From contig JAMLHH010000014.1 of assembly GCA_023957215.1 (NCBI GenBank), forward strand, positions 1-64,000: a DNA stretch of 64,000 nt, read 5' to 3'. This document shows positions 1-64,000 of the stretch, in pieces; positions within the stretch are counted from its first letter, which is position 1; every line of letters begins with the position of its first letter. Made by a program: the position numbers and the translations under genes. A model generated the notes under the pieces. The model had not been told where the DNA came from. It saw only the letters and a list, made by a program, of their open reading frames with translations, and did no database searches. The stretch is from Chitinophagales bacterium. Lineage in GTDB: Bacteria > Bacteroidota > Bacteroidia > Chitinophagales > JADIYW01.

Positions 1-20
1 CGTTGCGATTTTGGGGTATA

Positions 21-863
21 ATGTTGAGTATAAAAAACATTAGCTATTCTGTTGGGGGTCAAGACTTGCTCCGTAAAGTTTCTTTTGAGATTAAACAAGG
101 CGAGCTGATAAGTATTTTAGGCCCTAATGGAGCAGGGAAATCGACAATGGTAAATCTAATTTCCGGTAAAAATAAAATTCAAACCGGAGAGATATTTTGG
201 CAAAATCAACCAATACAAGAATATAGACATGATTTTTTGGCAAAAAGCAGAGCAATATTGACACAACAAACACATGTAGCTTTTGATTTTGACGTATCAT
301 CCATAGCTATGATGGGGCGTTATCCATATTTTAAAAATACACCTGAAAAAATAGATAGGCAGATTGTAAATATACGTCTTTCACAGATGGATGTTTTTGA
401 TTTCTCTAAAAGAAGCATTTTAAGTTTATCCGGAGGAGAACAACAAAGAACCCACATCTCTAGAGTGCTGTCACAAGTTCATAACGAGAACGACGAAGAT
501 ATCAAGCTTTTATTATTAGACGAACCTTTAAATAGTTTAGATATTCGACATCAACACAATGTTTTGAGTCGTTCTTTACAGTTTGCAAAAGCCGGAAATA
601 TCGTAGTAAATGTTTTGCACGATCTCAATTTGGCCGCTATGTATAGTGACAAAATTCTACTTTTAAAACAAGGCAGATTACTTGCCTTTGGCAGACCGAA
701 AGATGTTTTTAAAGAAGAGCTGATTACGGAGTGTTATGACTTTCCGGCAAAAGTGTTTTCACATCCTTTTTATGATATTCCACAGGTTTATTTCGGAGAT
801 AATATAAAGATGGAAACGAAAAATAAATGTACAACAATTAAGGATGAGCAAATGATAAGATAA
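21..863 (+). CDS. hmuV: Haem ABC transporter ATP-binding protein (HmuV-like)
   Basis: Cytoplasmic ATPase of a haem/iron-type importer; it would energise a permease encoded upstream of the window. Visible motifs are Walker A GPNGAGKST (residues 34-42), signature LSGGEQQR, Walker B LLLLDEP and the H-loop in VLHDLNLA. Length (280 aa) suits the FecE/HmuV family. I chose the ATG at 21; an in-frame TTG at 3 would add six residues that do not look like family sequence and probably belong to the end of the preceding gene. It is followed on the same strand by HmuY-like and receptor genes, which is why haem is preferred over siderophore or cobalamin as substrate. The substrate is inferred from context, the ATPase class is certain. 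Confidence 0.88.
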   Translation: MLSIKNISYSVGGQDLLRKVSFEIKQGELISILGPNGAGKSTMVNLISGKNKIQTGEIFWQNQPIQEYRHDFLAKSRAILTQQTHVAFDFDVSSIAMMGRYPYFKNTPEKIDRQIVNIRLSQMDVFDFSKRSILSLSGGEQQRTHISRVLSQVHNENDEDIKLLLLDEPLNSLDIRHQHNVLSRSLQFAKAGNIVVNVLHDLNLAAMYSDKILLLKQGRLLAFGRPKDVFKEELITECYDFPAKVFSHPFYDIPQVYFGDNIKMETKNKCTTIKDEQMIR

Positions 864-918
864 AAAAACTCATTCCAACCAAATCAATATTTAATTAATT
901 TATCAAAACAAAATTATT

Positions 919-1914
919 ATGAGAAAACTTTTTTTTAAACAAGCCACTTTGGCAGTGCTGCTAACTTTTAGTATCATTTCATGTAGCAAAGACAAGAAGA
1001 CCGACGTTACTCCCAATCCCCCGATAGACAAAGAACCTCCAATAGAAATTCCTGATGAGACAAGAGTTTTAGAAGCGGAGATGGGCAATGATTACGATGA
1101 TATGGTTTGGGTAGATTTATCTTCAGGTAAAGTGGTTGCGAAACAAAATCGCTACAATTGGGACATTGCATTCGAGGGGAGCGGTGCAAATGGATATATC
1201 TTTGTCAATGGAGGTAAAAACACACAGGCAGCCCTAAGTGACCTTTCTTGGGAAGAGACAACTCAAGCAGACAATTTAGAATTTGATTTTGACAGATCAA
1301 ATGGTAGTACTGATAGCTTAGCAATTGGAGATTGGCAAAAACACGGTAAAATTATTGTAATAAAGAACAGCGACAAATTTAAAAAAATAGAAATGCATGG
1401 TCTTTCTAATGGAAAATACAGATTTAGATTCGCTAATTTGGACGGTTTCGACGAAGTAGAAGCAGAGGTAGCCACTGATGCCAATTATAATACGATTATG
1501 TATTCTCTTGATAATGCAAAAATTTTAAATAATCAGCCGGCAAAAAACAAGTATGACCTGCTCTTTGGTCAATATGGCACACATCTGTTTGATGGCGAAG
1601 GTTACATCCCATACTCAGTCAATGGTGTTCTTTTGAATCCAAATGGAGTAACAGCCGGTGAGGTACAATCCAAAACCTTTGACGAAGTTGATGAAAGCGA
1701 TATTAATTCGACTATCCTATCCGGAAACCTTGACGCTATAGGTTATAACTGGAAATCTTATGTATTTACATCCAGTCAATATGAAGTTGATGCAGACAGG
1801 ACTTTTATTGTCAGGGATAGAAACGGTGTGTATTTTAAGTTACATTTTATTGATTTTTACAATGATAAAGGAGAGAAAGGGACAGCTTCCTTTGAATTTA
1901 AAAAGCTAAGATGA
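919..1914 (+). CDS. HmuY-like haem-binding lipoprotein
   Basis: 331-aa exported protein with a short hydrophobic N-terminus ending in a lipobox-like SIISC (Cys at residue 22), then a Pro/Asp/Glu-rich linker to about residue 50. The remainder resembles the HmuY family of Bacteroidota, which capture haem outside the cell and hand it to a TonB-dependent receptor: a strand reading WVDLSSGKVV followed by NRYNWDIAFEGSGANGYIFV is the typical start of the fold. It sits 55 bp after hmuV and 146 bp before the receptor gene. Ligand residues (His or Met pairs) could not be assigned from sequence alone, so haem binding is inferred from family and context. Confidence 0.82.
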   Translation: MRKLFFKQATLAVLLTFSIISCSKDKKTDVTPNPPIDKEPPIEIPDETRVLEAEMGNDYDDMVWVDLSSGKVVAKQNRYNWDIAFEGSGANGYIFVNGGKNTQAALSDLSWEETTQADNLEFDFDRSNGSTDSLAIGDWQKHGKIIVIKNSDKFKKIEMHGLSNGKYRFRFANLDGFDEVEAEVATDANYNTIMYSLDNAKILNNQPAKNKYDLLFGQYGTHLFDGEGYIPYSVNGVLLNPNGVTAGEVQSKTFDEVDESDINSTILSGNLDAIGYNWKSYVFTSSQYEVDADRTFIVRDRNGVYFKLHFIDFYNDKGEKGTASFEFKKLR

Positions 1915-1963
1915 TATATTTTATATCGGCTTAATAAATAACTGTGCATTATTCTGACAACGG

Positions 1964-2034
1964 TAGCTCTGTTGCCAATCAGCATAAAATTTTATAACAT
2001 ATCGCTCAATTCATTCTGATTAGTAGCAGAGCTA
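1964..2034 (+). promoter_or_regulatory. Long intercistronic hairpin between hmuY-like and receptor genes
   Basis: Two 19-nt arms, 1964-1982 and 2016-2034, are inverted repeats separated by 33 nt. Sixteen positions pair by Watson-Crick rules, two as G-U and one mismatches. The right arm ends 26 bp before the receptor ATG. No run of T follows, so it is not a clear intrinsic terminator; an RNA processing or 3'-end protecting structure, or an operator, fits better. The two arms were compared base by base; the function is inferred. Confidence 0.55.
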
Positions 2035-2060
2035 TTGATTTAATAACCAAAAACAAAACA

Positions 2061-4331
2061 ATGAAAGGCACAAAAAAGATTTTACTATTGAGTCTTATAC
2101 TGATGACTTGCTCAAACATAATAGCTCAAAGTATCCAAGTATTTGATAGTAAGGGTAAACAACCATTATCATTTGCACACATTGTGTTGCGTAATCTTGA
2201 AGATAATGACAATAGAAACAAATATTTTGTCACTGATTCGGATGGAAAGGTAGATATTCCCAATCAATATCTTCACAAAAGAGTAATAATAACAGCTTCT
2301 TTTTTAGGATACAACAATTATATAGACACAGTACAACTCGATCATACTCTTAAAATAACATTAGAGGAAGGAGCAGGCTTCTTAGACGAAACAGTGGTCA
2401 CGGCACAATACGTGCCTTTAGAGACAAGAAAGAGCGTACACAAAGTCATTGTTATAGATAGTAAGAAAATAGAACAGTTAGCAGCAGTCAATCTAAAAGA
2501 TGTTTTGGCCTATGAATTGAATATGCGTCTAACACAGGACAATATACTTGGCTCCAGTTTGACTATGCAAGGCTTGGGTGGCGAAAACGTTAAAATCATG
2601 ATTGATGGTGTTCCAATGATAGGGAGGCAAGACGGAAATTTAGACTTGAATCAAATTAATCTTTATAACGTAGAACAAATAGAAATAGTAGAAGGACCGC
2701 TATCAGTTAATTATGGGACGGATGCTTTGGCCGGTACTATTAATATTATCACAAAAAAACAGTCGCCATCCCCGCTTTCTGTCCAAGTAGAATCTTATAA
2801 CGAAAATATAGGGACATATAATCAAAGTGCAAATATGGGTATTCGTATTAAAGACATACATAGCATTCAAGTTTCCGGAGGACACAATACTTTCAAAGGA
2901 TGGTCATCGGACGACCCTTGGTTTTCTCTATTCAAAAAACAAGACTATCAAGAAGACGGGCGATTTAAAAGCTGGAAACCCAAAACTCAGAACTTTGGCA
3001 GATTTCAATATAACGTCAATCTCAAAGAATTTGTATTAGGATATCGTGGAGATATTTTTATTGAAGAAATAAGAAACAGAGGACTACCGAGACAACCACG
3101 AAAAACAACTGCCTTTGATGATACATACAGGACACTAAGAAATGACCATTCTATATATGGAAATGGGAGGATTGCAAAAAATTTCCATCTCAATGCAGTA
3201 GCAGGATATAATTACTATCAACGTAAGAAAAACACGTATTTCACTAATTTGGAGTCGCAAGAAGGTATATTAACAACAAATAGCGGAGATCAAGATACCT
3301 CTAAATTTATACAATGGATGGGAAGAGCATCTTTCAGTTCACAATTCTACAACAGTATAGTTAATTTTGAAACCGGAGTCGATTTCAACAGAGAGACAGC
3401 AACAGGAGTGCGTATTCTAAATGACAAACAAATTATCAGCGATTATGCCTTTTTTACATCTGCGGAAATAATTCCCATTAACGGGCTTACTCTACGTCCG
3501 GGAATCCGTCTTGCATACAACACACAATACAAAGCACCCATAATACCCTCTTTAAATGTTAAATACAGCTTAAAAGATTTTGATTTTAGAATAGCTTATG
3601 CGTATGGTTTTAGAGCACCATCTTTAAAAGAGTTGTACTTCGACTTTGTGGATATCAATCACAATATTGTAGGTAGTAAGGATCTGAAAGCTGAATATTC
3701 ACATAGTTACACGGGTAATATTCAATACAGAAAATGGAAAAAACATACGCTATACAAAACGGAACTATCATTATTTTTTAATGACGTAAAAAATCTAATT
3801 ACGTTAGTCCAATTAAAAGATGTTGAATATACCTACACCAATGTAGGAAAATACAAAACCATAGGAAGTGGAATAAAACAAACCTTTAAATGGAAATGGA
3901 TAGACGCTTTTGCAGGACTGAATATAACCGGACGCTATAATAGAATCAACGAAGAAGTCAAAGCTAAAACTTATAATATAACTTCCGAAGTTAATGCAGG
4001 ATTAGCACTCAATTGGGATAAAATAGGCTTGTCTTCAACTGTTTTTTATAAATTTCAGGGAAAACTTTCCAATTTAGTTTTAGATGCAGATAAGAATATT
4101 TTAGAACAATATTTAAAACCTTATCACATGTTAGATGCGCATATTACTAAACTATTATGGAAAAAAAGAGTGGGTATAACTGTTGGGGTCAAAAATATTG
4201 TAGGAGTTAAAAACATATCCTCTGTAGGAGCTTCAGTAGATGGAGGTGTTCACTCAGCAGGCAGTACATCTGTACCTGTTGCAATGGGAAGAATAGGCTT
4301 TTTAAAGTTCCACTTTACTTTTGCTAAATAA
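2061..4331 (+). CDS. TonB-dependent outer-membrane receptor (haem locus)
   Basis: 756-aa outer-membrane receptor. It has a signal peptide (about residues 1-22, ending IIAQ), an N-terminal carboxypeptidase-regulatory-like beta domain (about 23-105) typical of Bacteroidota receptors, a plug domain (about 125-235; VKIMIDGVPMIG, VEQIEIVEGPLSVNYGTDAL, AGTINIITKK), then a 22-strand-type barrel to the C-terminus. There is no SusD partner next to it, so it is not a SusC-type glycan importer. The neighbours (HmuV-like ATPase, HmuY-like lipoprotein) indicate haem import with energy from TonB/ExbBD, which are not in the window. Family assignment is secure; the substrate is inferred. Confidence 0.88.
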   Translation: MKGTKKILLLSLILMTCSNIIAQSIQVFDSKGKQPLSFAHIVLRNLEDNDNRNKYFVTDSDGKVDIPNQYLHKRVIITASFLGYNNYIDTVQLDHTLKITLEEGAGFLDETVVTAQYVPLETRKSVHKVIVIDSKKIEQLAAVNLKDVLAYELNMRLTQDNILGSSLTMQGLGGENVKIMIDGVPMIGRQDGNLDLNQINLYNVEQIEIVEGPLSVNYGTDALAGTINIITKKQSPSPLSVQVESYNENIGTYNQSANMGIRIKDIHSIQVSGGHNTFKGWSSDDPWFSLFKKQDYQEDGRFKSWKPKTQNFGRFQYNVNLKEFVLGYRGDIFIEEIRNRGLPRQPRKTTAFDDTYRTLRNDHSIYGNGRIAKNFHLNAVAGYNYYQRKKNTYFTNLESQEGILTTNSGDQDTSKFIQWMGRASFSSQFYNSIVNFETGVDFNRETATGVRILNDKQIISDYAFFTSAEIIPINGLTLRPGIRLAYNTQYKAPIIPSLNVKYSLKDFDFRIAYAYGFRAPSLKELYFDFVDINHNIVGSKDLKAEYSHSYTGNIQYRKWKKHTLYKTELSLFFNDVKNLITLVQLKDVEYTYTNVGKYKTIGSGIKQTFKWKWIDAFAGLNITGRYNRINEEVKAKTYNITSEVNAGLALNWDKIGLSSTVFYKFQGKLSNLVLDADKNILEQYLKPYHMLDAHITKLLWKKRVGITVGVKNIVGVKNISSVGASVDGGVHSAGSTSVPVAMGRIGFLKFHFTFAK

Positions 4332-4409
4332 AAAAAATATACATAAAATTCAATTCAAAACAGACAATACAATTAAAACAATAAAATAGAAAATTATAAA
4401 AAAAGAGTG

Positions 4410-5327
4410 ATGATGAAGAGATTTGATTTAATACCTTTAAGTCCTGTATTTACTGATGTCAGTATAAAAAAGGATACAGATAAAAAAACTTTGGATAGAC
4501 AAGCTATATTAAACATGGCAGGTGTATTTAGAGTAACTTTTGATTTTGCAGAAACCTTTTCTCAAATCAAAAAATATCAAAGGGAAAAGTTATATTCCAG
4601 TAGCGGAATTGAATATGTCTTTCCGATTATAGATGAACCTGATTACATCTCACTACAACATATTTTGGTTGTAAATAAAGAAATCATAGTCAAACATTGG
4701 CGACAAGATTGGCTATATGAAAATAAGAAGATACTTGTTTATCAAAAAAACAATACTTGGAAAAATAAAATAATCCCTGATAATAAAGCAAAGGGAACTT
4801 GGACTCAAAAAGTCTTTCAAGTAGATGACAGCCCTCGATACGAAAGCTATGGAACCTGGGTGTTTACGAATAACAAGAGCTATTGGGAATCAACGACTGA
4901 CACCCCATTACCGAGGAGACAAAGTCACAGAGATGATTATAATATTTTAAATAGAAATTTTAGAATTGAAATAGGTCAGGAGGGTTGGATGATAGATCAA
5001 AATAACAGAAAAATTCATAGGGATGAGAATGGCATTGATAATTTGATTGTATGGGAGAAGGGATTTGAAGTTTTTGCCAGAGGAAATTACGATGTACAAA
5101 TAGCTAAAGATTATTGGCAGGATACTAAAAAATATTGGGCAGTTGTCAGAAAAGTATTTCAAGACTTAGTCAACGGGAATGAAGTGGTACGATTCAGAGA
5201 AAAAGTAAACAGCAAACCACTTTATGAAAGAATATTTAAGTTAGAAGAAGAATTTTCAGGTGGCAAATATGACGCTGTTAAATCTTTGTATGCTATCGAA
5301 AATGTCATTAAAGAATATATGATGTAA
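4410..5327 (+). CDS. DUF6607-like protein of haem locus
   Basis: 305-aa protein rich in Trp, Tyr and charged residues. The segments TWTQKVFQVDDSPRYESYG, TWVFTNNKSYWESTTDTPLP and RRQSHRDDYNILNRN look like the DUF6607 family, recalled from Bacteroidota genomes beside HmuY/TonB receptors; function is unknown. GTG (4407), ATG (4410) and ATG (4413) are consecutive possible starts; I chose 4410. I see no signal peptide or lipobox, which is odd if the family is normally exported. It is the last gene of the haem cluster, 78 bp after the receptor, and converges on hemH. Not an enzyme I can name. Confidence 0.68.
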   Translation: MMKRFDLIPLSPVFTDVSIKKDTDKKTLDRQAILNMAGVFRVTFDFAETFSQIKKYQREKLYSSSGIEYVFPIIDEPDYISLQHILVVNKEIIVKHWRQDWLYENKKILVYQKNNTWKNKIIPDNKAKGTWTQKVFQVDDSPRYESYGTWVFTNNKSYWESTTDTPLPRRQSHRDDYNILNRNFRIEIGQEGWMIDQNNRKIHRDENGIDNLIVWEKGFEVFARGNYDVQIAKDYWQDTKKYWAVVRKVFQDLVNGNEVVRFREKVNSKPLYERIFKLEEEFSGGKYDAVKSLYAIENVIKEYMM

Positions 5328-5398
5328 TGAACGCTATTTTTGTTTAAACGGTGTAAAACTTTTGTTCAACCCGAATTTAGCTATGGAGTTTTTAAAAC

Positions 5399-6424
5399 TC
5401 ACATATCTACAAGTGATACCTCTTTCACCCATTTTTGAATTGTAGCAACAAATTCAGGATGGTTATTAATACACGGTATCAGGGTCAATGATCCACCTGA
5501 GCGTAATTCAAATTTATTTTTCTCTTCAATACCGATTTCCTCCAATGTTTCTAAACAGTCATTAATGAAAGACGGACAAACAACTAAAATTTTTTTAGCT
5601 CCATTTTGAGCGAATGTCTCTAACCGATTGGTCGTATATGGTTTTAACCATTGTTTACTTACAGGTGTCAATCTTGATTGAAAAGCCACTTCATACTTTT
5701 CCTTAGGAATACCTAATTTCTCTGCTGTCAACCTCGACATCTCGTAAGCTTGCTTTTGATAGTTATAAGGAGGCATTTGAAAATCTTTCTCTATATTTTG
5801 AGTAATGATTTTTTCATCTTTACGCAGATGCCTTTCAGGAATTCCATGATAACTAAACAAAATTTTATCATAATCATTATCCAAATACGGTTGAATAGTG
5901 CTTGACAAAACCGATATATAATCAGGATGATGATAAAACGGAGGTAAAAATTTTAATTGAAAAGGGTATTTTTCTCTTTGATAAACTTGCCTTATTTTAT
6001 GCACTGCACTTCCAAAGCTCGACATTGTATAATGAGGATAGAGTGGCAAAACGATAACTTTTTTTAAATCGGGCTGCTGTTGAATAAGTTGTTCAAAAGC
6101 CGACTCGGTAGAAGGCTCACCATAATTCATAGATAAAGCCACCGGATAATTCACCTTTTTTCGTACACTTTCTGCCAATCGCTCGGACTCTATGATTAAA
6201 GGTGAACCTTCTGATGTCCAAATCCTTTTATAAGCTGCTGAAGATTTAGGGGCTCTCAACGGTGATATAATACCACGAACCAGTAAAAAACGCAACCAAT
6301 AAGGGAAATCCACCACTCTCTTGTCCATTAAAAACTCGGTTAAAAATTTTCTGACACTTTTTACATCAGAAGAAGTAGGCGAGCCTAAATTTGTCAATAA
6401 AAGTCCAATCTGTCTATCTTGCAT
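5399..6424 (-). CDS. hemH: Ferrochelatase
   Basis: Inserts Fe(II) into protoporphyrin IX, the last step of protohaem synthesis. Recognisable elements are the N-terminal GLLLTNLGSP, the region VRKFLTEFLMDKRVVD, the active-site SYHGIPERHL with the metal-handling His, FQSRLTPVSKQWLKP, and ECLETLEEI-type sequence (here NDCLETLEEIG) with the conserved Glu. Starting at the ATG at 6424 gives 341 aa with the standard N-terminus; an ATG 30 bp further upstream adds a non-family decapeptide. It stands alone on the minus strand and converges on the haem-uptake genes, suggesting that imported tetrapyrrole and haem synthesis are managed together, though its own promoter is separate. Confidence 0.95.
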   Translation of the reverse strand: MQDRQIGLLLTNLGSPTSSDVKSVRKFLTEFLMDKRVVDFPYWLRFLLVRGIISPLRAPKSSAAYKRIWTSEGSPLIIESERLAESVRKKVNYPVALSMNYGEPSTESAFEQLIQQQPDLKKVIVLPLYPHYTMSSFGSAVHKIRQVYQREKYPFQLKFLPPFYHHPDYISVLSSTIQPYLDNDYDKILFSYHGIPERHLRKDEKIITQNIEKDFQMPPYNYQKQAYEMSRLTAEKLGIPKEKYEVAFQSRLTPVSKQWLKPYTTNRLETFAQNGAKKILVVCPSFINDCLETLEEIGIEEKNKFELRSGGSLTLIPCINNHPEFVATIQKWVKEVSLVDM

Positions 6425-6737
6425 ATTTTTAATATCGTGGATGAGTGAAAGCAATAAATATATTTATAGTCCAAAGCTCCCGGGCGACAAAAATAAGCTT
6501 CTTAGATTTGTATAAAAATTAGAAGTTTTTTCAAATCTGATTTCTTTGCCGTTTTCTCTATCTTTTTACCTTCTTGTGATAATTATTCTGAAAACCATAA
6601 AGAATAGGAATCCTAAAAATGGGATGTCGTATGTGAATTTTGAAAAATCAGTTTTAATATTTATATTATCTATACTTGAGACAGACAGATTACTTTTTCA
6701 TCAAAAAGAAGTATCCTTTTCCCAATCAAAGATATTT
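6425..6737. other. Gene-free interval between envC-like gene and hemH
   Basis: This 313-bp stretch has no credible gene. It contains the putative hemH promoter, a short imperfect hairpin (TACTTTTT/AAAAAGAAGTA, about 6691-6713) without a strong T-run, and a lone TATCTTTG on the minus strand at 6727-6734 whose only upstream TTTG is 16 nt away, shorter than the usual 19-21. I see no RNA gene or repeat. Confidence 0.5.
6488..6518 (-). promoter_or_regulatory. Putative hemH promoter (-33/-7 type)
   Basis: On the minus strand TATTTTTG (6488-6495) matches the Bacteroidota -7 consensus TAnnTTTG, with TTTT 19 nt further upstream (6515-6518) as a near-match to the TTTG -33 box. It would give a leader of roughly 55-60 nt before the hemH ATG. 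The same TTTT-N19-TAnnTTTG layout recurs before carA, rpsL and dnaN. A pattern match only; the region is AT-rich, so chance matches are possible. Confidence 0.4.
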
Positions 6738-8000
6738 TTACTTAGCCAACCAAAGACTTGGATTGACGGCTATATTTTTATTCCAAATCTCCAAGTGCAT
6801 TTCTGTCTGATTGTTGTCCGGGTTTGTAAAAGCTGTACCTATTGTTTGTCTTTCTGAGACAGTTTGTCCTTTTGAGACAGAAACACTTTGCAATTTTGTA
6901 TAAACTGTAAAATAGTCACCATGACTGATGATAACAGCATTTTTATACACCGGATTGCTAATGATGCTCAACACAGTTCCTTTAAATATAGCACGAACGC
7001 CGGCACCCTTTGAAGTGCTAAAATCCAATCCTTTATTTTCCAATTCTGTCCCAAATTCAGGATGGACATACCTACCAAATCTACGTGAGATACTCCCATT
7101 GCTCACCGGCCAAGGTAGTTTTCCTTTATTAGAAACAAAGGATGCTGAAAGCATAGCTACTTCCGGAGTGGCAGGTTGTACTTGGGTAGGTTGCTGTGCC
7201 GGTTTTTTACCTTGCTGTTCAAGTTTTTTCGCCTCCTCTGCCTCTTTACGCCTTCTTTCCTCTTCCAATTTCTTTTGTCTGGCAATTTCTTGTGCGATGA
7301 TTGCTTGAATTTGAGCGTTGAGTCTTTGAGATTCTTTCTTTTTAAGGGCTAATTCTTTGCTAAGCTTACCTTCTTGCTTACTAAGTTGTTCTGCCAATTG
7401 AGATTTTTCAAGCTTATTTTTTTGCATTTCACTCTCTTGGTTCTTCTGATCCGCAAGAAGTTGTTCCTGTTTTTTCTTTTTGACCTCAATTTCAGTAATA
7501 TGATGGCTGATTTCTACTTGAGTGCGACCGATTTCATCTACTTGATACTTTCGGTAATCTCCTATCTTCCTTAGATAATTTAGCCGTCTCATTGCATCCG
7601 AAAATGAGGACGCATTGGCAACAAACAAAAGTTGGTCTGCCATCTTATACGACTTGTAAGTACCATAAATCGCCTTACCATAATCTTCTCTCAACGTTGC
7701 CAATTCATCTTTTAGTTTTTGGAGAGAATTATTGGCATCATTGATTTGTGAATTGTAGGTTTTGATTTCCTTTTGAGTGTTATTAATCAACTGTTGTCTC
7801 AGCTTGATTTGCTGTTCGAGATTTATCAATTCTTTTCGGGACACATTTTTATTCTTCCGTATCTCTTGAATTGCAGCTTCGGTCTGTTTGATTTCTTTTT
7901 CAAGTGATTCTCTTTTTTTCTCCAAAGTTTTTTGATCTTGGGCAAAAACCATGACGGGAAAAACACTTACCAAAAATAAATATGTGATAATTCTTTTCAA
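6738..8000 (-). CDS. EnvC-like murein hydrolase activator (degenerate LytM)
   Basis: 420-aa periplasmic protein. Residues 1-20 form a signal peptide (ending VFAQ); about 22-265 are long charged coiled coil with EKEI/KKKK heptads and a Lys/Glu/Gln-rich linker; about 300-418 are an M23/LytM domain. The zinc-site motifs are altered: the first motif reads NKGLDFST where active enzymes have HxGxD, and the last reads HGDYFTVYTKL where HxH is expected. As with EnvC, this fits a non-catalytic activator of an N-acetylmuramoyl-L-alanine amidase in septal peptidoglycan splitting. Its start overlaps the stop of the DUF4292 gene by 4 bp, so the two are translationally coupled. Confidence 0.85.
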   Translation of the reverse strand: MKRIITYLFLVSVFPVMVFAQDQKTLEKKRESLEKEIKQTEAAIQEIRKNKNVSRKELINLEQQIKLRQQLINNTQKEIKTYNSQINDANNSLQKLKDELATLREDYGKAIYGTYKSYKMADQLLFVANASSFSDAMRRLNYLRKIGDYRKYQVDEIGRTQVEISHHITEIEVKKKKQEQLLADQKNQESEMQKNKLEKSQLAEQLSKQEGKLSKELALKKKESQRLNAQIQAIIAQEIARQKKLEEERRRKEAEEAKKLEQQGKKPAQQPTQVQPATPEVAMLSASFVSNKGKLPWPVSNGSISRRFGRYVHPEFGTELENKGLDFSTSKGAGVRAIFKGTVLSIISNPVYKNAVIISHGDYFTVYTKLQSVSVSKGQTVSERQTIGTAFTNPDNNQTEMHLEIWNKNIAVNPSLWLAK

Positions 8001-8776
8001 TATATAATTCTTTTATAACTACCCGGTATATCAAACGCAAAATCTAATTCATTTGATATACTAATTTCAGAAAATTTTGATTGGAGTTCAAAGATATCGT
8101 TTTGACGTGAAATATTAATCAATCTTTCATAAGCAAAAAATTTGTTCCCAATTTTTCTCTCATCACCGTATTGGGCAATTAAAGAAAGTTGCTTGGTAAA
8201 ATCTTCCGCTCTGTAATCAAGCAAATTAGAGGTGGTTTTATCAAAAACGGCAGTAGAATATAAGCCATTGTGAAGTTTTGTCTCCCATTTCACAAATTCA
8301 TCAGAGGTAGTCACTTTGGTAGGCAAAGTGTCTTGAATAGCCGGCAATCCTAACAGCAGTCTTTCTATCGTTTTGAAATCCATATCCATATTGATTTTGG
8401 AGGCTATCTTATTCATAGGTAGATAATGATACTCGCCATTGAGCCTATCTATCCATTGTACACTACCGCTATCAATCAAAACACGCATTCCTTCAATACC
8501 AAATAAACTCATAGACATCCAGATACGTTTACCTTTCTGCCACCGTATATTGGTATTAAAACTTTGTACTTGGTCGTTGAGACGGGCAGTAGCACGCATT
8601 TTAGCTTTTAGAAAATCAAAGTCAATGATAGCAGTATCCGCCGGAGTGAGATATTTTTCATATCTCGTTTCACCTTCTAATGCCACAGGAACTTTATCAA
8701 AATTCAGCTTCACTTTCTTTTTGCAAGAAGTAAATCCCGCTAACAAAATCAATAGTATAGAAAAGTATTTTTTCAA
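7997..8776 (-). CDS. DUF4292 family lipoprotein
   Basis: 259-aa predicted lipoprotein. The N-terminus MKKYFSILLILLAGFTSC ends in a lipobox with Cys at 18-19, followed by three Lys. The body, including SFNTNIRWQKGKRIWMSMSL, LFGIEGMRVLIDSGSV and QWIDRLNGEYHYL, matches the DUF4292 family of Bacteroidota, which has a LolA/LolB-like half-barrel appearance. It is usually found just upstream of an EnvC-like gene, as here (4-bp overlap). A role in envelope lipid or lipoprotein handling is an inference from fold and neighbour; no function is established. Confidence 0.8.
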   Translation of the reverse strand: MKKYFSILLILLAGFTSCKKKVKLNFDKVPVALEGETRYEKYLTPADTAIIDFDFLKAKMRATARLNDQVQSFNTNIRWQKGKRIWMSMSLFGIEGMRVLIDSGSVQWIDRLNGEYHYLPMNKIASKINMDMDFKTIERLLLGLPAIQDTLPTKVTTSDEFVKWETKLHNGLYSTAVFDKTTSNLLDYRAEDFTKQLSLIAQYGDERKIGNKFFAYERLINISRQNDIFELQSKFSEISISNELDFAFDIPGSYKRIIY

Positions 8777-8956
8777 GACCGGTCAATTGAGTTGTAAAAA
8801 TGCAAAACAAAATCTATTCCATAACAGATTTTCAATAAGAAAGTAAAAAATAGACTCTTTTCTACTATTTGAACAAAGGCTTTTACTATCAAAATGACTT
8901 TACTATTTCAATTCACTAAAAACCTCTATATTTATCAATTAAAAATTTTGACTATC

Positions 8957-9904
8957 ATGAATATTGTGCCGGTTGTCAACCTACAAGATTATATATCAGG
9001 TGATGAAACTAAAAAAAAGGCTTTTGTCAAAGCTTTGGGAAATGCTTATGAAACAATAGGTTTTGTGGCTGTAGAAGGTCATGGAATTTCGGATGAAACT
9101 ATTTCCAAATTTTATAAGGCTGTACAAGCTTTTTTTGCACTACCTGTCGAAACCAAGTTAAAATACGAAGTGCCTAAATATGCAGGTCAAAGGGGTTACA
9201 CTTCTTTTGGTCGTGAAAAAGCCAAACAAAGTGAAGTTCCCGATTTAAAGGAATTTTGGCAAATCGGTCAATATGTCGAAGGTGAAGAAATGTCCAAAGA
9301 AGATTATCCGGACAACTTAGAAGTTGCCGAGATAAAAGAATTTAATACTTTAGGTAAAAACTTATACAAGAGTTTTGAAACAGCAGGTGGATATTTATTG
9401 AGAGCAATTGCCAATTATCTCCAATTAGATGAAGAATATTTTACACCAAAAATAAAAAATGGCAACTCTATTTTAAGAGCGATACACTATCCACCTATTA
9501 CACAAGAACCCAAATCTGCCATCCGTGCAGAGCAACATGAGGATATCAATCTGATTACTCTATTAGTCGGTGCATCAGCAGATGGACTTCAATTATTGAC
9601 AAATGAAGGAGAATGGATGGATGTAAAAGCGGGTCCGGGTCAAATTGTCATCAATGTGGGCGACATGCTTCAAAGACTCACTAATAATGTTTTAAAATCT
9701 ACTACGCACCGTGTAGTCAATCCTCCTCGTGAAAAATGGGAAACTCCAAGATATTCCATTCCATTTTTCTTACACCCAAGGAGTGAGATGAAATTAGATT
9801 GTTTGGAAAATTGTGTCACGGAAGATCATCCTTTGGCATACAAGCCTATCACAGCAGGTGAATATCTCAACGAAAGATTGAGGGAAATCGGGTTGAAGAT
9901 GTAG
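8957..9904 (+). CDS. Isopenicillin N synthase-like 2-oxoglutarate/Fe(II) oxygenase
   Basis: 315-aa non-haem iron oxygenase of the IPNS/DIOX family. The N-terminal DIOX_N domain starts IVPVVNLQDY and includes ETIGFVAVEGHGI; the C-terminal jelly roll shows the iron ligands in EQHEDINLIT (HxD) and TTHRVVNPP (distal His), and the co-substrate Arg in RYSIPFFLHPR. I chose the ATG at 8957 because it opens directly on family sequence; an ATG at 8894 would add 21 unlike residues. The gene is monocistronic, divergent from the DUF4292 gene and convergent with yqeY. The substrate cannot be told from sequence; there are no NRPS or hormone-pathway neighbours. Confidence 0.85.
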   Translation: MNIVPVVNLQDYISGDETKKKAFVKALGNAYETIGFVAVEGHGISDETISKFYKAVQAFFALPVETKLKYEVPKYAGQRGYTSFGREKAKQSEVPDLKEFWQIGQYVEGEEMSKEDYPDNLEVAEIKEFNTLGKNLYKSFETAGGYLLRAIANYLQLDEEYFTPKIKNGNSILRAIHYPPITQEPKSAIRAEQHEDINLITLLVGASADGLQLLTNEGEWMDVKAGPGQIVINVGDMLQRLTNNVLKSTTHRVVNPPREKWETPRYSIPFFLHPRSEMKLDCLENCVTEDHPLAYKPITAGEYLNERLREIGLKM

Positions 9905-9997
9905 ATAGAGCCAAGAGCCAAGAATCAAGACATTAGATAAGTAAGTGATAATGAGATACTTAAAAGAAGCTCTTATTGCCACTTAAAATTTTATTTC

Positions 9998-10453
9998 TTA
10001 CAAGTTACTCAGAAGCTGTTTGACGGTGGCAGCTATTTTACTACCGTCTGCCTTACCTGAGAGCATTTTGGAAGCTATTCCCATAACCTTCCCCATCTCA
10101 GACGGACTTTTAGCACCTACTTTCTCAATTATGCCTTTTAAAATAGCGGTCAATTCCTCATCGCTGATTTGTTTAGGCAAATAAGTCTCTAATACATCCA
10201 TCTCTTCTTTCTCTTTCTGAGCTAAATCATCTCTACCCTGTTGGGAAAAAACTTCAAAAGAATCTTTTCTTTGGCTATATAGCTTTTGAATGATTTTTAT
10301 CTCCTGCGCTTCATCTAATTCATGCGCTGCACCCTTAGCTGTTTTCGCATTTAAGAAAGCAGTCTTAATAGCTCTTAAAGTTCTTAACTTTACCTCATTT
10401 TTAGACAACATAGCCTCTTTAATGGCTGTCGTCAATCCTGTATCTATTGACAT
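9998..10453 (-). CDS. GatB/YqeY domain protein
   Basis: 151-aa helical protein of the YqeY family, resembling the tRNA-binding tail of amidotransferase subunit GatB. Typical segments are KNEVKLRTLRAIKTAFLNA, IQKLYSQRKDSFEVF, EMDVLETYLPKQ and the C-terminal PSEMGKVMG...GKADGS. It is the last gene of the carA-carB run, 6 bp after the small membrane protein gene. A role in tRNA-dependent processes is proposed for the family but not demonstrated; catalytic activity is not expected. Confidence 0.9.
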   Translation of the reverse strand: MSIDTGLTTAIKEAMLSKNEVKLRTLRAIKTAFLNAKTAKGAAHELDEAQEIKIIQKLYSQRKDSFEVFSQQGRDDLAQKEKEEMDVLETYLPKQISDEELTAILKGIIEKVGAKSPSEMGKVMGIASKMLSGKADGSKIAATVKQLLSNL

Positions 10454-10459
10454 TCCCGT

Positions 10460-10681
10460 TTATTTTATTTCTTCAAAGTCAATATATTCGCCCTCATCGT
10501 CATTTACCTTTTTGGGCTTTTCTATTTCCGTATTACGGATAGTTGTGTTTTCTCTTTGAGTATCATAAGAAGAATCTCGTCTGTTATCAAAGTGCTTATA
10601 GCTTTTGATAAAAACCACTCTCCCAAACAATCTTGAGAAGACAAAGTAACCGATAAGAGCGAATAATAAAAACTTTAACAT
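10460..10681 (-). CDS. Small DUF4834-like membrane protein
   Basis: 73-aa protein with one N-terminal membrane helix (about residues 2-20, LKFLLFALIGYFVFSRLF) and a hydrophilic, charged tail ending YIDFEEIK. It resembles the DUF4834 family of small Bacteroidota membrane proteins, though the match is from memory of general shape and a few residues. It lies 15 bp after carB and 6 bp before yqeY, so it is probably co-transcribed. No function can be proposed. Confidence 0.6.
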   Translation of the reverse strand: MLKFLLFALIGYFVFSRLFGRVVFIKSYKHFDNRRDSSYDTQRENTTIRNTEIEKPKKVNDDEGEYIDFEEIK

Positions 10682-10696
10682 TATTAGTAATACATT

Positions 10697-13510
10697 TTAT
10701 TTACTCAAGAACATTGACTTTTCTCTATAAAGCTGTCTAAAGTATGCATCTTTCAAATCTTTTATGAAACGAATCGTTTCACCCGTTGATTTCATTTCAG
10801 GTCCGAGTTCTTTACTCACTCCCGGAAATTTATTGAAAGAAAAGACCGGTTCTTTGATAGCATACCCTTCCATTTTTTCTTTATATTCAAAATCTTTGAC
10901 CTTTTTAGTTCCTAACATAATTTTGGTCGCATAGTTCAAATACGGGATATTATATGCCTTACTGATAAAAGGTGTTGTACGGGAAGCTCTCGGATTAGCC
11001 TCTATAACAAATACTTTTTTATCCTTAATGGCAAATTGAATATTAATCAATCCTCTTATCTCCAAAGCTTTACACAATTTCTCAGTGTATTCTTTCATGG
11101 TATCTATGATGAACGGACCTAAACTGAAAGGAGGCAATACAGCATTGCTGTCACCTGAGTGGATACCTGCCGGCTCAATGTGTTCCATGACACCCATTAT
11201 TTTTACGGTTTCACCGTCATAGATTGCATCAATTTCCGCTTCAATAGCTCTATCCAAGAAATGGTCAATCAAAATCTGATTGTCGCCGATATGTTTAAGC
11301 AAATCGAGTACTGCCATTTCAAGCTCATCGTCATTGATAACAATCTTCATTCTTTGTCCGCCCAATACATAAGAAGGTCTGACTAAAACAGGATAACCCG
11401 TTCTCTTAGCGACCTCTAATGCCTGATCTGCATTGTGAGCGGTGCCATATTCAGGATAAGGAATATTGAGTTCTTTTAAAAGATCAGAAAATCTACCTCT
11501 GTCTTCTGCCAAATCTAAACTATTATATGAAGAACCAATGATTTTAACACCTCTTTCAGTTAGCTTTTCTGCCAATTTCAAAGCTGTCTGACCTCCTAAT
11601 TGTACAATTACTCCTTCCGGTTGTTCATGTTCTATCAATTCCCAAAGATGTTCCCAAAATACAGGTTCAAAGTATAGTTTATCCGCTACATCAAAGTCTG
11701 TAGAAACTGTTTCAGGATTACAGTTAATCATAATAGCTTCGTATCCTTCTTCTTTTAATGCTAAAAGTCCATGTACACAGCAATAGTCAAATTCTATACC
11801 CTGACCAATTCTATTAGGTCCGGCGCCTAAGACAATTATTTTTTTCTTTTCAGAGCGGATACTTTCATTTTCCACCCCAAAAGTAGAATAGAAATAAGGG
11901 GTAGCTGCATCATATTCTCCTGCACAAGTATCCACAGTCTTAAAGACTCTCATCACACCCAATTCTTTTCTTTTGGCATACACTTCATCTTCATCTACCG
12001 ATAAAATCCATGCGATTTGAGCATCTGAAAAACCATTTATTTTAGCTTCTTCTAATAAGTTTTTCGGCAAAGTGTCTAAAGTATATTTCCGGATTTCTTT
12101 TTCAATCAAAGACAAATCTTTAATTTGATTCAAAAACCACATATCTATCTGTGTCAGTTTGTGAATAGATGACAGTGGGACTCCCAGATTGATGGCATCA
12201 TAGATTTTGAAAATTCTATCCCAAGACGGCTTTTCCAAACTATCCAAGACATCCTGTATTCTTGTCCAACTTTTGCCATCTGCACCGATACCTATTTTTC
12301 TGTTTTCAAGAGATTGACAAGCCTTTTGCAAAGCTTCATTGAAGTTTCTACCGATACCCATTACCTCACCTACGGCTTTCATCTGAAACCCTAAAGTGGT
12401 ATCTGCTCCATGAAATTTATCAAAGTTCCATCTTGGAATTTTGACGATAATATAGTCTAAACTCGGTTCAAAAAATGCCGATGTCGTTTTGGTAATCTGA
12501 TTTTCCAATTCGTCCAAGCTATAACCCAAAGCTAATTTTGAAGCAATTTTTGCAATCGGATAACCTGTTGCTTTGGAGGCCAAAGCAGAAGAACGTGACA
12601 CTCTTGGATTGATTTCGACAACTATCACATCTTCCGTTACCGGGTCAACAGCAAACTGTACATTGCAACCACCTGAAAAATTACCTATATTTCTAATTAA
12701 TTTAATGGATTGTTCTTTTAGTTTTTGTTGTAGTTTCTCAGAAATAGTTACGGCAGGAGCGACAGTAATTGAATCACCGGTATGTACACCCATAGGATCT
12801 AAATTTTCTACCGTACAAACAATAATGACATTATCATTATTATCTCTTAACAACTCAATTTCTATTTCTTTCCAGCCGATGACCGCTTTATCCAATAAAA
12901 CTTCATGTACGGGGGAAGACTGAAGCCCGTGTGCAAGTAATTTTTCAAAATTATCGGGTTTATACACTATGCTTCCACCTGTACCTCCCAAAGTATATGA
13001 TGGTCTGATTACTATCGGAAAACCTATTTTTTGGGCAGCATCTTTCCCCTCTAACATCGAGTTAGCCACCATAGAAGGAGCACTTTTCAAACCTATTTTT
13101 TCACAGTACTCTCTAAATAGTTCTCTATCCTCTGTCGTCTCAATGGTATGCAAGTCCAAACCAATGACTCTCACATTGTATTTCTCCCACAATCCGATTT
13201 CAGAAGCCTCTTTACAAAGGTTGAGAGCCGTCTGACCTCCCATAGTAGGCAATACACAGTCAATCTGTCTTTCTTGTAAAATCTGCTCTATAGATTCTAC
13301 TGTCAAAGGAAGTAGATAAATATGATCGGCAGTGACCTCATCCGTCATAATTGTAGCCGGATTTGAGTTGATAAGAGACACTTCTACCCCTTCTTCTCTT
13401 AATGAGCGGGCAGCCTGTGACCCTGAATAGTCAAATTCACAAGCTTGACCAATAATGATAGGTCCACTACCAATAATTAATACGGATTTTATGGATGTAT
13501 CTTTTGGCAT
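10697..13510 (-). CDS. carB: Carbamoyl-phosphate synthase large subunit, without MGS domain
   Basis: Makes carbamoyl phosphate for pyrimidines and arginine from bicarbonate, ammonia and two ATP. The two homologous ATP-grasp halves are visible, each beginning with a Rossmann-like pre-ATP-grasp domain (GSGPIIIGQACEFDYSG near residue 13; GAGPNRIGQGIEFDYC near residue 560) and containing RPSYTLGGTGG and RPSYVLGGQRM. At 937 aa it ends where the roughly 130-residue C-terminal MGS-like allosteric domain of the 1073-aa E. coli enzyme would begin, so UMP/ornithine control through that domain is absent. I recall that short CarB is common in Bacteroidota. It is 25 bp downstream of carA. Confidence 0.95.
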   Translation of the reverse strand: MPKDTSIKSVLIIGSGPIIIGQACEFDYSGSQAARSLREEGVEVSLINSNPATIMTDEVTADHIYLLPLTVESIEQILQERQIDCVLPTMGGQTALNLCKEASEIGLWEKYNVRVIGLDLHTIETTEDRELFREYCEKIGLKSAPSMVANSMLEGKDAAQKIGFPIVIRPSYTLGGTGGSIVYKPDNFEKLLAHGLQSSPVHEVLLDKAVIGWKEIEIELLRDNNDNVIIVCTVENLDPMGVHTGDSITVAPAVTISEKLQQKLKEQSIKLIRNIGNFSGGCNVQFAVDPVTEDVIVVEINPRVSRSSALASKATGYPIAKIASKLALGYSLDELENQITKTTSAFFEPSLDYIIVKIPRWNFDKFHGADTTLGFQMKAVGEVMGIGRNFNEALQKACQSLENRKIGIGADGKSWTRIQDVLDSLEKPSWDRIFKIYDAINLGVPLSSIHKLTQIDMWFLNQIKDLSLIEKEIRKYTLDTLPKNLLEEAKINGFSDAQIAWILSVDEDEVYAKRKELGVMRVFKTVDTCAGEYDAATPYFYSTFGVENESIRSEKKKIIVLGAGPNRIGQGIEFDYCCVHGLLALKEEGYEAIMINCNPETVSTDFDVADKLYFEPVFWEHLWELIEHEQPEGVIVQLGGQTALKLAEKLTERGVKIIGSSYNSLDLAEDRGRFSDLLKELNIPYPEYGTAHNADQALEVAKRTGYPVLVRPSYVLGGQRMKIVINDDELEMAVLDLLKHIGDNQILIDHFLDRAIEAEIDAIYDGETVKIMGVMEHIEPAGIHSGDSNAVLPPFSLGPFIIDTMKEYTEKLCKALEIRGLINIQFAIKDKKVFVIEANPRASRTTPFISKAYNIPYLNYATKIMLGTKKVKDFEYKEKMEGYAIKEPVFSFNKFPGVSKELGPEMKSTGETIRFIKDLKDAYFRQLYREKSMFLSK

Positions 13511-13535
13511 AGTTTTATTTGGTTTCTTTTTGTTA

Positions 13536-14636
13536 TTACTTAATTAATTCAAAAAATTGATCATAGATATAAGCAGAATCATGTTCCTTTGTATATATGA
13601 TAGGTAAAAATTGAACTCCAAAAGCTTTCTTATTTTTAATGGATATTCCTTCTACCACTTCATCATTTAAGTTGACATGTGTAATCTGAATGAGAGTCGA
13701 TTTCTCCGCTTGTTCCCTATTGATAGTATAGCTGTAACTTTGAATAGTCGTTTCAGCTTTCCCTGTCATCAGATTTTTGACAGGCTGGTTATCACTCCTA
13801 TGTCCATGATTCATTTTTACTACTTCCACATTTTGGCTGATAGCCATGAGTTGGCAACCTAAACCTAAACCCAATAATGGTTTGTCAGTTTTCAAAATTG
13901 TCTGTATCATCCGAATTACCTCTCTCAAGTCGTTGGGATTTCCGGGGCCGTTTGGAATTAAATAAGCTTGTGGCTGGAATTTGTTGATTTCTTCTAAACT
14001 CGTATTGTATGGAAAAACCTTCACATAGGCATCGTGCCATACCAAATTATCCAAGATATTTTTTCTTACTCCCAAATCCAAAACCGCAATTTTAAACTTA
14101 GCAGTTTCTTCGCCCACAGTGTAGGCTTGTGGAGTACTGACATTTTTTAATAAATCAGTAGTGTTGTTTTTGGGATAATCTTTTAACTGTCGTTTTAATT
14201 CATCAATCTTTTCACCATTGGAAGAAAGAATACCCAACATAGAGCCTTTGCTTCTGATATGACGCACCAAAGCCCGCGTATCAATATCTTCAACACCGAC
14301 TACATCATTCTCTTCAAATAGTTCTTGCAGTCCCTTTTCCGCTTGAACCCTCGAATAATTATTAGCAAATTTATTACACACCAAACCGGCAATTTGTACC
14401 TTATTAGATGCAGACTCATTGGGGGCAACACCATAGTTTCCGACATGTGTATTTGTCGTTACAAGTATTTGACCACAATTGGATGGATCAGTAAAAATTT
14501 CTTGGAAGCCTGTCATTCCAACGACAAAGTTGATCTCACCAACTTTGATTCCGGCATTTCCACATTGTTTACCTCTAAAGACAGTCCCATCTTCTAATAG
14601 TAAAACCGCTTCCTGATTGAGATTAGTTAATTCCAT
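13536..14636 (-). CDS. carA: Carbamoyl-phosphate synthase small subunit, glutaminase residues lost
   Basis: 366 aa, normal length, full CarA_N domain (AVLLLEDGTVFRGKQCG, VGMTGFQEIFTDPS) and a class I glutamine amidotransferase domain. The catalytic residues are replaced: GICLGHQ is GLGLGCQ, so the nucleophile Cys is Gly (residue 258, 13863-13865) and the following His is Cys (261); the HPE motif is LPI (344-346, 13599-13607); the NHG of the active-site strand reads SYS. Scaffold elements such as NGPGNP and KMNHGHR...NQPVKNL remain, and the frame is intact, so this is an old, selected loss rather than recent decay. Such a subunit should not release ammonia from glutamine; it may only stabilise CarB. 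Confidence 0.93.
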   Translation of the reverse strand: MELTNLNQEAVLLLEDGTVFRGKQCGNAGIKVGEINFVVGMTGFQEIFTDPSNCGQILVTTNTHVGNYGVAPNESASNKVQIAGLVCNKFANNYSRVQAEKGLQELFEENDVVGVEDIDTRALVRHIRSKGSMLGILSSNGEKIDELKRQLKDYPKNNTTDLLKNVSTPQAYTVGEETAKFKIAVLDLGVRKNILDNLVWHDAYVKVFPYNTSLEEINKFQPQAYLIPNGPGNPNDLREVIRMIQTILKTDKPLLGLGLGCQLMAISQNVEVVKMNHGHRSDNQPVKNLMTGKAETTIQSYSYTINREQAEKSTLIQITHVNLNDEVVEGISIKNKKAFGVQFLPIIYTKEHDSAYIYDQFFELIK

Positions 14637-14640
14637 ATAG

Positions 14641-14671
14641 CAAAAATAAAGTTATACTCTTGGATAAAAAA
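14641..14671 (-). promoter_or_regulatory. Putative carA promoter, near-leaderless
   Basis: Minus-strand TATTTTTG (14641-14648) with TTTT 19 nt upstream (14668-14671). The -7 box ends only 4 nt before the carA ATG (14634-14636), so transcription would begin at or beside the start codon. The -33 box lies inside the T-tract of the preceding ribosomal-operon terminator. Pattern match only. Confidence 0.35.
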
Positions 14672-14698
14672 AAGGCTGTGTTATAAAAACGACAGCCT
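14665..14698 (-). terminator. Intrinsic terminator of the ribosomal super-operon
   Basis: On the minus strand a 7-bp stem AGGCTGT/ACAGCCT (arms 14692-14698 and 14673-14679, 12-nt loop) is followed directly by a run of about eight T (14665-14673). It lies 25 bp after the rplQ stop and 29 bp before the carA start, separating the ribosomal transcript from carAB. Confidence 0.75.
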
Positions 14699-14722
14699 CT
14701 TTATTATTTAAAAATTTCACAA

Positions 14723-15247
14723 TTAGTTTTCTTCAACAGATTGATTGGGTTCCGAAATATCATTGGATTCATTCAGATTTGTTTCTTCATTCTGACTGAC
14801 ATCTTCGACATCATCTGTTTTTTTCTTTCTTCTCGATCTTCTTGTTTTCTTCTTATCATCAGTCGCCTCATGAACCTTTGTATAGACATTGTTAAAATCG
14901 ACAAGTTCTATATACGCCAATTCAGCATTATCACCTTTTCTAAATCCGGCTTTGATGATTCTTGTATATCCGCCCGGTCTGTCACCGATTGCGGGTGCAA
15001 CAGTTTCAAATAATTCTTTAGTAGCAAGTTTATCTTTCAAGTATGAAAACACCATTCTCCTATTATGAGTAGTATTTTCCTTACTTTTAGAAATGATAGG
15101 TTCTAAATAAGGCCTCAAAGCTTTTGCTTTTGCAACTGTTGTAACAATTCTCTTATTGACAATCAGTTGACCTGATAGATTGGATAATAGAGACAATCTA
15201 TGCTCTGATTTTCTTCCAAGGTGATTAAATTTTTTTCTATGTCTCAT
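14723..15247 (-). CDS. rplQ: 50S ribosomal protein L17
   Basis: 174 aa. The conserved L17 core is in the first 115 or so residues ([35 protein letters not shown]). The rest is an added tail, first very basic ([12 protein letters not shown]) and then acidic and Asn/Glu-rich, with low complexity; E. coli L17 has only 127 residues, and tails of this sort are known in Bacteroidota. It is the last gene of the alpha operon, just downstream of rpoA. Confidence 0.96.
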
Positions 15248-15268
15248 TTTCTATAACCTTTAAAGGTA

Positions 15269-16264
15269 TTAATCGTCTAATTTATATTTTGATAAATCCA
15301 TCCCGAAAGATAAATCCTTCTCAGATATTAGTTGCTCTATCTCTACCAAAGACTTGCGTCCAAAGTTTCTAAATTTGAGCAACTCGTTTTTGTCGTATTG
15401 TACAAGTTCTGCCAAGATATTGATTTTTGCCGCTTTCAAACAGTTAAATGCGCGTACCGACAAATCTAAATCTTCTAATGGAGTTTTTAATATTTTACGC
15501 ATGTGTAAAACGTGTTCATCTACTACTTCCTCTTGAGCAACATCTTCGACATCAAAAGTAATGTTTTCATCCGAAATCAACATCAAATGTTGAATCAAAA
15601 TACGCGCTGACTCTTTGATAGCTTCTTCAGGGTGGATAGTACCATCGGTTTTAATTTCTACCAAAAGTTTCTCATAGTCGGTTTTTTGACCCACTCTGGT
15701 ATTTTCGACTTCATATTTCACATTTCTAATAGGAGTAAAAATAGAGTCAATAGGAATCAAACCTACGATAGAAGTATCAACAACTTGTTCTTCAGCAGGA
15801 ACGTAACCTCGACCTTCACCAATAGTCATTTCAATTTCCAATAAAACTGACTTTTCCATATTGCAAATGACCAAATCAGGATTGGTAATAATAAATGTAT
15901 TAGTAAAGTTAACAATATCACCTGCCAAGAACTGATCTTGACCTTTTAGAGAAACAAAGATTTTTTCTTCACCTATTTCTCCATTATTAAGAACTCGTTT
16001 AAAACGTACTTGTTTAAGATTTAAAACGATCTCAGTAATATCTTCAATTACACCTTTTATAGTAGAGAACTCATGATCCACACCGGCAATTTTTATAGAA
16101 GTAATAGCATATCCATTCAGAGAAGAAAGTAAAACTCTTCTCAATGCATTACCTACTGTTGCTCCAAAACCAGGTTCTAATGGACTAAATTCAAAAGTTC
16201 CTTCAAAATCAGTAGCTTTTTGCAGTAAAATTTTTTCAGGTTTTTGAAATGATAATAACGCCAT
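15269..16264 (-). CDS. rpoA: RNA polymerase subunit alpha
   Basis: 331 aa. The N-terminal dimerisation/assembly domain contains [20 protein letters not shown], and the C-terminal domain (about 255-325) has the helix-hairpin-helix region [17 protein letters not shown] and [15 protein letters not shown], which contacts UP elements and activators. It lies between rpsD and rplQ, the standard alpha-operon order, so its level is tied to ribosomal protein synthesis. Confidence 0.98.
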
Positions 16265-16290
16265 ACAGAATAAATTTATTTATTAAAAAA

Positions 16291-16899
16291 TTATTTAGAG
16301 TACAACTCTACAATTAATTGTTCTTCGATATTTTCAGGAATCTGCTCTCTTGTAGGTAGTGCAATATACTGACCTTCTAATTTTTCAGTATTAAATTCTA
16401 ACCATCCATATCTTTTTACATTGGAAGAAGCAAGACTATCTATTACCATCTCTATTGTTTTAGATTTCTCTCTAATACCAACTACATCTCCCAATTTTAA
16501 TGTATAGGACGGGATGTTTACGATTCTTCCGTTTACAGTAATATGTTTATGAGAGACCAATTGTCTTGCGCTACTTCTTGTAGGTGCGAAGCCCAATCTA
16601 AAAACAGTATTATCCAATCTAAGCTCTAATAGAGACAATAGAATCTCACCTGTAACACCTTGTCTTCTATTAGCTTCAGCAAAAATCTTTCTAAATTGTC
16701 TTTCTAAAATACCATAGGTATATTTAGCTTTCTGTTTTGCTTTCAACTGTACAGCATATTCAGATGGAGCTGATCTCTTTCTTGAATTTCCGTGTTGTCC
16801 TGGTGGATATTTATGTCTTTCAAAATATTTATCATATCCATAAATAGACTCGCCAAATGAACGAGATTTTTTAGTGCGTGGACCTATATATCTTGCCAT
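16291..16899 (-). CDS. rpsD: 30S ribosomal protein S4
   Basis: 202 aa, full length. It begins [17 protein letters not shown] and holds the S4 RNA-binding domain with [20 protein letters not shown] followed by [17 protein letters not shown]4 is a primary 16S rRNA binder and, in many bacteria, the repressor of its own alpha operon; no obvious repressor pseudoknot could be identified here by eye. The gene is 17 bp after rpsK and 26 bp before rpoA. Confidence 0.98.
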
Positions 16900-16915
16900 A
16901 TCTTTTTTTTAAATA

Positions 16916-17308
16916 TTAAACTCTACGTTTTTTAGGAGGTCTGCAACCATTATGTGGTATAGGAGTAACATCACGAATGATAGTTACTTCCAAACCTACT
17001 GCTCCCAAAGTACGGATAGCAGACTCCCTGCCGGCACCCGGACCTTTTACATATACTTCGACTTTTCGCAAACCAAGATCATAAGCCACTTTACCTGCAT
17101 CAGATACAGCTACCTGCGCTGCATAAGGAGTACTTTTCTTGGAACCTCTAAAGCCATTCTTTCCTGATGATGACCAAGAGATCACTTGACCTTGCTTATT
17201 TGTCATACTCACAATCAAGTTGTTAAATGATGCCTTGATGAAAGCATAGCCTTCCGCATCCACTTTTACAGTTTTTTTCTTTGCTGCTTTTGTTGTCTTC
17301 TGTGCCAT
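16916..17308 (-). CDS. rpsK: 30S ribosomal protein S11
   Basis: 130 aa. The N-terminus is Lys/Ala-rich; the core shows [45 protein letters not shown] and the invariant end [13 protein letters not shown]. It forms the platform of the 30S subunit close to S18 and S21. It is preceded by rpsM and followed by rpsD with short gaps. Confidence 0.98.
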
Positions 17309-17329
17309 TTCTAATTCTTAATAAGAAGA

Positions 17330-17707
17330 TTATTTAGTTACTTTTTTCTTGCCTGCAACTGTCTTTTTCTTACCCTTACGAGTACGAGCGTTACATTTTG
17401 TTCTCTGACCACGAACCGGCAAGCCTTTTCTATGTCGAATACCTCTATAACTTCCGATATCCATTAACCGCTTAATGTTTAATTGGATTTCGGATCTTAG
17501 CTGACCTTCTACTTTATATTCTTCACTAATAACATTACGAATACTTACAGCTTCTTCTTCTGACCAGTCATTCACTTTCTTATTAGGGTCAATACCGGCT
17601 TTCTCTAAAATATCTAAAGCCAATGATCGCCCAATGCCATATATATAGGTGAGAGCGATATATCCTCTTTTGTTTTTGGGTAAATCTATACCAGCAATTC
17701 TTGCCAT
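17330..17707 (-). CDS. rpsM: 30S ribosomal protein S13
   Basis: 125 aa. It opens [15 protein letters not shown] and has [19 protein letters not shown], the [20 protein letters not shown] motif region and a basic Lys-rich C-terminal tail that reaches toward P-site tRNA. It contacts S19 in the 30S head. The gene starts just 3 bp after the rpmJ stop. Confidence 0.98.
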
Positions 17708-17710
17708 ATC

Positions 17711-17827
17711 TTATCCTTGTCTTTGTTTAAATCTTGGGTTTTTCTTATTAATGACATAAAGCTTCCCTTTACGTCTAACTATAATACAGTCGGCACTGCG
17801 TTTCTTTATAGATGATCTAACTTTCAT
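17711..17827 (-). CDS. rpmJ: 50S ribosomal protein L36 (zinc-less form)
   Basis: 38-codon gene found by reading the minus strand between infA and rpsM: it begins [14 protein letters not shown] and ends NPRFKQRQG. Of the four zinc ligands of the C+ form (CxxC...C...H) only one Cys remains, and the others are Ser, Asn and Phe, so this is a C-minus L36 that cannot hold zinc. That form is usual in Bacteroidota. Its position between infA and rpsM is standard. Confidence 0.93.
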
Positions 17828-17838
17828 TTCGTCCTATA

Positions 17839-18057
17839 TTATTTATATCTAAATGTTATTCTTCCTCTTGTCAAATCATAAGGCGATAATTCAACAGCCA
17901 CTTTATCACCCGGCAATATGCGAATGTAATGCATCCTCATTTTACCTGATATGGTGGCTATAATTTGATGACCGTTTTCAAGTTCTACTCTAAACATAGC
18001 ATTAGAAAGAGCCTCAACAATTATACCGTCCAATTTTAACAAATCCTGTTTTGCCAT
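17839..18057 (-). CDS. infA: Translation initiation factor IF-1
   Basis: 72 aa, a single OB-fold: [48 protein letters not shown], and the C-terminal [15 protein letters not shown]. Binds the 30S A site with IF-2 and IF-3 during initiation. It lies between map and rpmJ. Confidence 0.98.
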
Positions 18058-18086
18058 AACTTAAAGGAGTGCAAATATCTGACTTT

Positions 18087-18887
18087 TTATTGAAAATCAG
18101 TAATATATTCACTCTTTTTTATTTCTTTATTTATAATATCAAAATTAGTTAATACTTGTGCCTCATCTTTTTGCACGGCGATTGTATGTTCAAAGTGTGC
18201 AGACATGCTACCATCAGCAGTCACAATCGTCCAACCATCATTGAGTTGTTTCACTTTATAAGTACCCAAATTAATCATAGGTTCCACACAAATTACCAAG
18301 CCGTTAGTGATTTTAAGACCATTTCCCCTTCTTCCATAATTCGGCACATTGGGAGATTCATGTAAATCACGACCGATACCATGACCTATTAATTCTCTGA
18401 CTACACCGTATCCGTTTTTTTTCTCAGTGTGTTCTTGAATTGCAAAGCCGACATCACCTAATCTATTACCAACATATATTTGCTCTATTCCTTTGTCTAA
18501 GGCTTCGACAGTAACTCTCAAAAGTTTTAAGTGTTCAGGATTTGTAACAGCAACCGGAAAAGTGTAAGCTGAGTCTCCATAGAAACCATTCTTATAAACT
18601 CCAAAGTCTAATGAAAGCAAATCACCTTCCTGAATTTCTCTGTCGGAAGGGATTCCATGAACTATTTCATCATTTACTGATATGCACATAGATGCGGGAA
18701 ATCCGTTAAAACCTAAAAACGCCGGCTCGGCATTATGATCTTTGACATACTCATACGCCAAATGGTCTATATGTCTTAAAGTCACACCCGGTTTGATAAA
18801 CGGCACGAGCATAGCATGTGTTAGATTTACCAACATTGCATTCTCACTCATTATCTCTATATCTTCAGATGTCTTGTAGTGTATCAC
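18087..18887 (-). CDS. map: Methionine aminopeptidase type I
   Basis: 266 aa; removes the initiator Met from nascent proteins with small second residues. The pita-bread metal site is visible: the first Asp ligand in SLDFGVYKNGFYGDSA (two Asp), His in IGHGIGRDLHE, Glu in VICVEPMI and Glu in SAHFEHTIAV. There is no N-terminal zinc or SH3 extension. It overlaps secY by 4 bp, indicating coupled translation in the spc operon. Confidence 0.97.
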   Translation of the reverse strand: MIHYKTSEDIEIMSENAMLVNLTHAMLVPFIKPGVTLRHIDHLAYEYVKDHNAEPAFLGFNGFPASMCISVNDEIVHGIPSDREIQEGDLLSLDFGVYKNGFYGDSAYTFPVAVTNPEHLKLLRVTVEALDKGIEQIYVGNRLGDVGFAIQEHTEKKNGYGVVRELIGHGIGRDLHESPNVPNYGRRGNGLKITNGLVICVEPMINLGTYKVKQLNDGWTIVTADGSMSAHFEHTIAVQKDEAQVLTNFDIINKEIKKSEYITDFQ

Positions 18888-20233
18888 TTTTCATTAGATT
18901 TAACAGATGAGATACGAGATCTATTGCGAGATCCTGATTTGGACATACCATCATATTGGCGATTGAGAATATAACTTTCTACTTGTTGGATAGTATCTAA
19001 TACTACTGCCACCATAATTAAAAGTGAAGTTCCGCCATAAAAAATAGCAAACTGTTGATTAACACCCGCCAAATTAGCAAAAGTGGGGATAATAGCAATC
19101 AATCCTAAGAATACTGCACCGGGAAAAGTAATTTTTGATGTGATGGAATCGATATAATCAGTAGTCTCTCTACCCGGTCTCACACCTGGAATAAAACCAT
19201 TACTTCTCTTTAAATCCTCAGAAATTTGAGAAGGATTCACTATCAATGCCGTATAAAAGTAGGTAAATAAAACCACCAAAATAAACATCAGTATGGTATA
19301 TGGCATAGAAGTATAATCACTGAATTTGTGGATAAGACCACTATCCTCTTCAACACCTGGAACAAACTGAATAACTGTTGCCGGTATAAACAAGAAAGCT
19401 TGTGCAAAAATAATCGGCATTACTCCGGCAATATTCACTTTTAATGGTAAAAACTGACGACTTCCTGCCATAGGAGCTGCCCCTACTACTCTTTTAGCAT
19501 AAGTAATAGGAACTTTTCTCACAGCCTCTATCAAAGCAACGGTAGCAATAATAATACCTGCTAAAGCTAAGAACTCAAGAATTAACATCAAAAGGCCGGC
19601 ACCTGCTCCCCCTCCCAGTTTCATGGTTATTTCCTGATATAAAGCACCTGGAAGTTTAGCAATAATACCTGCCATAATAATTAATGAAGTACCGTTCCCT
19701 ACACCTCTTTCTTGAATCATTTCTCCTAACCACATAATGAATATAGTACCACCTGTCAAAATAATAGTGGTGGACACCCAAAATAAAGTAGGTGAAATTA
19801 AGATACTGTTCCCAGTAAGAAATTGCAGATACTTAACATAAGCTGATGCTTGTACTAATGTGACAGCAACTGTACCATATCTGGTGATTTGGGTTATTTT
19901 TTGTCGTCCACTTTCTCCTTCTTTTTGAATTTTTTGAAAATAAGGAACAGCTATCGTCATCAACTGCATCACAATAGATGCCGAGATATACGGCATAATA
20001 CCCAAAGCGAAGACAGAAGCTCTACCAAAAGCTCCTCCGGCAAACATATCGAATATTTCAAAAATACCGCTACCAGAACCTGATAACTCAGCAACTTGGT
20101 TGGGGTCAATACCCGGTAAAATCACAAAGGTTCCTAATCTATAAATAAATAAGAGACCAAGAGTATATAGTACTCTATCTCTTAATTCTTTTATAGTCCA
20201 AATAGATTTTATTGTATCGAAGAAGCCTTTCAT
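18884..20233 (-). CDS. secY: Preprotein translocase subunit SecY
   Basis: 449-aa polytopic inner-membrane channel of the Sec translocon with ten expected membrane helices. Family motifs are RLGTFVILPGIDPNQ, the plug/TM2 region MLAGGAFGRASVFALGI-type sequence (here DMFAGGAFGRASVFALGIMP), GNGTSLIIMAGI and FIPGVRPGRET. SecE and SecG are not in the window. It follows rplO by 9 bp and overlaps map by 4 bp. Confidence 0.97.
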   Translation of the reverse strand: MKGFFDTIKSIWTIKELRDRVLYTLGLLFIYRLGTFVILPGIDPNQVAELSGSGSGIFEIFDMFAGGAFGRASVFALGIMPYISASIVMQLMTIAVPYFQKIQKEGESGRQKITQITRYGTVAVTLVQASAYVKYLQFLTGNSILISPTLFWVSTTIILTGGTIFIMWLGEMIQERGVGNGTSLIIMAGIIAKLPGALYQEITMKLGGGAGAGLLMLILEFLALAGIIIATVALIEAVRKVPITYAKRVVGAAPMAGSRQFLPLKVNIAGVMPIIFAQAFLFIPATVIQFVPGVEEDSGLIHKFSDYTSMPYTILMFILVVLFTYFYTALIVNPSQISEDLKRSNGFIPGVRPGRETTDYIDSITSKITFPGAVFLGLIAIIPTFANLAGVNQQFAIFYGGTSLLIMVAVVLDTIQQVESYILNRQYDGMSKSGSRNRSRISSVKSNEK

Positions 20234-20242
20234 GCTTTAAAT

Positions 20243-20689
20243 TTATAAGGTTGTTGCTTTACCGCCTATATTTTCTATTGCTTGTTTAGCTTTTTCACTA
20301 AAAGCATGAGCCTCAATATTCATAGCACTTGTCAATTCACCATTACCTAATACTTTTAGCCTGTCACCTTTGGCAATAAGTTTTAATGTATTAATGGTTT
20401 CCAAACTAAACTCCGTAAAATTGTGCTTATCGGCTAATTTTTGAATTTGTGACAGATTGATAACAACATAATCAATTCTGTTAGGATTTTTAAATCCCCT
20501 TTTAGGCACACGTCTCTGGAGTGGCATTTGACCACCTTCAAATCCAATTTTACTTTTATAACCGGAACGAGATTTTGCACCTTTATGTCCTCTGCCTGCT
20601 GTACCGCCTGTACCGGATCCTTGTCCTCTTCCTAATCTTTTTTTGCTTTTAACAGCTCCTTTTGCAGGTCTTAAACTTGATAAATCCAT
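20243..20689 (-). CDS. rplO: 50S ribosomal protein L15
   Basis: 148 aa. The N-terminal Gly/Arg/Lys-rich extension (RLGRGQGSGTGGTAGRGHKG) penetrates 23S rRNA; GFEGGQMPLQRRVPKRGF follows, and the globular C-terminal domain ends IENIGGKATTL. It is 3 bp from rpmD, in the usual L30-L15-SecY order. Confidence 0.97.
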   Translation of the reverse strand: MDLSSLRPAKGAVKSKKRLGRGQGSGTGGTAGRGHKGAKSRSGYKSKIGFEGGQMPLQRRVPKRGFKNPNRIDYVVINLSQIQKLADKHNFTEFSLETINTLKLIAKGDRLKVLGNGELTSAMNIEAHAFSEKAKQAIENIGGKATTL

Positions 20690-20692
20690 GAG

Positions 20693-20872
20693 TTATAATT
20701 CTTCAACTGTTATTAAATGTTTCACTTTTTCTACCATACCTAAAATTTGATCATTAGCTTCATGTTCTGCAGTTCCATTTATTTTAGTCAAACCTAAAGC
20801 TTTTAATGTATCTTTCTGCTTTTGTGGTCTGTCTATTTTACTTTTTACCAAAGTCAATTTTATTTTTGCCAT
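20693..20872 (-). CDS. rpmD: 50S ribosomal protein L30
   Basis: 59-codon gene read on the minus strand: it begins MAKIKLTLVKSKIDRPQKQK, continues with DTLKALGLTKINGTA and ends LITVEEL. The pattern VKSxIxRPxxQKxTLKALGL is diagnostic for L30. It starts 4 bp after the rpsE stop and ends just before rplO. Confidence 0.95.
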   Translation of the reverse strand: MAKIKLTLVKSKIDRPQKQKDTLKALGLTKINGTAEHEANDQILGMVEKVKHLITVEEL

Positions 20873-20876
20873 CTGA

Positions 20877-21395
20877 CTATCCGTTAAAAATTTTATCTAA
20901 GTTAACACCTCTTACTTTTGCAAAATCGCTAGGATCTTTGAGTTTAGATAAAGCCAAAAAAGTAGCCTTGACTACATTATGAGGATTATTAGATCCTAAA
21001 GACTTAGCAAGCACATTACTGATACCGGCACTTTCAAGTACGTGTCTCATTGTACCTCCTGCAATAACCCCAGTACCTTCTGATGCGGGCTTTACCAATA
21101 CTTTTGCACCATCTAATCTTACAAATTGTTCGTGTGGAATGGTATTTTTATATAATGAGATATTATAAAGATTCTTTTTAGCTTCATCAACTCCTTTTGC
21201 AATAGCACCTTGAACTTCTCTAGCTTTACCAAGCCCATAGCCAATCGTCCCCTTGCCATCGCCTACAACAACAAGAGCAGAGAAGCTGAATGTCCTACCA
21301 CCTTTAGTGACTTTTGCAACTCTTTGGATACTTACCACTCTTTCTTTCAGTTCAGTATCACTAGCTTTTACTTTATTTTTTTTACCGTTTGTCAT
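20877..21395 (-). CDS. rpsE: 30S ribosomal protein S5
   Basis: 172 aa. Double-stranded RNA-binding N-domain ([36 protein letters not shown]) and C-terminal domain with [19 protein letters not shown] and [17 protein letters not shown]. Contributes to decoding fidelity and the mRNA entry channel. It sits between rplR and rpmD. Confidence 0.98.
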
Positions 21396-21417
21396 CAGTA
21401 TTATTTCTTGTTATATC

Positions 21418-21768
21418 TTAAAATTTAAGCCCGCCTTCACGTGCACCTTCGGCTAATGCTTTTACTCTACCATGATAAAGATAACCGTTTCTATCGAAGA
21501 CTATCTTATCAATACCTTTTTCAATCGCAATCTTAGCAATTTCGAGACCCACTTCTTTGGATAAATCCGTTTTTGTTTTACCGTCTTTATTTAGCTTTAA
21601 AGATGAGGTAGAAGCAATAGTTGTTTTACTGTCGTCATTTAAAAGTTGAGCATAAATTTCTTTATTACTTCTAAATACATTTAAACGTGGTCTTTCCGCA
21701 GTACCATTTACAATCTTGCGAATCCTTTGCTTTATTCTTTTTCTTCTTAATAATTTATCGTTTGACAT
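21418..21768 (-). CDS. rplR: 50S ribosomal protein L18
   Basis: 116 aa. Basic N-terminus [18 protein letters not shown], then [18 protein letters not shown] and the C-terminal [27 protein letters not shown] 5S rRNA-binding protein. It follows rplF by 11 bp. Confidence 0.98.
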
Positions 21769-21779
21769 ATCAAATTATT

Positions 21780-22337
21780 TTATTTTTTAGCTGCTGATTT
21801 ACCGGCTTTTCTTCTAACTTCTTCATCAATATAACGAATACCTTTTCCTTTATAAGGTTCCGGTTTACGAAGAGCTCTAATCTTAGAAGCAACTAAACCT
21901 AATAATTGTTTATCGATGGATTCCAATTTAATGGAAGGAGATTTACCTTTCAAAGTCTCTGTTGTGAGAGTAATTTCTTTAGGCAAAACCATAAAAATTG
22001 GGTGAGAGTAACCAATTGCCAATTCCAAGATATTACCATTATTCGTAGCCCTATAACCTACACCTATAACGCTTAGTTCTTTAACAAAACCGGCACTAAC
22101 ACCTATTACCATGTTGTTTAACAAGGCGCGATACAAACCGTGTAAAGCTTTGTGACGTTTTTGATCAGTGGGTCTAGTAACGCGTAAAACTCCGTTATCT
22201 ATATTGAAAGAGATATCTCTATCAAACTTTTCAGACAATTGACCTTTAGGCCCTTTTACAGTAACAGTATTGTTATCTTCAATTTTGACTTCTACACCTG
22301 AGGGTATATTTATTGGAGCATTTCCTATACGTGACAT
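21780..22337 (-). CDS. rplF: 50S ribosomal protein L6
   Basis: 185 aa starting at the ATG at 22337 (MSRIGNAPINIPSGV), the universal L6 beginning; an ATG at 22382 would add 15 residues, overlap rpsH, and is rejected. The two L6 repeats are visible, with LHGLYRALLNNMVIGVSAGF in the first and KQLLGLVASKIRALRKPEPY followed by KGKGIRYIDE in the second. Located near the factor-binding centre of the 50S subunit. Confidence 0.97.
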   Translation of the reverse strand: MSRIGNAPINIPSGVEVKIEDNNTVTVKGPKGQLSEKFDRDISFNIDNGVLRVTRPTDQKRHKALHGLYRALLNNMVIGVSAGFVKELSVIGVGYRATNNGNILELAIGYSHPIFMVLPKEITLTTETLKGKSPSIKLESIDKQLLGLVASKIRALRKPEPYKGKGIRYIDEEVRRKAGKSAAKK

Positions 22338-22347
22338 CTTCTCAATT

Positions 22348-22746
22348 TTAATAAATGTAACAAATAATTTCTCCACCCACATTCAAGCTACGAGCCTGTT
22401 TGTCTGTTACTACACCTTTTGATGTAGAGAGTATTGCAATACCGAGACCGTTTTTGATACGGGGTATTCCACCGACATGGATATACTTTCTCAAACCGGG
22501 CTTAGAAACTCTAACTAATTCTGTAATTGCAGGCTCTTTTGTTTCAGTATCGTATTTCAATGCTATCTTAATAGTTCCTTGATGACCTGCATCATCAAAT
22601 TTATATTTAAGAATATATCCGTTTTCATACAATATTTCTGTCAACTTCTTTTTGATATTGGAAGCCGGAACGTCAACTATTGTGTGACCTGCCATTTGCG
22701 CATTTCTAATACGTGTCAAATAATCTGCTATTGGATCTGTAACCAT
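22348..22746 (-). CDS. rpsH: 30S ribosomal protein S8
   Basis: 132 aa: MVTDPIADYLTRIRNAQMAG, VDVPASNIKKKLTEILY, and the C-terminal GLGIAILSTSKGVVTDKQA followed by GGEIICYIY. A primary 16S binder; in E. coli it represses the spc operon. It lies between rpsN and rplF. Confidence 0.98.
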   Translation of the reverse strand: MVTDPIADYLTRIRNAQMAGHTIVDVPASNIKKKLTEILYENGYILKYKFDDAGHQGTIKIALKYDTETKEPAITELVRVSKPGLRKYIHVGGIPRIKNGLGIAILSTSKGVVTDKQARSLNVGGEIICYIY

Positions 22747-22773
22747 CTCCTATTTATTTCTTTGTTTATAATC

Positions 22774-23043
22774 TTACCAACTTGCTTTTGTTACTCCCGG
22801 AATTTTACCATCCAGAGCTAAATCGCGGAATTTAATTCTTGATATTCCAAAAAATCTAATATAACCTTTCGGCCTTCCTGTTAGTTTACAACGATTGTGC
22901 AATCTAATTTTGTTAGAATTTTTTGGTAAAGCATCCAATTTATCCCATTCACCTTCTGCTTTATATTTTGCACGTTTCTCAGCATATTTAGCAACTAATC
23001 TTGCTCTTTTGACTTCACGTGCCTTCATTGATTCTTTTGCCAT
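22774..23043 (-). CDS. rpsN: 30S ribosomal protein S14 (long, zinc-less form)
   Basis: 89 aa: [20 protein letters not shown], then [20 protein letters not shown] and the end GVTKASW. The zinc-binding CxxC pairs of the short S14 are absent, so this is the long C-minus form. It sits between rplE and rpsH, 10 bp after rplE. Confidence 0.97.
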
Positions 23044-23053
23044 AGTTCAGTTT

Positions 23054-23605
23054 TTATTTCTTTTTAAAAGGAATACCAATTGCTGAAAGTAAACTATATG
23101 CCTCAGCGTCAGTTTTGGCTGTTGTAACAATAGTAATTTCCAATCCGCTTATCTTATTAATCTTATCAATATTAATCTCAGGGAAAACGATATGTTCTTT
23201 TATACCCAAAGAATAATTACCTCTACCATCAAAAGATTTATCACTGACTCCTTTAAAATCTCTAACACTTGGTAATGCGATATTAATCAATCTGTCCAAG
23301 AAATCATACATGTTGTTTCCTCTAAGTGTTGCCTTCACACCGATAGCAATATCCTCTCTCAATTTAAAGTTAGAGATTGCTTTCTTAGCTTTGGTGGCAA
23401 TTGCTTTTTGACCAACAATAGAAGTAAGTTCTTGAATACTATTGTCAATCAATTTCTTATCTCCAACTGCTGCCCCGACACCTTGGTTGACAACAATCTT
23501 GGTAATCTTAGGAACCTGCATGATACTCTTATATTGATGTTTAGTCATCAATTCAGACAGAATCTCCTCTTTGTATTTCGTTTTTAATCTAGGTACGTAG
23601 CTCAT
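23054..23605 (-). CDS. rplE: 50S ribosomal protein L5
   Basis: 183 aa: [57 protein letters not shown], and [20 protein letters not shown]. Binds 5S rRNA and forms an intersubunit bridge. Its ATG overlaps the rplX stop by one base (TAATG type), indicating coupled translation. Confidence 0.98.
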
Positions 23606-23949
23606 TAGTCTATTAACTCTTGTGTTTTCTTAGAATATCTTTTAATCCCACCATCTACAACCTTTCTCCCTACTCTTGTAGCTTGACCACCTATTACTAT
23701 TTGAACATTAGAAATATGAATTGGTGCTTCTTTTTCCAAAATTCCGCCATTAGGATGTTGAGCAGATGGTTTTGTATGTTTGGCAACGATTTTTGCGCCT
23801 TCCACAACTACTTTATTCTCTCTTGGAATCACACGCAAAACAGTTCCTGTTTTACCACGGGACTCTCCGGACAACACCTTCACGGTATCGCCTTTTTTAA
23901 TTTTCAACTTAGGTTGAAATCTCTTTTGTTGTTGTACTTGCTTCTTCAT
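23605..23949 (-). CDS. rplX: 50S ribosomal protein L24
   Basis: 114 aa. KOW motif in [20 protein letters not shown], then [15 protein letters not shown] and [15 protein letters not shown]. Assembly initiator protein of the 50S subunit. It is 2 bp from rplN and its stop shares a base with the rplE start. Confidence 0.98.
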
Positions 23950-23951
23950 AA

Positions 23952-24320
23952 CTATAGTACTTCTGGGGCTAGTGAAATAATTTTCATATAATTTTTATCA
24001 CGCAACTCTCTGGCAACCGGTCCGAAAATACGAGAGCCACGAGGTTCGTCATTATTGTTTAACAATACAACAGCATTATCATCAAATCTGATGTAAGTAC
24101 CATCTTTTCTACGTATTTCTTTTTTGGTACGAACAATCACAGCTTTGGTGACTTGCTTTTTCTTCACGTTACCGTTTGGTGTAGCTTCTTTAACAGATAC
24201 AACAATCTTATCGCCGATGGAAGCAAATTTTCTTCCGGTTCCTCCTAATACTCGGATACAAAGTACCTCTTTAGCACCACTATTATCCGCTACATTTAAT
24301 CTTGACTCTTGTTGTATCAT
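23952..24320 (-). CDS. rplN: 50S ribosomal protein L14
   Basis: 122 aa, a compact barrel: [55 protein letters not shown] and [20 protein letters not shown]. Lies at the intersubunit face next to L19. The adjacent rpsQ ends one base before its start. Confidence 0.98.
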
Positions 24321-24321
24321 C

Positions 24322-24585
24322 TTATTTAGCTTTCTGAATAACTTCTACTAATCTCCAACTTTTGGTTTTACTCAAAGGTCGAGTTTCCATAATTTTTACA
24401 GTATCCCCTATTTGAGCTTCATTCTTTTCATCATGTGCATGAAACTTTTTTGAACGAATTACAAACTTTCCATATTTAGGGTGTTGCAATTTACGTTCTA
24501 CGGTTACTGTAATGGTTTTTTCCATCTTATCGCTGGAGACCACTCCTATCCTTGTCTTACGTTGTTTTCTTACTACTTCACTCAT
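24322..24585 (-). CDS. rpsQ: 30S ribosomal protein S17
   Basis: 87 aa with an OB-fold: [39 protein letters not shown] and the end [21 protein letters not shown] primary binder of the 16S 5' domain. It follows rpmC by 18 bp. Confidence 0.98.
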
Positions 24586-24603
24586 TTTAATTCTTTTTTC
24601 TGA

Positions 24604-24807
24604 TTATTTAGAAAGTTCACGCTTCTTGAGTTCCGTTTTAAGCCGAGCGATATATCTACGAGTCTCTCCAAGTACATTAGGATTCTCTAAAGGTGAAATG
24701 GTATGATTAAATCTCAATCTTTGTAATTTAACCTTGTTATCGACAATTTGCTTTTCAAGTTCTTCGTCTGACAACCCTATGATTTCTTGATATAATTTAT
24801 TGGGCAT
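24604..24807 (-). CDS. rpmC: 50S ribosomal protein L29
   Basis: 67 aa of helical hairpin. The core LRFNHTISPLENPNVLGETR and RYIARLKTELKKREL is family-typical. It lies near the peptide exit tunnel and contacts SRP and trigger factor. It follows rplP by 11 bp. Confidence 0.96.
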   Translation of the reverse strand: MPNKLYQEIIGLSDEELEKQIVDNKVKLQRLRFNHTISPLENPNVLGETRRYIARLKTELKKRELSK

Positions 24808-24818
24808 GACTTTTATTT

Positions 24819-25238
24819 TTATTCTGTATAATCTCTTCTAACAATAAATTTGGTTTTCAACGGTAATTTTTGAGCCGCAAGTCGAAGTGATTCTTCTGCC
24901 AAAGCCAAAGGAACACCTTCGGTCTCAAACAAAATCCTACCTGGCTGTACGTTAGCTACCCAGTGATCCAAAGCTCCTTTTCCTTTACCCATTCTCACTT
25001 CAAGTGGTTTTTTAGTAATAGGTTTGTCGGGAAAAATATTGATCCAAACTCTACCTTCACGTTTCATAGCTCTTGTAACAGCGATACGGGCAGCTTCAAT
25101 TTGTCTGTCAGTGATTCTACCGGGTTCTAAAACTTTGATTCCAAAGGAGCCAAAAGATAATTGATTACCTCTTTGAGATAGACCTTTGATTCTACCTTTC
25201 TGAACTCTTCTATATTTTACACGTTTTGGTTGTAACAT
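24819..25238 (-). CDS. rplP: 50S ribosomal protein L16
   Basis: 139 aa: [78 protein letters not shown]. Supports the A-site tRNA elbow and the peptidyl transferase region. Situated between rpsC and rpmC. Confidence 0.98.
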
Positions 25239-25259
25239 GACTTATCTCCTTATTTAATA

Positions 25260-25985
25260 TTATTTTCTATTTCCTCCACCTCTTCTCGGACGATCAGATT
25301 TTCTTCTTGGCTTTCTTCTATTGTTATCGACTACACCGATATTAGGAGATAAATCTCTCTTAGTGAATACTTCGCCTTTACAAATCCACACTTTAATACC
25401 GATAAGACCATAAACAGTTTGAGCTTCTTTTAAAGCATAGTCAATATCAGCTCTAAAAGTATGAAGTGGTGTCCTTCCTTCTTTGTATTCTTCAGATCTT
25501 GCCATTTCAACTCCTCCTAATCTACCGGAAGCTTTGATTTTAATACCTTCTACGCCTAATCTCATCGCAGATGATACTGCCATTTTCATAGCTCTTCTAA
25601 AGTGTACTCTTGCTTCTAATTGACGAGCGATTGTTTCTGCAACGATGGCTGCATCTATTTCCGGTCTTCTAATTTCAACAATATTTATCTGTACATCTTT
25701 TTGGGTGATTTTCTTGATTTCTTCTTTAATCTTATCAACTTCTTCACCACCTTTACCAATAATGATACCCGGTCTTGATGTATAAATAGACAAAGTGATT
25801 CTATTGAGTGTTCTTTCTATAATAATTTTAGCAACACCACCTTTTTGAATACGTACATTGAGATATTTTCTAATATCGAAGTCTTCGATAAGTTTGTTAG
25901 AAAAATCTTTTTCACCGTACCAATTAGAATCCCATCCTCTGATGATTCCAAGTCTATTTCCTATTGGGTTAGCTTTTTGTCCCAT
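25260..25985 (-). CDS. rpsC: 30S ribosomal protein S3
   Basis: 241 aa. N-terminal KH domain ([20 protein letters not shown]), then [20 protein letters not shown] and [20 protein letters not shown]. The C-terminus is an Arg/Lys-rich tail with [16 protein letters not shown]. Lines the mRNA entry tunnel with S4 and S5. The gene is 5 bp from rplV. Confidence 0.98.
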
Positions 25986-25990
25986 GCTAT

Positions 25991-26443
25991 TTATTCGGTT
26001 TTATCTGTATCATTGTTTTCAATTAATCCCTCTCCTTTAGAAAGGTTTGCACCATTTCTACTTGCCAATTCAATGTTAACATGGCAAGAGCGTTTACGAA
26101 TTCTATATGCTCTACCCATCGCACGAGGTTGGAATCTCTTTAAAATCTTGCCTCCATCAACAGTAATCGTTTTGACATACAATTCACTTTCTTCAGGGCT
26201 ACTTTCAAATTTCTGTTCCCAATTATTGATAGCAGATTTTAAAAGTTTTAATAAATCCTCAGAAGTTTCTCTCCTTGTAAAAGTTAAAGTATTGATCGCT
26301 GTATTCACATCTACGCCTCTGATAGTATCAGCAACTAATCTCATCTTTCTTGGAGATGATGGTCTATTTCTCAAACTTGCCGTACAAACAGCACGTTTTG
26401 CTTCTTTTCTTTTATCCGCAGCTATTCTCTTTCTTGCTCCCAT
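25991..26443 (-). CDS. rplV: 50S ribosomal protein L22
   Basis: 150 aa: [35 protein letters not shown] and the tunnel-lining hairpin with [20 protein letters not shown]. It carries an extra C-terminal stretch of polar residues (about 125-150, [18 protein letters not shown]) beyond the E. coli length of 110. It lies between rpsS and rpsC. Confidence 0.97.
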
Positions 26444-26453
26444 CTTCTAATAA

Positions 26454-26720
26454 TTATTTTCTGTTACCAGAGTGTCCTTTAAATATTCTAGTAGGTGAAA
26501 ATTCCCCTAATTTATGTCCTACCATTAATTCGGTTACATATACCGGAACAAAAGTTTTACCGTTGTGTACAGCGATTGTATGTCCAACGAAATCAGGGGT
26601 AATCAAAGAAGCTCTTGACCATGTTTTAATGACAGTTTTCTTTGTTCCCTCATTCATTTTATCTATCTTTTGTTGAAGATGATATGCTACATAAGGACCT
26701 TTTTTTAATGATCTAGGCAT
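26454..26720 (-). CDS. rpsS: 30S ribosomal protein S19
   Basis: 88 aa: [58 protein letters not shown] and FKGHSG. Head protein paired with S13. It follows rplB by 5 bp. Confidence 0.98.
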
Positions 26721-26725
26721 ATTTC

Positions 26726-27553
26726 TTATCTTTTATTTTTTCTTGATATAATTAATGCGCTGCTCGCTTTTTTCTTATTACGTGTTTTCAAGCCTTTAGC
26801 AATAACACCTTTTCTGGTACGTGGTAGTCCACCTGAAGCACGACCTTCACCACCACCCATTGGGTGATCAACAGGGTTCATAGCTACACCTCGTGTTCGT
26901 GGTCTGACACCTCTCCAACGGGAAGCTCCGGCTTTACCCAATTTTTGTTGACCATGATCCGAATTAGAAACAGAACCTACAGTTGCTAGACAAGTACTTA
27001 AAATCCTTCTTTGTTCTCCACTTGGTAATTTCAAAGTAGCATATTTGCCTTCTTTGGAAGTAAGCTGTGCAAAAGTTCCGGCACTTCTACAAATTGAAGC
27101 ACCTTTACCTGGTTGCATCTCGATATTGTGGATAATGGTACCCACAGGTAATTTTGCCAAAGGCAAAGTATTGCCTAAATCAGGATGTGCATTTTCACTA
27201 CTGATAATCGTTTGACCTACTTGTAATCCTTCAGGTGCAATGATATATCTTTTTTCACCGTCTTTATAAACTACCAATGCAATATATGCAGATCTATTGG
27301 GGTCATATTCGATGGTTTTTACAACAGCAGGAATGTCAAATTTATTTCTCTTGAAATCAATAATTCTATACATTCTTTTGTGTCCACCACCGATATATCT
27401 CATGGTCATACGACCATTACTATTTCTACCACCTGATTTCTTAATCGGAACAACAAGTGACTTCTCCGGTTTATTAGTTGTTATCTCAACAAAAGCATTG
27501 GTCTGCTTTTGTCTGAGTCCCGGAGTGATTGGTTTATATCTTTTTATTGCCAT
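26726..27553 (-). CDS. rplB: 50S ribosomal protein L2
   Basis: 275 aa. [40 protein letters not shown], and the highly conserved C-terminal part [20 protein letters not shown] with the His required for peptidyl transferase assembly. Primary 23S binder. It lies between rplW and rpsS, 37 bp after rplW. Confidence 0.98.
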
Positions 27554-27590
27554 TTTCTTATTTATCGCTAAAGATGCTTAATTTAATATT

Positions 27591-27881
27591 TTATATTTCA
27601 TCGTAAAAATCAATACTATCACCTTCTGCCAAAGTAATAATAGCTTTTTTGTAGCTACCTTTTCTTCCAGACAAAAGTCCTGCTTTGGTATATCTGGTTT
27701 TAGTTTTACCCGGCATAATGTGTGTGCGGACAGCAACTACATTTACCCCGTATAAGTCTTCGATTTCTTTTTTTACTTGCAATTTATTTGCACGTCTGTC
27801 AACCACAAAGCCATAAGTTGATAGTTTATCAGTTTGTTCGCTTTGTTTTTCTGTAATTAAAGGTCTCAATAAAACTTCCAT
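27591..27881 (-). CDS. rplW: 50S ribosomal protein L23
   Basis: 96 aa: VLLRPLITEKQSEQTDKLST, FVVDRRANKLQVKKEIEDLY, GVNVVAVRTHIMPGKTKTR. Docking site for trigger factor and SRP at the tunnel exit. It begins 3 bp after the rplD stop. Confidence 0.97.
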   Translation of the reverse strand: MEVLLRPLITEKQSEQTDKLSTYGFVVDRRANKLQVKKEIEDLYGVNVVAVRTHIMPGKTKTRYTKAGLLSGRKGSYKKAIITLAEGDSIDFYDEI

Positions 27882-27884
27882 GTC

Positions 27885-28523
27885 TTAAGCTTTTGTTGTT
27901 GATAATAATTCTGTAATCACACCAACTGAATTTTCACTAATGAGAACAGTTTCTGCATTTAATATATCGTAAGCATTAAAAGAATCAACTTCAATCACAT
28001 CAGCTTCAGGAATATTTCTGCTTGAAAGAAGAACATTGATATTCAAATCCGGTACTATCATCAATACCTTTTGTCCTTCCAAATTCATATTTTTCAAGAA
28101 CTCGATATATTCTTTTGTCTTGGGTGTATCAATTGTAAAATCTTCTACTACAATAATCTTTTGATCATGAACTTTTGAAGACAAAGCAGATCTCTTAGAA
28201 AGAGCAATAACCTTTTTATTAAGTTTAAAATCATAAGATCTTGGTCGAGGTCCGAATACTCTTGCTCCACCTCTAAAGAGTGGGTTCTTTATACTTCCCT
28301 TACGAGAACCACCTGTACCTTTTTGTTTATGTAACTTTCTGGTCGAACCAGATAAATCAGATTTCTCTTTTGCCTTGTGTGTACCACTTCTTAATGAAGC
28401 TAAATATTGCTTCACCGCCAAGTACATCACATGATTATTAGGCTCTATACCAAACACATCCTCCGGAAGGTCTAATTTTCTGCCTGTTTCTTGTCCTTGT
28501 TTATTGAAAACTACTGCTTCCAT
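27885..28523 (-). CDS. rplD: 50S ribosomal protein L4
   Basis: 212 aa: HKQKGTGGSRKGSIKNPLFR, GARVFGPRPRSYDFKLNKKV, KRSALSSKV, with the tunnel-lining loop in the basic central segment. In E. coli L4 also represses the S10 operon; no leader for that was recognised here. It is 4 bp from rplC. Confidence 0.98.
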   Translation of the reverse strand: MEAVVFNKQGQETGRKLDLPEDVFGIEPNNHVMYLAVKQYLASLRSGTHKAKEKSDLSGSTRKLHKQKGTGGSRKGSIKNPLFRGGARVFGPRPRSYDFKLNKKVIALSKRSALSSKVHDQKIIVVEDFTIDTPKTKEYIEFLKNMNLEGQKVLMIVPDLNINVLLSSRNIPEADVIEVDSFNAYDILNAETVLISENSVGVITELLSTTKA

Positions 28524-28527
28524 TCTT

Positions 28528-29145
28528 CTATTTCTCGATAATTATAAATGAACCATTACTTCCCGGTATATTCCCTTTCACAAAAAGTAAATTTCTATCA
28601 GGCAAGACAGAAAGTATCTTGATGTTAGTCTTCTTCACTTTATCATTTCCCATTCTACCTGCCATTTTCATACCTTTCATTACACGAGCAGGAGTTGAAC
28701 AAGCTCCAATACTACCTGGCGCTCTCAATCTATTTTTTTGACCATGAGTGGATTGCATAACACCACCAAAACCATGTCGTTTTACTACACCTTGAAAACC
28801 TTTACCTTTTGAAGTACCAGAAATAGATACAGCATCGCCATTTGAAAAAATATCTAATGTTACAGTATCACCCAATTTAATATTTTCAACATTTCCTCTA
28901 AATTCTTTTAAAAATCTTTTAGGAGATGTAGAAGCTTTTTCAAAATGACCTTTCAAAGGTTGTGTAGTATTTTTTTCTTTCTTCTCTCCAAAACCAAGCT
29001 GAACTGCATCATAACCATCGGTATCCAATGTCTTAACTTGTGTAACAACACATGGCCCTGCTTCAACAACAGTACAAGCTACTTGTCTTCCAGTTTCATC
29101 AAAGATACTGGTCATTCCAATCTTTTTTCCAATTAATCCTTTCAT
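28528..29145 (-). CDS. rplC: 50S ribosomal protein L3
   Basis: 205 aa: [60 protein letters not shown]. The ATG at 29145 shares one base with the rpsJ stop (TGATG), typical of coupled genes; the GTG one codon earlier is less likely. Primary 23S binder near the peptidyl transferase centre. Confidence 0.98.
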
Positions 29146-29450
29146 CACACTTTGATTTCTACGTCCACGCCAGAAGGCAATTCAAGTTTCATCAATGCAT
29201 CTACAGTATTTGGTGTAGCGCTATAAATGTCTAATAATCTTTTATGTGTACAAAGCTTAAATTGCTCTCTTGCCGTCTTGTTAACATGCGGAGATCTAAG
29301 CACTGTAAATATTCTTTTATGTGTAGGTAATGGAGTAGGTCCAGTCACTACTGCTCCTGTATTTTTTACAGTTTTTACGATTTTCTCAGCAGATTTATCT
29401 ACCAAGCTATGGTCGTATGATTTGAGCTTTATTCTTATTTTTTGTGTCAT
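29145..29450 (-). CDS. rpsJ: 30S ribosomal protein S10
   Basis: 101 aa: [59 protein letters not shown]. In Gram-negative systems S10 also serves as NusE in antitermination. It is 8 bp after fusA, so the str and S10 operons are joined, with no tuf gene between them. Confidence 0.98.
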
Positions 29451-29458
29451 AGCTATAC

Positions 29459-31564
29459 TTATTCAGCTTTTACTTTAGATTTAACTTTTGCAACTACTTC
29501 CTCAGTAATGTTATTTGGAGCTTGAGCATAATGTGAGAACTCCATGATAGATGTTGCTCTACCTGATGTGATCGTTCTCAAATCTGTTACATAACCAAAC
29601 ATTTCAGACAAAGGAACTTTTGCTTTGATAACGTTAGCATTGTTCTTCATCTCCATACCTTCCATCATACCACGACGACGGTTAAGGTCACCAACAACAT
29701 CACCGGTATTTTCTTCAGGTGTAATCACCTCTAATTTCATAATCGGCTCCATCAACATTGGACCTGCTTTCTTGCAAGACTCTCTAAACGCAAATTTAGC
29801 GGCTTGTTCAAAAGAGAATGAATCTGAATCCACAGGGTGGAATGAACCATCGTATAATCTAACTTTCAAGTTAGTTATTTCATATCCGGCAAGAACGCCA
29901 TTTTTCATAGCTTCTTTGAAACCTTTTTGAACAGAAGGAATAAATTCTCTTGGTACAGCACCACCAAATATATCGTTGATAAATTCTAATCCTTCTTTTT
30001 CAGGATCACCGGGACCTACTTCAACAGCAATATCAGCAAACTTACCACGCCCGCCTGTTTGCTTGGCATACTTTTCTCTATGTTGAACAGTCTTACTGAT
30101 CGCTTCTTTATAATTAACTTGAGGTGCGCCTTGATTACATTCTACTTTAAACTCTCTTAAAAGTCTGTCTAATATAATTTCCAAGTGCAACTCACCCATA
30201 CCTGAGATAACTGTTTGTGCAGTATCCTCATCATATTTTACTTTAAAAGTAGGGTCTTCCTCAGCTAATTTACCTAAAGCCAAGCCAAGCTTATCCGCAT
30301 CTTTTTGTGTTTTAGGTTCGATGGCTACACCAATTACCGGATCAGGGAATTTCATAGATTCTAACACGATAGGTGCGGATTCATTACAAAGTGTATCTCC
30401 TGTTCTAATATCTTTAAATCCAACAACCGCAGCGATATCACCGGCATGAAGTTTTTCTATTGGATTTTGTTTATTAGCATGCATTTGGAAAATACGTGAA
30501 ATTCTTTCTTTATTACCGCTTCTTGTGTTTAAAACATAAGAACCTGCATCCAAGACACCTGAATAAGCTCTTGTGAATGCTAATCTACCTACATAAGGGT
30601 CCGTAGCAATTTTGAAAGCTAAGGCAGCAAAAGGCTCGTCAAAACTTGGTTTTCTGCTAATAACTTCTTCTGTTTTAGGATTCACACCTTTGATATTTTC
30701 AATATCCAATGGGCTTGGCAATAATTCCATCACCAAATCCAACATTGTCTGAACACCCTTATTTTTAAATGAAGAACCACAAACCATCGGCACGATAGAG
30801 CCATCAATGGTTGCTGCTCTCAATGCATCCAAGATTTCTCTTTCTGTAATAGTAGAAGGATCATCAAAATATTTCTCCATAAGGTTTTCATCATATTCAG
30901 AAACCGCTTCTAACAATTTCTCTCTATGTTCTTTTGCCTCTTCAACTATGTCAGCAGGAATATCGATGACTTCATAAGTCATTCCGTAATCTTCAGAATT
31001 CCAAACCATACCACGGAAGTTGATCAAGTCAACTACTCCTTTAAAAGAGTCATCTGAACCAATTGGCAATTGTAATGGAATTGCATTACTCCCCAACATT
31101 GATTTCACTTGACCTACTACATTTAAGAAGTCTGCTCCTTGTCTATCCATCTTGTTAACAAAACCAATACGAGGAACATTGTAGTTGTTTGCCAATCTCC
31201 AGTTAGTTTCTGATTGAGGTTCTACACCATCAACAGCAGAAAATAAAAATACTAATCCATCCAATACTCTCAATGAACGATTTACCTCAACGGTAAAGTC
31301 AACGTGTCCCGGAGTGTCGATGATATTAACATGATATTTATGATCTCTATATTTCCAATCGATAGTTACTGCGGCAGAGGTAATAGTGATACCTCTCTCT
31401 TGCTCTTGTGCCATCCAGTCGGTAGTAGCAGAGCCTTCGTGAGTCTCTCCTAATTTGTGGTTAACACCGGAGTAAAACAAAATACGCTCAGTAGTTGTAG
31501 TTTTACCTGCATCTATGTGAGCTGCAATACCTATGTTTCTTGTATATTTTAAATCGCGTGCCAT
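29459..31564 (-). CDS. fusA: Elongation factor G
   Basis: 701-aa GTPase that drives ribosomal translocation. G1 [19 protein letters not shown], switch region [12 protein letters not shown]3 DTPGHVDF and G4 NKMDRQGAD are intact, followed by domains II-V (for example [12 protein letters not shown] and [19 protein letters not shown]). It lies between rpsG and rpsJ as in most bacteria. Only this fusA copy is in the window. Confidence 0.98.
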
Positions 31565-31579
31565 TCTTTATTTTCTAAT

Positions 31580-32050
31580 TTATACTCTAAAGTGAGAGAA
31601 AGCTTTATTGGCCTCAGCCATTTTATGTGTATCTTCTTTTCTTTTAACGGAAGCTCCTTCACCTTTAGATGCTGCAATAAGTTCTGCCGCTAATTTTTCA
31701 CCCATTGATTTACCGTGACGTTTACGCGCATACATAATGAGCCATTTCATGGTCAAGAATTGTTTTCTTTCATCTCTGATTGGAGTAGGAATTTGGAAAG
31801 TAGCGCCTCCGATTCTTCTTGATTTTACTTCAACAGCCGGTTGTGTATTTTCCATTGCTTGTTTCCAAATTTCATAACCATTGTCTTCACCGGTACTTTG
31901 AGCTATTTTATCCATTGCTTCGTAGAATACAGTGAAAGCAGTACTTTTCTTTCCTCCATACATCAGACTGTTTACAAATCTTGTAACAATAGGATCTCCG
32001 TATTTAGGATCTGGTGACAGTGGTCGTTTTTTTGCTTTAGTTTTTCTCAT
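31580..32050 (-). CDS. rpsG: 30S ribosomal protein S7
   Basis: 156 aa: MRKTKAKKRPLSPDPKYGDP, VTRFVNSLMYGGKKSTAFTV, QPAVEVKSRRIGGATFQIPT. Primary organiser of the 30S head at the E/P sites. It lies between rpsL and fusA. Confidence 0.98.
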   Translation of the reverse strand: MRKTKAKKRPLSPDPKYGDPIVTRFVNSLMYGGKKSTAFTVFYEAMDKIAQSTGEDNGYEIWKQAMENTQPAVEVKSRRIGGATFQIPTPIRDERKQFLTMKWLIMYARKRHGKSMGEKLAAELIAASKGEGASVKRKEDTHKMAEANKAFSHFRV

Positions 32051-32083
32051 TTCTTACTAAAAGACTATATTTTAAAAATTCTA

Positions 32084-32452
32084 TTATTTCTTCTTAGCCC
32101 CGTATTTAGATCTGCTGGTCTTCCTATCTTTCACACCGGCAGTATCAAGTGCACCTCTTACAATATGGTATCTAACACCAGGCAAATCTTTTACCCTACC
32201 TCCTCTTAATAAGACGATAGAGTGTTCTTGAAGATTATGACCTTCTCCCGGAATATAAGCAATGACCTCATATCCATTTGTCAAACGAACTTTAGCTACT
32301 TTACGTAATGCAGAATTCGGTTTCTTTGGAGTTGTTGTATAAACACGAGTACATACACCTCTACGTTGAGGGCATGATTCGAGCGCTCTTGACTTAGAAG
32401 GAGTTTTGATTAACTCCCTACCTTTTCTTACAAGTTGTTGTATCGTTGGCAT
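32084..32452 (-). CDS. rpsL: 30S ribosomal protein S12
   Basis: 122 aa, first gene of the super-operon. Decoding-centre loops are wild type by inspection: [20 protein letters not shown] and [20 protein letters not shown]. The C-terminus is RSKYGAKKK. It is preceded by a 267-bp gene-free interval with promoter-like sites. Confidence 0.98.
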
Positions 32453-32478
32453 TTTACCTATTTTCTAATTTTGGACTG

Positions 32479-32509
32479 CAAAGATATTGAAAGACTTTTG
32501 GAAATAAAA
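32479..32509 (-). promoter_or_regulatory. Putative promoter of the ribosomal super-operon
   Basis: Minus-strand TATCTTTG (32479-32486) matches TAnnTTTG, with TTTT 19 nt upstream (32506-32509). The predicted start leaves about 20 nt before the rpsL ATG. A second TAnnTTTG (TACCTTTG) is at 32613-32620 without a good -33 box and would give a leader of about 155 nt. Both are pattern matches; nothing else is recognised in 32453-32719. Confidence 0.45.
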
Positions 32510-32719
32510 GAAAATAGAATAATTTTCTTAAAAAATCCCTTAGCCTTACCTCCACCTTGGAAGCAGTTGCTAAAAATTAAATCACTTTATGTGAGTTGAT
32601 TCTTGAGCGGTGCAAAGGTAATAGAAGAGTTTTATTAATCCTACTATCATAAGACCAAATAAAAACTATTTAACATTGAATTTACAAAGTGGGTAAATTT
32701 ACAGGGTGTTAAAAGTATT

Positions 32720-34102
32720 TTATAGCTCTTGTTTGTGTCCACTCCAAATAAGAGTTTGTTTTTCAAAGGGAACGACAGATACGTTCTTTTTATCCCTGTG
32801 AACCAAAATGAGCAAGTTTTTCCTTATCTCATCTGTTTCAGAAACTTTGGTAGAACAAGTATAATATTCTTGAATGTTTATTTGACCCTTGTCATCAATA
32901 ATATTGTAAGAAATCAATTCAAAATCTCTGATAAAATAAATCACGCGCCGATCATCTTTCTTTGACTTTTCAACAATATAACCGTCTTGTATGGGATAAA
33001 TAGATGATTTTATTAGATTTTCAACTGTCTGATTATATTCTCTTGCAGGGAGTGTGTGTTTTTGCTTAGGAGATAATTGGAGCTTAAAATATAATTTATT
33101 GATATATTTGACTGCTTTCGTTTTTGATGAAAATTTTAAAGGTGTATGTGTATGGCCATTTGTCGCTTCTTCGATAGAAAAAAGGGTATATCCTGCATTA
33201 TCGGTTTCGCAAAACAGACCATATTTTAAAATATTACTTCTGCGCTTTGCGCCATATTGGGGTATAAAATCTCTTTTGAGTTTCGTCTCCATAATAATAG
33301 AAAGCAATTCGGTAGGGCTTTCAAATATCTCAAAACTTGTAATTAGTGTTCTTATTTTTTGGATTTCGGTATCTTTACTTTCTTGAAAATGGGCTATAAT
33401 ACTCTTTCGTAAGTTTTTAGTCTTGGAAATATAAAGAATCCTATTACTGTCATCATATAATATATATACGCCTATTTGCTCCCTCACTTGTTCGATTTGG
33501 TAAGGGCTGATACTCACCGGTAGATTTAAGCTCCTGATGATATCCAATTCTATAGATTCTAATATAAAATCTGTTTGGGTTTGGAACATTCTATTAAAAA
33601 GTCGGGCAGTTGCTTCCGCATCTCCATAAGCTCTGTGTCTATTTTTCACGACGATACCAAGTGATTTGCATAATTTTCCAAGACTATGGGAAGGTTGGTT
33701 AGGATGTATTTTTCTACTCAGTTGCAAAGTGCATAGATGCGGAGCAGAAAATTGGAAACCGCAATCATCAAAAGCCGCCTTGAGAAAACGATAATCAAAA
33801 CTAACATTGTGGGCAACAAATACGGCATCTTTCAATTGATTGTACACGGTTTCTGCAATGTCATTAAACAGTGGTGCAGATTTTACCATTTTATTGGTAA
33901 TGCCTGTCAAATTTGAGATAAAACCTGAAATAGGTTTTTGTGGATTCAATAAAGATTGATATTCTTCTATAATATTTTCTCCATCAGTGATAATGATGGC
34001 AATATCTATGATTTTATCATAATATGGAATACTTCCCGTCGTCTCTAAATCGACAACAGCAAAATAAGGTCGAGTGTTTCTATGTTGTTGATCGTTCAGA
34101 AT
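32720..34102 (-). CDS. DnaQ-like exonuclease with GIY-YIG domain, probable ATT start
   Basis: A 460-aa protein if begun at the ATT at 34100-34102. The N-terminal half is a DEDD 3'-5' exonuclease: ExoI VVDLETTG, ExoII HNVSFDYRFL and ExoIII HRAYGDAEAT. The middle carries a GIY-YIG nuclease-like domain (IGVYILYDDSNRILYISKT). This pairing is widespread in Bacteroidota. The first ATG, GTG or TTG of the frame is the TTG at 33949, which would remove the whole ExoI motif. In-frame stops lie just upstream (TAA, TAG), so only ATA, ATT or CTG can start a complete enzyme. The ATT overlaps the dnaN stop by one base (TAATT), where a TAATG junction would be expected. Likely proofreading or repair nuclease. 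Confidence 0.8.
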   Translation of the reverse strand: MLNDQQHRNTRPYFAVVDLETTGSIPYYDKIIDIAIIITDGENIIEEYQSLLNPQKPISGFISNLTGITNKMVKSAPLFNDIAETVYNQLKDAVFVAHNVSFDYRFLKAAFDDCGFQFSAPHLCTLQLSRKIHPNQPSHSLGKLCKSLGIVVKNRHRAYGDAEATARLFNRMFQTQTDFILESIELDIIRSLNLPVSISPYQIEQVREQIGVYILYDDSNRILYISKTKNLRKSIIAHFQESKDTEIQKIRTLITSFEIFESPTELLSIIMETKLKRDFIPQYGAKRRSNILKYGLFCETDNAGYTLFSIEEATNGHTHTPLKFSSKTKAVKYINKLYFKLQLSPKQKHTLPAREYNQTVENLIKSSIYPIQDGYIVEKSKKDDRRVIYFIRDFELISYNIIDDKGQINIQEYYTCSTKVSETDEIRKNLLILVHRDKKNVSVVPFEKQTLIWSGHKQEL

Positions 34103-35220
34103 TATCTATTAATCATAACCGGCATCACGAGCATCAAAATATCTTCTTCCTCCGTTTGGTTGACAGGTTTTAAGATACCTGCTCTTGAAGGTGTGGATAG
34201 CTCAAGTTTGACTTCATCATCAGAAATGACATTGAGCATTTCAATCAAAAATTTGGAATTAAACCCTATTTCCATGTCTTCACCTGCATATTCACAAGGT
34301 AATTGCTCTACCGCTTCGTTAGAAAAATCTAAATCTTGTGCATTTATCTCTAATGTATTTCCCACTATTTTAAAGACGACCTGATTTGTTGTTTTGTTTG
34401 AGAAAATTATCACCCTTCTTAATGCACTAAACAAGTCACCTCTGTTGATAGTCAATAAATTAGGATTGTTAATTGGGATGACATTGTTATATTCAGGAAA
34501 TTTATGTTCTATCAGACGACATATAAGCATGGTTGTACCGATTTCCACACAAGCATTACGGGTGCTATATGAAATAGTGATTTCTTCATTTGAGTTAGGA
34601 ATCACGCTCTTTAAAAGATTCAAAGCTTTCTTCGGAAAAATAAAACTTCCACTATTTTCCACTTCTATATCTTTTCTACCGTATTTGACCAATTTATGTG
34701 CATCCGTTGCAACGAAAGTAATTCCATTGCTACCTAATTCAGTAAATACACCACCCATCGCCGGACGAAGTTCATCATTACTTGTGGCAAAAATTGTATA
34801 ATAAATTCCGTTGTGCAATACTTCAGAAGGAATTTTCACTGTTTTCATATCTACGAGTTCAGGTAACTTTGGAAAATCATCTGCATTTTCACCTGCCAAT
34901 TTATATTTACCGTTATCGGTTGTCAATTCGATAGCATAGTTGGTTTCGTCTATAGAGATAGTAACGGGTTGCTCCGGCAATTCTTTTAAGATATTCATTA
35001 AAGTTTTTGCAGGGATAGCAATTTTAAAGTTTTCAGTAGCTTCTACCGGAAATTTTGTCGAGACAGAAGTTTCCAAATCAGTAGCAGTGGCTACCAAGAT
35101 ACCATCTTGAATATCAAAGTGAAAATCTTCTAAAATTGGTAATACAGTATTGGTACTGATAATGCCTGAAATATTTTGGAGATTTTTCAAAAGAGCCCCT
35201 GATGATACTATTAATTTCAT
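34102..35220 (-). CDS. dnaN: DNA polymerase III beta sliding clamp
   Basis: 372 aa; ring-shaped clamp that tethers DNA polymerase to DNA. It has three clamp domains, for example MKLIVSSGALLKNLQNISGI, RPAMGGVFTELGSNGITFVA, TDAHKLVKYGRKDIEVENSG, and the C-terminal ILMLVMPVMINR. It is translationally adjacent to the exonuclease gene, a sensible pairing for replication or repair. It is divergent from a glycosyltransferase gene with only 78 bp between start codons. Confidence 0.97.
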   Translation of the reverse strand: MKLIVSSGALLKNLQNISGIISTNTVLPILEDFHFDIQDGILVATATDLETSVSTKFPVEATENFKIAIPAKTLMNILKELPEQPVTISIDETNYAIELTTDNGKYKLAGENADDFPKLPELVDMKTVKIPSEVLHNGIYYTIFATSNDELRPAMGGVFTELGSNGITFVATDAHKLVKYGRKDIEVENSGSFIFPKKALNLLKSVIPNSNEEITISYSTRNACVEIGTTMLICRLIEHKFPEYNNVIPINNPNLLTINRGDLFSALRRVIIFSNKTTNQVVFKIVGNTLEINAQDLDFSNEAVEQLPCEYAGEDMEIGFNSKFLIEMLNVISDDEVKLELSTPSRAGILKPVNQTEEEDILMLVMPVMINR

Positions 35221-35239
35221 TTACAATAAATTTGAAGTA

Positions 35240-35270
35240 CAAAAATAAATAAATGTGCAAGTTATAAAAA
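35240..35270 (-). promoter_or_regulatory. Putative dnaN promoter
   Basis: Minus-strand TATTTTTG (35240-35247) with TTTT 19 nt upstream (35267-35270). It lies in the short divergent region between dnaN and the glycosyltransferase gene. A pattern match in very AT-rich DNA. Confidence 0.35.
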
Positions 35271-35298
35271 TTGACAATCAAAAAGTTAACTTGTGCGT

Positions 35299-36421
35299 AT
35301 GAGAATAGCAATTAATACAAGATTTCTCTTAAAAAACCGGTTAGAAGGTATAGGTACTTATACTTTTGAACTGTCAAAGAGGCTTGTTAAAATTTTTCCG
35401 GAGCATGAATGGCTATTCTTTTTTGATAGAAATTTCGATAAAAAGTATGTTTTTTCTGACAATGTAAAGCCGGTAATTATTTCTCCACCTGCAAGACATC
35501 CTCTACTTTGGTATTGGTGGTTTGAAAAAAGTATTCCTAAAGCACTTAAACAAAATAAGGCAGATGTCTTCTTTTCTCCGGATAGCTATTTGAGCCTTCA
35601 TACAGATGTACCACAAGTATTAGCAGTCCATGATTTGGCATTTGAATTTTATCCTGAAACAATTCCTTTTTTAGTCAATAAATATTATAGATATTACATT
35701 CCCCAGTTTTGTGAGAAAGCCCAAAAGATAATAGCTGTTTCAGAACGAACTAAAAAAGATATCATAAAGCAATATTGCATTCCAAATGAAAAAATCGCTG
35801 TCATACCCAATGGGGTCAGCTCCATTTTTCAACCGTCAGAAGAAAATATAAAAACTGAAATTAAAAATCTTTATTCTCGCCGGCAGCCTTACTTTTTATA
35901 CGTATATGCCATACATCCGCGTAAAAATGTGATCAGCATGTTTCAAGTATTTGAAAAGTTCAAGAAAGGACAACCTGCCTTACACACCAACTTATGATAG
36001 GGAGAAAATCGTGGATGAATCAAGAGTTAAAAATTTTTACCGGCAAATGCACATGCAAAAGATGTCATTTGGAGGGGAAGATATAGATCAAAAAACGCTT
36101 ATTCAAATCATGGGTACGGCAGAAGCTTTGATCTATCCGTCACTTTATGAAGGTTTTGGCTTGCCTGTTTTAGAAGCTATGGCATGTGGCACACCTGTCA
36201 TTACAAGTAAAAGCTCGCCAATGGAAGAAATTATAAAAGATGCAGGACTGAAAATATCGCCACTTCATATTGAAGAATTAAGCAATGCAATGAATCAGTT
36301 GATTCAAAACACGACACTACAAAAAACACTTGTTACAAAAGGTCTTGAATATGCTAAAAATTATACTTGGGATCAGGCGGCAGATGGGGTAGCCAAAATT
36401 ATCGAATCCCAGTTCAATTAA
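35299..36421 (+). pseudogene. Glycosyltransferase family 4 gene with two frameshifts
   Basis: The family sequence is spread over three frames. Frame one (35299 to about 35980) gives the acceptor-side domain: IAINTRFLLKNRLEGIGTYT, VLAVHDLAFEFYPETIPF, VIPNGVSSIFQPS, IHPRKNVISMFQVFEKF. A middle piece in the third frame (about 35985-36030) reads LMIGRKSWMNQELK, and the remainder (about 36033-36421) in the second frame reads NFYRQMHMQK, IMGTAEALIYPSLYEGFGLP, VLEAMACGTPVITS, with the donor-binding Glu motif. Joined together they make a complete GT-B enzyme of about 370 aa. The first indel lies at 35962-35985, the second at a run of A/T near 36027-36038. As written the gene is broken; a sequencing or assembly error is possible. 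Confidence 0.75.
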
Positions 36422-36454
36422 ATAAGTACTTTTGCACTTAGAAAAATATTAGAG

Positions 36455-37472
36455 ATGAAAAGAAGACTTCCCGCTGAATGGGAGCTACAAAGTGCCGTAC
36501 AAATTACCTTCCCCTCATGCCGATTCTGATTGGGCACCCTATTTGGAACAAGTAATTCCTTGTTTTATACAGATTATTGAAGCCATCAGTAAATACGAGA
36601 AGGTTTTGGTCGTTTGTAATGATATAGAAGAAGTCGCACAACATTTACAATATAGCCAATCAAAACAAACCATCTATACGGAACTCCCTTCTAATGATAC
36701 TTGGGCAAGAGATCATGGTATCATCACTGTAGAAGAAGATGGACGATTCATTTTAATGGATTTTATTTTTAACGGTTGGGGATTAAAATTTTCTGCTGAC
36801 AAAGACAATATCATCAATCACCAACTTTTTGAAAAAGGTATTTTTAAGGTAGAGGAACTTTACAAAGTCGGTTTGGTATTAGAAGGCGGAGGTATAGAAA
36901 GTGATGGAAAAGGTGTGATTATGACTACCCGCAATTGCCAACTTTCACCTAATAGAAATCCTCATCTTGATATGGATGCCATCGAAGCTGCTTTAGAGGA
37001 CACTTTTGGTGCGGAGAAAATTCTTTGGTTAGAATATGGTCACTTAGTCGGTGATGATACTGATTCGCATATTGATACTTTGGCAAGATTTTGCGATGAA
37101 AATACAATTGCATATATACAATGTAAAGATACAAACGATGAACATTATGAATCTTTGGCGTTGATGGAAAAAGAATTGCAAAGCTTTTCAAACATAGACG
37201 GGAAGCCATACCGACTTGTTCCACTACCTTTCCCGGACGCTTGTTATGATGAAGATGAAAATCGTCTCCCTGCCACTTACGCTAACTTTCTTATCCTCAA
37301 CAATGCAGTTTTAGTCCCTATTTATGGAGTAACACAAGATGAGGAAGCACTACAAACCCTGAGCGAAATTTTTACCGATAGAGAAATCATAGGTATCAAT
37401 TGTCTGCCACTGATTTTACAACATGGTTCTTTACACTGTGTGACCATGCAGTTTCCAAAAGATGTTTTATAG
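36455..37472 (+). pseudogene. Agmatine deiminase/peptidylarginine deiminase family, one-base frameshift
   Basis: The family N-terminus MKRRLPAEWELQSAVQITFP is encoded from the ATG at 36455 and continues, one frame over, as HADSDWAPYLEQV; a single extra T at 36515 between CCC and CAT explains the shift. Without repair, only a shortened protein from GTG 36492 could be made. The rest is complete: substrate-binding NDTWARDHG, LEGGGIESDG, GHLVGDDTDSHIDT with the catalytic His, and the catalytic Cys in GSLHCVT. The family hydrolyses agmatine or peptidyl/free guanidino groups; the precise substrate cannot be told. It follows a likewise frameshifted glycosyltransferase by 33 bp. Confidence 0.8.
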
Positions 37473-37473
37473 G

Positions 37474-37890
37474 CTAAATGGGATATTCTACAAAGTTGTT
37501 GTCCGTTTCATAAAGCCTGATACTGATTTTATACTTTTTCATATCCAACCTTTGACTCAAAAGACGGTAGATAACGATAGAAATATTTTCAGCCGTAGGG
37601 TTTAGATTTTCAAATTCAGGGCAATCCAAATTTAAGTTTTTGTGGTCAAATCTTTCAATGATTTCATCGTTGATAATCTTTTTCAACTCCGTCAGATTGA
37701 TAACAAAACCGGTTTCAGGGTTGACTTCGCCTATTAACTTCAATACCAAGGTATAGTTATGACCGTGATAATTGGGATTGTTGCAAAGACCAAAAACTTC
37801 TTGATTTTTTTCATCCGACCAATTTTCATTACACAGTCTATGTGCTGCATTAAATCGCGCTCTTCTATATATTGCTACTCTTTCTGCCAT
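37474..37890 (-). CDS. 6-pyruvoyl-tetrahydropterin synthase / 6-carboxytetrahydropterin synthase family
   Basis: 138 aa from the ATG at 37890 (MAERVAIYRRARFNAAHRL); an ATG at 37911 adds seven unlike residues. Zinc ligands are in the FNAAH segment and in HGHNY, and the catalytic Cys in GLCNNPNYHGHNY; this spacing is like PTPS rather than the short CxxxHGH of E. coli QueD. Other motifs are DLTELKKII, the active-site DHKNLN and Glu in YETDNNFVEY. The likely role is either queuosine precursor synthesis or pterin metabolism; no other queuosine genes are in the window. It converges on the agmatine deiminase-like gene with one base between stops. Confidence 0.85.
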   Translation of the reverse strand: MAERVAIYRRARFNAAHRLCNENWSDEKNQEVFGLCNNPNYHGHNYTLVLKLIGEVNPETGFVINLTELKKIINDEIIERFDHKNLNLDCPEFENLNPTAENISIVIYRLLSQRLDMKKYKISIRLYETDNNFVEYPI

Positions 37891-38006
37891 ATTTATTTTA
37901 CAAATTAACAAATCTATCTGCTCATTATATAATAAAGTTTGAGATTGAAAGTTTAGAACACATCTCTTATAAGTAAAATCTTACTATTTTACAAAACTTT
38001 GATTCT

Positions 38007-38984
38007 ATGAGTAAGAAAACAATCGCAGTGATGACATCAGGTGGAGATGTTTCGGGACTAAATGCAGCCATTAGAGCCATCGTCCGTACTGCTATTTATT
38101 ACAATCGTACAGTCATAGGAGTAGAAAAAGGGTATGACGGTCTGATAGATGCAGATTTCAGGTCTTTAAATTCGGGCTCGGTCAGTCACATTATCAGTCG
38201 TGGCGGCACTTTATTACAGTCTTCAAGAAGTGAACGATTCAGAGAAAAGAAATACAGAGATATTGCCTATCAAAATCTGAAAGATCACGACATCAAATAT
38301 ATCATACTGATAGGTGGGGATGGTTCTTTAAAAGGCGCAAGCATCATGTCGCAAGAGAGCGATATCAATGTAGTGGGCATTCCGAAAACGATAGATAACG
38401 ATATCAGCGGGACAGATTTTGCCATCGGTTTTGATACCGCTGTCAATGTAGCAATGGAAGCGATTGACAGAATTAGAGATACAGCCATGTCACACAACAG
38501 ATTGTTTTTTATAGAAGTGATGGGTAGAAATGCAGGATATATTGCATTAGAAGCGGGGATAGCTGTCGGAGCGGAAGGTATCATCATACCCGAAACCAAT
38601 CGCGATCTTGAGCTCTTATATAAAACCATTGATCATAAAAAAGATTGGAAAAACAGTTCTTTTATAGTCATCGTTGCAGAGGGAGACGAAACAGGTGGTG
38701 CATATAAATTACAAAAACTCATCCATGAGCGATATCCGGAGCTTTATACCGGTGTGACCATTTTGGGACATATCCAAAGAGGTGGTTCTCCTACATGTGC
38801 TGATAGAACATTGGCTACCCGCTTGGGAGTGGCTGCGGTAGAGAAACTTTTGCAAGGTGAAAAGAATGTGATGATAGGAAAAGTCCACGATGAGATCGTC
38901 TGTACACCTTTGGACAAAATTCACAATAGAAGATTAGATGTTGACAATGAAATGCTTAAGCTTTTAAAGATTTTGTCAAAATAA
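38007..38984 (+). CDS. pfkA: ATP-dependent 6-phosphofructokinase
   Basis: 325 aa; phosphorylates fructose 6-phosphate, the committed step of glycolysis. Motifs are TSGGDVSGLNAAIRAIVR (nucleotide site), GGDGSLKGA (Gly rather than Asp after GGD, indicating ATP rather than pyrophosphate as donor), the catalytic PKTIDNDISGTDFAIGFDTA, EVMGRNAGYIALEAGI and LGHIQRGGSPTCADR. Length fits the bacterial tetrameric enzyme. Monocistronic or first of a short run; divergent from the PTPS-family gene. Confidence 0.96.
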   Translation: MSKKTIAVMTSGGDVSGLNAAIRAIVRTAIYYNRTVIGVEKGYDGLIDADFRSLNSGSVSHIISRGGTLLQSSRSERFREKKYRDIAYQNLKDHDIKYIILIGGDGSLKGASIMSQESDINVVGIPKTIDNDISGTDFAIGFDTAVNVAMEAIDRIRDTAMSHNRLFFIEVMGRNAGYIALEAGIAVGAEGIIIPETNRDLELLYKTIDHKKDWKNSSFIVIVAEGDETGGAYKLQKLIHERYPELYTGVTILGHIQRGGSPTCADRTLATRLGVAAVEKLLQGEKNVMIGKVHDEIVCTPLDKIHNRRLDVDNEMLKLLKILSK

Positions 38985-39054
38985 TTTAGGAAGTGTAATT
39001 TTTCTCACTTCTTTTACGAAAATCATCGTCCATCTTAGCGCATTCAATTTGTAA

Positions 39055-39456
39055 ATGGCTGAAATGTTGGTTGTTGGCACTGATTTTTTACGAAGTATTG
39101 GTTATTTGAGTTATGCTATCGCATCTTACGATAGTAGCTTGAGTAGTACCTATACTAAATTTATAAAAAAAGAGTTGATACGGACATGGCTTTCACTCAG
39201 CGAAAATATGAAGTCAGATGAAGAGGATGCCTATTCACAAATTGGAATGATCTATGACTGGCTGTCCACACAAAAATTTAGCTATAAGTTTGCCCTCAAA
39301 AATTTTGAAGAATTTTATCTGAAAAACATAGAACTCATCACAGGAAATACCCGCAATTTATTACTGGCTTATTCTGAAAATATAGCACACAAACTATATA
39401 CAAATAATGACACGGTAGAAAAGATTTTGAGTGACATCAGAGCTGTCATCAGCTAA
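39055..39456 (+). CDS. Unrecognised 133-aa helical protein
   Basis: I do not recognise this protein. It is predicted mostly alpha-helical, without a signal peptide, membrane segment or metal motif; Tyr, Ser and acidic residues are common (SYAIASYDSSLSSTYTKF, SENMKSDEEDAYSQIGMIYD). It starts at a clear ATG 70 bp after pfkA and ends 91 bp before porX, all on the same strand, so co-transcription with porX is possible. Codon usage resembles neighbours, and the frame is open over its whole length, which supports a real gene. Confidence 0.6.
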   Translation: MAEMLVVGTDFLRSIGYLSYAIASYDSSLSSTYTKFIKKELIRTWLSLSENMKSDEEDAYSQIGMIYDWLSTQKFSYKFALKNFEEFYLKNIELITGNTRNLLLAYSENIAHKLYTNNDTVEKILSDIRAVIS

Positions 39457-39547
39457 TTCACCAGTTCTCAACAGCTAATAACATGAAATAACAATCTACT
39501 TTGAACGTTGATATCAAAAACCTTTATTTTAACTAACAAAAAGAAAT

Positions 39548-41101
39548 ATGGCAGATATCAATATATTATGGGCGGATGATGAAATAGATTTACTAAAACC
39601 TCAAATCATGTTTCTCGAACAACGAGGCTATCATGTGGATTCTGTCACCAACGGCATTGATGCAATAGAGGAATTTAGCAACAAATCTTATGATATCGTC
39701 TTTTTGGATGAAAGCATGCCGGGAATTACCGGTTTAGAGACTTTATCAAAGATAAAATCTATTCAGACCAATATTCCTATCATATTGATTACTAAAAATG
39801 AAGAAGAAAATCTGATGGAAGAAGCCATCGGTTCACAAATCAGCGACTATCTGATAAAACCCGTCAAGCCAAAACAGATTTTATTGTCTATCAAGAAAAT
39901 TCTTGAAAATAAAAGATTGGTTTATGAAAAGACCGGAAGCTCTTATAGGCAAGAGTTTCAGAAAATTTCCATGTTGATTAATCAAACCTTAAATTACAAA
40001 GAATGGGTGGACTTGTACAAACAGTTGGTCTATTGGGAATTAGAATTAGACAAAACCAATAATCAGGAGATGCATGAAATTCTCAATATGCAAAAGGCCG
40101 AAGCCAACAAAGAGTTTTTTAAATTTATCAATAAAAATTATCTGAGTTGGTTAGATGAAAAAAATAAAGACAAGCCCACTCTTTCCCACAAGGTTTTTTC
40201 CGATAAGGTAGCCGAATATTTGGACGATGATATCCCTACTTTTTTCCTATTGATAGACAATTTGAGATACGATCAGTACAAAGTATTGGAATCAGTCTTT
40301 AGCGAGTCTTTTAACAAAGTCAATGACAGCTATTTCTATGCGATTTTACCTACGACTACTCAGTATAGCAGAAATGCTATTTTTTCGGGCATGACACCCT
40401 TGGAAATTTATAAGAAATATCCTGACAAATGGTTTTTTGACGATGAAGAAGAGGGTAAAAACCAATACGAAGACTTCTTTTTAGAGCAACAACTCAAAAG
40501 ATTAAATTTCAACAACCGTTTTTCTTATAAAAAAATCACTACTAATAAAGTCGGAAAGGAATTAGAAGACAGCATTGTAAATCTTATTCATAATAAGCTG
40601 AATATCATCGTATATAATTTTGTAGATATGCTTTCACACAAAAGGACAGAAATGGAAGTTTTAAAAGAATTAGCCAGTGACGAATCTGCCTATCGCTCTT
40701 TGACAGCATCTTGGTTTGACCACTCTCCTTTATACAATGCATTACAAAAACTGACTGATAAAAAAGTCAGAATCATCGTAACCACCGATCACGGAAGCAT
40801 GCGGGTAGGTACACCGGCAAAAGTAGTCGGCGACAAAAACACCACCACCAACCTTAGATACAAAACCGGAAAAAGCCTCAATTACAATTCCAAAGAAGTA
40901 ATGGAAATCCGTAAACCGGCAGAAGCGCAATTGCCACAGAGCAATATCAGCAGTACTTATATTTTTGCAAAAGAAGATTATTATTTGTGCTATCCCAACA
41001 ACTATAACTATTATGCAAGCTATTACAAAGACACCTTTCAGCATGGAGGAATCTCCCTTGAAGAAGTCATAGTTCCTTTTATAGTTTTTGAAAGTAAATA
41101 G
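39548..41101 (+). CDS. porX: T9SS response regulator with PglZ domain (PorX)
   Basis: 517 aa. Residues about 4-120 are a receiver domain (NILWADDEIDLL, phospho-acceptor Asp in DIVFLDESMPG, Lys in DYLIKPVKP). After a helical linker, about 215-515 form an alkaline-phosphatase-like PglZ domain with metal-ligand-like motifs FLLIDNLRYDQ, VTTDHGSMRVG and FQHGGISLEEV. This architecture is that of PorX, which acts with PorY and the sigma factor SigP to control type IX secretion genes and has nucleotide phosphodiesterase activity. Its presence agrees with the T9SS C-terminal signal on the giant protein at 57.6-57.8 kb. The sensor porY is not in the window. Confidence 0.9.
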   Translation: MADINILWADDEIDLLKPQIMFLEQRGYHVDSVTNGIDAIEEFSNKSYDIVFLDESMPGITGLETLSKIKSIQTNIPIILITKNEEENLMEEAIGSQISDYLIKPVKPKQILLSIKKILENKRLVYEKTGSSYRQEFQKISMLINQTLNYKEWVDLYKQLVYWELELDKTNNQEMHEILNMQKAEANKEFFKFINKNYLSWLDEKNKDKPTLSHKVFSDKVAEYLDDDIPTFFLLIDNLRYDQYKVLESVFSESFNKVNDSYFYAILPTTTQYSRNAIFSGMTPLEIYKKYPDKWFFDDEEEGKNQYEDFFLEQQLKRLNFNNRFSYKKITTNKVGKELEDSIVNLIHNKLNIIVYNFVDMLSHKRTEMEVLKELASDESAYRSLTASWFDHSPLYNALQKLTDKKVRIIVTTDHGSMRVGTPAKVVGDKNTTTNLRYKTGKSLNYNSKEVMEIRKPAEAQLPQSNISSTYIFAKEDYYLCYPNNYNYYASYYKDTFQHGGISLEEVIVPFIVFESK

Positions 41102-41182
41102 TTATATCCTTTTTATAGAATGGCTCTTTTTTTGTATAAGAGTTGTTATTGAAATAATTTGTTATACTCTTAAATTAATTTT

Positions 41183-41647
41183 ATGAAAATTGAATATTTT
41201 AAAGATTTGAATCTCGATGAACTTAATTTGCTAAAAAGAATACCGGCATTAACAACTATTTTAGTGGGTGCAGTGGACGATCATCTTGAAGATAGAGAAG
41301 TCTATACCGGTAAAATGTCCACCAAATACAGATCTTTGGAAGGTGAAACACTGACAAGAGAGTATTTTGAATGGGTATCGGCAGATTTCTCAGCACTTTT
41401 TTCCCAAGAATGGGAGAAATATAGAGATGTCTCTGTAGAAAAAAGAACCGCCTTGGTCTCAGAAGAAATATCCAAAGCAAATGATATACTTAGAAAGATA
41501 GATTGTGTCTATGCAAATGCTTTGGTGGAAAGTTGGAGAAAGACTGCAAGAGCAGTCGCACGTTCGACAGGAGGGCTTTTAGGCAGAATACCTGAAACGC
41601 CTGATGAGAAAAAGGTGATGGTCTTGGACATGCTGGAAAAGTTTTAA
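41183..41647 (+). CDS. Unrecognised 154-aa protein
   Basis: Not a family I recognise. The first third (LNLLKRIPALTTILVGAVDD) is mildly hydrophobic; the remainder is charged and helical, with WVSADFSALFSQEWEKYRDV and a basic stretch WRKTARAVARSTGGLLGRIP. No signal peptide, no clear membrane helix. It has a good ATG, is 81 bp after porX and 19 bp before the DUF4112 gene, and runs in the same direction, so it may be in one transcript with them. Confidence 0.6.
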   Translation: MKIEYFKDLNLDELNLLKRIPALTTILVGAVDDHLEDREVYTGKMSTKYRSLEGETLTREYFEWVSADFSALFSQEWEKYRDVSVEKRTALVSEEISKANDILRKIDCVYANALVESWRKTARAVARSTGGLLGRIPETPDEKKVMVLDMLEKF

Positions 41648-41666
41648 TTCAAAAGTTTTATCATTA

Positions 41667-42137
41667 TTGAAATCCAAAAGACCTGTTCCCAAGAGCCTGC
41701 AACAAGTGGCATATTTGTCAAAATTGTTGGATAGTTCCATACGCATACCATTTTCAAACATAAGCATTGGTTTAGAACCTATTTTGGGATTGGTACCTAT
41801 CCTCGGAGATTCCATAGGATTTATTATGAGTTCATATATCATGGTCATCCTGTGGCGCAACAACGGGAGTGGAAAATTATTAGCAAAGATGTCTCTCAAT
41901 ATGATGGTGGATGCACTTTTGGCGGTCATCCCCGTCTTGGGAAACATTTTAGACTTCTTTGTAAAAACCAATGAACGCAATCTCAAATTAGCTTTAGAAT
42001 ATTATGAAGAAGATAAGCACCAAGGGAGTGCATGGGCGGTCATAGTTCCGGTCGTCATGTTGCTGTTGTTGATGATGGGCTTGATGTTGGTGGGTGTATA
42101 TTATACCTTTGGCTATTTATACCACCTTATTTTTTGA
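41667..42137 (+). CDS. DUF4112 membrane protein
   Basis: 156 aa. The start LLDSSIRIPFSNISIGLEPI followed by LGLVPILGDSIG is the DUF4112 signature. Three membrane segments are likely (about 38-65, 85-110 and 124-150). The first available start is a TTG at 41667; there is no ATG upstream in frame, so the start is a little uncertain. Function of the family is not known. It is followed by tRNA-Arg on the same strand. Confidence 0.75.
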   Translation: MKSKRPVPKSLQQVAYLSKLLDSSIRIPFSNISIGLEPILGLVPILGDSIGFIMSSYIMVILWRNNGSGKLLAKMSLNMMVDALLAVIPVLGNILDFFVKTNERNLKLALEYYEEDKHQGSAWAVIVPVVMLLLLMMGLMLVGVYYTFGYLYHLIF

Positions 42138-42190
42138 TACCGGTCTGACTATTTTTATTTGTAATAAAATAACATCTTTTTAAAACATAA

Positions 42191-42222
42191 TTTAGACAAT
42201 AAAGTAAAAAGATTTATCTTTG
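42191..42222 (+). promoter_or_regulatory. Putative tRNA-Arg promoter
   Basis: TTTA (42191-42194), a 20-nt spacer and TATCTTTG (42215-42222) match the -33/-7 layout with one mismatch. It lies 36 bp before the tRNA, in the 121-bp gap after the DUF4112 gene. Confidence 0.55.
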
Positions 42223-42258
42223 CGCCTCATTATTATTCCATTTGGCATATTGATGTTT

Positions 42259-42332
42259 GGCCCTGTAGCTTAATTGGATAGAGTATCTGACTACGGATCA
42301 GAAGGTTGGGGGTTCGACTCCCTCCAGGGTCA
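42259..42332 (+). tRNA. tRNA-Arg (anticodon ACG)
   Basis: A 74-nt cloverleaf: acceptor stem GGCCCTG (42259-42265) pairs with CAGGGTC (42325-42331) with one G-U, discriminator A at 42332; D arm with TAGCTTAATTGGAT; anticodon stem TCTGA/TCAGA around loop CTACGGA, anticodon ACG (A34 read as inosine, decoding CGN); T arm with GGTTCGACTCC. No CCA is encoded, so it must be added by enzyme. Confidence 0.95.
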
Positions 42333-42393
42333 CTGACAAAGAGAAAGTAATCTCTTAAAGATTAAAAAATATAGTTTGTAAAGATTTTTTAAT

Positions 42394-42401
42394 TATCTTT
42401 G
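42394..42401 (+). promoter_or_regulatory. Possible -7 box for rpmB
   Basis: TATCTTTG matches TAnnTTTG and lies 26 bp before the rpmB ATG. The nearest TTTG (42375-42378) is only 15 nt upstream, less than the normal 19-21, so the -33 box is uncertain. Confidence 0.35.
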
Positions 42402-42427
42402 CAGACCTTAAAAGAAAATGAAGTAAA

Positions 42428-42673
42428 ATGGCAAGATTCTGCGAACTCACCGGCAAAGGCCCTATGACAGGCAACAAGGTGTCTCACTCCAACATCAAGA
42501 CCAAACGTAAATTCAATCCGAATTTGCAAAAGAAGAAACTCTTTGTTCCTGAACTCGACCGTTGGATAGAAGTGAAGTTATCTACTCAAGCACTCCGCAC
42601 TATCAATAAGAAAGGTATCTATCCTTATCTGAAAGAGTTAGAAAAAAAGGGTGAAATAGTTTTAGACCTATAA
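42428..42673 (+). CDS. rpmB: 50S ribosomal protein L28
   Basis: 81 aa: [40 protein letters not shown], and [20 protein letters not shown]. This is the first of three short genes, rpmB-rpmG-DUF4295, ended by a hairpin terminator; the order is conserved in Bacteroidota. Confidence 0.96.
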
Positions 42674-42683
42674 AAGAAATAAG

Positions 42684-42869
42684 ATGGCAAAGAAAAAAGG
42701 CAATAGAATCCAAGTGATATTGGAATGTACTGAACACAAAGAGTCAGGCGCACCTGGTACATCAAGATATATCACTACCAAAAACAGAAAAAACACACCT
42801 GAAAGATTGGAATTAAAGAAATTTAATCCTATCTTGAGAAAATATACTATTCACAAAGAAATTAAATAA
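42684..42869 (+). CDS. rpmG: 50S ribosomal protein L33 (zinc-less form)
   Basis: 61 aa: [20 protein letters not shown], ending [29 protein letters not shown] is typical of L33. Only one Cys is present, so the zinc ribbon of C+ L33 is missing. It starts 10 bp after rpmB. Confidence 0.95.
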
Positions 42870-42871
42870 TT

Positions 42872-43036
42872 ATGGGAAAGCAGTCAAAAAACTCCAAAAT
42901 TGATAGAGGTAAAGCTGTTGATTCAAAAACAATGGTCAAAATCATTAGAGCCGTAAAATCAGACAAATCAGGTTCATACTCTTTTGTAGAAAAATTTGTA
43001 CACAAAGATTCAGTACAAGAAGAACTTAAAAACTAA
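42872..43036 (+). CDS. DUF4295 small protein
   Basis: 54 codons, beginning MGKQSKNSK two bases after the rpmG stop. The segment TMVKIIRAVKSDKSGSYSF is the DUF4295 hallmark. This little basic protein is conserved after rpmG in Bacteroidota; the constant pairing with ribosomal protein genes hints at a ribosome-related job, but that is only inference. Confidence 0.85.
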   Translation: MGKQSKNSKIDRGKAVDSKTMVKIIRAVKSDKSGSYSFVEKFVHKDSVQEELKN

Positions 43037-43066
43037 GTTTTCTCTTTGTGTTAAATTGCATAATTT

Positions 43067-43096
43067 AGCTTCTCTATGAATAGAGAAGCTTTTTTT
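43067..43096 (+). terminator. Intrinsic terminator after rpmB-rpmG-DUF4295
   Basis: A perfect 11-bp stem (arms 43067-43077 and 43080-43090, AGCTTCTCTAT and its complement) with a 2-nt GA loop nominal, followed by TTTTTT (43091-43096). It separates the ribosomal protein trio from ftsY, which must have its own promoter or rely on readthrough. Confidence 0.9.
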
Positions 43097-43117
43097 GTAT
43101 AAATAATATCAGCATAC

Positions 43118-44095
43118 ATGAGTGTATTTAAAAAATGGTTTGGAGGTAAAAAGACCGAAGAGGAGATAAAAGAAGAAGTCCATCAACTTGAACAGGGTTT
43201 GGAAAAGACCAAACAAGGCTTCTTTTCAAGGATTTCTAAAGCCGTAGCCGGAAAATCCACTGTTGATATTGAATTTTTAGACGAGCTGGAAGAGATTTTA
43301 ATCTCCTCCGATGTCAGTCTGAGTACAACGATTAAAATTATTGACCGGCTTGAAGCGCGAGTAGCAAAAGATAAGTATATCAATACCAAGGATTTGATGA
43401 ATACACTCTATGATGAGATTACTTTGCTCTTACAAGAAAACAATACTTATGACATTGAAGATTACCAAATACCGGGTGACAAGAAACCTTATGTCATCAT
43501 GGTAGTCGGTGTCAATGGAGTAGGTAAAACTACCACCATAGGGAAATTATCCTATCAATTGAAGAAAAAAGGCTATCATGTTCTCTTAGGTGCAGCAGAT
43601 ACTTTTAGAGCGGCAGCAGTTGATCAGTTGGTCATCTGGTCTGAAAGAGTAGGCGTTCCTATTGTCAAAAAAGAAATGGGTAGCGATCCGGCATCGGTGG
43701 CTTATGATACCATCAATTCTGCCGTAGCCAATCAGGCGGATGTGGTCATTATAGATACAGCAGGGAGATTGCACAACAAAGTCGGTCTGATGGATGAACT
43801 GACCAAAATAAAAAGGGTGATGTCAAAAGTAGTTCCTGATGCGCCACACGAAGTGTTATTAGTATTAGATGCCACTACAGGTCAAAATGCATTAGAACAA
43901 GCCAAGCAATTTTCGGCAGCTACGCAAGTGACGGCACTTGCTGTGACCAAATTGGATGGTACGGCAAAAGGTGGTGTTGTGTTAAGCATAGCAGATGAGT
44001 TTAAAATACCTATCAAGTACATCGGATTAGGTGAAAAAATGGAACAGCTACAAGTGTTTAACAGAAAAGCATTTGTAGAGACTTTGTTTAATTGA
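43118..44095 (+). CDS. ftsY: Signal recognition particle receptor FtsY
   Basis: 325 aa. SRP GTPase that docks ribosome-SRP complexes at the inner membrane. A short charged A-region (KKTEEEIKEEVHQLEQGLEK), the four-helix N domain (about 30-115), then the G domain with G1 GVNGVGKTTTIGKL, ADTFRAAAVDQL, G3 DTAGRLHNK and G4 TKLDGTAKGG. It converges on the LytTR response regulator gene with 22 bp between. Confidence 0.97.
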   Translation: MSVFKKWFGGKKTEEEIKEEVHQLEQGLEKTKQGFFSRISKAVAGKSTVDIEFLDELEEILISSDVSLSTTIKIIDRLEARVAKDKYINTKDLMNTLYDEITLLLQENNTYDIEDYQIPGDKKPYVIMVVGVNGVGKTTTIGKLSYQLKKKGYHVLLGAADTFRAAAVDQLVIWSERVGVPIVKKEMGSDPASVAYDTINSAVANQADVVIIDTAGRLHNKVGLMDELTKIKRVMSKVVPDAPHEVLLVLDATTGQNALEQAKQFSAATQVTALAVTKLDGTAKGGVVLSIADEFKIPIKYIGLGEKMEQLQVFNRKAFVETLFN

Positions 44096-44117
44096 GTTAT
44101 TACTACAAGGTGTACTT

Positions 44118-44903
44118 TTATAGATGAGGCAACAGGTGTGTCAAATCTTTTCTATAAGAGCTGCTCAATTCAAATTGTTGATTTTCTATCCAAACATGCT
44201 CTTTCGATATTTTCGTAATCATATTTGTATTCACAAAACAGCTTCTACTAATCTGTACAAAGTTTTGCGAGTAAATAACCGGCATTAATCTCAATGCATT
44301 GACAAGAGAACCTCTCAATGCGATTTTTTGTGAAGAGTGATGATTGTTTTCACAAACACTCAATACAGCATAATTTTTTGAAGATTCGACACAACATATA
44401 TCCTTCCAATAAATACGTTCGATAGAGCCTTTATTTTTAACAAAAAAAGAATCTTTGAATAATTTCTTTTCAGCTTCGTCGGCAATTTGTTGGTTTGAGA
44501 AATTATGTAAGGCGGTCTGTATTGTCGCAAAGAGGGTAGCAGTAGAAGCAGGTTTGACCAAATAGGCACTGGGTCCGGACTGAGTTGCTTTTGAAACTGT
44601 CACTGCATCACTAAAGGCTGTCAGGAAGATAAAAGGGAATTGGTAGTTTTCTTGAATAAACAGTCCCAACGCAATACCTTCATCTTTCCCATAGAGTTGA
44701 ATATCCAAGATAGCCAAATCAAAGTAGTTTTTCTTTAGAGCCACTTTGGCATCTTCGACGGTCAGGCAAGGTTCGGCTACATCATATCCTAAAGATTCCA
44801 AACTAATTTTTAAACTATCTGCAATAAAAATATCGTCCTCTACGATTAAGATTTTGATATTTTCCAAGCTCATATTTTCCGGATTTTTATACATTTCTAC
44901 CAT
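44118..44903 (-). CDS. LytTR-family response regulator
   Basis: 261 aa. Receiver domain about 16-130 (ILIVEDDIFIADSL, phospho-acceptor Asp in LAILDIQLYGKDEG, Thr in FLTAFSD, Lys in SAYLVKPAS), then a LytTR DNA-binding domain about 155-258 (IYWKDICCVESSKNYAVLSV, LRLMPVIYSQNFVQISRSCF, VNTNMITKI). LytTR proteins bind pairs of direct repeats about two helical turns apart, upstream of the -35 region. It begins 2 bp after the kinase stop, so the two are one operon. The likely targets are the giant genes next door, whose shared upstream element has direct repeats of this spacing. An alternative start is the ATG at 44873. Confidence 0.9.
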   Translation of the reverse strand: MVEMYKNPENMSLENIKILIVEDDIFIADSLKISLESLGYDVAEPCLTVEDAKVALKKNYFDLAILDIQLYGKDEGIALGLFIQENYQFPFIFLTAFSDAVTVSKATQSGPSAYLVKPASTATLFATIQTALHNFSNQQIADEAEKKLFKDSFFVKNKGSIERIYWKDICCVESSKNYAVLSVCENNHHSSQKIALRGSLVNALRLMPVIYSQNFVQISRSCFVNTNMITKISKEHVWIENQQFELSSSYRKDLTHLLPHL

Positions 44904-44905
44904 CT

Positions 44906-46876
44906 TTAGATATTGAGTTGTATATGATAATGAAACGCTTCTCCTTTGTAATTATTTAGTAATTCTCCTTTGATTTGACGACTTAGCAGTGTAATAATTC
45001 TCATACCCACACTACCTAAAACAGGTGAATATATATCTTGTTGCGCCGGCTCATCAGTAGAGACACCATTGTCAAAATATTCTAAAGAAAGTTGATGTTC
45101 ATCTACTAATTTAGCGTTGAAATGTATCACCAAGGGTGTATGATTGGTTTTCGCATGTTTCACACTATTGATCATCCATTCATTTAGCAACATGGCTATG
45201 GGCATTCCCAAAAATACTTCGATTCTGATATTTTCATCTATTCTCGTTATAATTTCCAAGTATCTCTCGTTTGTAAATTGTTGCTCAAAGTGAGAAATAA
45301 AATTTGAAAGGTAATCATTGAGATGGATTTTACCCGGATTTTTATGGTATAACTGTTCGTGTAAAGAAGCTATACTTTCTATCCTTTGCCGGGCGGCACT
45401 CAAATGTTTTTGAGTTTCTTCATTGTTACTACTATGTTCTTGAATATTTAAAAGACTATACACCATAAACAGGTTATTTTTGATTCGATGGTGCATTTCC
45501 TTGTTCAAGAGTTTATTTCGGTCAATTTCTTTATCTAATTCATTGTTTAATTGAGTGAGTTTCAAACTGTTTTTTTGATGTGTTTTACTCTGATAGTACA
45601 ACATGATTCCAATGATACTCAATAAAATCAGTCCTATACTCAAGAGCCAGTTTTCTCTTTTCTGTGCAGTCATTTTTGCCTCTACGACAGCCATTTCTTT
45701 TAGATTAGACATCTTGATAGAGTCTTCTTTGATAGAAAACTCATAGTTCATTTTTAACTGCTCTATTTCATTTTTACTCTCATCGTTAAAAATACTGTCT
45801 CTATATATAGTGGCTTTTTGATAATTAGTCAGGGCAGATTTATAATCACCATTGAGGCTATCTGTGATAGATAAATTTTGATAGATAGCGACTAAAAGAT
45901 TTTTCAGTTTTAAGTCTTGGGCGATTTGTAAAGATACATTCAAATGTTTTTTTGCTTCGGGTATATTGTTTTGTAAGTAATATATCTTCCCGATATTATT
46001 TTCCACCTCCGATATTCCTTTTCGGTCTTTAAATTTCTTTTTTAATTGTAAAGCTTTTTGGTAATCATCCATTGCTTTCTGATAGTTGCCAAGATTTTTA
46101 TATACAATTCCTAAACTATTGTAAAAATATCCCAATCCATAGCTATTGTCCAGACTTTCAAAAATATGAATTGCTTTCTGATGAAACTCTATGGCTTTTT
46201 CATACTTAGCCTGATTGTTATAAATCAGTGCCAGATTGTTATAAGTAATTGCCAAATTTTCTATATCGTTGGTTTTCTCCTGAATATTTATTGCTTTTTG
46301 GTAATAAGATACAGCCTCTTTTAATCGGTTGAGTGCAGCACTGACCATTCCGATATCGCGATAATCTTGTGAAATTTCGATAGAGTCTTTTTGGGCAATA
46401 TTTATTTTCAGTGCTTTTAAAAATGCATCCAATGATTTGGGATAAAGACTAAGTTGAAAATAGACGATTCCTAAATTAGAATAGATCTTACTTTGCTCCT
46501 TTTCTTTGTGTATTTCTTGATAAATTTTCAGGGCATTGAGATTGTATTGGATGGCTTCTTCATATCGGGACTGCATTAAAAAAACATTGGCAATATTACA
46601 AGAAGCCTTCGCTGTTCCAAATTGATAATGAGCCTTTTTTGCTAACGAAAGAGCCTTTTGTCCATATACCAAAGAAGTATCATATTCCTCCTCGTCAAAA
46701 TATCTTCTACTGAGTTGATTCCAAATATTTGCTTTAGCAGAATCGGATTTTATGTTATGAAGAATAGCTTTGAGACTGTCTATTTCACTTTGGAAAGCAG
46801 ACACTCTATCATTTGTAGTCAATAGTAAGATAAATACAAAAATCCGGCAACTATATTTTAAAACGCTTTTACCCAT
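44906..46876 (-). CDS. TPR-containing sensor histidine kinase (HisKA_2 type)
   Basis: 656 aa. Signal peptide about 1-28, then about eight tetratricopeptide repeats (about 45-370; for example YRDIGMVSAALNRLKEAVSY and YNNLALIYNNQAKYEKAIEF) in the periplasm, a membrane helix about 405-425 (WLLSIGLILLSIIGIMLYY), a short coiled coil, and the kinase module: phospho-acceptor His in EMHHRIKNNLFMVYSLL, and ATP-binding motifs NEWMINSVKHA, EYFDNGV and LGSVGMRIITLL. It transcribes away from the giant beta-helix gene, sharing the 201-bp divergent promoter region, and its partner regulator follows by 2 bp. The signal sensed is unknown; periplasmic TPRs suggest a protein or envelope cue. Confidence 0.9.
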   Translation of the reverse strand: MGKSVLKYSCRIFVFILLLTTNDRVSAFQSEIDSLKAILHNIKSDSAKANIWNQLSRRYFDEEEYDTSLVYGQKALSLAKKAHYQFGTAKASCNIANVFLMQSRYEEAIQYNLNALKIYQEIHKEKEQSKIYSNLGIVYFQLSLYPKSLDAFLKALKINIAQKDSIEISQDYRDIGMVSAALNRLKEAVSYYQKAINIQEKTNDIENLAITYNNLALIYNNQAKYEKAIEFHQKAIHIFESLDNSYGLGYFYNSLGIVYKNLGNYQKAMDDYQKALQLKKKFKDRKGISEVENNIGKIYYLQNNIPEAKKHLNVSLQIAQDLKLKNLLVAIYQNLSITDSLNGDYKSALTNYQKATIYRDSIFNDESKNEIEQLKMNYEFSIKEDSIKMSNLKEMAVVEAKMTAQKRENWLLSIGLILLSIIGIMLYYQSKTHQKNSLKLTQLNNELDKEIDRNKLLNKEMHHRIKNNLFMVYSLLNIQEHSSNNEETQKHLSAARQRIESIASLHEQLYHKNPGKIHLNDYLSNFISHFEQQFTNERYLEIITRIDENIRIEVFLGMPIAMLLNEWMINSVKHAKTNHTPLVIHFNAKLVDEHQLSLEYFDNGVSTDEPAQQDIYSPVLGSVGMRIITLLSRQIKGELLNNYKGEAFHYHIQLNI

Positions 46877-46905
46877 CGGGGAGAGTGTTTAATTGGTTTT
46901 TGAAA

Positions 46906-46938
46906 CAAAGGTAAATATTAAAAGTAGTGTATATCAGT
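46906..46938 (-). promoter_or_regulatory. Putative promoter of the kinase-regulator operon
   Basis: Minus-strand TACCTTTG (46906-46913) matches TAnnTTTG. At 21 nt upstream (46935-46938) the sequence is ACTG, a weak -33 box. This box overlaps the left end of the shared element described at 46932-46981, so a regulator bound there could also touch this promoter. Confidence 0.4.
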
Positions 46939-46981
46939 TTTTCGCACTCAAAAAACCCCTACTTCAAACTCATTTTTTTGA
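46932..46981. promoter_or_regulatory. Shared upstream element A (direct repeats, candidate LytTR operator)
   Basis: A 50-bp block found almost unchanged upstream of the second giant gene (57873-57921). It holds two 10-bp direct repeats, TTCGCACTCA (46941-46950) and TTCAAACTCA (46963-46972), 22 bp apart start to start. The second repeat runs into the -33 TTTG of the promoter at 46977. The placement is that of an activator site; assignment to the neighbouring LytTR regulator is inference. Confidence 0.6.
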
Positions 46982-47008
46982 TTGAAGCCTGTATAGTAGA
47001 TATTTTTG
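46977..47008 (+). promoter_or_regulatory. Promoter of first giant beta-helix gene
   Basis: TTTG (46977-46980), 20-nt spacer, TATTTTTG (47001-47008): an exact match to the Bacteroidota -33/-7 consensus. It would give a leader of about 60 nt to the ATG at 47078. Confidence 0.65.
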
Positions 47009-47077
47009 AATTTGTTATCCTAAAAAACTAACAATCAATTATATACCTATTTATATAACAACATTAAAATAAATAAT

Positions 47078-47689
47078 ATGAAAAAGTTTCGACTCTCTAT
47101 TATTCTTACCATTGTCCTAAAACTCAGTATCAATTTAACTTATGCTGTTGATTTATATGTTGATGCAAGTATCAGCACAAGTGGAAACGGGTTGTCTTGG
47201 ACAACTGCATTTAAAACTTTAACCGAAGCTATAAATTTGGCAAATCAGACAGGAACTTATAACAATATTTATGTAGCCAAAGGAACTTATTATCCGACCG
47301 GTCAACAAAACGGGACAGATAGAGATGCTACATTTTTTATAAACATTTGCGATTTAAAATTATTGGGTGGATATCCCAATGGCGGAGGTGTTAGAAACAT
47401 AAAAGATAATCCTACCATTTTAAGTGGAGATATTGGAGCATTGGGAAATATGAATGACAACAGCTACCATATCATGGTCATTCCGTGTAATGCTTTTAAT
47501 GAAAATTCTGTTGTAGTAGATGGTTTTATATTCCAGTATGGAAATGCCAATGGAAGTGGTTCTAACAAGTTTGGTATAAATGGCCTAAGTGTGCAAAGAA
47601 ACAGAGCCGGAGCAATAGCCATTTGGGACAATTATTCCGCAAATGGAGGAGTCAATATAAGAAATTGTATTTCAAATAATCGCTTCTGA
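47078..47689 (+). CDS. Giant beta-helix protein 1, N-terminal piece (frameshifted from the rest)
   Basis: 203 codons: a signal peptide (about 1-23, INLTYA) and the first part of beta-helix module 1 (DLYVDASISTSGNGLSWTTA, VAKGTYYPTGQQNGTDRDAT, ILSGDIGALGN). It ends at TGA 47687-47689. Comparison with the intact second gene (57986 onward) shows that this stop is due to a shift: residues ASDADAAVF of the expected sequence follow in the +1 frame (from 47682) and the original frame resumes at NCLF near 47735. Two indels about 60 bp apart thus cancel out. Restored, this piece and the next form one protein of about 3,575 aa. Either a damaged gene or a local sequence error. Confidence 0.75.
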   Translation: MKKFRLSIILTIVLKLSINLTYAVDLYVDASISTSGNGLSWTTAFKTLTEAINLANQTGTYNNIYVAKGTYYPTGQQNGTDRDATFFINICDLKLLGGYPNGGGVRNIKDNPTILSGDIGALGNMNDNSYHIMVIPCNAFNENSVVVDGFIFQYGNANGSGSNKFGINGLSVQRNRAGAIAIWDNYSANGGVNIRNCISNNRF

Positions 47690-47776
47690 TGCCGATGCTG
47701 CCGTGTTTATGAATAATGCCGGAGCAAGCTTTTCAATTGTCTCTTTCATGGAAATAAGGCGGCTTATGGTGGGGCT

Positions 47777-50700
47777 TTGCTCAGTTATAAAGATGACTTT
47801 CACCCTCTTACCGTTTTAAATTTTTGTACATTCTCCGGTAATAATGCTACAAGTGCGGGCGGCGCATTGAGATTTTCAGGGATTGATCCACCGGTAATCA
47901 GTAATTGTATAATTTACGGCAATAATTCCGGAATTTCAAATAACAATGTCAGCAATCCCAATGCTAATTATTCTAATTCATTAATACAAGGTATTACATC
48001 TACCGCTAACGGGAATATAAATGGTAATACCGACCCGCTTTTTACAAATCCTATCAATTACAGTCAAGCACCCACTATAAGCGGTAATTATCGTTTGTCT
48101 ATATTCAGCCCCTGTTTTGACAAAGGAAATATCAACGATATACCCAATGATTTAGCAGACGATATTATCACCGATTTGGACGGAAATGCGAGAGTGATGG
48201 GATGTGTTCCCGACTTAGGAGCTTATGAAATCAGAGCTGACCAAAACTATTATGTAGATGGTGTCAATGGCAATGATGTCAGTTCCGGTTTTACTTGGAA
48301 TACAGCCTTTAGAACTATGTCGAGAGCCATTCAAGAAGTCAATCAAAATTGCTATCCTTATAATTTTAATATTTATGTAGCTAAAGGAGTTTATTATCCT
48401 ACCGGTCAACAAAATAGTACAGATAAGGATGCCACGTTTTTAATCAAAAGAGGTGGCGTTAAGATTTACGGAGGTTATCCAAATGGCGGAGGCACAAGAA
48501 ATCTAAAAACAAATGCAACTATTTTCAGTGGAGATATCGGTTCGGTCAATTATTCTTCCGATAATAGCTACCACATCATGGTCTTTGCCGGAATTGACTT
48601 ACCGCAAGACAATATTCTCATAGACGGAATCCAATTTCAAGGTGGAAATGCAAGTGGCTCAGGGAATTTTACTTATAACAATTTTGCCCTACCCAGAAAT
48701 CAAGGAGCGGCAGTTTATATAAAATCAACTAATATCGGCAACAGGCTTCAATTTAATAATTGTGAATTTTCAGGTAATCAAGCCGGTAATAACGGTGGAG
48801 CTTTTTATATCGAAAACGCCAATCCTCTTTTCAGCAATTGTATAGGGATAGGGAATTATTCACCGGTCGGTTCTTTTGCAAGTATGTCGGGTGCAGCACC
48901 TAAGTTTATAAACTGTACGCTGTCAGGTAACAAAGGAAGCGGAGGTATCCTAAAAATGACTAACTCCAATCCGACTACTTTCAACTCTATTATTTGGGGG
49001 AATGAATCAAATTTTGATTCAGACTTTATTTCTACAAATACAATTCAATATTCCTTAGTGGAAGGGCTTGATATTTTAAACAACAATCATAATCTGAGCT
49101 CAAGACCTTATTTCTACAATTCGGTAGCTTATGAAAATGCACCAATTTCAGGAGGAAATTATCGTTTGCAGCCATGTAGTCCTGCAATTGATGCAGGGCT
49201 GAATAATTTTATCCCGAATAATATTTCTACCGATATATTGGGCAATCAGAGAATTACCAATAGCAAGACAGATATGGGTGCTTATGAATGGAATGGGAAC
49301 TATCCGACACCAAGATACTATGTAAAACAAGGAGGAACGGGAACAGGAAGCTCTTGGGATGATGCAATAGGAGATTTGCAAGAAGCCATCAATAAAGCTT
49401 GTGGTGAAACAGATATTTGGGTAGCAGCAGGTACCTATAAGCCACAAAGACGTTCATATAACTTAGATGAAGTAGATATATCTTCGGATCAATTTCAGAA
49501 TGCATTTGTCTTAAAACCTGATGTGAAGATTTATGGAGGTTTCCCGAATAACGGAAATCCGAATATGAACAATAGAAATTGGCAAAATAATCCTACAATC
49601 TTATCCGGAGATGCGGGTATAGAAGGGAATCAAAATGACAATGTAGCTCATGTGGTTATCTCATCAGGAAATATAGGTACAGCTGAGTTGAACGGATTTA
49701 CAATCAGAGACGGCATGGCATATTCTGCTACAGGTATCTATGTGACTGTTAACAGTAATACTATTGAAGGGCGGTTTGGCGGAGGAATGTATATCACAAA
49801 TTCTTCTCCGAGAATAGTCAATTGTACAATTATCAATAATACAGCAAGTAATATCGGAAGCGGAGTTTTTATAACGAATAGTTCTCCGACTTTTGAAAAT
49901 TGTCAGATAAAAAACAATACGTCCTATTCAAATGGTGGTGGAATCTATTCTTCAAATTCAAATCCCACCATCAACAATTCAATTATCAGTGGAAATACAA
50001 CCGTCAACGCCGGCTCGATAGGAGGAGGAATCTTCTCTGAAGGCAATTCAAATATTATCATTCGTAACAGTCTGATTTATAGCAACTCTTCAAAATCTTA
50101 CGGTGGAGGAATTAGTTCTTATGCCGCCAACACCCAATTGACCAATGTAACAATTTCGGGAAATACGGCATCTTATGGTTATAATGAAATGTATATTGGT
50201 CTTGGTGGAAATCATGTCATTAAGAACTCTATCATTTGGGGAAATGGAACAATTACTTCCGGGTTTACTACTGTAAAAAATAGTCTAATCCAAGGATATA
50301 GCGATACAAACAATGGCAATCTTTCCGGTGATACAGATCCTCTTTTTGCAGACAGGGCTAACGGAATATTTACGCTTTTACCTTGCTCACCGGCTATCAA
50401 TGCAGGAAGTACAGATACAGTAGGATTAGGACTTTCTTCATTAGACTTAAATTCAAAACCAAGAATATTCGGCAATAGGATAGATATGGGTGCTTACGAA
50501 TTTCAAAATCAAATCTTTGTCAATTCAAACGGTATAATATATGTGGATAGTGCCAATACTTGTAGCAACGGAGATGGCAGCAGTTGGAAGAATGCTTTAA
50601 AATCTTTTAATCGGGCTTTGCAAATTGCTGACAGTATCAATAATCAGTCCAATAGCTCTTTTCATGTTAATCAAATATGGGTGGCTAAAGGTACTTTTCA

Positions 50701-53700
50701 GCCGTCATCCGGTCAATCTTTTACAATGATAAAAGATGTAAAAATCTACGGTGGTTTTGCAGGGAATGAAACTACTCTAAATCAGAGAGATTTGAGTTTG
50801 GGTAATACTTCTATCCTAAAAGGCAATGATAATAGTGTCATCAGAAACAACAACAACGGTTTGTCGGCTACTGCTATATTGGACGGCTTTACCTTAGTTG
50901 AAGGTAAAACAACTTTGGGAGGGGGAGGAGTCTATAATTATAATGTATCACCAACTTTCTCAAATTGTTTCTTTTACAACAATTTTGCCACCATACAAGG
51001 TGGTGGTATGGATAACGAATCGTCCTCCAACCCAAACATCATCAATTGTATTTTTGAACAAAATATTTCACAAGGTAATGGTGGTGCGATTTTTAATTAT
51101 CTGAACTCTTCCCCTAAGATTCGTCAATGTAAATTTATTAATAACAAGGCTCAAAACGGAGGGGCTATCGGCAATAACAACAATGCCGCTCCTCAAATTG
51201 TGAACAGTATTTTTACACAAAACACAGCCACTGGTTCAGGTGGTGCCATCAATAACAATAATAATTCTTTGGCTGTCAAAATCACCAACAGTCTTTTGAT
51301 GAAAAATAAAGCAAATATAGGTGCTACTATCAATAGCGAAAATACTTTATCTAATCTTATCCTAAACTGTACCATCGTGAAAGACAGTGCAAATCAGGGA
51401 GGTATATTGACTAATGGAATTTCAACTATTATCAATACTGTCATTTGGGGCAATAGTAACAGCCCTTATGGTGGTGGAATCAATATAATCAATAGTGTTG
51501 TCCAAGGACAACCTAATGCTATCGATCCGCATTTTGCGGATTTCACCAATGATGACTTTAGAATAGGCAATGGTTGTTCGCCACTTATCAATGCAGGAAC
51601 ATTAACAGATACAGTGGGATTGGGCTTACTCAATTTTGACTTAGACGGCAATCCGAGGGTTTATAACTCCATGATAGATATAGGAGCTTATGAATACCAA
51701 GCAGATTTTGGACCTTGCGTAAATTCACAAGGAATCATTTATGTGGATAGTGCTTCCGTTTGTACAGATTGTGACGGTTCAAGCTGGGCAAAAGCATTCA
51801 GCAGTTTTGCAGAAGCCATTCAGGTAGCCGGAGATATGAATGCAAATGCGTTTTTACCTTCTGACTCCGTGAAGCAAATATGGGTGGCTAGAGGTATATA
51901 TCAGCCATCCGATGGCGAGTCTTTCACAATGCTTGCCAATGTGAAAATTTATGGCGGTTTTGCCGGAACGGAAACTGATTTGAGTCAAAGGGATTTGAAT
52001 GCAGGACATACCTCTGTCCTGAAAGGAAATGGAAACAGGGTAATCATGAATAAGGACAACGGCTTGAGTTTGTCAACCCTGTTAGATGGTTTTACGATTA
52101 CCGGTAGTGGCACTTTATATTCTATCAAGGGAGCAGGTATATATAATGAAAATGTTTCCATGTCGCTATCTAACTGTATTATTCAAAACAATTTGACTGA
52201 TAACGAAGGAGGGGGAATTTATGCCGCAGGAAGTACAGTTGTCCTAACGGACTGCCGGATTTTGTCAAATTATGCAGAAAATGACGGCGGTGCAGTGAGG
52301 TTGATAAACAATAGTCGGTTTATATTAAAAAATTGCATTGTAAAGAGCAATTCTTCAGGTATAAATTCAGGCGTAGCCGGAATCTCGGTTTATCAATCGC
52401 AAATTCAACTCATTAATAGTCTTGTGATTAAAAATTCAGGACTTTATCATGCAAATGGTTTGTATGCATCTAATTCTGATGTGCAGTTAATAAATACCAC
52501 TATGGCAGGGAATTATTTTAATGATATAGCCATTTATGATGGAACTACTGTCATACAGAATTCTATCATTGGTGCTAGTTACGGTATTTACAATGGCCCA
52601 TTAACGGTAGAAAACAGTTTGATACAGGGCAGTAATATTACCGGAGATGGCAATCTGTCCGGTACAACCGATCCTCTTTTTACTGATCCGAATAATAACG
52701 ATTACACACTTCAACCCTGCTCTCCTGCTGTCAATGCAGGGGGTAGCGATACTACCGGATTAAATATTCCTTTAAAAGACCTGATAAATAATTCTCGGAT
52801 TTCCGGCAGCAAGATAGATATGGGAGCTTATGAATTTCAATTTCCCAAAAATTATCATCTCGATATAAATGGTGTGTTATATGTAAATAATGCCATTAGT
52901 TGTGTTAATGGCATTGACGGTTCAAGTTGGAATACGGCACTGAATTCCTTTGCTCAGGCACTGCGTGTGGCAGACAGCATCAATACCCATACAGCGGATG
53001 AATCTGAACAAGTCAAACAAATCTGGGTTGCCAAAGGCACCTATCAGCCTGTACAAAATAGCTCCTTTACCATGATTAAAAACGTAAAAATTTACGGCGG
53101 CTTTGCGGGTACTGAAACCTCTTTAAGCCAAAGAGATTTGAATGCAGGAAATATTTCAATTTTAAAAGGGAACGGAAACAGTGTCATTCGAAATGATGAT
53201 AACGGATTAAATTCTTTAGCTCTTTTAGATGGCTTCACTGTTTCAGACGGGAGCAGCTCTAAGGGTGGAGGGGTTTATAATAACAACAGTTCGCCTTCCT
53301 TTGCAAATTGTATTTTTAAAAATAATCAGGCTACCGTACAAGGTGGTGGTATGCACAATGAATTTAGTGCCTCACCCATCATTACAAATTGCCTTTTTCA
53401 AAACAACTCTGCCGGTACGGGAGGTGGTGGCGTGTTTAATTATTACAACGCTTCACCCAAAATTTCACAATCCAGGTTTATTAGCAATACCTCCACTAAT
53501 GGCGGTGGTTTGGCTACCAATACCAATGCCAATCCGGTGATAACCAATTGCGAATTCAAATGGAATGTGGCCACCGGAACAGGCGGAGCCATCAACAACA
53601 ATTCTTCTGATGGTGTCAAAATCATCAATTGCCTGATCATTAGAAATAGATCGAACGATAACGGTGGTGGTATTAACAACGTAACTTCATCTCCGCTCAT

Positions 53701-56700
53701 TGTAAATTGTACCTTTTCTCAGGATACATCTGCGGTCAGTGGCGGAGCTATCAATAACAGCAATAGTTCGCCAACCATTGAGAACTGTATTATTTCGGGA
53801 AACACAAGTGGCATAGCTAATACCGGAACATCCTCTCCTGTCATTACGTACAGTTTGGTTCAGGAAATGGCTGCTGATGCGACAAATCATAATTTAGACG
53901 GAAGTTTATCGCCCTATTTCTTTAGTATTTCCAACGACAGTTATGGTCTATCCTCCTGTTCTCCCGCTATAAATGCCGGCAATCCGGATACTTCAAATTT
54001 GAATTTACCGCTCTTAGATTTTGGACAAAATCCAAGAGTCTTTGATAATGTCATAGACTTAGGTGCTTTTGAATTTCAATCATCTATAAGTATCCATCCG
54101 ACAAACGGAATATTATATGTCAATAAGAATAACCTTTGTTATAATAATACCGGTGCAAGTTGGACAAATGCATTTTCAGATTTTGATCAGGCATTACAAG
54201 CAACAGATTATATCAACTCCCATACATCCAATCCTTCCGATTCTGTCAAACAAATCTGGGTCGCCAAAGGTACTTACCAACCGTCTGCCGGTTCTTATTT
54301 CGTTATGATAAAAAATGTAAAGATTTACGGCGGTTTTGCAGGTAACGAATCTGATTTAAGCCAAAGAAATTTGAATGCAGGAAATATTTCGATTTTAAAA
54401 GGGAACGGAAACAGTGTCATTAAAAATGACAATAACGGTCTGAGCTCTACTGCTCTCTTGGATGGATTTACCATTCAGGATGGAAATAGCTCCAAAGGCG
54501 GAGGAGTCTATAATAACAACAGCTCGCCTTCCTTTGCAAATTGTATTTTTAAAAACAATCAGGCTACCGTTCAAGGCGGTGGTATGCACAATGAATTTAA
54601 TGCCTCACCTCTCATTACCAACTGTACGTTCCAAAACAACTCTGCCGGAACAGGAGGTGGTGGTGTATTTAATTATTACAATGCTTCACCAAAAATTTCA
54701 CAATCCAAATTTATTAGTAATACCTCCACCAATGGCGGAGGTTTGGCTACCAATACAAATGCCAATCCGGTGATAACCAATTGTGAATTCAAATGGAATG
54801 TGGCCACAGGAACAGGCGGAGCCATCAACAACAATTCTTCTAATGGTGTCAAAATCATCAATTGCCTAATCATCAGAAATAAGGCAATCGGTAATGGAGG
54901 TGGTGTTAACAACGCTTCTTCATCTTCATTCATTGCAAACTGTACCTTTTCTTTAGACAGTGCTGCTAATGGAGGAGCAATTTATAACAACAATAGCAAT
55001 CCGAATATTAAAAACTGTATTATCTCGGGAAATACAAGCGGCATGACCAATACAAATAATTCAAGCCCTGTTATCACTTACAGCTTGGTTCAGGGTATCA
55101 ATGGAGATATGAATAATCACATTTTAGATGGAAGTATTGACCCCGGTTTTGTCAATATAAGCAACGATGATTATACCTTATTCGCTTGTTCACCACTTAT
55201 CAATCAAGGTACTATTGATACTTCGGGATTAAATTTACCTGCAACCGATTTGAATCAACAACCCAGAATTTTTGAAAACAGGATTGATATGGGTGCTTAT
55301 GAAACACAGTCTCCCCATCAATTAGTTTCGGAAGTCACTTCACAACCCATTCAGACGGATAATTGCCAAAATACAAATTTATCCATTACCGCCAATAATG
55401 CGACTGCTTTTCAGTGGCAAATGAATGTCAATAATATATTTACGAATATTACCGACAATGCATTTTATTCAGGAACGACAAGTCCTGTTTTGAGTATTAA
55501 GGATACAACTCTTGCAGAAAATACTTATCGCTGTATCGTTATAGGTGATTGTCAAAATGATACTTCCTCAACTATTACTTATCATCACTACCCAAAAATA
55601 TACTTTGTAAAACCAAATGGCAGTGGTAATCAAAGTGGCAGTAGCTGGGAAAATGCAAGTAATGATTTACAATCCGTCATCAATAGTGCATGCCCGAATT
55701 CTCAGATTTGGGTTGCAGAAGGGGTCTATTATCCAACCCATCCTGCCGACAATCTTAATGTCGTTGATATTAACAATCGAAATAATTCTTTCATTTTAAA
55801 ATCTGATGTAAAAATTTTCGGAGGTTTCCCTCATACCGGAAATCCCGGATTCAACGACAGAGATCAAAATCTTCATCCGAGCATTTTATCGGGGGATATA
55901 GGTACTTTGAATAACCAAAGTGATAATGTATATCATGTCTTAATTTCAGCCGGAGATGTAGGAACAGCCGAGTTAAACGGTTTTACAGTTACACAAAGCA
56001 ATGCTGACGGGAATGCTTCTATAGTCATTAACAACCTAAGCATTGACCGTGGCAGTGGCGCCGGAATACACTTAGTCAACTCTTCTCCTATCATAGCTAA
56101 TTGCAGATTTATTCAAAATCAAGGAAAGTTCGGATCAGGTATTTTTATCAGTAATAGTCAACCCAATATTCAAAATTGTTTCTTTTACGGAAATCATGCT
56201 TCAGTACATGGTGCAGGGATTTTTAGTTTTCTATCCTCCAATCCATCTATCAGCAACTGTGTATTCTTTGGAAATAGAGCAGATGATAAAGGAGCCGGTA
56301 TGCTCAGCGATAACTCTACGGCAACTATCATAAATTGTACTTTTTCAGGCAATCAATCCATACAGGGAAATGGAGCAACGATTTATAATGTTGCCTCGCC
56401 GACCGTCATCACCAATTGCATTATTTACGGAAATAGTGGTGGAATTTATAATGAAAGCAGCACCTCGTCTGTTTCTTATTCTGATATACAGGAAGGTTAT
56501 GAAGGTGTAGAAAATGTAGATACAGATCCTTCATTTTTAAATGCTCCTGCATATAGCACCGCTCCTTTTGCAGTGGGAGATTACCGATTACAATCTTGTT
56601 CACCACTTATCAATCAAGGAGATAATTCCGCCATACCGCAAGAAACTGTAACAGACATCTCCGGCAATCCAAGGATACAAGATGGAAAGGTAGATATCGG

Positions 56701-57805
56701 AGCTTACGAAAACAAAGGCTACTCTTTACAAACTATTGCAAACACAACACTGACAGCCAATGACAATTGTCAAAACGCTGACAATTGGACACACTTTTCA
56801 AAAAAAGATGATGAAAATAAAATCTTCATCTCCATCAATACTCTTGGTCAGGATTTAGGTCAAATCTCCGCTTCTACGACACTGAACGAGAACTACGGAA
56901 AATACGCCCAAACAATTTCCATGCCTTACGGTCAAATGAAAAACTTTTATCCTTTGAATAGAAGTTGGACAATACAGAGTCAAAATACTTTTCTCCATCC
57001 CGTTGGTGTTAGATTCTATTTTAACAAAACCGACAGCGCGGATGTAGCCGCTTTAATCCCTATAGACAGTATGCAGCAATTTATTGTGTATAAAGTTGCC
57101 GGGACGGATGTATGGGATTCTACCGCTCAAAACTATACGGAATATCAATATGGAGCAGTGGCAGACTTGACACACTATACCTTCGGTACTTTTCAAGGTC
57201 TAAAATATGTCGAGTTTCAAGTCAGTAGCTTCAGCACAGGTACGATGGCAATCAAGATGGATGATGCAACTCTTCCTTTAGATTTATTAAGTTTTACCGC
57301 ATCGGTATCTGATGACAAAGTCCTCTTACAATGGCAGACTGTCAATGAAGTCAATGTCTCTCATTTTGAAATAGAAAGCAGTCCAGATGCTGTCGTATGG
57401 AATAAAATAGCTCATCAAAATGCACTCAACGGTATAGACCAAAAATATACAGTATGGGATGAAAATCCCCGTCACGGAGTGAATTACTACCGCTTAAAAA
57501 TGATAGATTTAGACGGTAGTTTTAAATATAGCAAGATAGTATCTGTCAGTCTCAATGCTCAAAGCCAAATACAATATATCATCTATCCAAATCCCAATAA
57601 GGGTCTTTTCTATATTCAGACAATAGGGCTGATTGATGATTATACAAAAGCATTTTTATATGACAGTCAAGGGAGAATACTTTTTGAAAAGAGGTTGCAA
57701 GACAATATCGAGCAACTCAACATCCCGACACTTGTTAGCGGTATTTACTTTTTAAGAATTGAAAACAATTCTAATGTTACAGTCAAAAAAATAATCGTGA
57801 AATAG
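47777..57805 (+). CDS. Giant modular parallel beta-helix protein 1 with T9SS sorting domain
   Basis: Main body, 3342 codons; the real coding frame resumes near 47735, and the TTG at 47777 is not a natural start. With the preceding piece it has eight PbH1-type modules of 350-410 aa, each opening with a YVD...GSSW...AL/F strand, IWVAKGTYQP, VKIYGGFAG, and closing with CSPAIDAG...D(M/I/L)GAYE, the choice-of-anchor Q-like ending. Modules start near 47147, 48240, 49312, 50533, 51735, 52876, 54112 and 55598; an Ig-like insert is at 55320-55590. The end has a fibronectin-like DKVLLQWQTVNEVNVSHFEI and a type A T9SS signal (YIIYPNPNKGLFYIQ to VKKIIVK). Exported by T9SS and likely surface-bound or released; adhesion is plausible, substrate unknown. 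Very Asn/Ser/Gly-rich. Confidence 0.85.
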   Translation: MLSYKDDFHPLTVLNFCTFSGNNATSAGGALRFSGIDPPVISNCIIYGNNSGISNNNVSNPNANYSNSLIQGITSTANGNINGNTDPLFTNPINYSQAPTISGNYRLSIFSPCFDKGNINDIPNDLADDIITDLDGNARVMGCVPDLGAYEIRADQNYYVDGVNGNDVSSGFTWNTAFRTMSRAIQEVNQNCYPYNFNIYVAKGVYYPTGQQNSTDKDATFLIKRGGVKIYGGYPNGGGTRNLKTNATIFSGDIGSVNYSSDNSYHIMVFAGIDLPQDNILIDGIQFQGGNASGSGNFTYNNFALPRNQGAAVYIKSTNIGNRLQFNNCEFSGNQAGNNGGAFYIENANPLFSNCIGIGNYSPVGSFASMSGAAPKFINCTLSGNKGSGGILKMTNSNPTTFNSIIWGNESNFDSDFISTNTIQYSLVEGLDILNNNHNLSSRPYFYNSVAYENAPISGGNYRLQPCSPAIDAGLNNFIPNNISTDILGNQRITNSKTDMGAYEWNGNYPTPRYYVKQGGTGTGSSWDDAIGDLQEAINKACGETDIWVAAGTYKPQRRSYNLDEVDISSDQFQNAFVLKPDVKIYGGFPNNGNPNMNNRNWQNNPTILSGDAGIEGNQNDNVAHVVISSGNIGTAELNGFTIRDGMAYSATGIYVTVNSNTIEGRFGGGMYITNSSPRIVNCTIINNTASNIGSGVFITNSSPTFENCQIKNNTSYSNGGGIYSSNSNPTINNSIISGNTTVNAGSIGGGIFSEGNSNIIIRNSLIYSNSSKSYGGGISSYAANTQLTNVTISGNTASYGYNEMYIGLGGNHVIKNSIIWGNGTITSGFTTVKNSLIQGYSDTNNGNLSGDTDPLFADRANGIFTLLPCSPAINAGSTDTVGLGLSSLDLNSKPRIFGNRIDMGAYEFQNQIFVNSNGIIYVDSANTCSNGDGSSWKNALKSFNRALQIADSINNQSNSSFHVNQIWVAKGTFQPSSGQSFTMIKDVKIYGGFAGNETTLNQRDLSLGNTSILKGNDNSVIRNNNNGLSATAILDGFTLVEGKTTLGGGGVYNYNVSPTFSNCFFYNNFATIQGGGMDNESSSNPNIINCIFEQNISQGNGGAIFNYLNSSPKIRQCKFINNKAQNGGAIGNNNNAAPQIVNSIFTQNTATGSGGAINNNNNSLAVKITNSLLMKNKANIGATINSENTLSNLILNCTIVKDSANQGGILTNGISTIINTVIWGNSNSPYGGGINIINSVVQGQPNAIDPHFADFTNDDFRIGNGCSPLINAGTLTDTVGLGLLNFDLDGNPRVYNSMIDIGAYEYQADFGPCVNSQGIIYVDSASVCTDCDGSSWAKAFSSFAEAIQVAGDMNANAFLPSDSVKQIWVARGIYQPSDGESFTMLANVKIYGGFAGTETDLSQRDLNAGHTSVLKGNGNRVIMNKDNGLSLSTLLDGFTITGSGTLYSIKGAGIYNENVSMSLSNCIIQNNLTDNEGGGIYAAGSTVVLTDCRILSNYAENDGGAVRLINNSRFILKNCIVKSNSSGINSGVAGISVYQSQIQLINSLVIKNSGLYHANGLYASNSDVQLINTTMAGNYFNDIAIYDGTTVIQNSIIGASYGIYNGPLTVENSLIQGSNITGDGNLSGTTDPLFTDPNNNDYTLQPCSPAVNAGGSDTTGLNIPLKDLINNSRISGSKIDMGAYEFQFPKNYHLDINGVLYVNNAISCVNGIDGSSWNTALNSFAQALRVADSINTHTADESEQVKQIWVAKGTYQPVQNSSFTMIKNVKIYGGFAGTETSLSQRDLNAGNISILKGNGNSVIRNDDNGLNSLALLDGFTVSDGSSSKGGGVYNNNSSPSFANCIFKNNQATVQGGGMHNEFSASPIITNCLFQNNSAGTGGGGVFNYYNASPKISQSRFISNTSTNGGGLATNTNANPVITNCEFKWNVATGTGGAINNNSSDGVKIINCLIIRNRSNDNGGGINNVTSSPLIVNCTFSQDTSAVSGGAINNSNSSPTIENCIISGNTSGIANTGTSSPVITYSLVQEMAADATNHNLDGSLSPYFFSISNDSYGLSSCSPAINAGNPDTSNLNLPLLDFGQNPRVFDNVIDLGAFEFQSSISIHPTNGILYVNKNNLCYNNTGASWTNAFSDFDQALQATDYINSHTSNPSDSVKQIWVAKGTYQPSAGSYFVMIKNVKIYGGFAGNESDLSQRNLNAGNISILKGNGNSVIKNDNNGLSSTALLDGFTIQDGNSSKGGGVYNNNSSPSFANCIFKNNQATVQGGGMHNEFNASPLITNCTFQNNSAGTGGGGVFNYYNASPKISQSKFISNTSTNGGGLATNTNANPVITNCEFKWNVATGTGGAINNNSSNGVKIINCLIIRNKAIGNGGGVNNASSSSFIANCTFSLDSAANGGAIYNNNSNPNIKNCIISGNTSGMTNTNNSSPVITYSLVQGINGDMNNHILDGSIDPGFVNISNDDYTLFACSPLINQGTIDTSGLNLPATDLNQQPRIFENRIDMGAYETQSPHQLVSEVTSQPIQTDNCQNTNLSITANNATAFQWQMNVNNIFTNITDNAFYSGTTSPVLSIKDTTLAENTYRCIVIGDCQNDTSSTITYHHYPKIYFVKPNGSGNQSGSSWENASNDLQSVINSACPNSQIWVAEGVYYPTHPADNLNVVDINNRNNSFILKSDVKIFGGFPHTGNPGFNDRDQNLHPSILSGDIGTLNNQSDNVYHVLISAGDVGTAELNGFTVTQSNADGNASIVINNLSIDRGSGAGIHLVNSSPIIANCRFIQNQGKFGSGIFISNSQPNIQNCFFYGNHASVHGAGIFSFLSSNPSISNCVFFGNRADDKGAGMLSDNSTATIINCTFSGNQSIQGNGATIYNVASPTVITNCIIYGNSGGIYNESSTSSVSYSDIQEGYEGVENVDTDPSFLNAPAYSTAPFAVGDYRLQSCSPLINQGDNSAIPQETVTDISGNPRIQDGKVDIGAYENKGYSLQTIANTTLTANDNCQNADNWTHFSKKDDENKIFISINTLGQDLGQISASTTLNENYGKYAQTISMPYGQMKNFYPLNRSWTIQSQNTFLHPVGVRFYFNKTDSADVAALIPIDSMQQFIVYKVAGTDVWDSTAQNYTEYQYGAVADLTHYTFGTFQGLKYVEFQVSSFSTGTMAIKMDDATLPLDLLSFTASVSDDKVLLQWQTVNEVNVSHFEIESSPDAVVWNKIAHQNALNGIDQKYTVWDENPRHGVNYYRLKMIDLDGSFKYSKIVSVSLNAQSQIQYIIYPNPNKGLFYIQTIGLIDDYTKAFLYDSQGRILFEKRLQDNIEQLNIPTLVSGIYFLRIENNSNVTVKKIIVK
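53012..53650 (+). repeat. Tandem module repeat, copy in module 6
   Basis: Closely matches 54245-54883 in module 7 at a constant offset of 1233 bp (411 codons), so the protein frame is kept. The central part (GGGVYNNNSSPSFANCIFKN, NNQATVQGGGMHNEF) is nearly identical in both, showing a fairly recent in-frame module duplication. Confidence 0.75.
54211..56578 (+). repeat. 2.37-kb direct repeat, copy 1 (inside giant gene 1)
   Basis: Near-identical to 61633-64000 at a fixed 7422-bp offset (2474 codons, in frame). It covers most of module 7, the Ig-like insert and most of module 8. About ten single-base differences are seen in the first 620 bp; I saw none in the parts compared after that. The copy in gene 2 is cut by the window end, so the true repeat may be longer. 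Confidence 0.9.
54245..54883 (+). repeat. Tandem module repeat, copy in module 7
   Basis: Partner of the module 6 block. It is also part of the longer segment shared with the second giant gene, so three close copies of this stretch exist in the window (offsets 1233 and 7422 bp). Confidence 0.75.
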
Positions 57806-57872
57806 AGATGAAATACTTATTTGTTTTTTGTTGAAGTATGGTTTATCATGAAGGTAAAGATGTAAGCAACAC

Positions 57873-57921
57873 TATCAGTTTTTCACACTCAAAAAACCAC
57901 TGTTCGCACTCATTTTTTTGA
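57873..57921. promoter_or_regulatory. Shared upstream element B (direct repeats, candidate LytTR operator)
   Basis: A 49-bp counterpart of element A. Direct repeats TTCACACTCA (57882-57891) and TTCGCACTCA (57903-57912), 21 bp apart start to start, immediately upstream of the -33 TTTG. The A-tract and T-tract that follow each repeat are conserved too, whereas sequence on both sides of the element differs from that of gene 1. Confidence 0.6.
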
Positions 57922-57947
57922 AATGGTGAGGGGATTTAATAAATTTG
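57917..57947 (+). promoter_or_regulatory. Promoter of second giant beta-helix gene
   Basis: TTTG (57917-57920), 19-nt spacer, TAAATTTG (57940-57947), an exact -33/-7 match. A leader of about 30 nt would precede the ATG at 57986. No intrinsic terminator with a T-run was seen between the two giant genes, so readthrough is possible as well. Confidence 0.65.
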
Positions 57948-57985
57948 AAAAAATATTCCATTTTTTACTCCTAAAAATATTTGTT

Positions 57986-60900
57986 ATGAGAACGAAAAAA
58001 TACTTCCTCAATCTATTCTTCATATTACTTTTTTGCATGGGAAAGAATATGGTTTTTGCACAAACAAATCTTTATGTAGATGCGAGTGTAAGTATAAGCG
58101 GGAATGGTAGCTCTTGGACGACTGCCTATAAAACTTTAAAAGAAGCTATAAACGTTGCTAATACTACCTATGGGGGAGTTACTATTTCCGTAGCCAAAGG
58201 TACTTATTATCCAACTGGTCAACAAAGTGGAACAGATAGAGATGCTACCTTTTTAGTAACCAAGGAGGACATAAAAATATTGGGTGGTTTCGCTTCAGGA
58301 GGTGGATATAGAGATATGAAGAATAATCCAACAATTTTAAGTGGAGATATTGGAGTTTCGGGTCTCAGAACCGACAATAGTTATCATATTATGACGATTG
58401 CCAAATATGGGGGCATGGAAGAAGGGATCATAGTGGATGGTTTTATCTTTCAGGATGGGCAGGCTAATGGAAGTGGGACATTAACTATGAATGGGGAAGC
58501 TATTGGAAGGAACAGAGCCGGAGCCCTAGCAATTTGGACTTCTTTTGGAAGTTCAGGCTATAATGTTTCCATTAGGAACTGCATTTTTCGTGCAAATGTA
58601 GCATCCGATGCAGGTGGAGCCGTATTTACCCAAAACAGTACCACTTCTTTTTTTAACTGCCTGTTTAGTGGAAATTTGGCTAATTATGGTGGAGGAGCTT
58701 TAATTTATTTTACGAATAATATAACACCACCAGTTGTTTTTAATTTTTGCACCTTTAGTGGGAATAATGCTACTAATACAGGTGGAGCCATTCGTTTTTC
58801 CGGAGCTAATATGCCTATAGTGAAAAACTCTATCATTTATGGTAATAGCAATGGCATATCAAACAACAACGCACTGAATCCTATGTATTCCAATTCAATG
58901 ATTCAAGGTTTGACCTCCACCAATAATGGAAATCTGAATGGAAATTTACCAGCCAATAATCCTAATTTTATCAACCCCATTTCTCATACGCAGGCACCTG
59001 CCAAGGGTGGTGATTATCATATACCACCGGTTTTTAGCCCTGTTTTAAATATTGCCAACGTAAATGATATTCCTACAAATGTAAGTACAGATTTGGATGG
59101 GAATGCACGGTATATGGGTTGTGGTCCGGATATGGGTTGCTATGAAGCCAGATTTGAAAGCTATAATATTTATGTGGACAGCACAAACGGGAATGATGGC
59201 AATACCGGTACCTCATGGGGTAGTGCCTATAAAACCCTGTCAAAAGCATTGAGTACTCCCGCTTCTTACAACTGTAATAATTATGTATTTAATATTTATG
59301 TAGCAAAAGGGACTTATTATCCTACAGGGCAGCAAAACGGGACAGATAGAGATGCCACATTTTTAATTGACAGAGGAGGAATTAAAATTTACGGTGCTTA
59401 TCCTCCGGGCGGAGGAGTACGCAATTTAAAAACCAATACTACTATCTTAAGTGGTAATATCGGTGCATCAGGTGTTTCAACAGATAATAGTAATCATGTG
59501 ATGGTTATAGCCAATATACTTCCCGCAATGGATAGTATTGTTATAGACGGAGTTAGTATTCAAGAGGGAAATGCTACCGGGCAATCAACAGTCAATTATA
59601 ATGGTTACGCACTTAATCGTAATCAGGGTGCCGGCATTTTTATGGGACAAGTAGGAATTGGCAATCGAATGGTAGTAAGAAACTGTACGATATCAGGTAA
59701 TAAAGCTAATAATAACGGTGGTGGCATGATGATTAAAAATTCAAATCCTGTTTTCGTCAACTGTATCGGAAGTGGCAATTTGAGTATGACAAGTGGTGGT
59801 TTTGCGGCATTGAATACTGCCAATCCTCAATTTATTCAATGTACGATTTCAGGGAATCGATCCACCAATAATGGTGCTGTTTATAACCTCAATAATTCAA
59901 ATCCCGTTACGCTGAATTCCATTATTTGGAATAATTCAACACTTTTTGAAAATACCAACTCCTCCAATACCATCCGATATTCTTTGGTTACAGGAATAGA
60001 TACGTTCGATGGGAATCATAATATGAATACCAATCCCTTTTTTTATAATGCTATCCCTTTTTCATCTGCACCAATAATTGGCGGTAATTTTCGGCTACAG
60101 CCTTGTAGCCAGGCATTAGATGCCGGTAGTAATGCCAATTTACCAATGAATATTAATCAGGACATCTTAGGAAATCAAAGAATTGTCAACAGCACTGTTG
60201 ATATGGGAGCAGTAGAGCGTAATGGGAATTACGGTATTACAAGATATTATGTAAAACAAAGTGCTACCGGTTTTGGATCTTCATGGGCAGATGCTACCGG
60301 TGACTTACAAGATGCGATAAATCAGGCTTGCGAAGGAGCTGAAATATGGGTGGCATCAGGCACGTATAAACCAAATCGTCCTGCTAATGATTTAAACACA
60401 ATTGACCCCAATAACCATTACAACTCCTTTGTACTCAAATCAGGCGTTAAGATTTATGGTGGATTTCCTGCGACCGGCAATCCCACAATGAATAATCGAA
60501 ACTGGAAAAATAATGTAAGCATATTATCCGGTGATTTGGGTGCAGTCGGCGTTGATTCTGATAACGCATTTCATGTGGTCATTTCAGCCGGTTATGCAGG
60601 CAATCCTGAACTTGACGGTTTTACGATTACAAATGGAAACGTAAATTCCAATACTACTTATGGCGTAGTTGGCATGACGGTCAATGGTGGAAATGTAGAT
60701 AATTTTAGCGGTGGCGGAATTTTCATTGTTAATTCATCTCCAATAATAAGCAATTGCAAAATCATTAATAATAAGGCAGAAAATTATGGAGGAGGTGTTT
60801 TTACCGACAATGGAAACCCTATCTTTCAAAATTGCCAAATACTTTCAAATATTTGTACGGATGCTTATGGTGGTGGAATGTATTTTTCTAGTGCCACTCC

Positions 60901-63900
60901 TACTATTGATAATTGCTTAATTAAAAATAACCAAGCACAATTAAATGGAGGTGGCATTTATAATTTCACTTCAATATGTAAAGTTAATAACTCTATAATT
61001 TCATCTAATAAGACTTTATTTGCCTCCGGAGGTGGTATTTCTTCCCATTATAATTCTGAACTCAGAATGATAAATTGTTTAATAAACAATAATAGCTCTC
61101 CTAATTTTGCAGGCGGTATATATGGTATTGATGCAAACATTAATCTTATTAATGTGACAGTTGCCAATAATATGGCTGGTCAATACGGCGAATTTTACAA
61201 TTATTACCCTACTAGTACCATCAAAAATTCAATTATTTGGGGGAATGGTGTCAACACGTCAGGAATAACAGCCAATAACAGTTTAATTCAGGATTTCAAT
61301 GATAATAATAATGGAAATTTACCTGGCAACACTGATCCCTTATTTTCAAATGCGACAAATCAGGATTATAGTTTAACGGCATGTTCCCCTGCCGTAAACG
61401 CTGGTAGCGATGACACCACCGGATTTAATCTTCCACTTACAGATTTAAGCGGTCTTCCTAGAATCAGTGGCGGAAGAATAGATTTAGGAGCTTATGAATT
61501 TCAAAACTACTATTCACCCAATGCCAGTGGTATTTTATTTGTGGATGGAACTAATATTTGTGCACATGGAGACGGTTCAAGTTGGTCATCTGCACTAAAG
61601 AAATTTGATTTTGCCATATCTATTGCAGACAGTATCAACTCCCATACATCCAATCCTTCCGATTCCGTCAAACAAATCTGGGTCGCCAAAGGTACTTACC
61701 AACCGTCTGCCGGCTCTTATTTCGTTATGATAAAAAATGTAAAGATTTACGGCGGTTTTGCAGGTAACGAATCTGATTTAAGCCAAAGAAATTTGAATGC
61801 AGGGAATATTTCGATTTTAAAAGGGAACGGAAACAGTGTCATTAAAAATGACAATAACGGTCTGAGTTCTACTGCTCTCTTGGATGGATTTACCATTCAG
61901 GATGGAAATAGCTCCAAAGGCGGAGGAGTCTATAATAACAACAGCTCGCCTTCCTTTGCAAATTGTATTTTTAAAAACAATCAGGCTACCGTTCAAGGCG
62001 GTGGTATGCACAATGAATTTAATGCCTCACCCATCATTACCAACTGTACGTTCCAAAACAACTCTGCCGGTACGGGAGGTGGTGGTGTATTTAATTATTA
62101 CAATGCTTCACCAAAAATTTCACAATCCAAATTTATTAGTAATACCTCCACCAATGGCGGAGGTTTGGCTACCAATACCAATGCCAATCCTGTGATAACC
62201 AATTGTGAATTCAAATGGAATGTGGCCACCGGAACAGGCGGAGCCATCAACAACAATTCTTCTAATGGTGTCAAAATCATCAATTGCCTAATCATCAGAA
62301 ATAAGGCAATCGGTAATGGAGGTGGTGTTAACAACGCTTCTTCATCTTCATTCATTGCAAACTGTACCTTTTCTTTAGACAGTGCTGCTAATGGAGGAGC
62401 AATTTATAACAACAATAGCAATCCGAATATTAAAAACTGTATTATCTCGGGAAATACAAGCGGCATGACCAATACAAATAATTCAAGCCCTGTTATCACT
62501 TACAGCTTGGTTCAGGGTATCAATGGAGATATGAATAATCACATTTTAGATGGAAGTATTGACCCCGGTTTTGTCAATATAAGCAACGATGATTATACCT
62601 TATTCGCTTGTTCACCACTTATCAATCAAGGTACTATTGATACTTCGGGATTAAATTTACCTGCAACCGATTTGAATCAACAACCCAGAATTTTTGAAAA
62701 CAGGATTGATATGGGTGCTTATGAAACACAGTCTCCCCATCAATTAGTTTCGGAAGTCACTTCACAACCCATTCAGACGGATAATTGCCAAAATACAAAT
62801 TTATCCATTACCGCCAATAATGCGACTGCTTTTCAGTGGCAAATGAATGTCAATAATATATTTACGAATATTACCGACAATGCATTTTATTCAGGAACGA
62901 CAAGTCCTGTTTTGAGTATTAAGGATACAACTCTTGCAGAAAATACTTATCGCTGTATCGTTATAGGTGATTGTCAAAATGATACTTCCTCAACTATTAC
63001 TTATCATCACTACCCAAAAATATACTTTGTAAAACCAAATGGCAGTGGTAATCAAAGTGGCAGTAGCTGGGAAAATGCAAGTAATGATTTACAATCCGTC
63101 ATCAATAGTGCATGCCCGAATTCTCAGATTTGGGTTGCAGAAGGGGTCTATTATCCAACCCATCCTGCCGACAATCTTAATGTCGTTGATATTAACAATC
63201 GAAATAATTCTTTCATTTTAAAATCTGATGTAAAAATTTTCGGAGGTTTCCCTCATACCGGAAATCCCGGATTCAACGACAGAGATCAAAATCTTCATCC
63301 GAGCATTTTATCGGGGGATATAGGTACTTTGAATAACCAAAGTGATAATGTATATCATGTCTTAATTTCAGCCGGAGATGTAGGAACAGCCGAGTTAAAC
63401 GGTTTTACAGTTACACAAAGCAATGCTGACGGGAATGCTTCTATAGTCATTAACAACCTAAGCATTGACCGTGGCAGTGGCGCCGGAATACACTTAGTCA
63501 ACTCTTCTCCTATCATAGCTAATTGCAGATTTATTCAAAATCAAGGAAAGTTCGGATCAGGTATTTTTATCAGTAATAGTCAACCCAATATTCAAAATTG
63601 TTTCTTTTACGGAAATCATGCTTCAGTACATGGTGCAGGGATTTTTAGTTTTCTATCCTCCAATCCATCTATCAGCAACTGTGTATTCTTTGGAAATAGA
63701 GCAGATGATAAAGGAGCCGGTATGCTCAGCGATAACTCTACGGCAACTATCATAAATTGTACTTTTTCAGGCAATCAATCCATACAGGGAAATGGAGCAA
63801 CGATTTATAATGTTGCCTCGCCGACCGTCATCACCAATTGCATTATTTACGGAAATAGTGGTGGAATTTATAATGAAAGCAGCACCTCGTCTGTTTCTTA

Positions 63901-64000
63901 TTCTGATATACAGGAAGGTTATGAAGGTGTAGAAAATGTAGATACAGATCCTTCATTTTTAAATGCTCCTGCATATAGCACCGCTCCTTTTGCAGTGGGA
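57986..64000 (+). CDS. Giant modular parallel beta-helix protein 2 (partial, runs off the window)
   Basis: Open from the ATG at 57986 to the last base, at least 2005 codons; I read the whole frame through 61630 codon by codon, and the rest equals the open copy in gene 1. Signal peptide about 1-26 (NMVFAQ). Modules start near 58065, 59168, 60247, 61540 and 63020, with the Ig-like insert at 62742-63012. Modules 1-3 are diverged relatives of modules 1-3 of gene 1; from 61633 it is near-identical to modules 7-8 of gene 1, so counterparts of modules 4-6 are missing. A T9SS C-terminal signal is expected beyond the window. Unlike gene 1, the first module is intact. Confidence 0.87.
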   Translation, partial: MRTKKYFLNLFFILLFCMGKNMVFAQTNLYVDASVSISGNGSSWTTAYKTLKEAINVANTTYGGVTISVAKGTYYPTGQQSGTDRDATFLVTKEDIKILGGFASGGGYRDMKNNPTILSGDIGVSGLRTDNSYHIMTIAKYGGMEEGIIVDGFIFQDGQANGSGTLTMNGEAIGRNRAGALAIWTSFGSSGYNVSIRNCIFRANVASDAGGAVFTQNSTTSFFNCLFSGNLANYGGGALIYFTNNITPPVVFNFCTFSGNNATNTGGAIRFSGANMPIVKNSIIYGNSNGISNNNALNPMYSNSMIQGLTSTNNGNLNGNLPANNPNFINPISHTQAPAKGGDYHIPPVFSPVLNIANVNDIPTNVSTDLDGNARYMGCGPDMGCYEARFESYNIYVDSTNGNDGNTGTSWGSAYKTLSKALSTPASYNCNNYVFNIYVAKGTYYPTGQQNGTDRDATFLIDRGGIKIYGAYPPGGGVRNLKTNTTILSGNIGASGVSTDNSNHVMVIANILPAMDSIVIDGVSIQEGNATGQSTVNYNGYALNRNQGAGIFMGQVGIGNRMVVRNCTISGNKANNNGGGMMIKNSNPVFVNCIGSGNLSMTSGGFAALNTANPQFIQCTISGNRSTNNGAVYNLNNSNPVTLNSIIWNNSTLFENTNSSNTIRYSLVTGIDTFDGNHNMNTNPFFYNAIPFSSAPIIGGNFRLQPCSQALDAGSNANLPMNINQDILGNQRIVNSTVDMGAVERNGNYGITRYYVKQSATGFGSSWADATGDLQDAINQACEGAEIWVASGTYKPNRPANDLNTIDPNNHYNSFVLKSGVKIYGGFPATGNPTMNNRNWKNNVSILSGDLGAVGVDSDNAFHVVISAGYAGNPELDGFTITNGNVNSNTTYGVVGMTVNGGNVDNFSGGGIFIVNSSPIISNCKIINNKAENYGGGVFTDNGNPIFQNCQILSNICTDAYGGGMYFSSATPTIDNCLIKNNQAQLNGGGIYNFTSICKVNNSIISSNKTLFASGGGISSHYNSELRMINCLINNNSSPNFAGGIYGIDANINLINVTVANNMAGQYGEFYNYYPTSTIKNSIIWGNGVNTSGITANNSLIQDFNDNNNGNLPGNTDPLFSNATNQDYSLTACSPAVNAGSDDTTGFNLPLTDLSGLPRISGGRIDLGAYEFQNYYSPNASGILFVDGTNICAHGDGSSWSSALKKFDFAISIADSINSHTSNPSDSVKQIWVAKGTYQPSAGSYFVMIKNVKIYGGFAGNESDLSQRNLNAGNISILKGNGNSVIKNDNNGLSSTALLDGFTIQDGNSSKGGGVYNNNSSPSFANCIFKNNQATVQGGGMHNEFNASPIITNCTFQNNSAGTGGGGVFNYYNASPKISQSKFISNTSTNGGGLATNTNANPVITNCEFKWNVATGTGGAINNNSSNGVKIINCLIIRNKAIGNGGGVNNASSSSFIANCTFSLDSAANGGAIYNNNSNPNIKNCIISGNTSGMTNTNNSSPVITYSLVQGINGDMNNHILDGSIDPGFVNISNDDYTLFACSPLINQGTIDTSGLNLPATDLNQQPRIFENRIDMGAYETQSPHQLVSEVTSQPIQTDNCQNTNLSITANNATAFQWQMNVNNIFTNITDNAFYSGTTSPVLSIKDTTLAENTYRCIVIGDCQNDTSSTITYHHYPKIYFVKPNGSGNQSGSSWENASNDLQSVINSACPNSQIWVAEGVYYPTHPADNLNVVDINNRNNSFILKSDVKIFGGFPHTGNPGFNDRDQNLHPSILSGDIGTLNNQSDNVYHVLISAGDVGTAELNGFTVTQSNADGNASIVINNLSIDRGSGAGIHLVNSSPIIANCRFIQNQGKFGSGIFISNSQPNIQNCFFYGNHASVHGAGIFSFLSSNPSISNCVFFGNRADDKGAGMLSDNSTATIINCTFSGNQSIQGNGATIYNVASPTVITNCIIYGNSGGIYNESSTSSVSYSDIQEGYEGVENVDTDPSFLNAPAYSTAPFAVG
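61633..64000 (+). repeat. 2.37-kb direct repeat, copy 2 (inside giant gene 2)
   Basis: Partner of 54211-56578. At four sites in its first part it agrees with module 6 of gene 1 rather than module 7 (for example CCCATCATT, GGTACGGGA, AATACCAAT, GCCACCGG), marking it as a mosaic. It extends to the end of the window and presumably beyond. Confidence 0.9.

Follow-up and report, generated by a model that had tools for sequence, protein, structure and literature searches.

An Erased Glutaminase Site in the Native CarA of a Chitinophagales Genome That Carries a Second, Intact Set of Amidotransferases

Introduction

A CPS with a dead glutaminase is already known. Human CPS1 uses free ammonia and has an inactive glutaminase-like domain (PMC4655335), and in the CPS III of Alcolapia fish damage to the glutamine site accompanies a shift towards ammonia (PMC7657897). 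GMP synthetases likewise accept external ammonia (PMC10526850). In the NAD synthetase family, glutamine-dependent and ammonia-dependent forms of one activity are reported (PMC3376133).

Here we describe a carA-carB pair found in a stretch of 64,000 nucleotides (the window) that opens contig C6 in a Chitinophagales genome (2.88 Mb, 70 contigs). We call these genes native, to distinguish them from a second pair, on an island elsewhere in the same genome. The native pair resembles vertebrate CPS1 in several respects: the S2 glutaminase-like domain is inactive but kept as structure, the Cys is lost, the Gly293 tunnel position is changed and the synthetase sites are intact. Unlike the native pair, CPS1 is a single fused, N-acetylglutamate-dependent mitochondrial chain; here CarA and CarB are separate, CarB has no regulatory domain and a second, intact CPS is present. 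The fused chain and the C-terminal N-acetylglutamate site that identify CPS1 are thus absent (the subunits are separate and CarB has no MGS), and one feature of an ammonia-dependent CPS, loss of the Cys with a kept fold, is found in the native CarA. The native CarA may function in the manner of the CPS1 amidotransferase domain; it is not a member of the CPS1 family.

The other known systems compare as follows. The CPS III of Alcolapia also has a damaged glutamine site, but it keeps the catalytic triad and has lost one glutamine-binding residue, whereas the triad of the native CarA is gone. Bacterial CarAB (E. coli; TIGR01368/TIGR01369) is likewise a two-subunit CPS and agrees with the native pair in sequence, fold and gene order; unlike E. 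coli CarAB, the native pair has no glutaminase residues and no MGS in CarB. The NAD synthetase family offers glutamine- and ammonia-using forms of one activity, but these forms are reported to differ by a whole domain, whereas here residues are erased in the kept domains of several enzymes. We found no report in the open-licence literature of a coordinated erasure that affects three or four amidotransferases and corresponds to the content of an acquired island.

The Glutaminase Site of the Native CarA

The native carA (13536..14636, minus strand) encodes 366 amino acids and scores above the cut-offs of NCBIfam TIGR01368 (352 bits; cut-off 307) and of Pfam PF00988 and PF00117. A sequence-only reading of the window had described an intact 366-codon frame adjoining carB, with the nucleophile, NHG and HPE motifs lost, and it had equated the lost residues with the catalytic Cys269, His353 and Glu355 of E. 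coli. All of this is borne out. Aligned with 30 relatives, the native CarA has GLGLGCQ, SYS and LPI in place of GICLGxQ, NHG and HPE. Codon 258 encodes Gly instead of the catalytic Cys (C258G; 13863..13865, minus strand), codons 300-302 encode Ser-Tyr-Ser for Asn-His-Gly (E. coli 311-313; 13731..13739, minus strand), and codons 344-346 encode Leu-Pro-Ile for His-Pro-Glu (H344L, E346I; 13599..13607, minus strand). When the protein is aligned with PDB 1C30 (E. coli CarA), positions 258, 344 and 346 fall on Cys269, His353 and Glu355. Each of C258, N300, H301, G302, H344 and E346 is invariant in 120/120 other CarAs, and all six are changed in the window. One claimed catalytic loss, His to Cys at residue 261, has to be dropped: 17 relatives have N, Q or S there, among them both congeners, which have Asn.

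The erasure of the site is far beyond chance. At positions conserved in at least 97% of the 120-CarA census, the native CarA differs at 25 of 92, and any other sequence at three or fewer. Most of these changes fall in the GATase half (21/55 versus 4/37 in the N-terminal half; Fisher p = 0.004), and a domain comparison at conserved positions gives 40/87 changed in the GATase domain versus 18/65 in the rest (p = 0.03). By overall identity, divergence is as large in the N-terminal half as in the GATase half. Codon 282 (13791..13793, minus strand) encodes Asp; the equivalent residue is Gly293 in E. coli and, in human CPS1, Gln318, which blocks the tunnel (PMC4655335). Asp282 would fit disuse of the internal tunnel, though the position is variable in other Bacteroidota (G, L, I, A or C). 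In sequence and fold the protein is a CarA, and it lacks the defining feature of the small subunit of a glutamine-hydrolyzing CPS, the Cys-His-Glu triad, having Gly, Leu and Ile instead. The residue changes support the view that it would be unable to hydrolyze glutamine by the known mechanism.

The locus itself is ancestral, since the order rplQ-carA, with rplQ (14723..15247, minus strand) and the ribosomal operon upstream of carA, is common to four other genomes (G001, G002, G010 and G004). Gene order is used here to place the locus because the long branch of the native CarA (1.8, versus a median of 0.21) leaves its position in the tree unfixed. The CarA site is intact in both congeners and in all other family members with a readable site, so the loss is not clade-wide, and no relative turned up when genome contigs were searched with the window CarA.

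The Frame, the Fold and the Partner CarB

Loss of the catalytic positions without damage to the frame had been taken as a sign of selected change, and simulation agrees that drift is a poor explanation. When neutral drift was simulated from the congener carA to the same identity, about 12 stops accumulated, and 0 of 400 runs stayed free of stops. The AlphaFold2 model of the native CarA has a mean pLDDT of 85 and a pTM of 0.86, and its best PDB match in a Foldseek search is E. coli CarA (TM 0.89), followed by human CPS1. Judged by its frame and its predicted structure, the native carA is not a broken gene, and the fold is kept.

The native carB (10697..13510, minus strand; 937 amino acids) lies 25 bp downstream of carA. 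Direct adjacency of the two genes was not found in the four family members read and is therefore derived in this lineage. The protein aligns with E. coli CarB (1BXR) over 925 residues, and in both of its ATP-grasp halves the residues for ATP and substrate are present. The equivalents of R129, R169, E215, Q285, E299, N301 and R303 in the first set and of R675, R715, E761, Q829, E841, N843 and R845 in the second are all retained. No MGS regulatory domain is found in it by Pfam; the island CarB, introduced below, has one.

A Second, Intact Set on an Island

A family search located a second carA and a second carB in the same genome, on contig C21, and no second carA in 12 other family genomes. The motifs of this second CarA (GICMGHQ, NHG and HPE) are intact. 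Both genes belong to a cluster, purC-purF-guaA-pyrG-carB-carA (C21:29804-39631, locus L005), which reaches the contig end and which we call the island. What was found comes near to the result that the sequence-only reading had named as contrary to its proposal, a second complete carA pairing with the window carB; this carA, however, is accompanied by its own carB of 1061 amino acids. The idea that the native CarA persists as a CPS1-like structural subunit stays reasonable, given the kept frame, fold and CarB sites, but it was conceived for a lone CarA and is incomplete in that respect. The claim that carbamoyl phosphate synthesis necessarily depends on ammonia is not supported, because an intact carA is present.

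The island carAB is closest to another family, f24, with identities of 73-76% for CarA and 80-82% for CarB; PurC and PurF are 76-77% identical to f24, and the island CarA groups with f24 with full tree support. In f24, purC-purF and pyrB-carA-carB occupy separate loci, and guaA and pyrG adjoin neither. On these comparisons the island is foreign, and it would have been acquired horizontally. The island CarA gave one 44% match among viral contigs, with no sign of phage origin; among plasmids, the island GuaA matched ordinary plasmid or chromid guaA genes at no more than 66% identity, and none matched the island. As a separate observation, four amidotransferase systems have been brought together on the island from loci that are separate in the donor-like f24.

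An island at the end of a contig, with a carAB closest to another family, calls to mind an assembly artefact, in which C21 or the island would come from another organism. Contamination is unlikely because the adjoining aroE occurs as a single copy with 66-70% identity to the congeners, the GC and GC3 of C21 and of the island are close to those of the window, and the contamination estimate of the genome is 1.16%. A cell that lacked the island would also find it hard to survive the native losses. We regard an artefact as scarcely credible.

The presence of an intact CarA in the same cell raises another thought, that the island CarA serves both CarBs. The window CarB would then still depend on glutamine, and the dead CarA would be a passenger or a regulator, as the divergence of its N-terminal half might also suggest. 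Yet the island CarA comes with a CarB of its own and shares only 34% identity with the native CarA, and the native carA and carB have come to lie 25 bp apart in this lineage. Such sharing seems to us improbable.

Other Native Amidotransferases

Low PF00117 scores of the native guaA and pyrG were the lead to a wider pattern. The native guaA (GMP synthetase; contig C35, positions 2454-3980 of locus L087, minus strand) has Glu at the catalytic Cys and an intact ATP-pyrophosphatase domain; GICYG has become GIEYG and SHGD has become SLSD, and the other two triad residues, His and Glu, are retained. In the native pyrG (CTP synthase; C67:7689-9293, locus L086) the catalytic Cys is Gly and the His is Arg (GxCLG to GIGLG, FHPE to FRPE). 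Both sites are intact in the island copies and in both congeners, with E. coli and other references also compared. As in CarA, the changes at conserved positions favor the GATase domain: 28/79 versus 34/188 in the synthetase domain for GuaA (p = 0.004), and 35/129 versus 16/175 for PyrG (p = 4e-5). Compared with a congener, PyrG is 80% identical in the synthetase domain and 50% in the GATase domain, and GuaA 67% and 43%.

The case of PurF is less clear. That the native gene is absent was considered and rejected, since a divergent PurF of 635 amino acids is present in this genome and in the congeners. This purF, of a long Bacteroidota type (C23:118909-120780; L090:8874-10781; minus strand) differs from six family members by H127T, G128E, N156G and D179G, the last at the Asp of the SDT motif; these residues were placed by motif, as the PDB alignment missed that part. 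The N-terminal catalytic Cys is present, and the GATase half has no excess of changes. On this weaker evidence from residue comparisons, the native PurF has probably lost glutamine-pocket residues.

A general loss of amidotransferases can be rejected. PurL and TrpG/PabA, which have no island copy, are intact, as is GlmS, and the congeners have single, intact copies. Two glmS genes lie side by side (C31:1-2860, locus L088), one of them cut by the contig end; they are 56% identical over the shared part, and both have the N-terminal catalytic Cys. As both are intact, having a second copy is not in itself enough for erasure.

This selectivity bears on the order of events. The losses might have come first, in an ammonia-rich habitat, with the island later supplying the missing glutamine-dependent functions to a cell whose native set used ammonia. 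The island does consist of exactly the erased functions, and as a set it looks gathered by selection, given the dispersed loci of f24. General release from glutamine would not, however, leave PurL and TrpG/PabA untouched, and among family members with a readable site no relative with the loss but without the island was found; erasure together with the island occurs in one genome only. We consider it unlikely that the losses preceded the island.

The erased enzymes are of kinds that glutamine analogues such as acivicin target. It is thus conceivable that an inhibitor attacking the catalytic Cys selected the native losses, all the more as CarA, GuaA and PyrG are each without the Cys. But the Cys is kept in the island copies, PurL, TrpG/PabA and GlmS, and no biosynthetic cluster is seen on C21; nothing relevant to glutamine-analogue self-resistance with this gene set turned up in the open-licence literature. 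We hold this explanation to be very improbable.

Could the native enzymes be redundant remnants that are slowly decaying and no longer have a role, while the island does all the work? The long CarA branch points this way, as does the seeming loss of the congeners' 315-amino-acid PurC, which would be expected if the island had replaced it; this PurC type was not found in this genome. PurC is not an amidotransferase. The ratios of overall identity (CarA 5.0, PyrG 5.2, GuaA 5.9) also lie above the median of control genes (3.6), but they are within the control range (maximum 6.0), so that our case rests on which residues changed and not on overall speed. Against decay, five long native genes have no frame damage where the drift simulations predict 7 to 12 stops in the three tested, and the synthetase domains are conserved, as are the active sites of CarB. 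Decay without function is, in our judgment, unlikely.

Discussion

The explanation that we tentatively prefer, at a little short of an even chance, is a division of labor: the island enzymes hydrolyze glutamine, and the native CarA, GuaA, PyrG and probably PurF persist as ammonia-dependent synthetases. The genome would have gained the island with its intact glutamine-dependent enzymes, after which the native CarA, GuaA, PyrG and probably PurF would have lost glutamine hydrolysis and kept their synthetase parts, to run as ammonia-dependent enzymes beside the island set. The native CarA would make no ammonia and stay the structural partner of the native CarB, which would use free ammonia as human CPS1 does. 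The proposal starts from what is observed, namely the erased sites, the intact island copies, the conserved synthetase parts, the undamaged frames and the intact congeners. From these we infer that ammonia is used in the cell, that CarA is bound to CarB and that the island came before the loss.

Some observations speak against the division of labor. With its N-terminal half as diverged as the rest, the native CarA does not resemble a scaffold under tight constraint. PurF has its Cys and no excess of changes in the GATase half, the glmS pair is intact, and the pattern comes from one genome in 70 contigs. A bolder form of the proposal, which we find possible but doubtful, is that the cell runs two parallel amidation systems, an acquired one using glutamine (PurF, GuaA, PyrG, CarAB) and a native one retained for ammonia use by losing the glutaminase function alone, and that supply switches between them with the availability of ammonia.

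If the division of labor is true, several unrelated synthetases in one genome have lost glutaminase function, and kept the rest, as replacements arrived, and the genome is a natural experiment that asks what glutaminase domains are for. Glutamine and ammonia could be compared as nitrogen donors in matched pairs of enzymes that come from a single organism. For annotation the consequence is more immediate: standard annotation (NCBIfam) labels such proteins glutamine-hydrolyzing despite the absent site.

Two minor observations may be added. The CarA of one congener (G002) is a 100% match to the public MAG JAMLHJ01 (Chitinophagales bacterium ACE_NR_BACT7). The genome also has a second purC (C15:34192-34824, locus L135), which adjoins a sucC-like gene and is of neither the island nor the congener type; because of its different sequence type, we rejected the idea that the native PurC had been erased too.

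Follow-up and report, generated by a model that had tools for sequence, protein, structure and literature searches.

Two closely similar promoter elements probably connect a LytTR two-component system with two giant genes for predicted T9SS beta-helix proteins in the 64,000-nt stretch of a Chitinophagales contig analyzed here (the window). Element 1 lies between the divergent kinase-regulator operon and giant gene 1, and element 2 lies in front of giant gene 2. Both are predicted operators, and we consider it likely that the regulator encoded at 44118-44903 binds the two of them and switches on giant genes 1 and 2 along with its own operon. The parts are of known kinds, and their wiring appears to be undescribed so far. 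With just two copies, both private, next to the regulator that probably binds them, the predicted operator offers an unusually clean test case.

The elements match the initial annotation, which had described TTCxCACTCA-like repeats 22 and 21 bp apart with adjoining A or T tracts. Element 1 (TATCAGTTTTTCGCACTCAAAAAACCCCTACTTCAAACTCATTTTTTTGA, 46932-46981, plus strand) carries TTCGCACTCA at 46941-46950 and TTCAAACTCA at 46963-46972, 22 bp apart from start to start, and element 2 (TATCAGTTTTTCACACTCAAAAAACCACTGTTCGCACTCATTTTTTTGA, 57873-57921, plus strand) carries TTCACACTCA at 57882-57891 and TTCGCACTCA at 57903-57912, 21 bp apart. In both, the half-site reads TTCRNACTCA as a direct repeat on the plus strand, with an A tract after repeat 1 and a T tract after repeat 2. 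Over 50 aligned columns the elements are identical at 44 (88%), with one gap, and share the core TATCAGTTTTTC[G/A]CACTCAAAAAACC[C/A]CT..TTC..ACTCATTTTTTTGA. The two upstream regions align locally with a score of 68, compared with 38 for the best of 2000 dinucleotide-shuffled pairs. The non-coding flanks of the elements reach best local scores of only 18 and 24, which is chance level; the earlier statement that sequence outside the element is unrelated thus holds for these flanks but not for the genes themselves, which are tandem paralogs. Taken singly, the internal repeats are modest, with 8/10 identical positions in element 1 (reached by 10.6% of shuffles, P 0.11) and 9/10 in element 2 (1.3%, P 0.013), and the case therefore rests on the pair of elements.

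Each element runs directly into a promoter, as the annotation had described, and both promoters are of the Bacteroidetes -33/-7 type (consensus TTTG / TANNTTTG, PMC6847099). The gene 1 promoter (46977-47008, plus strand) consists of TTTG at 46977, N20 and TATTTTTG at 47001-47008, and that of gene 2 (57917-57947, plus strand) of TTTG at 57917, N19 and TAAATTTG at 57940-57947, giving the common pattern TTTG-N20/N19-TAnnTTTG. The gap from the end of repeat 2 to TTTG is 4 bp in both. On the minus strand, a predicted -7 box (TACCTTTG, 46906-46913) situated 30 bp ahead of the kinase start suggests a promoter for the kinase-regulator operon. Element 1 also sits just upstream of this predicted divergent promoter, in keeping with the proposal that gene 1 and the operon have it in common, and autoregulation is therefore probable.

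The operon encodes a predicted TPR sensor histidine kinase of the HisKA_2 type and a predicted LytTR-family response regulator, both on the minus strand. The kinase (656 aa, 44906-46876) begins with an N-terminal hydrophobic segment, followed by TPR repeats (TPR_12, 7e-43), a transmembrane segment recognized by eye and HisKA_2 (6.7e-19); its ATPase domain falls below the Pfam threshold and is visible by eye. The regulator (261 aa, 44118-44903) combines a receiver (PF00072, 3.1e-15) with a LytTR domain (PF04397, 1.2e-5), both over the curated cut-off. When named genomes were scanned for the regulator, the only match was one at 37% in a MAG of an unclassified Bacteroidetes. Other response regulators similar to this one are present in the same genome (9 matches), and regulators of this type number 3-25 matches per sampled genome across the order.

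Both giant genes are predicted to carry the C-terminal sorting domain of T9SS cargo. Within the long open frame of gene 1 (47078-57805, plus strand), Por_Secre_tail (PF18962, 1e-11) covers residues 3269-3341. The reading frame of gene 1 is broken near its start: a TGA at 47687-47689 follows 203 codons, a different frame is used to ~47735 (about 50 bp), and the original frame then resumes, which may reflect a genuine lesion or a sequencing error. Gene 2 (57986-64000, plus strand, continuing outside the window as far as contig position 65227) is intact over 2413 codons, with an N-terminal hydrophobic segment discernible by eye and the same T9SS tail as gene 1. The annotated pair of giant beta-helix T9SS proteins is thus borne out in beta-helix repeats and tails, but the broken frame of gene 1 weakens the picture of a working pair.

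Pattern searches of the 2.88-Mb genome, on which all genome-wide statements here are based, revealed that the element is private to these promoters. The exact double half-site TTCNNACTCA-N-TTCNNACTCA occurs in 2 places, elements 1 and 2, so that the search for the double site upstream of other genes that the annotation had recommended yielded no third exact match. Allowing 1 mismatch at fixed spacing added none across the whole genome, and the 26-nt first half of the element, at up to 3 mismatches, likewise finds solely elements 1 and 2. With up to 3 mismatches in the double half-site and both orientations counted, there were 45 matches at spacer 12 versus 23 in a reversed-pattern control, and 51 versus 50 at spacer 11. 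An attempt to define a genome-wide regulon by relaxed patterns was abandoned, the numbers of matches at 2-3 mismatches being the same as those of the reversed-pattern control or up to about double. There may be a small excess of weak sites at spacer 12, and there is no strong third site in the genome. Among 396 genomes of the order, 7 contain the exact double half-site; in the present genome the matches are elements 1 and 2, and in three others (G234, G359 and G341) they overlap or recur as tandem/dispersed repeats, and none was linked to any regulator or any giant gene.

The architecture of the elements is that of a LytTR operator. LytTR sites comprise two repeats of 9-11 nt with spacers of 11-13 nt (PMC4847170), and LytTR regulators mostly act as activators from sites upstream of the -35 region (PMC11347149). 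In elements 1 and 2 the repeats are 10 nt long and are separated by 12 and 11 nt, respectively, and repeat 2 ends 4 bp short of, and just upstream of, the -33 box in both promoters, consistent with the original reading of LytTR direct repeats about 21 bp apart before the -35 region. A motif-free scan asked which direct-repeat spacing is favored in intergenic regions near homologs of the regulator, using 15-mers with at least 12 identical positions, a cut that elements 1 and 2 (8/10 and 9/10) themselves fall under. At 51 homolog loci, spacing 21 was found in 13-15 regions and spacing 22 in 4, versus 0-3 (mean 0.9) for other spacings; random intergenic regions gave 1 at spacing 21 and 1 at spacing 22. 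A held-out set of 60 further homolog loci was then scanned with the spacing prediction fixed in advance and with N runs and tandem arrays removed. Spacing 21 again stood out, with 10 regions compared with a mean of 1.2 and a maximum of 4 for other spacings (binomial P about 1e-6), while the smaller discovery peak at spacing 22 was not repeated (0 regions). Beside homologous regulators, the spacing of element 2 is therefore favored in both discovery and held-out loci, and that of element 1 in discovery loci only. The spacing-21 peak persists with other word sizes, and within 1 kb of the regulator in the held-out set it is modest at the 12/15 cut (2 regions versus 0.25 per other spacing). Repeats at 21 bp are also over-represented farther off in the same loci (11/254 far regions versus 23/265 near ones, P = 0.05). 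The signal therefore extends past the immediate surroundings of the regulator and may include other LytTR targets. This repeat signature offers a general route to matching such regulators with their target genes.

Close homologs carry comparable repeats upstream of their own regulator genes, namely TTTTTTCGTCACCAAGAA repeated at 22 bp in G308 and TTTTTTTCGACCACAAAAA repeated at 21 bp in G234. Together with TTTTTTCGTCCACAATAA in G204 (opposite-strand reading), these TTTTTCG-type repeats resemble TTTTTCGCACTCAAAAAA of element 1. A merged consensus, TTCRNNCNCA, matched at 13/14 or more positions in 3/126 near regions versus 0/392 far or random regions; it was partly built from G308 and G234, such that only the third match (L205) is independent and only the test of 21/22-bp spacing is free of circularity. 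A scan of the regulator-homolog loci with TTCNNACTCA found nothing over controls, and a loose 15-mer consensus (TTTCRNCNNCAANAA) was dropped as far too permissive. A separate direct repeat, TACCATTCAGAACAT, recurs at 21 bp in different genomes of the order (L187:4891, L268 in intergenic 8604-9400, and L290:9204); some of these sites lie away from a regulator gene, and the repeat may serve a different LytTR regulon as its operator.

Such regulators also stand near T9SS-tail genes in other genomes. In G308, the repeats separate the regulator from a divergent 3084-aa T9SS-tail gene, with a TPR kinase adjoining, an arrangement like that of the window. Of the 51 regulator homologs, 19 have a T9SS-tail gene within 6.5 kb, compared with 2 of 20 random loci (P = 0.04 in a post hoc test), and genes of at least 1100 aa beside the homologs were not significantly enriched (23/51 versus 8/20 controls). 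The pairing of regulator and T9SS-tail gene appears to recur, with no fixed synteny.

Two genomes of the same genus, G001 and G002, present a different configuration. At another locus they encode giant-gene homologs whose open frames span 5944 and 5942 residues, at about 50% identity, and both the kinase-regulator pair (best regulator match E about 1e-8) and the element are absent. Directly upstream of the giant gene is an AraC-type regulator (HTH_18) with an N-terminal membrane part, for which the present genome has no counterpart. The G001 and G002 giant promoters share the dyad TGTAACNATNCAANANTTACACAA, which is matched perfectly at no other position in either genome. This arrangement, a 5.9-thousand-residue homolog behind an AraC-type membrane regulator and a private conserved dyad, is seen at L096:16202-17700 and L097:2560-4064. 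Beside rpmB and ftsY, the same two genomes carry a different giant beta-helix T9SS-tail gene (2649 aa; L102:5619-13568 and L103:7209-15158), and in the present genome the rpmB-ftsY neighborhood is home to the kinase-regulator-giant cluster.

From these three genomes, we infer that the kinase-regulator pair, the element and the giant genes behave as a local unit, for which relatives have another regulator and another element. The initial annotation had held that absence of the element from relatives keeping the genes would count against its proposal; G001 and G002 formally present that case. In our view this falls short of refuting the proposal, because the kinase-regulator pair is missing as well and another regulator sits next to the gene together with a conserved dyad of its own, as would be expected had the regulator been exchanged. 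The generality of the proposed sensing and display module is weakened, the module being absent from every relative sampled. A broader reading, which we regard as tentative and somewhat more doubtful than not, is that giant genes in the genus may be rewired by exchange of a regulator together with its private element (a LytTR pair with 21/22-bp repeats in one species, an AraC-type regulator with a dyad in two), and that LytTR operators across the order could be read purely from sequence by their 21-bp repeats, with regulator-specific half-sites. The regulator difference among close relatives hints at how control of giant surface proteins evolves.

In the mechanism we favor, the TPR sensor kinase, with its TPR part probably outside the inner membrane, would phosphorylate the regulator, which would then bind two direct repeats spaced two helical turns apart on one face of the DNA and directly against the -33 box. 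Once bound, the regulator would bring polymerase to both giant-gene promoters, and the position of element 1 upstream of the predicted kinase-regulator promoter means that the system probably controls itself. The annotated idea of a TPR kinase switching on a giant pair gains from the common element, its privacy at 0-1 mismatch and the LytTR geometry, and loses from the frame of gene 1 and the lack of generality. A rival account would be that the elements are alike because gene 2 is a tandem copy that brought its promoter along, the likeness being inherited or recently homogenized and devoid of functional meaning. Genes 1 and 2 are indeed tandem paralogs, and their last 3594 nt are 99.7% identical (window 54211-57804 versus contig C6 61633-65226), a 3.6-kb C-terminal stretch that, as read from the alignment, is a product of recent homogenization/conversion or segmental duplication although the 5' parts are old paralogs. 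In those N-terminal parts the proteins are 56% identical, and four-fold degenerate sites match at 18/47 (0.38) versus 0.29 expected at saturation. Unconstrained DNA would not keep 88% identity between unrelated flanks and beside near-saturated four-fold sites, which indicates selection on the promoter element; fresh conversion of just 50 bp is opposed by the six differing columns, an indel among them. Inheritance by itself would not account for the elements, and we judge this account very unlikely.

The elements might alternatively be operators of some other regulator, LytTR or unrelated, with the neighboring pair a bystander. The several similar response regulators in this genome and the occurrence of 21-bp repeats at some distance from the regulator gene in the loci of its relatives would allow this. 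Against it, the element is private to the giant genes and to the kinase-regulator operon, which shares element 1, the element and the pair are missing together from two same-genus genomes, and the closest regulator homologs have similar repeats beside themselves; we therefore consider a bystander role improbable. Finally, the regulator might bind both elements but repress the giant genes, with phosphorylation relieving or strengthening the repression. CoxC, a LytTR protein, acts as a repressor through repeats that overlap the -35 region (PMC11347149), and here repeat 2 ends only 4 bp short of the -33 box. Yet the repeats stop before that box rather than covering it, which is the usual activator position in the family (PMC11347149), so that activation by the neighboring regulator is preferred and repression appears rather unlikely.

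Several known systems share features with this one. AgrA, VirR, YpdB, AlgR and RcoM are likewise LytTR regulators, with REC and LytTR domains and repeats of ~10 nt placed 21-22 bp apart by the -35/-33 region, and the RcoM half-site TTCNNGCA (PMC11347149) resembles TTCRNNCNCA. In contrast to these, the present system would combine Bacteroidota -33/-7 promoters, a TPR HisKA_2 kinase, giant secreted targets and its own half-site, TTCRNACTCA. SprB-type giant T9SS surface proteins are similarly very large and repetitive with a Por_Secre_tail, whereas the giant genes here encode right-handed beta-helix repeats and adjoin a LytTR two-component system that would control them. The remFG-sprCDBF operon of F. 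psychrophilum depends on sigma-54-type and SM5 promoter motifs (PMC9723704) and, unlike the control proposed here, does not rely on an adjacent LytTR pair. The closest parallel in G001 and G002 shares an about 50% identical giant protein, an adjoining regulator and a private conserved promoter element, but there the place of the LytTR pair is taken by an AraC-type membrane regulator and that of the direct repeats by the dyad TGTAAC...TTACACAA. The annotation knew of no description of this pairing, and our search of the open-access literature on LytTR with T9SS, SprB, Bacteroidetes sites and TPR kinases found none either; nor did the literature searched contain a LytTR DNA site mapped in Bacteroidota.

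Elsewhere in the same genome, the 24-mer TTTAACAATCCTAAATTCACACAA is present in six copies (contigs C4, C17, C34, C67 and C70) and may mark one end of a mobile element. By eye, the ORF at C6:77306-78586 resembles a transposase gene.
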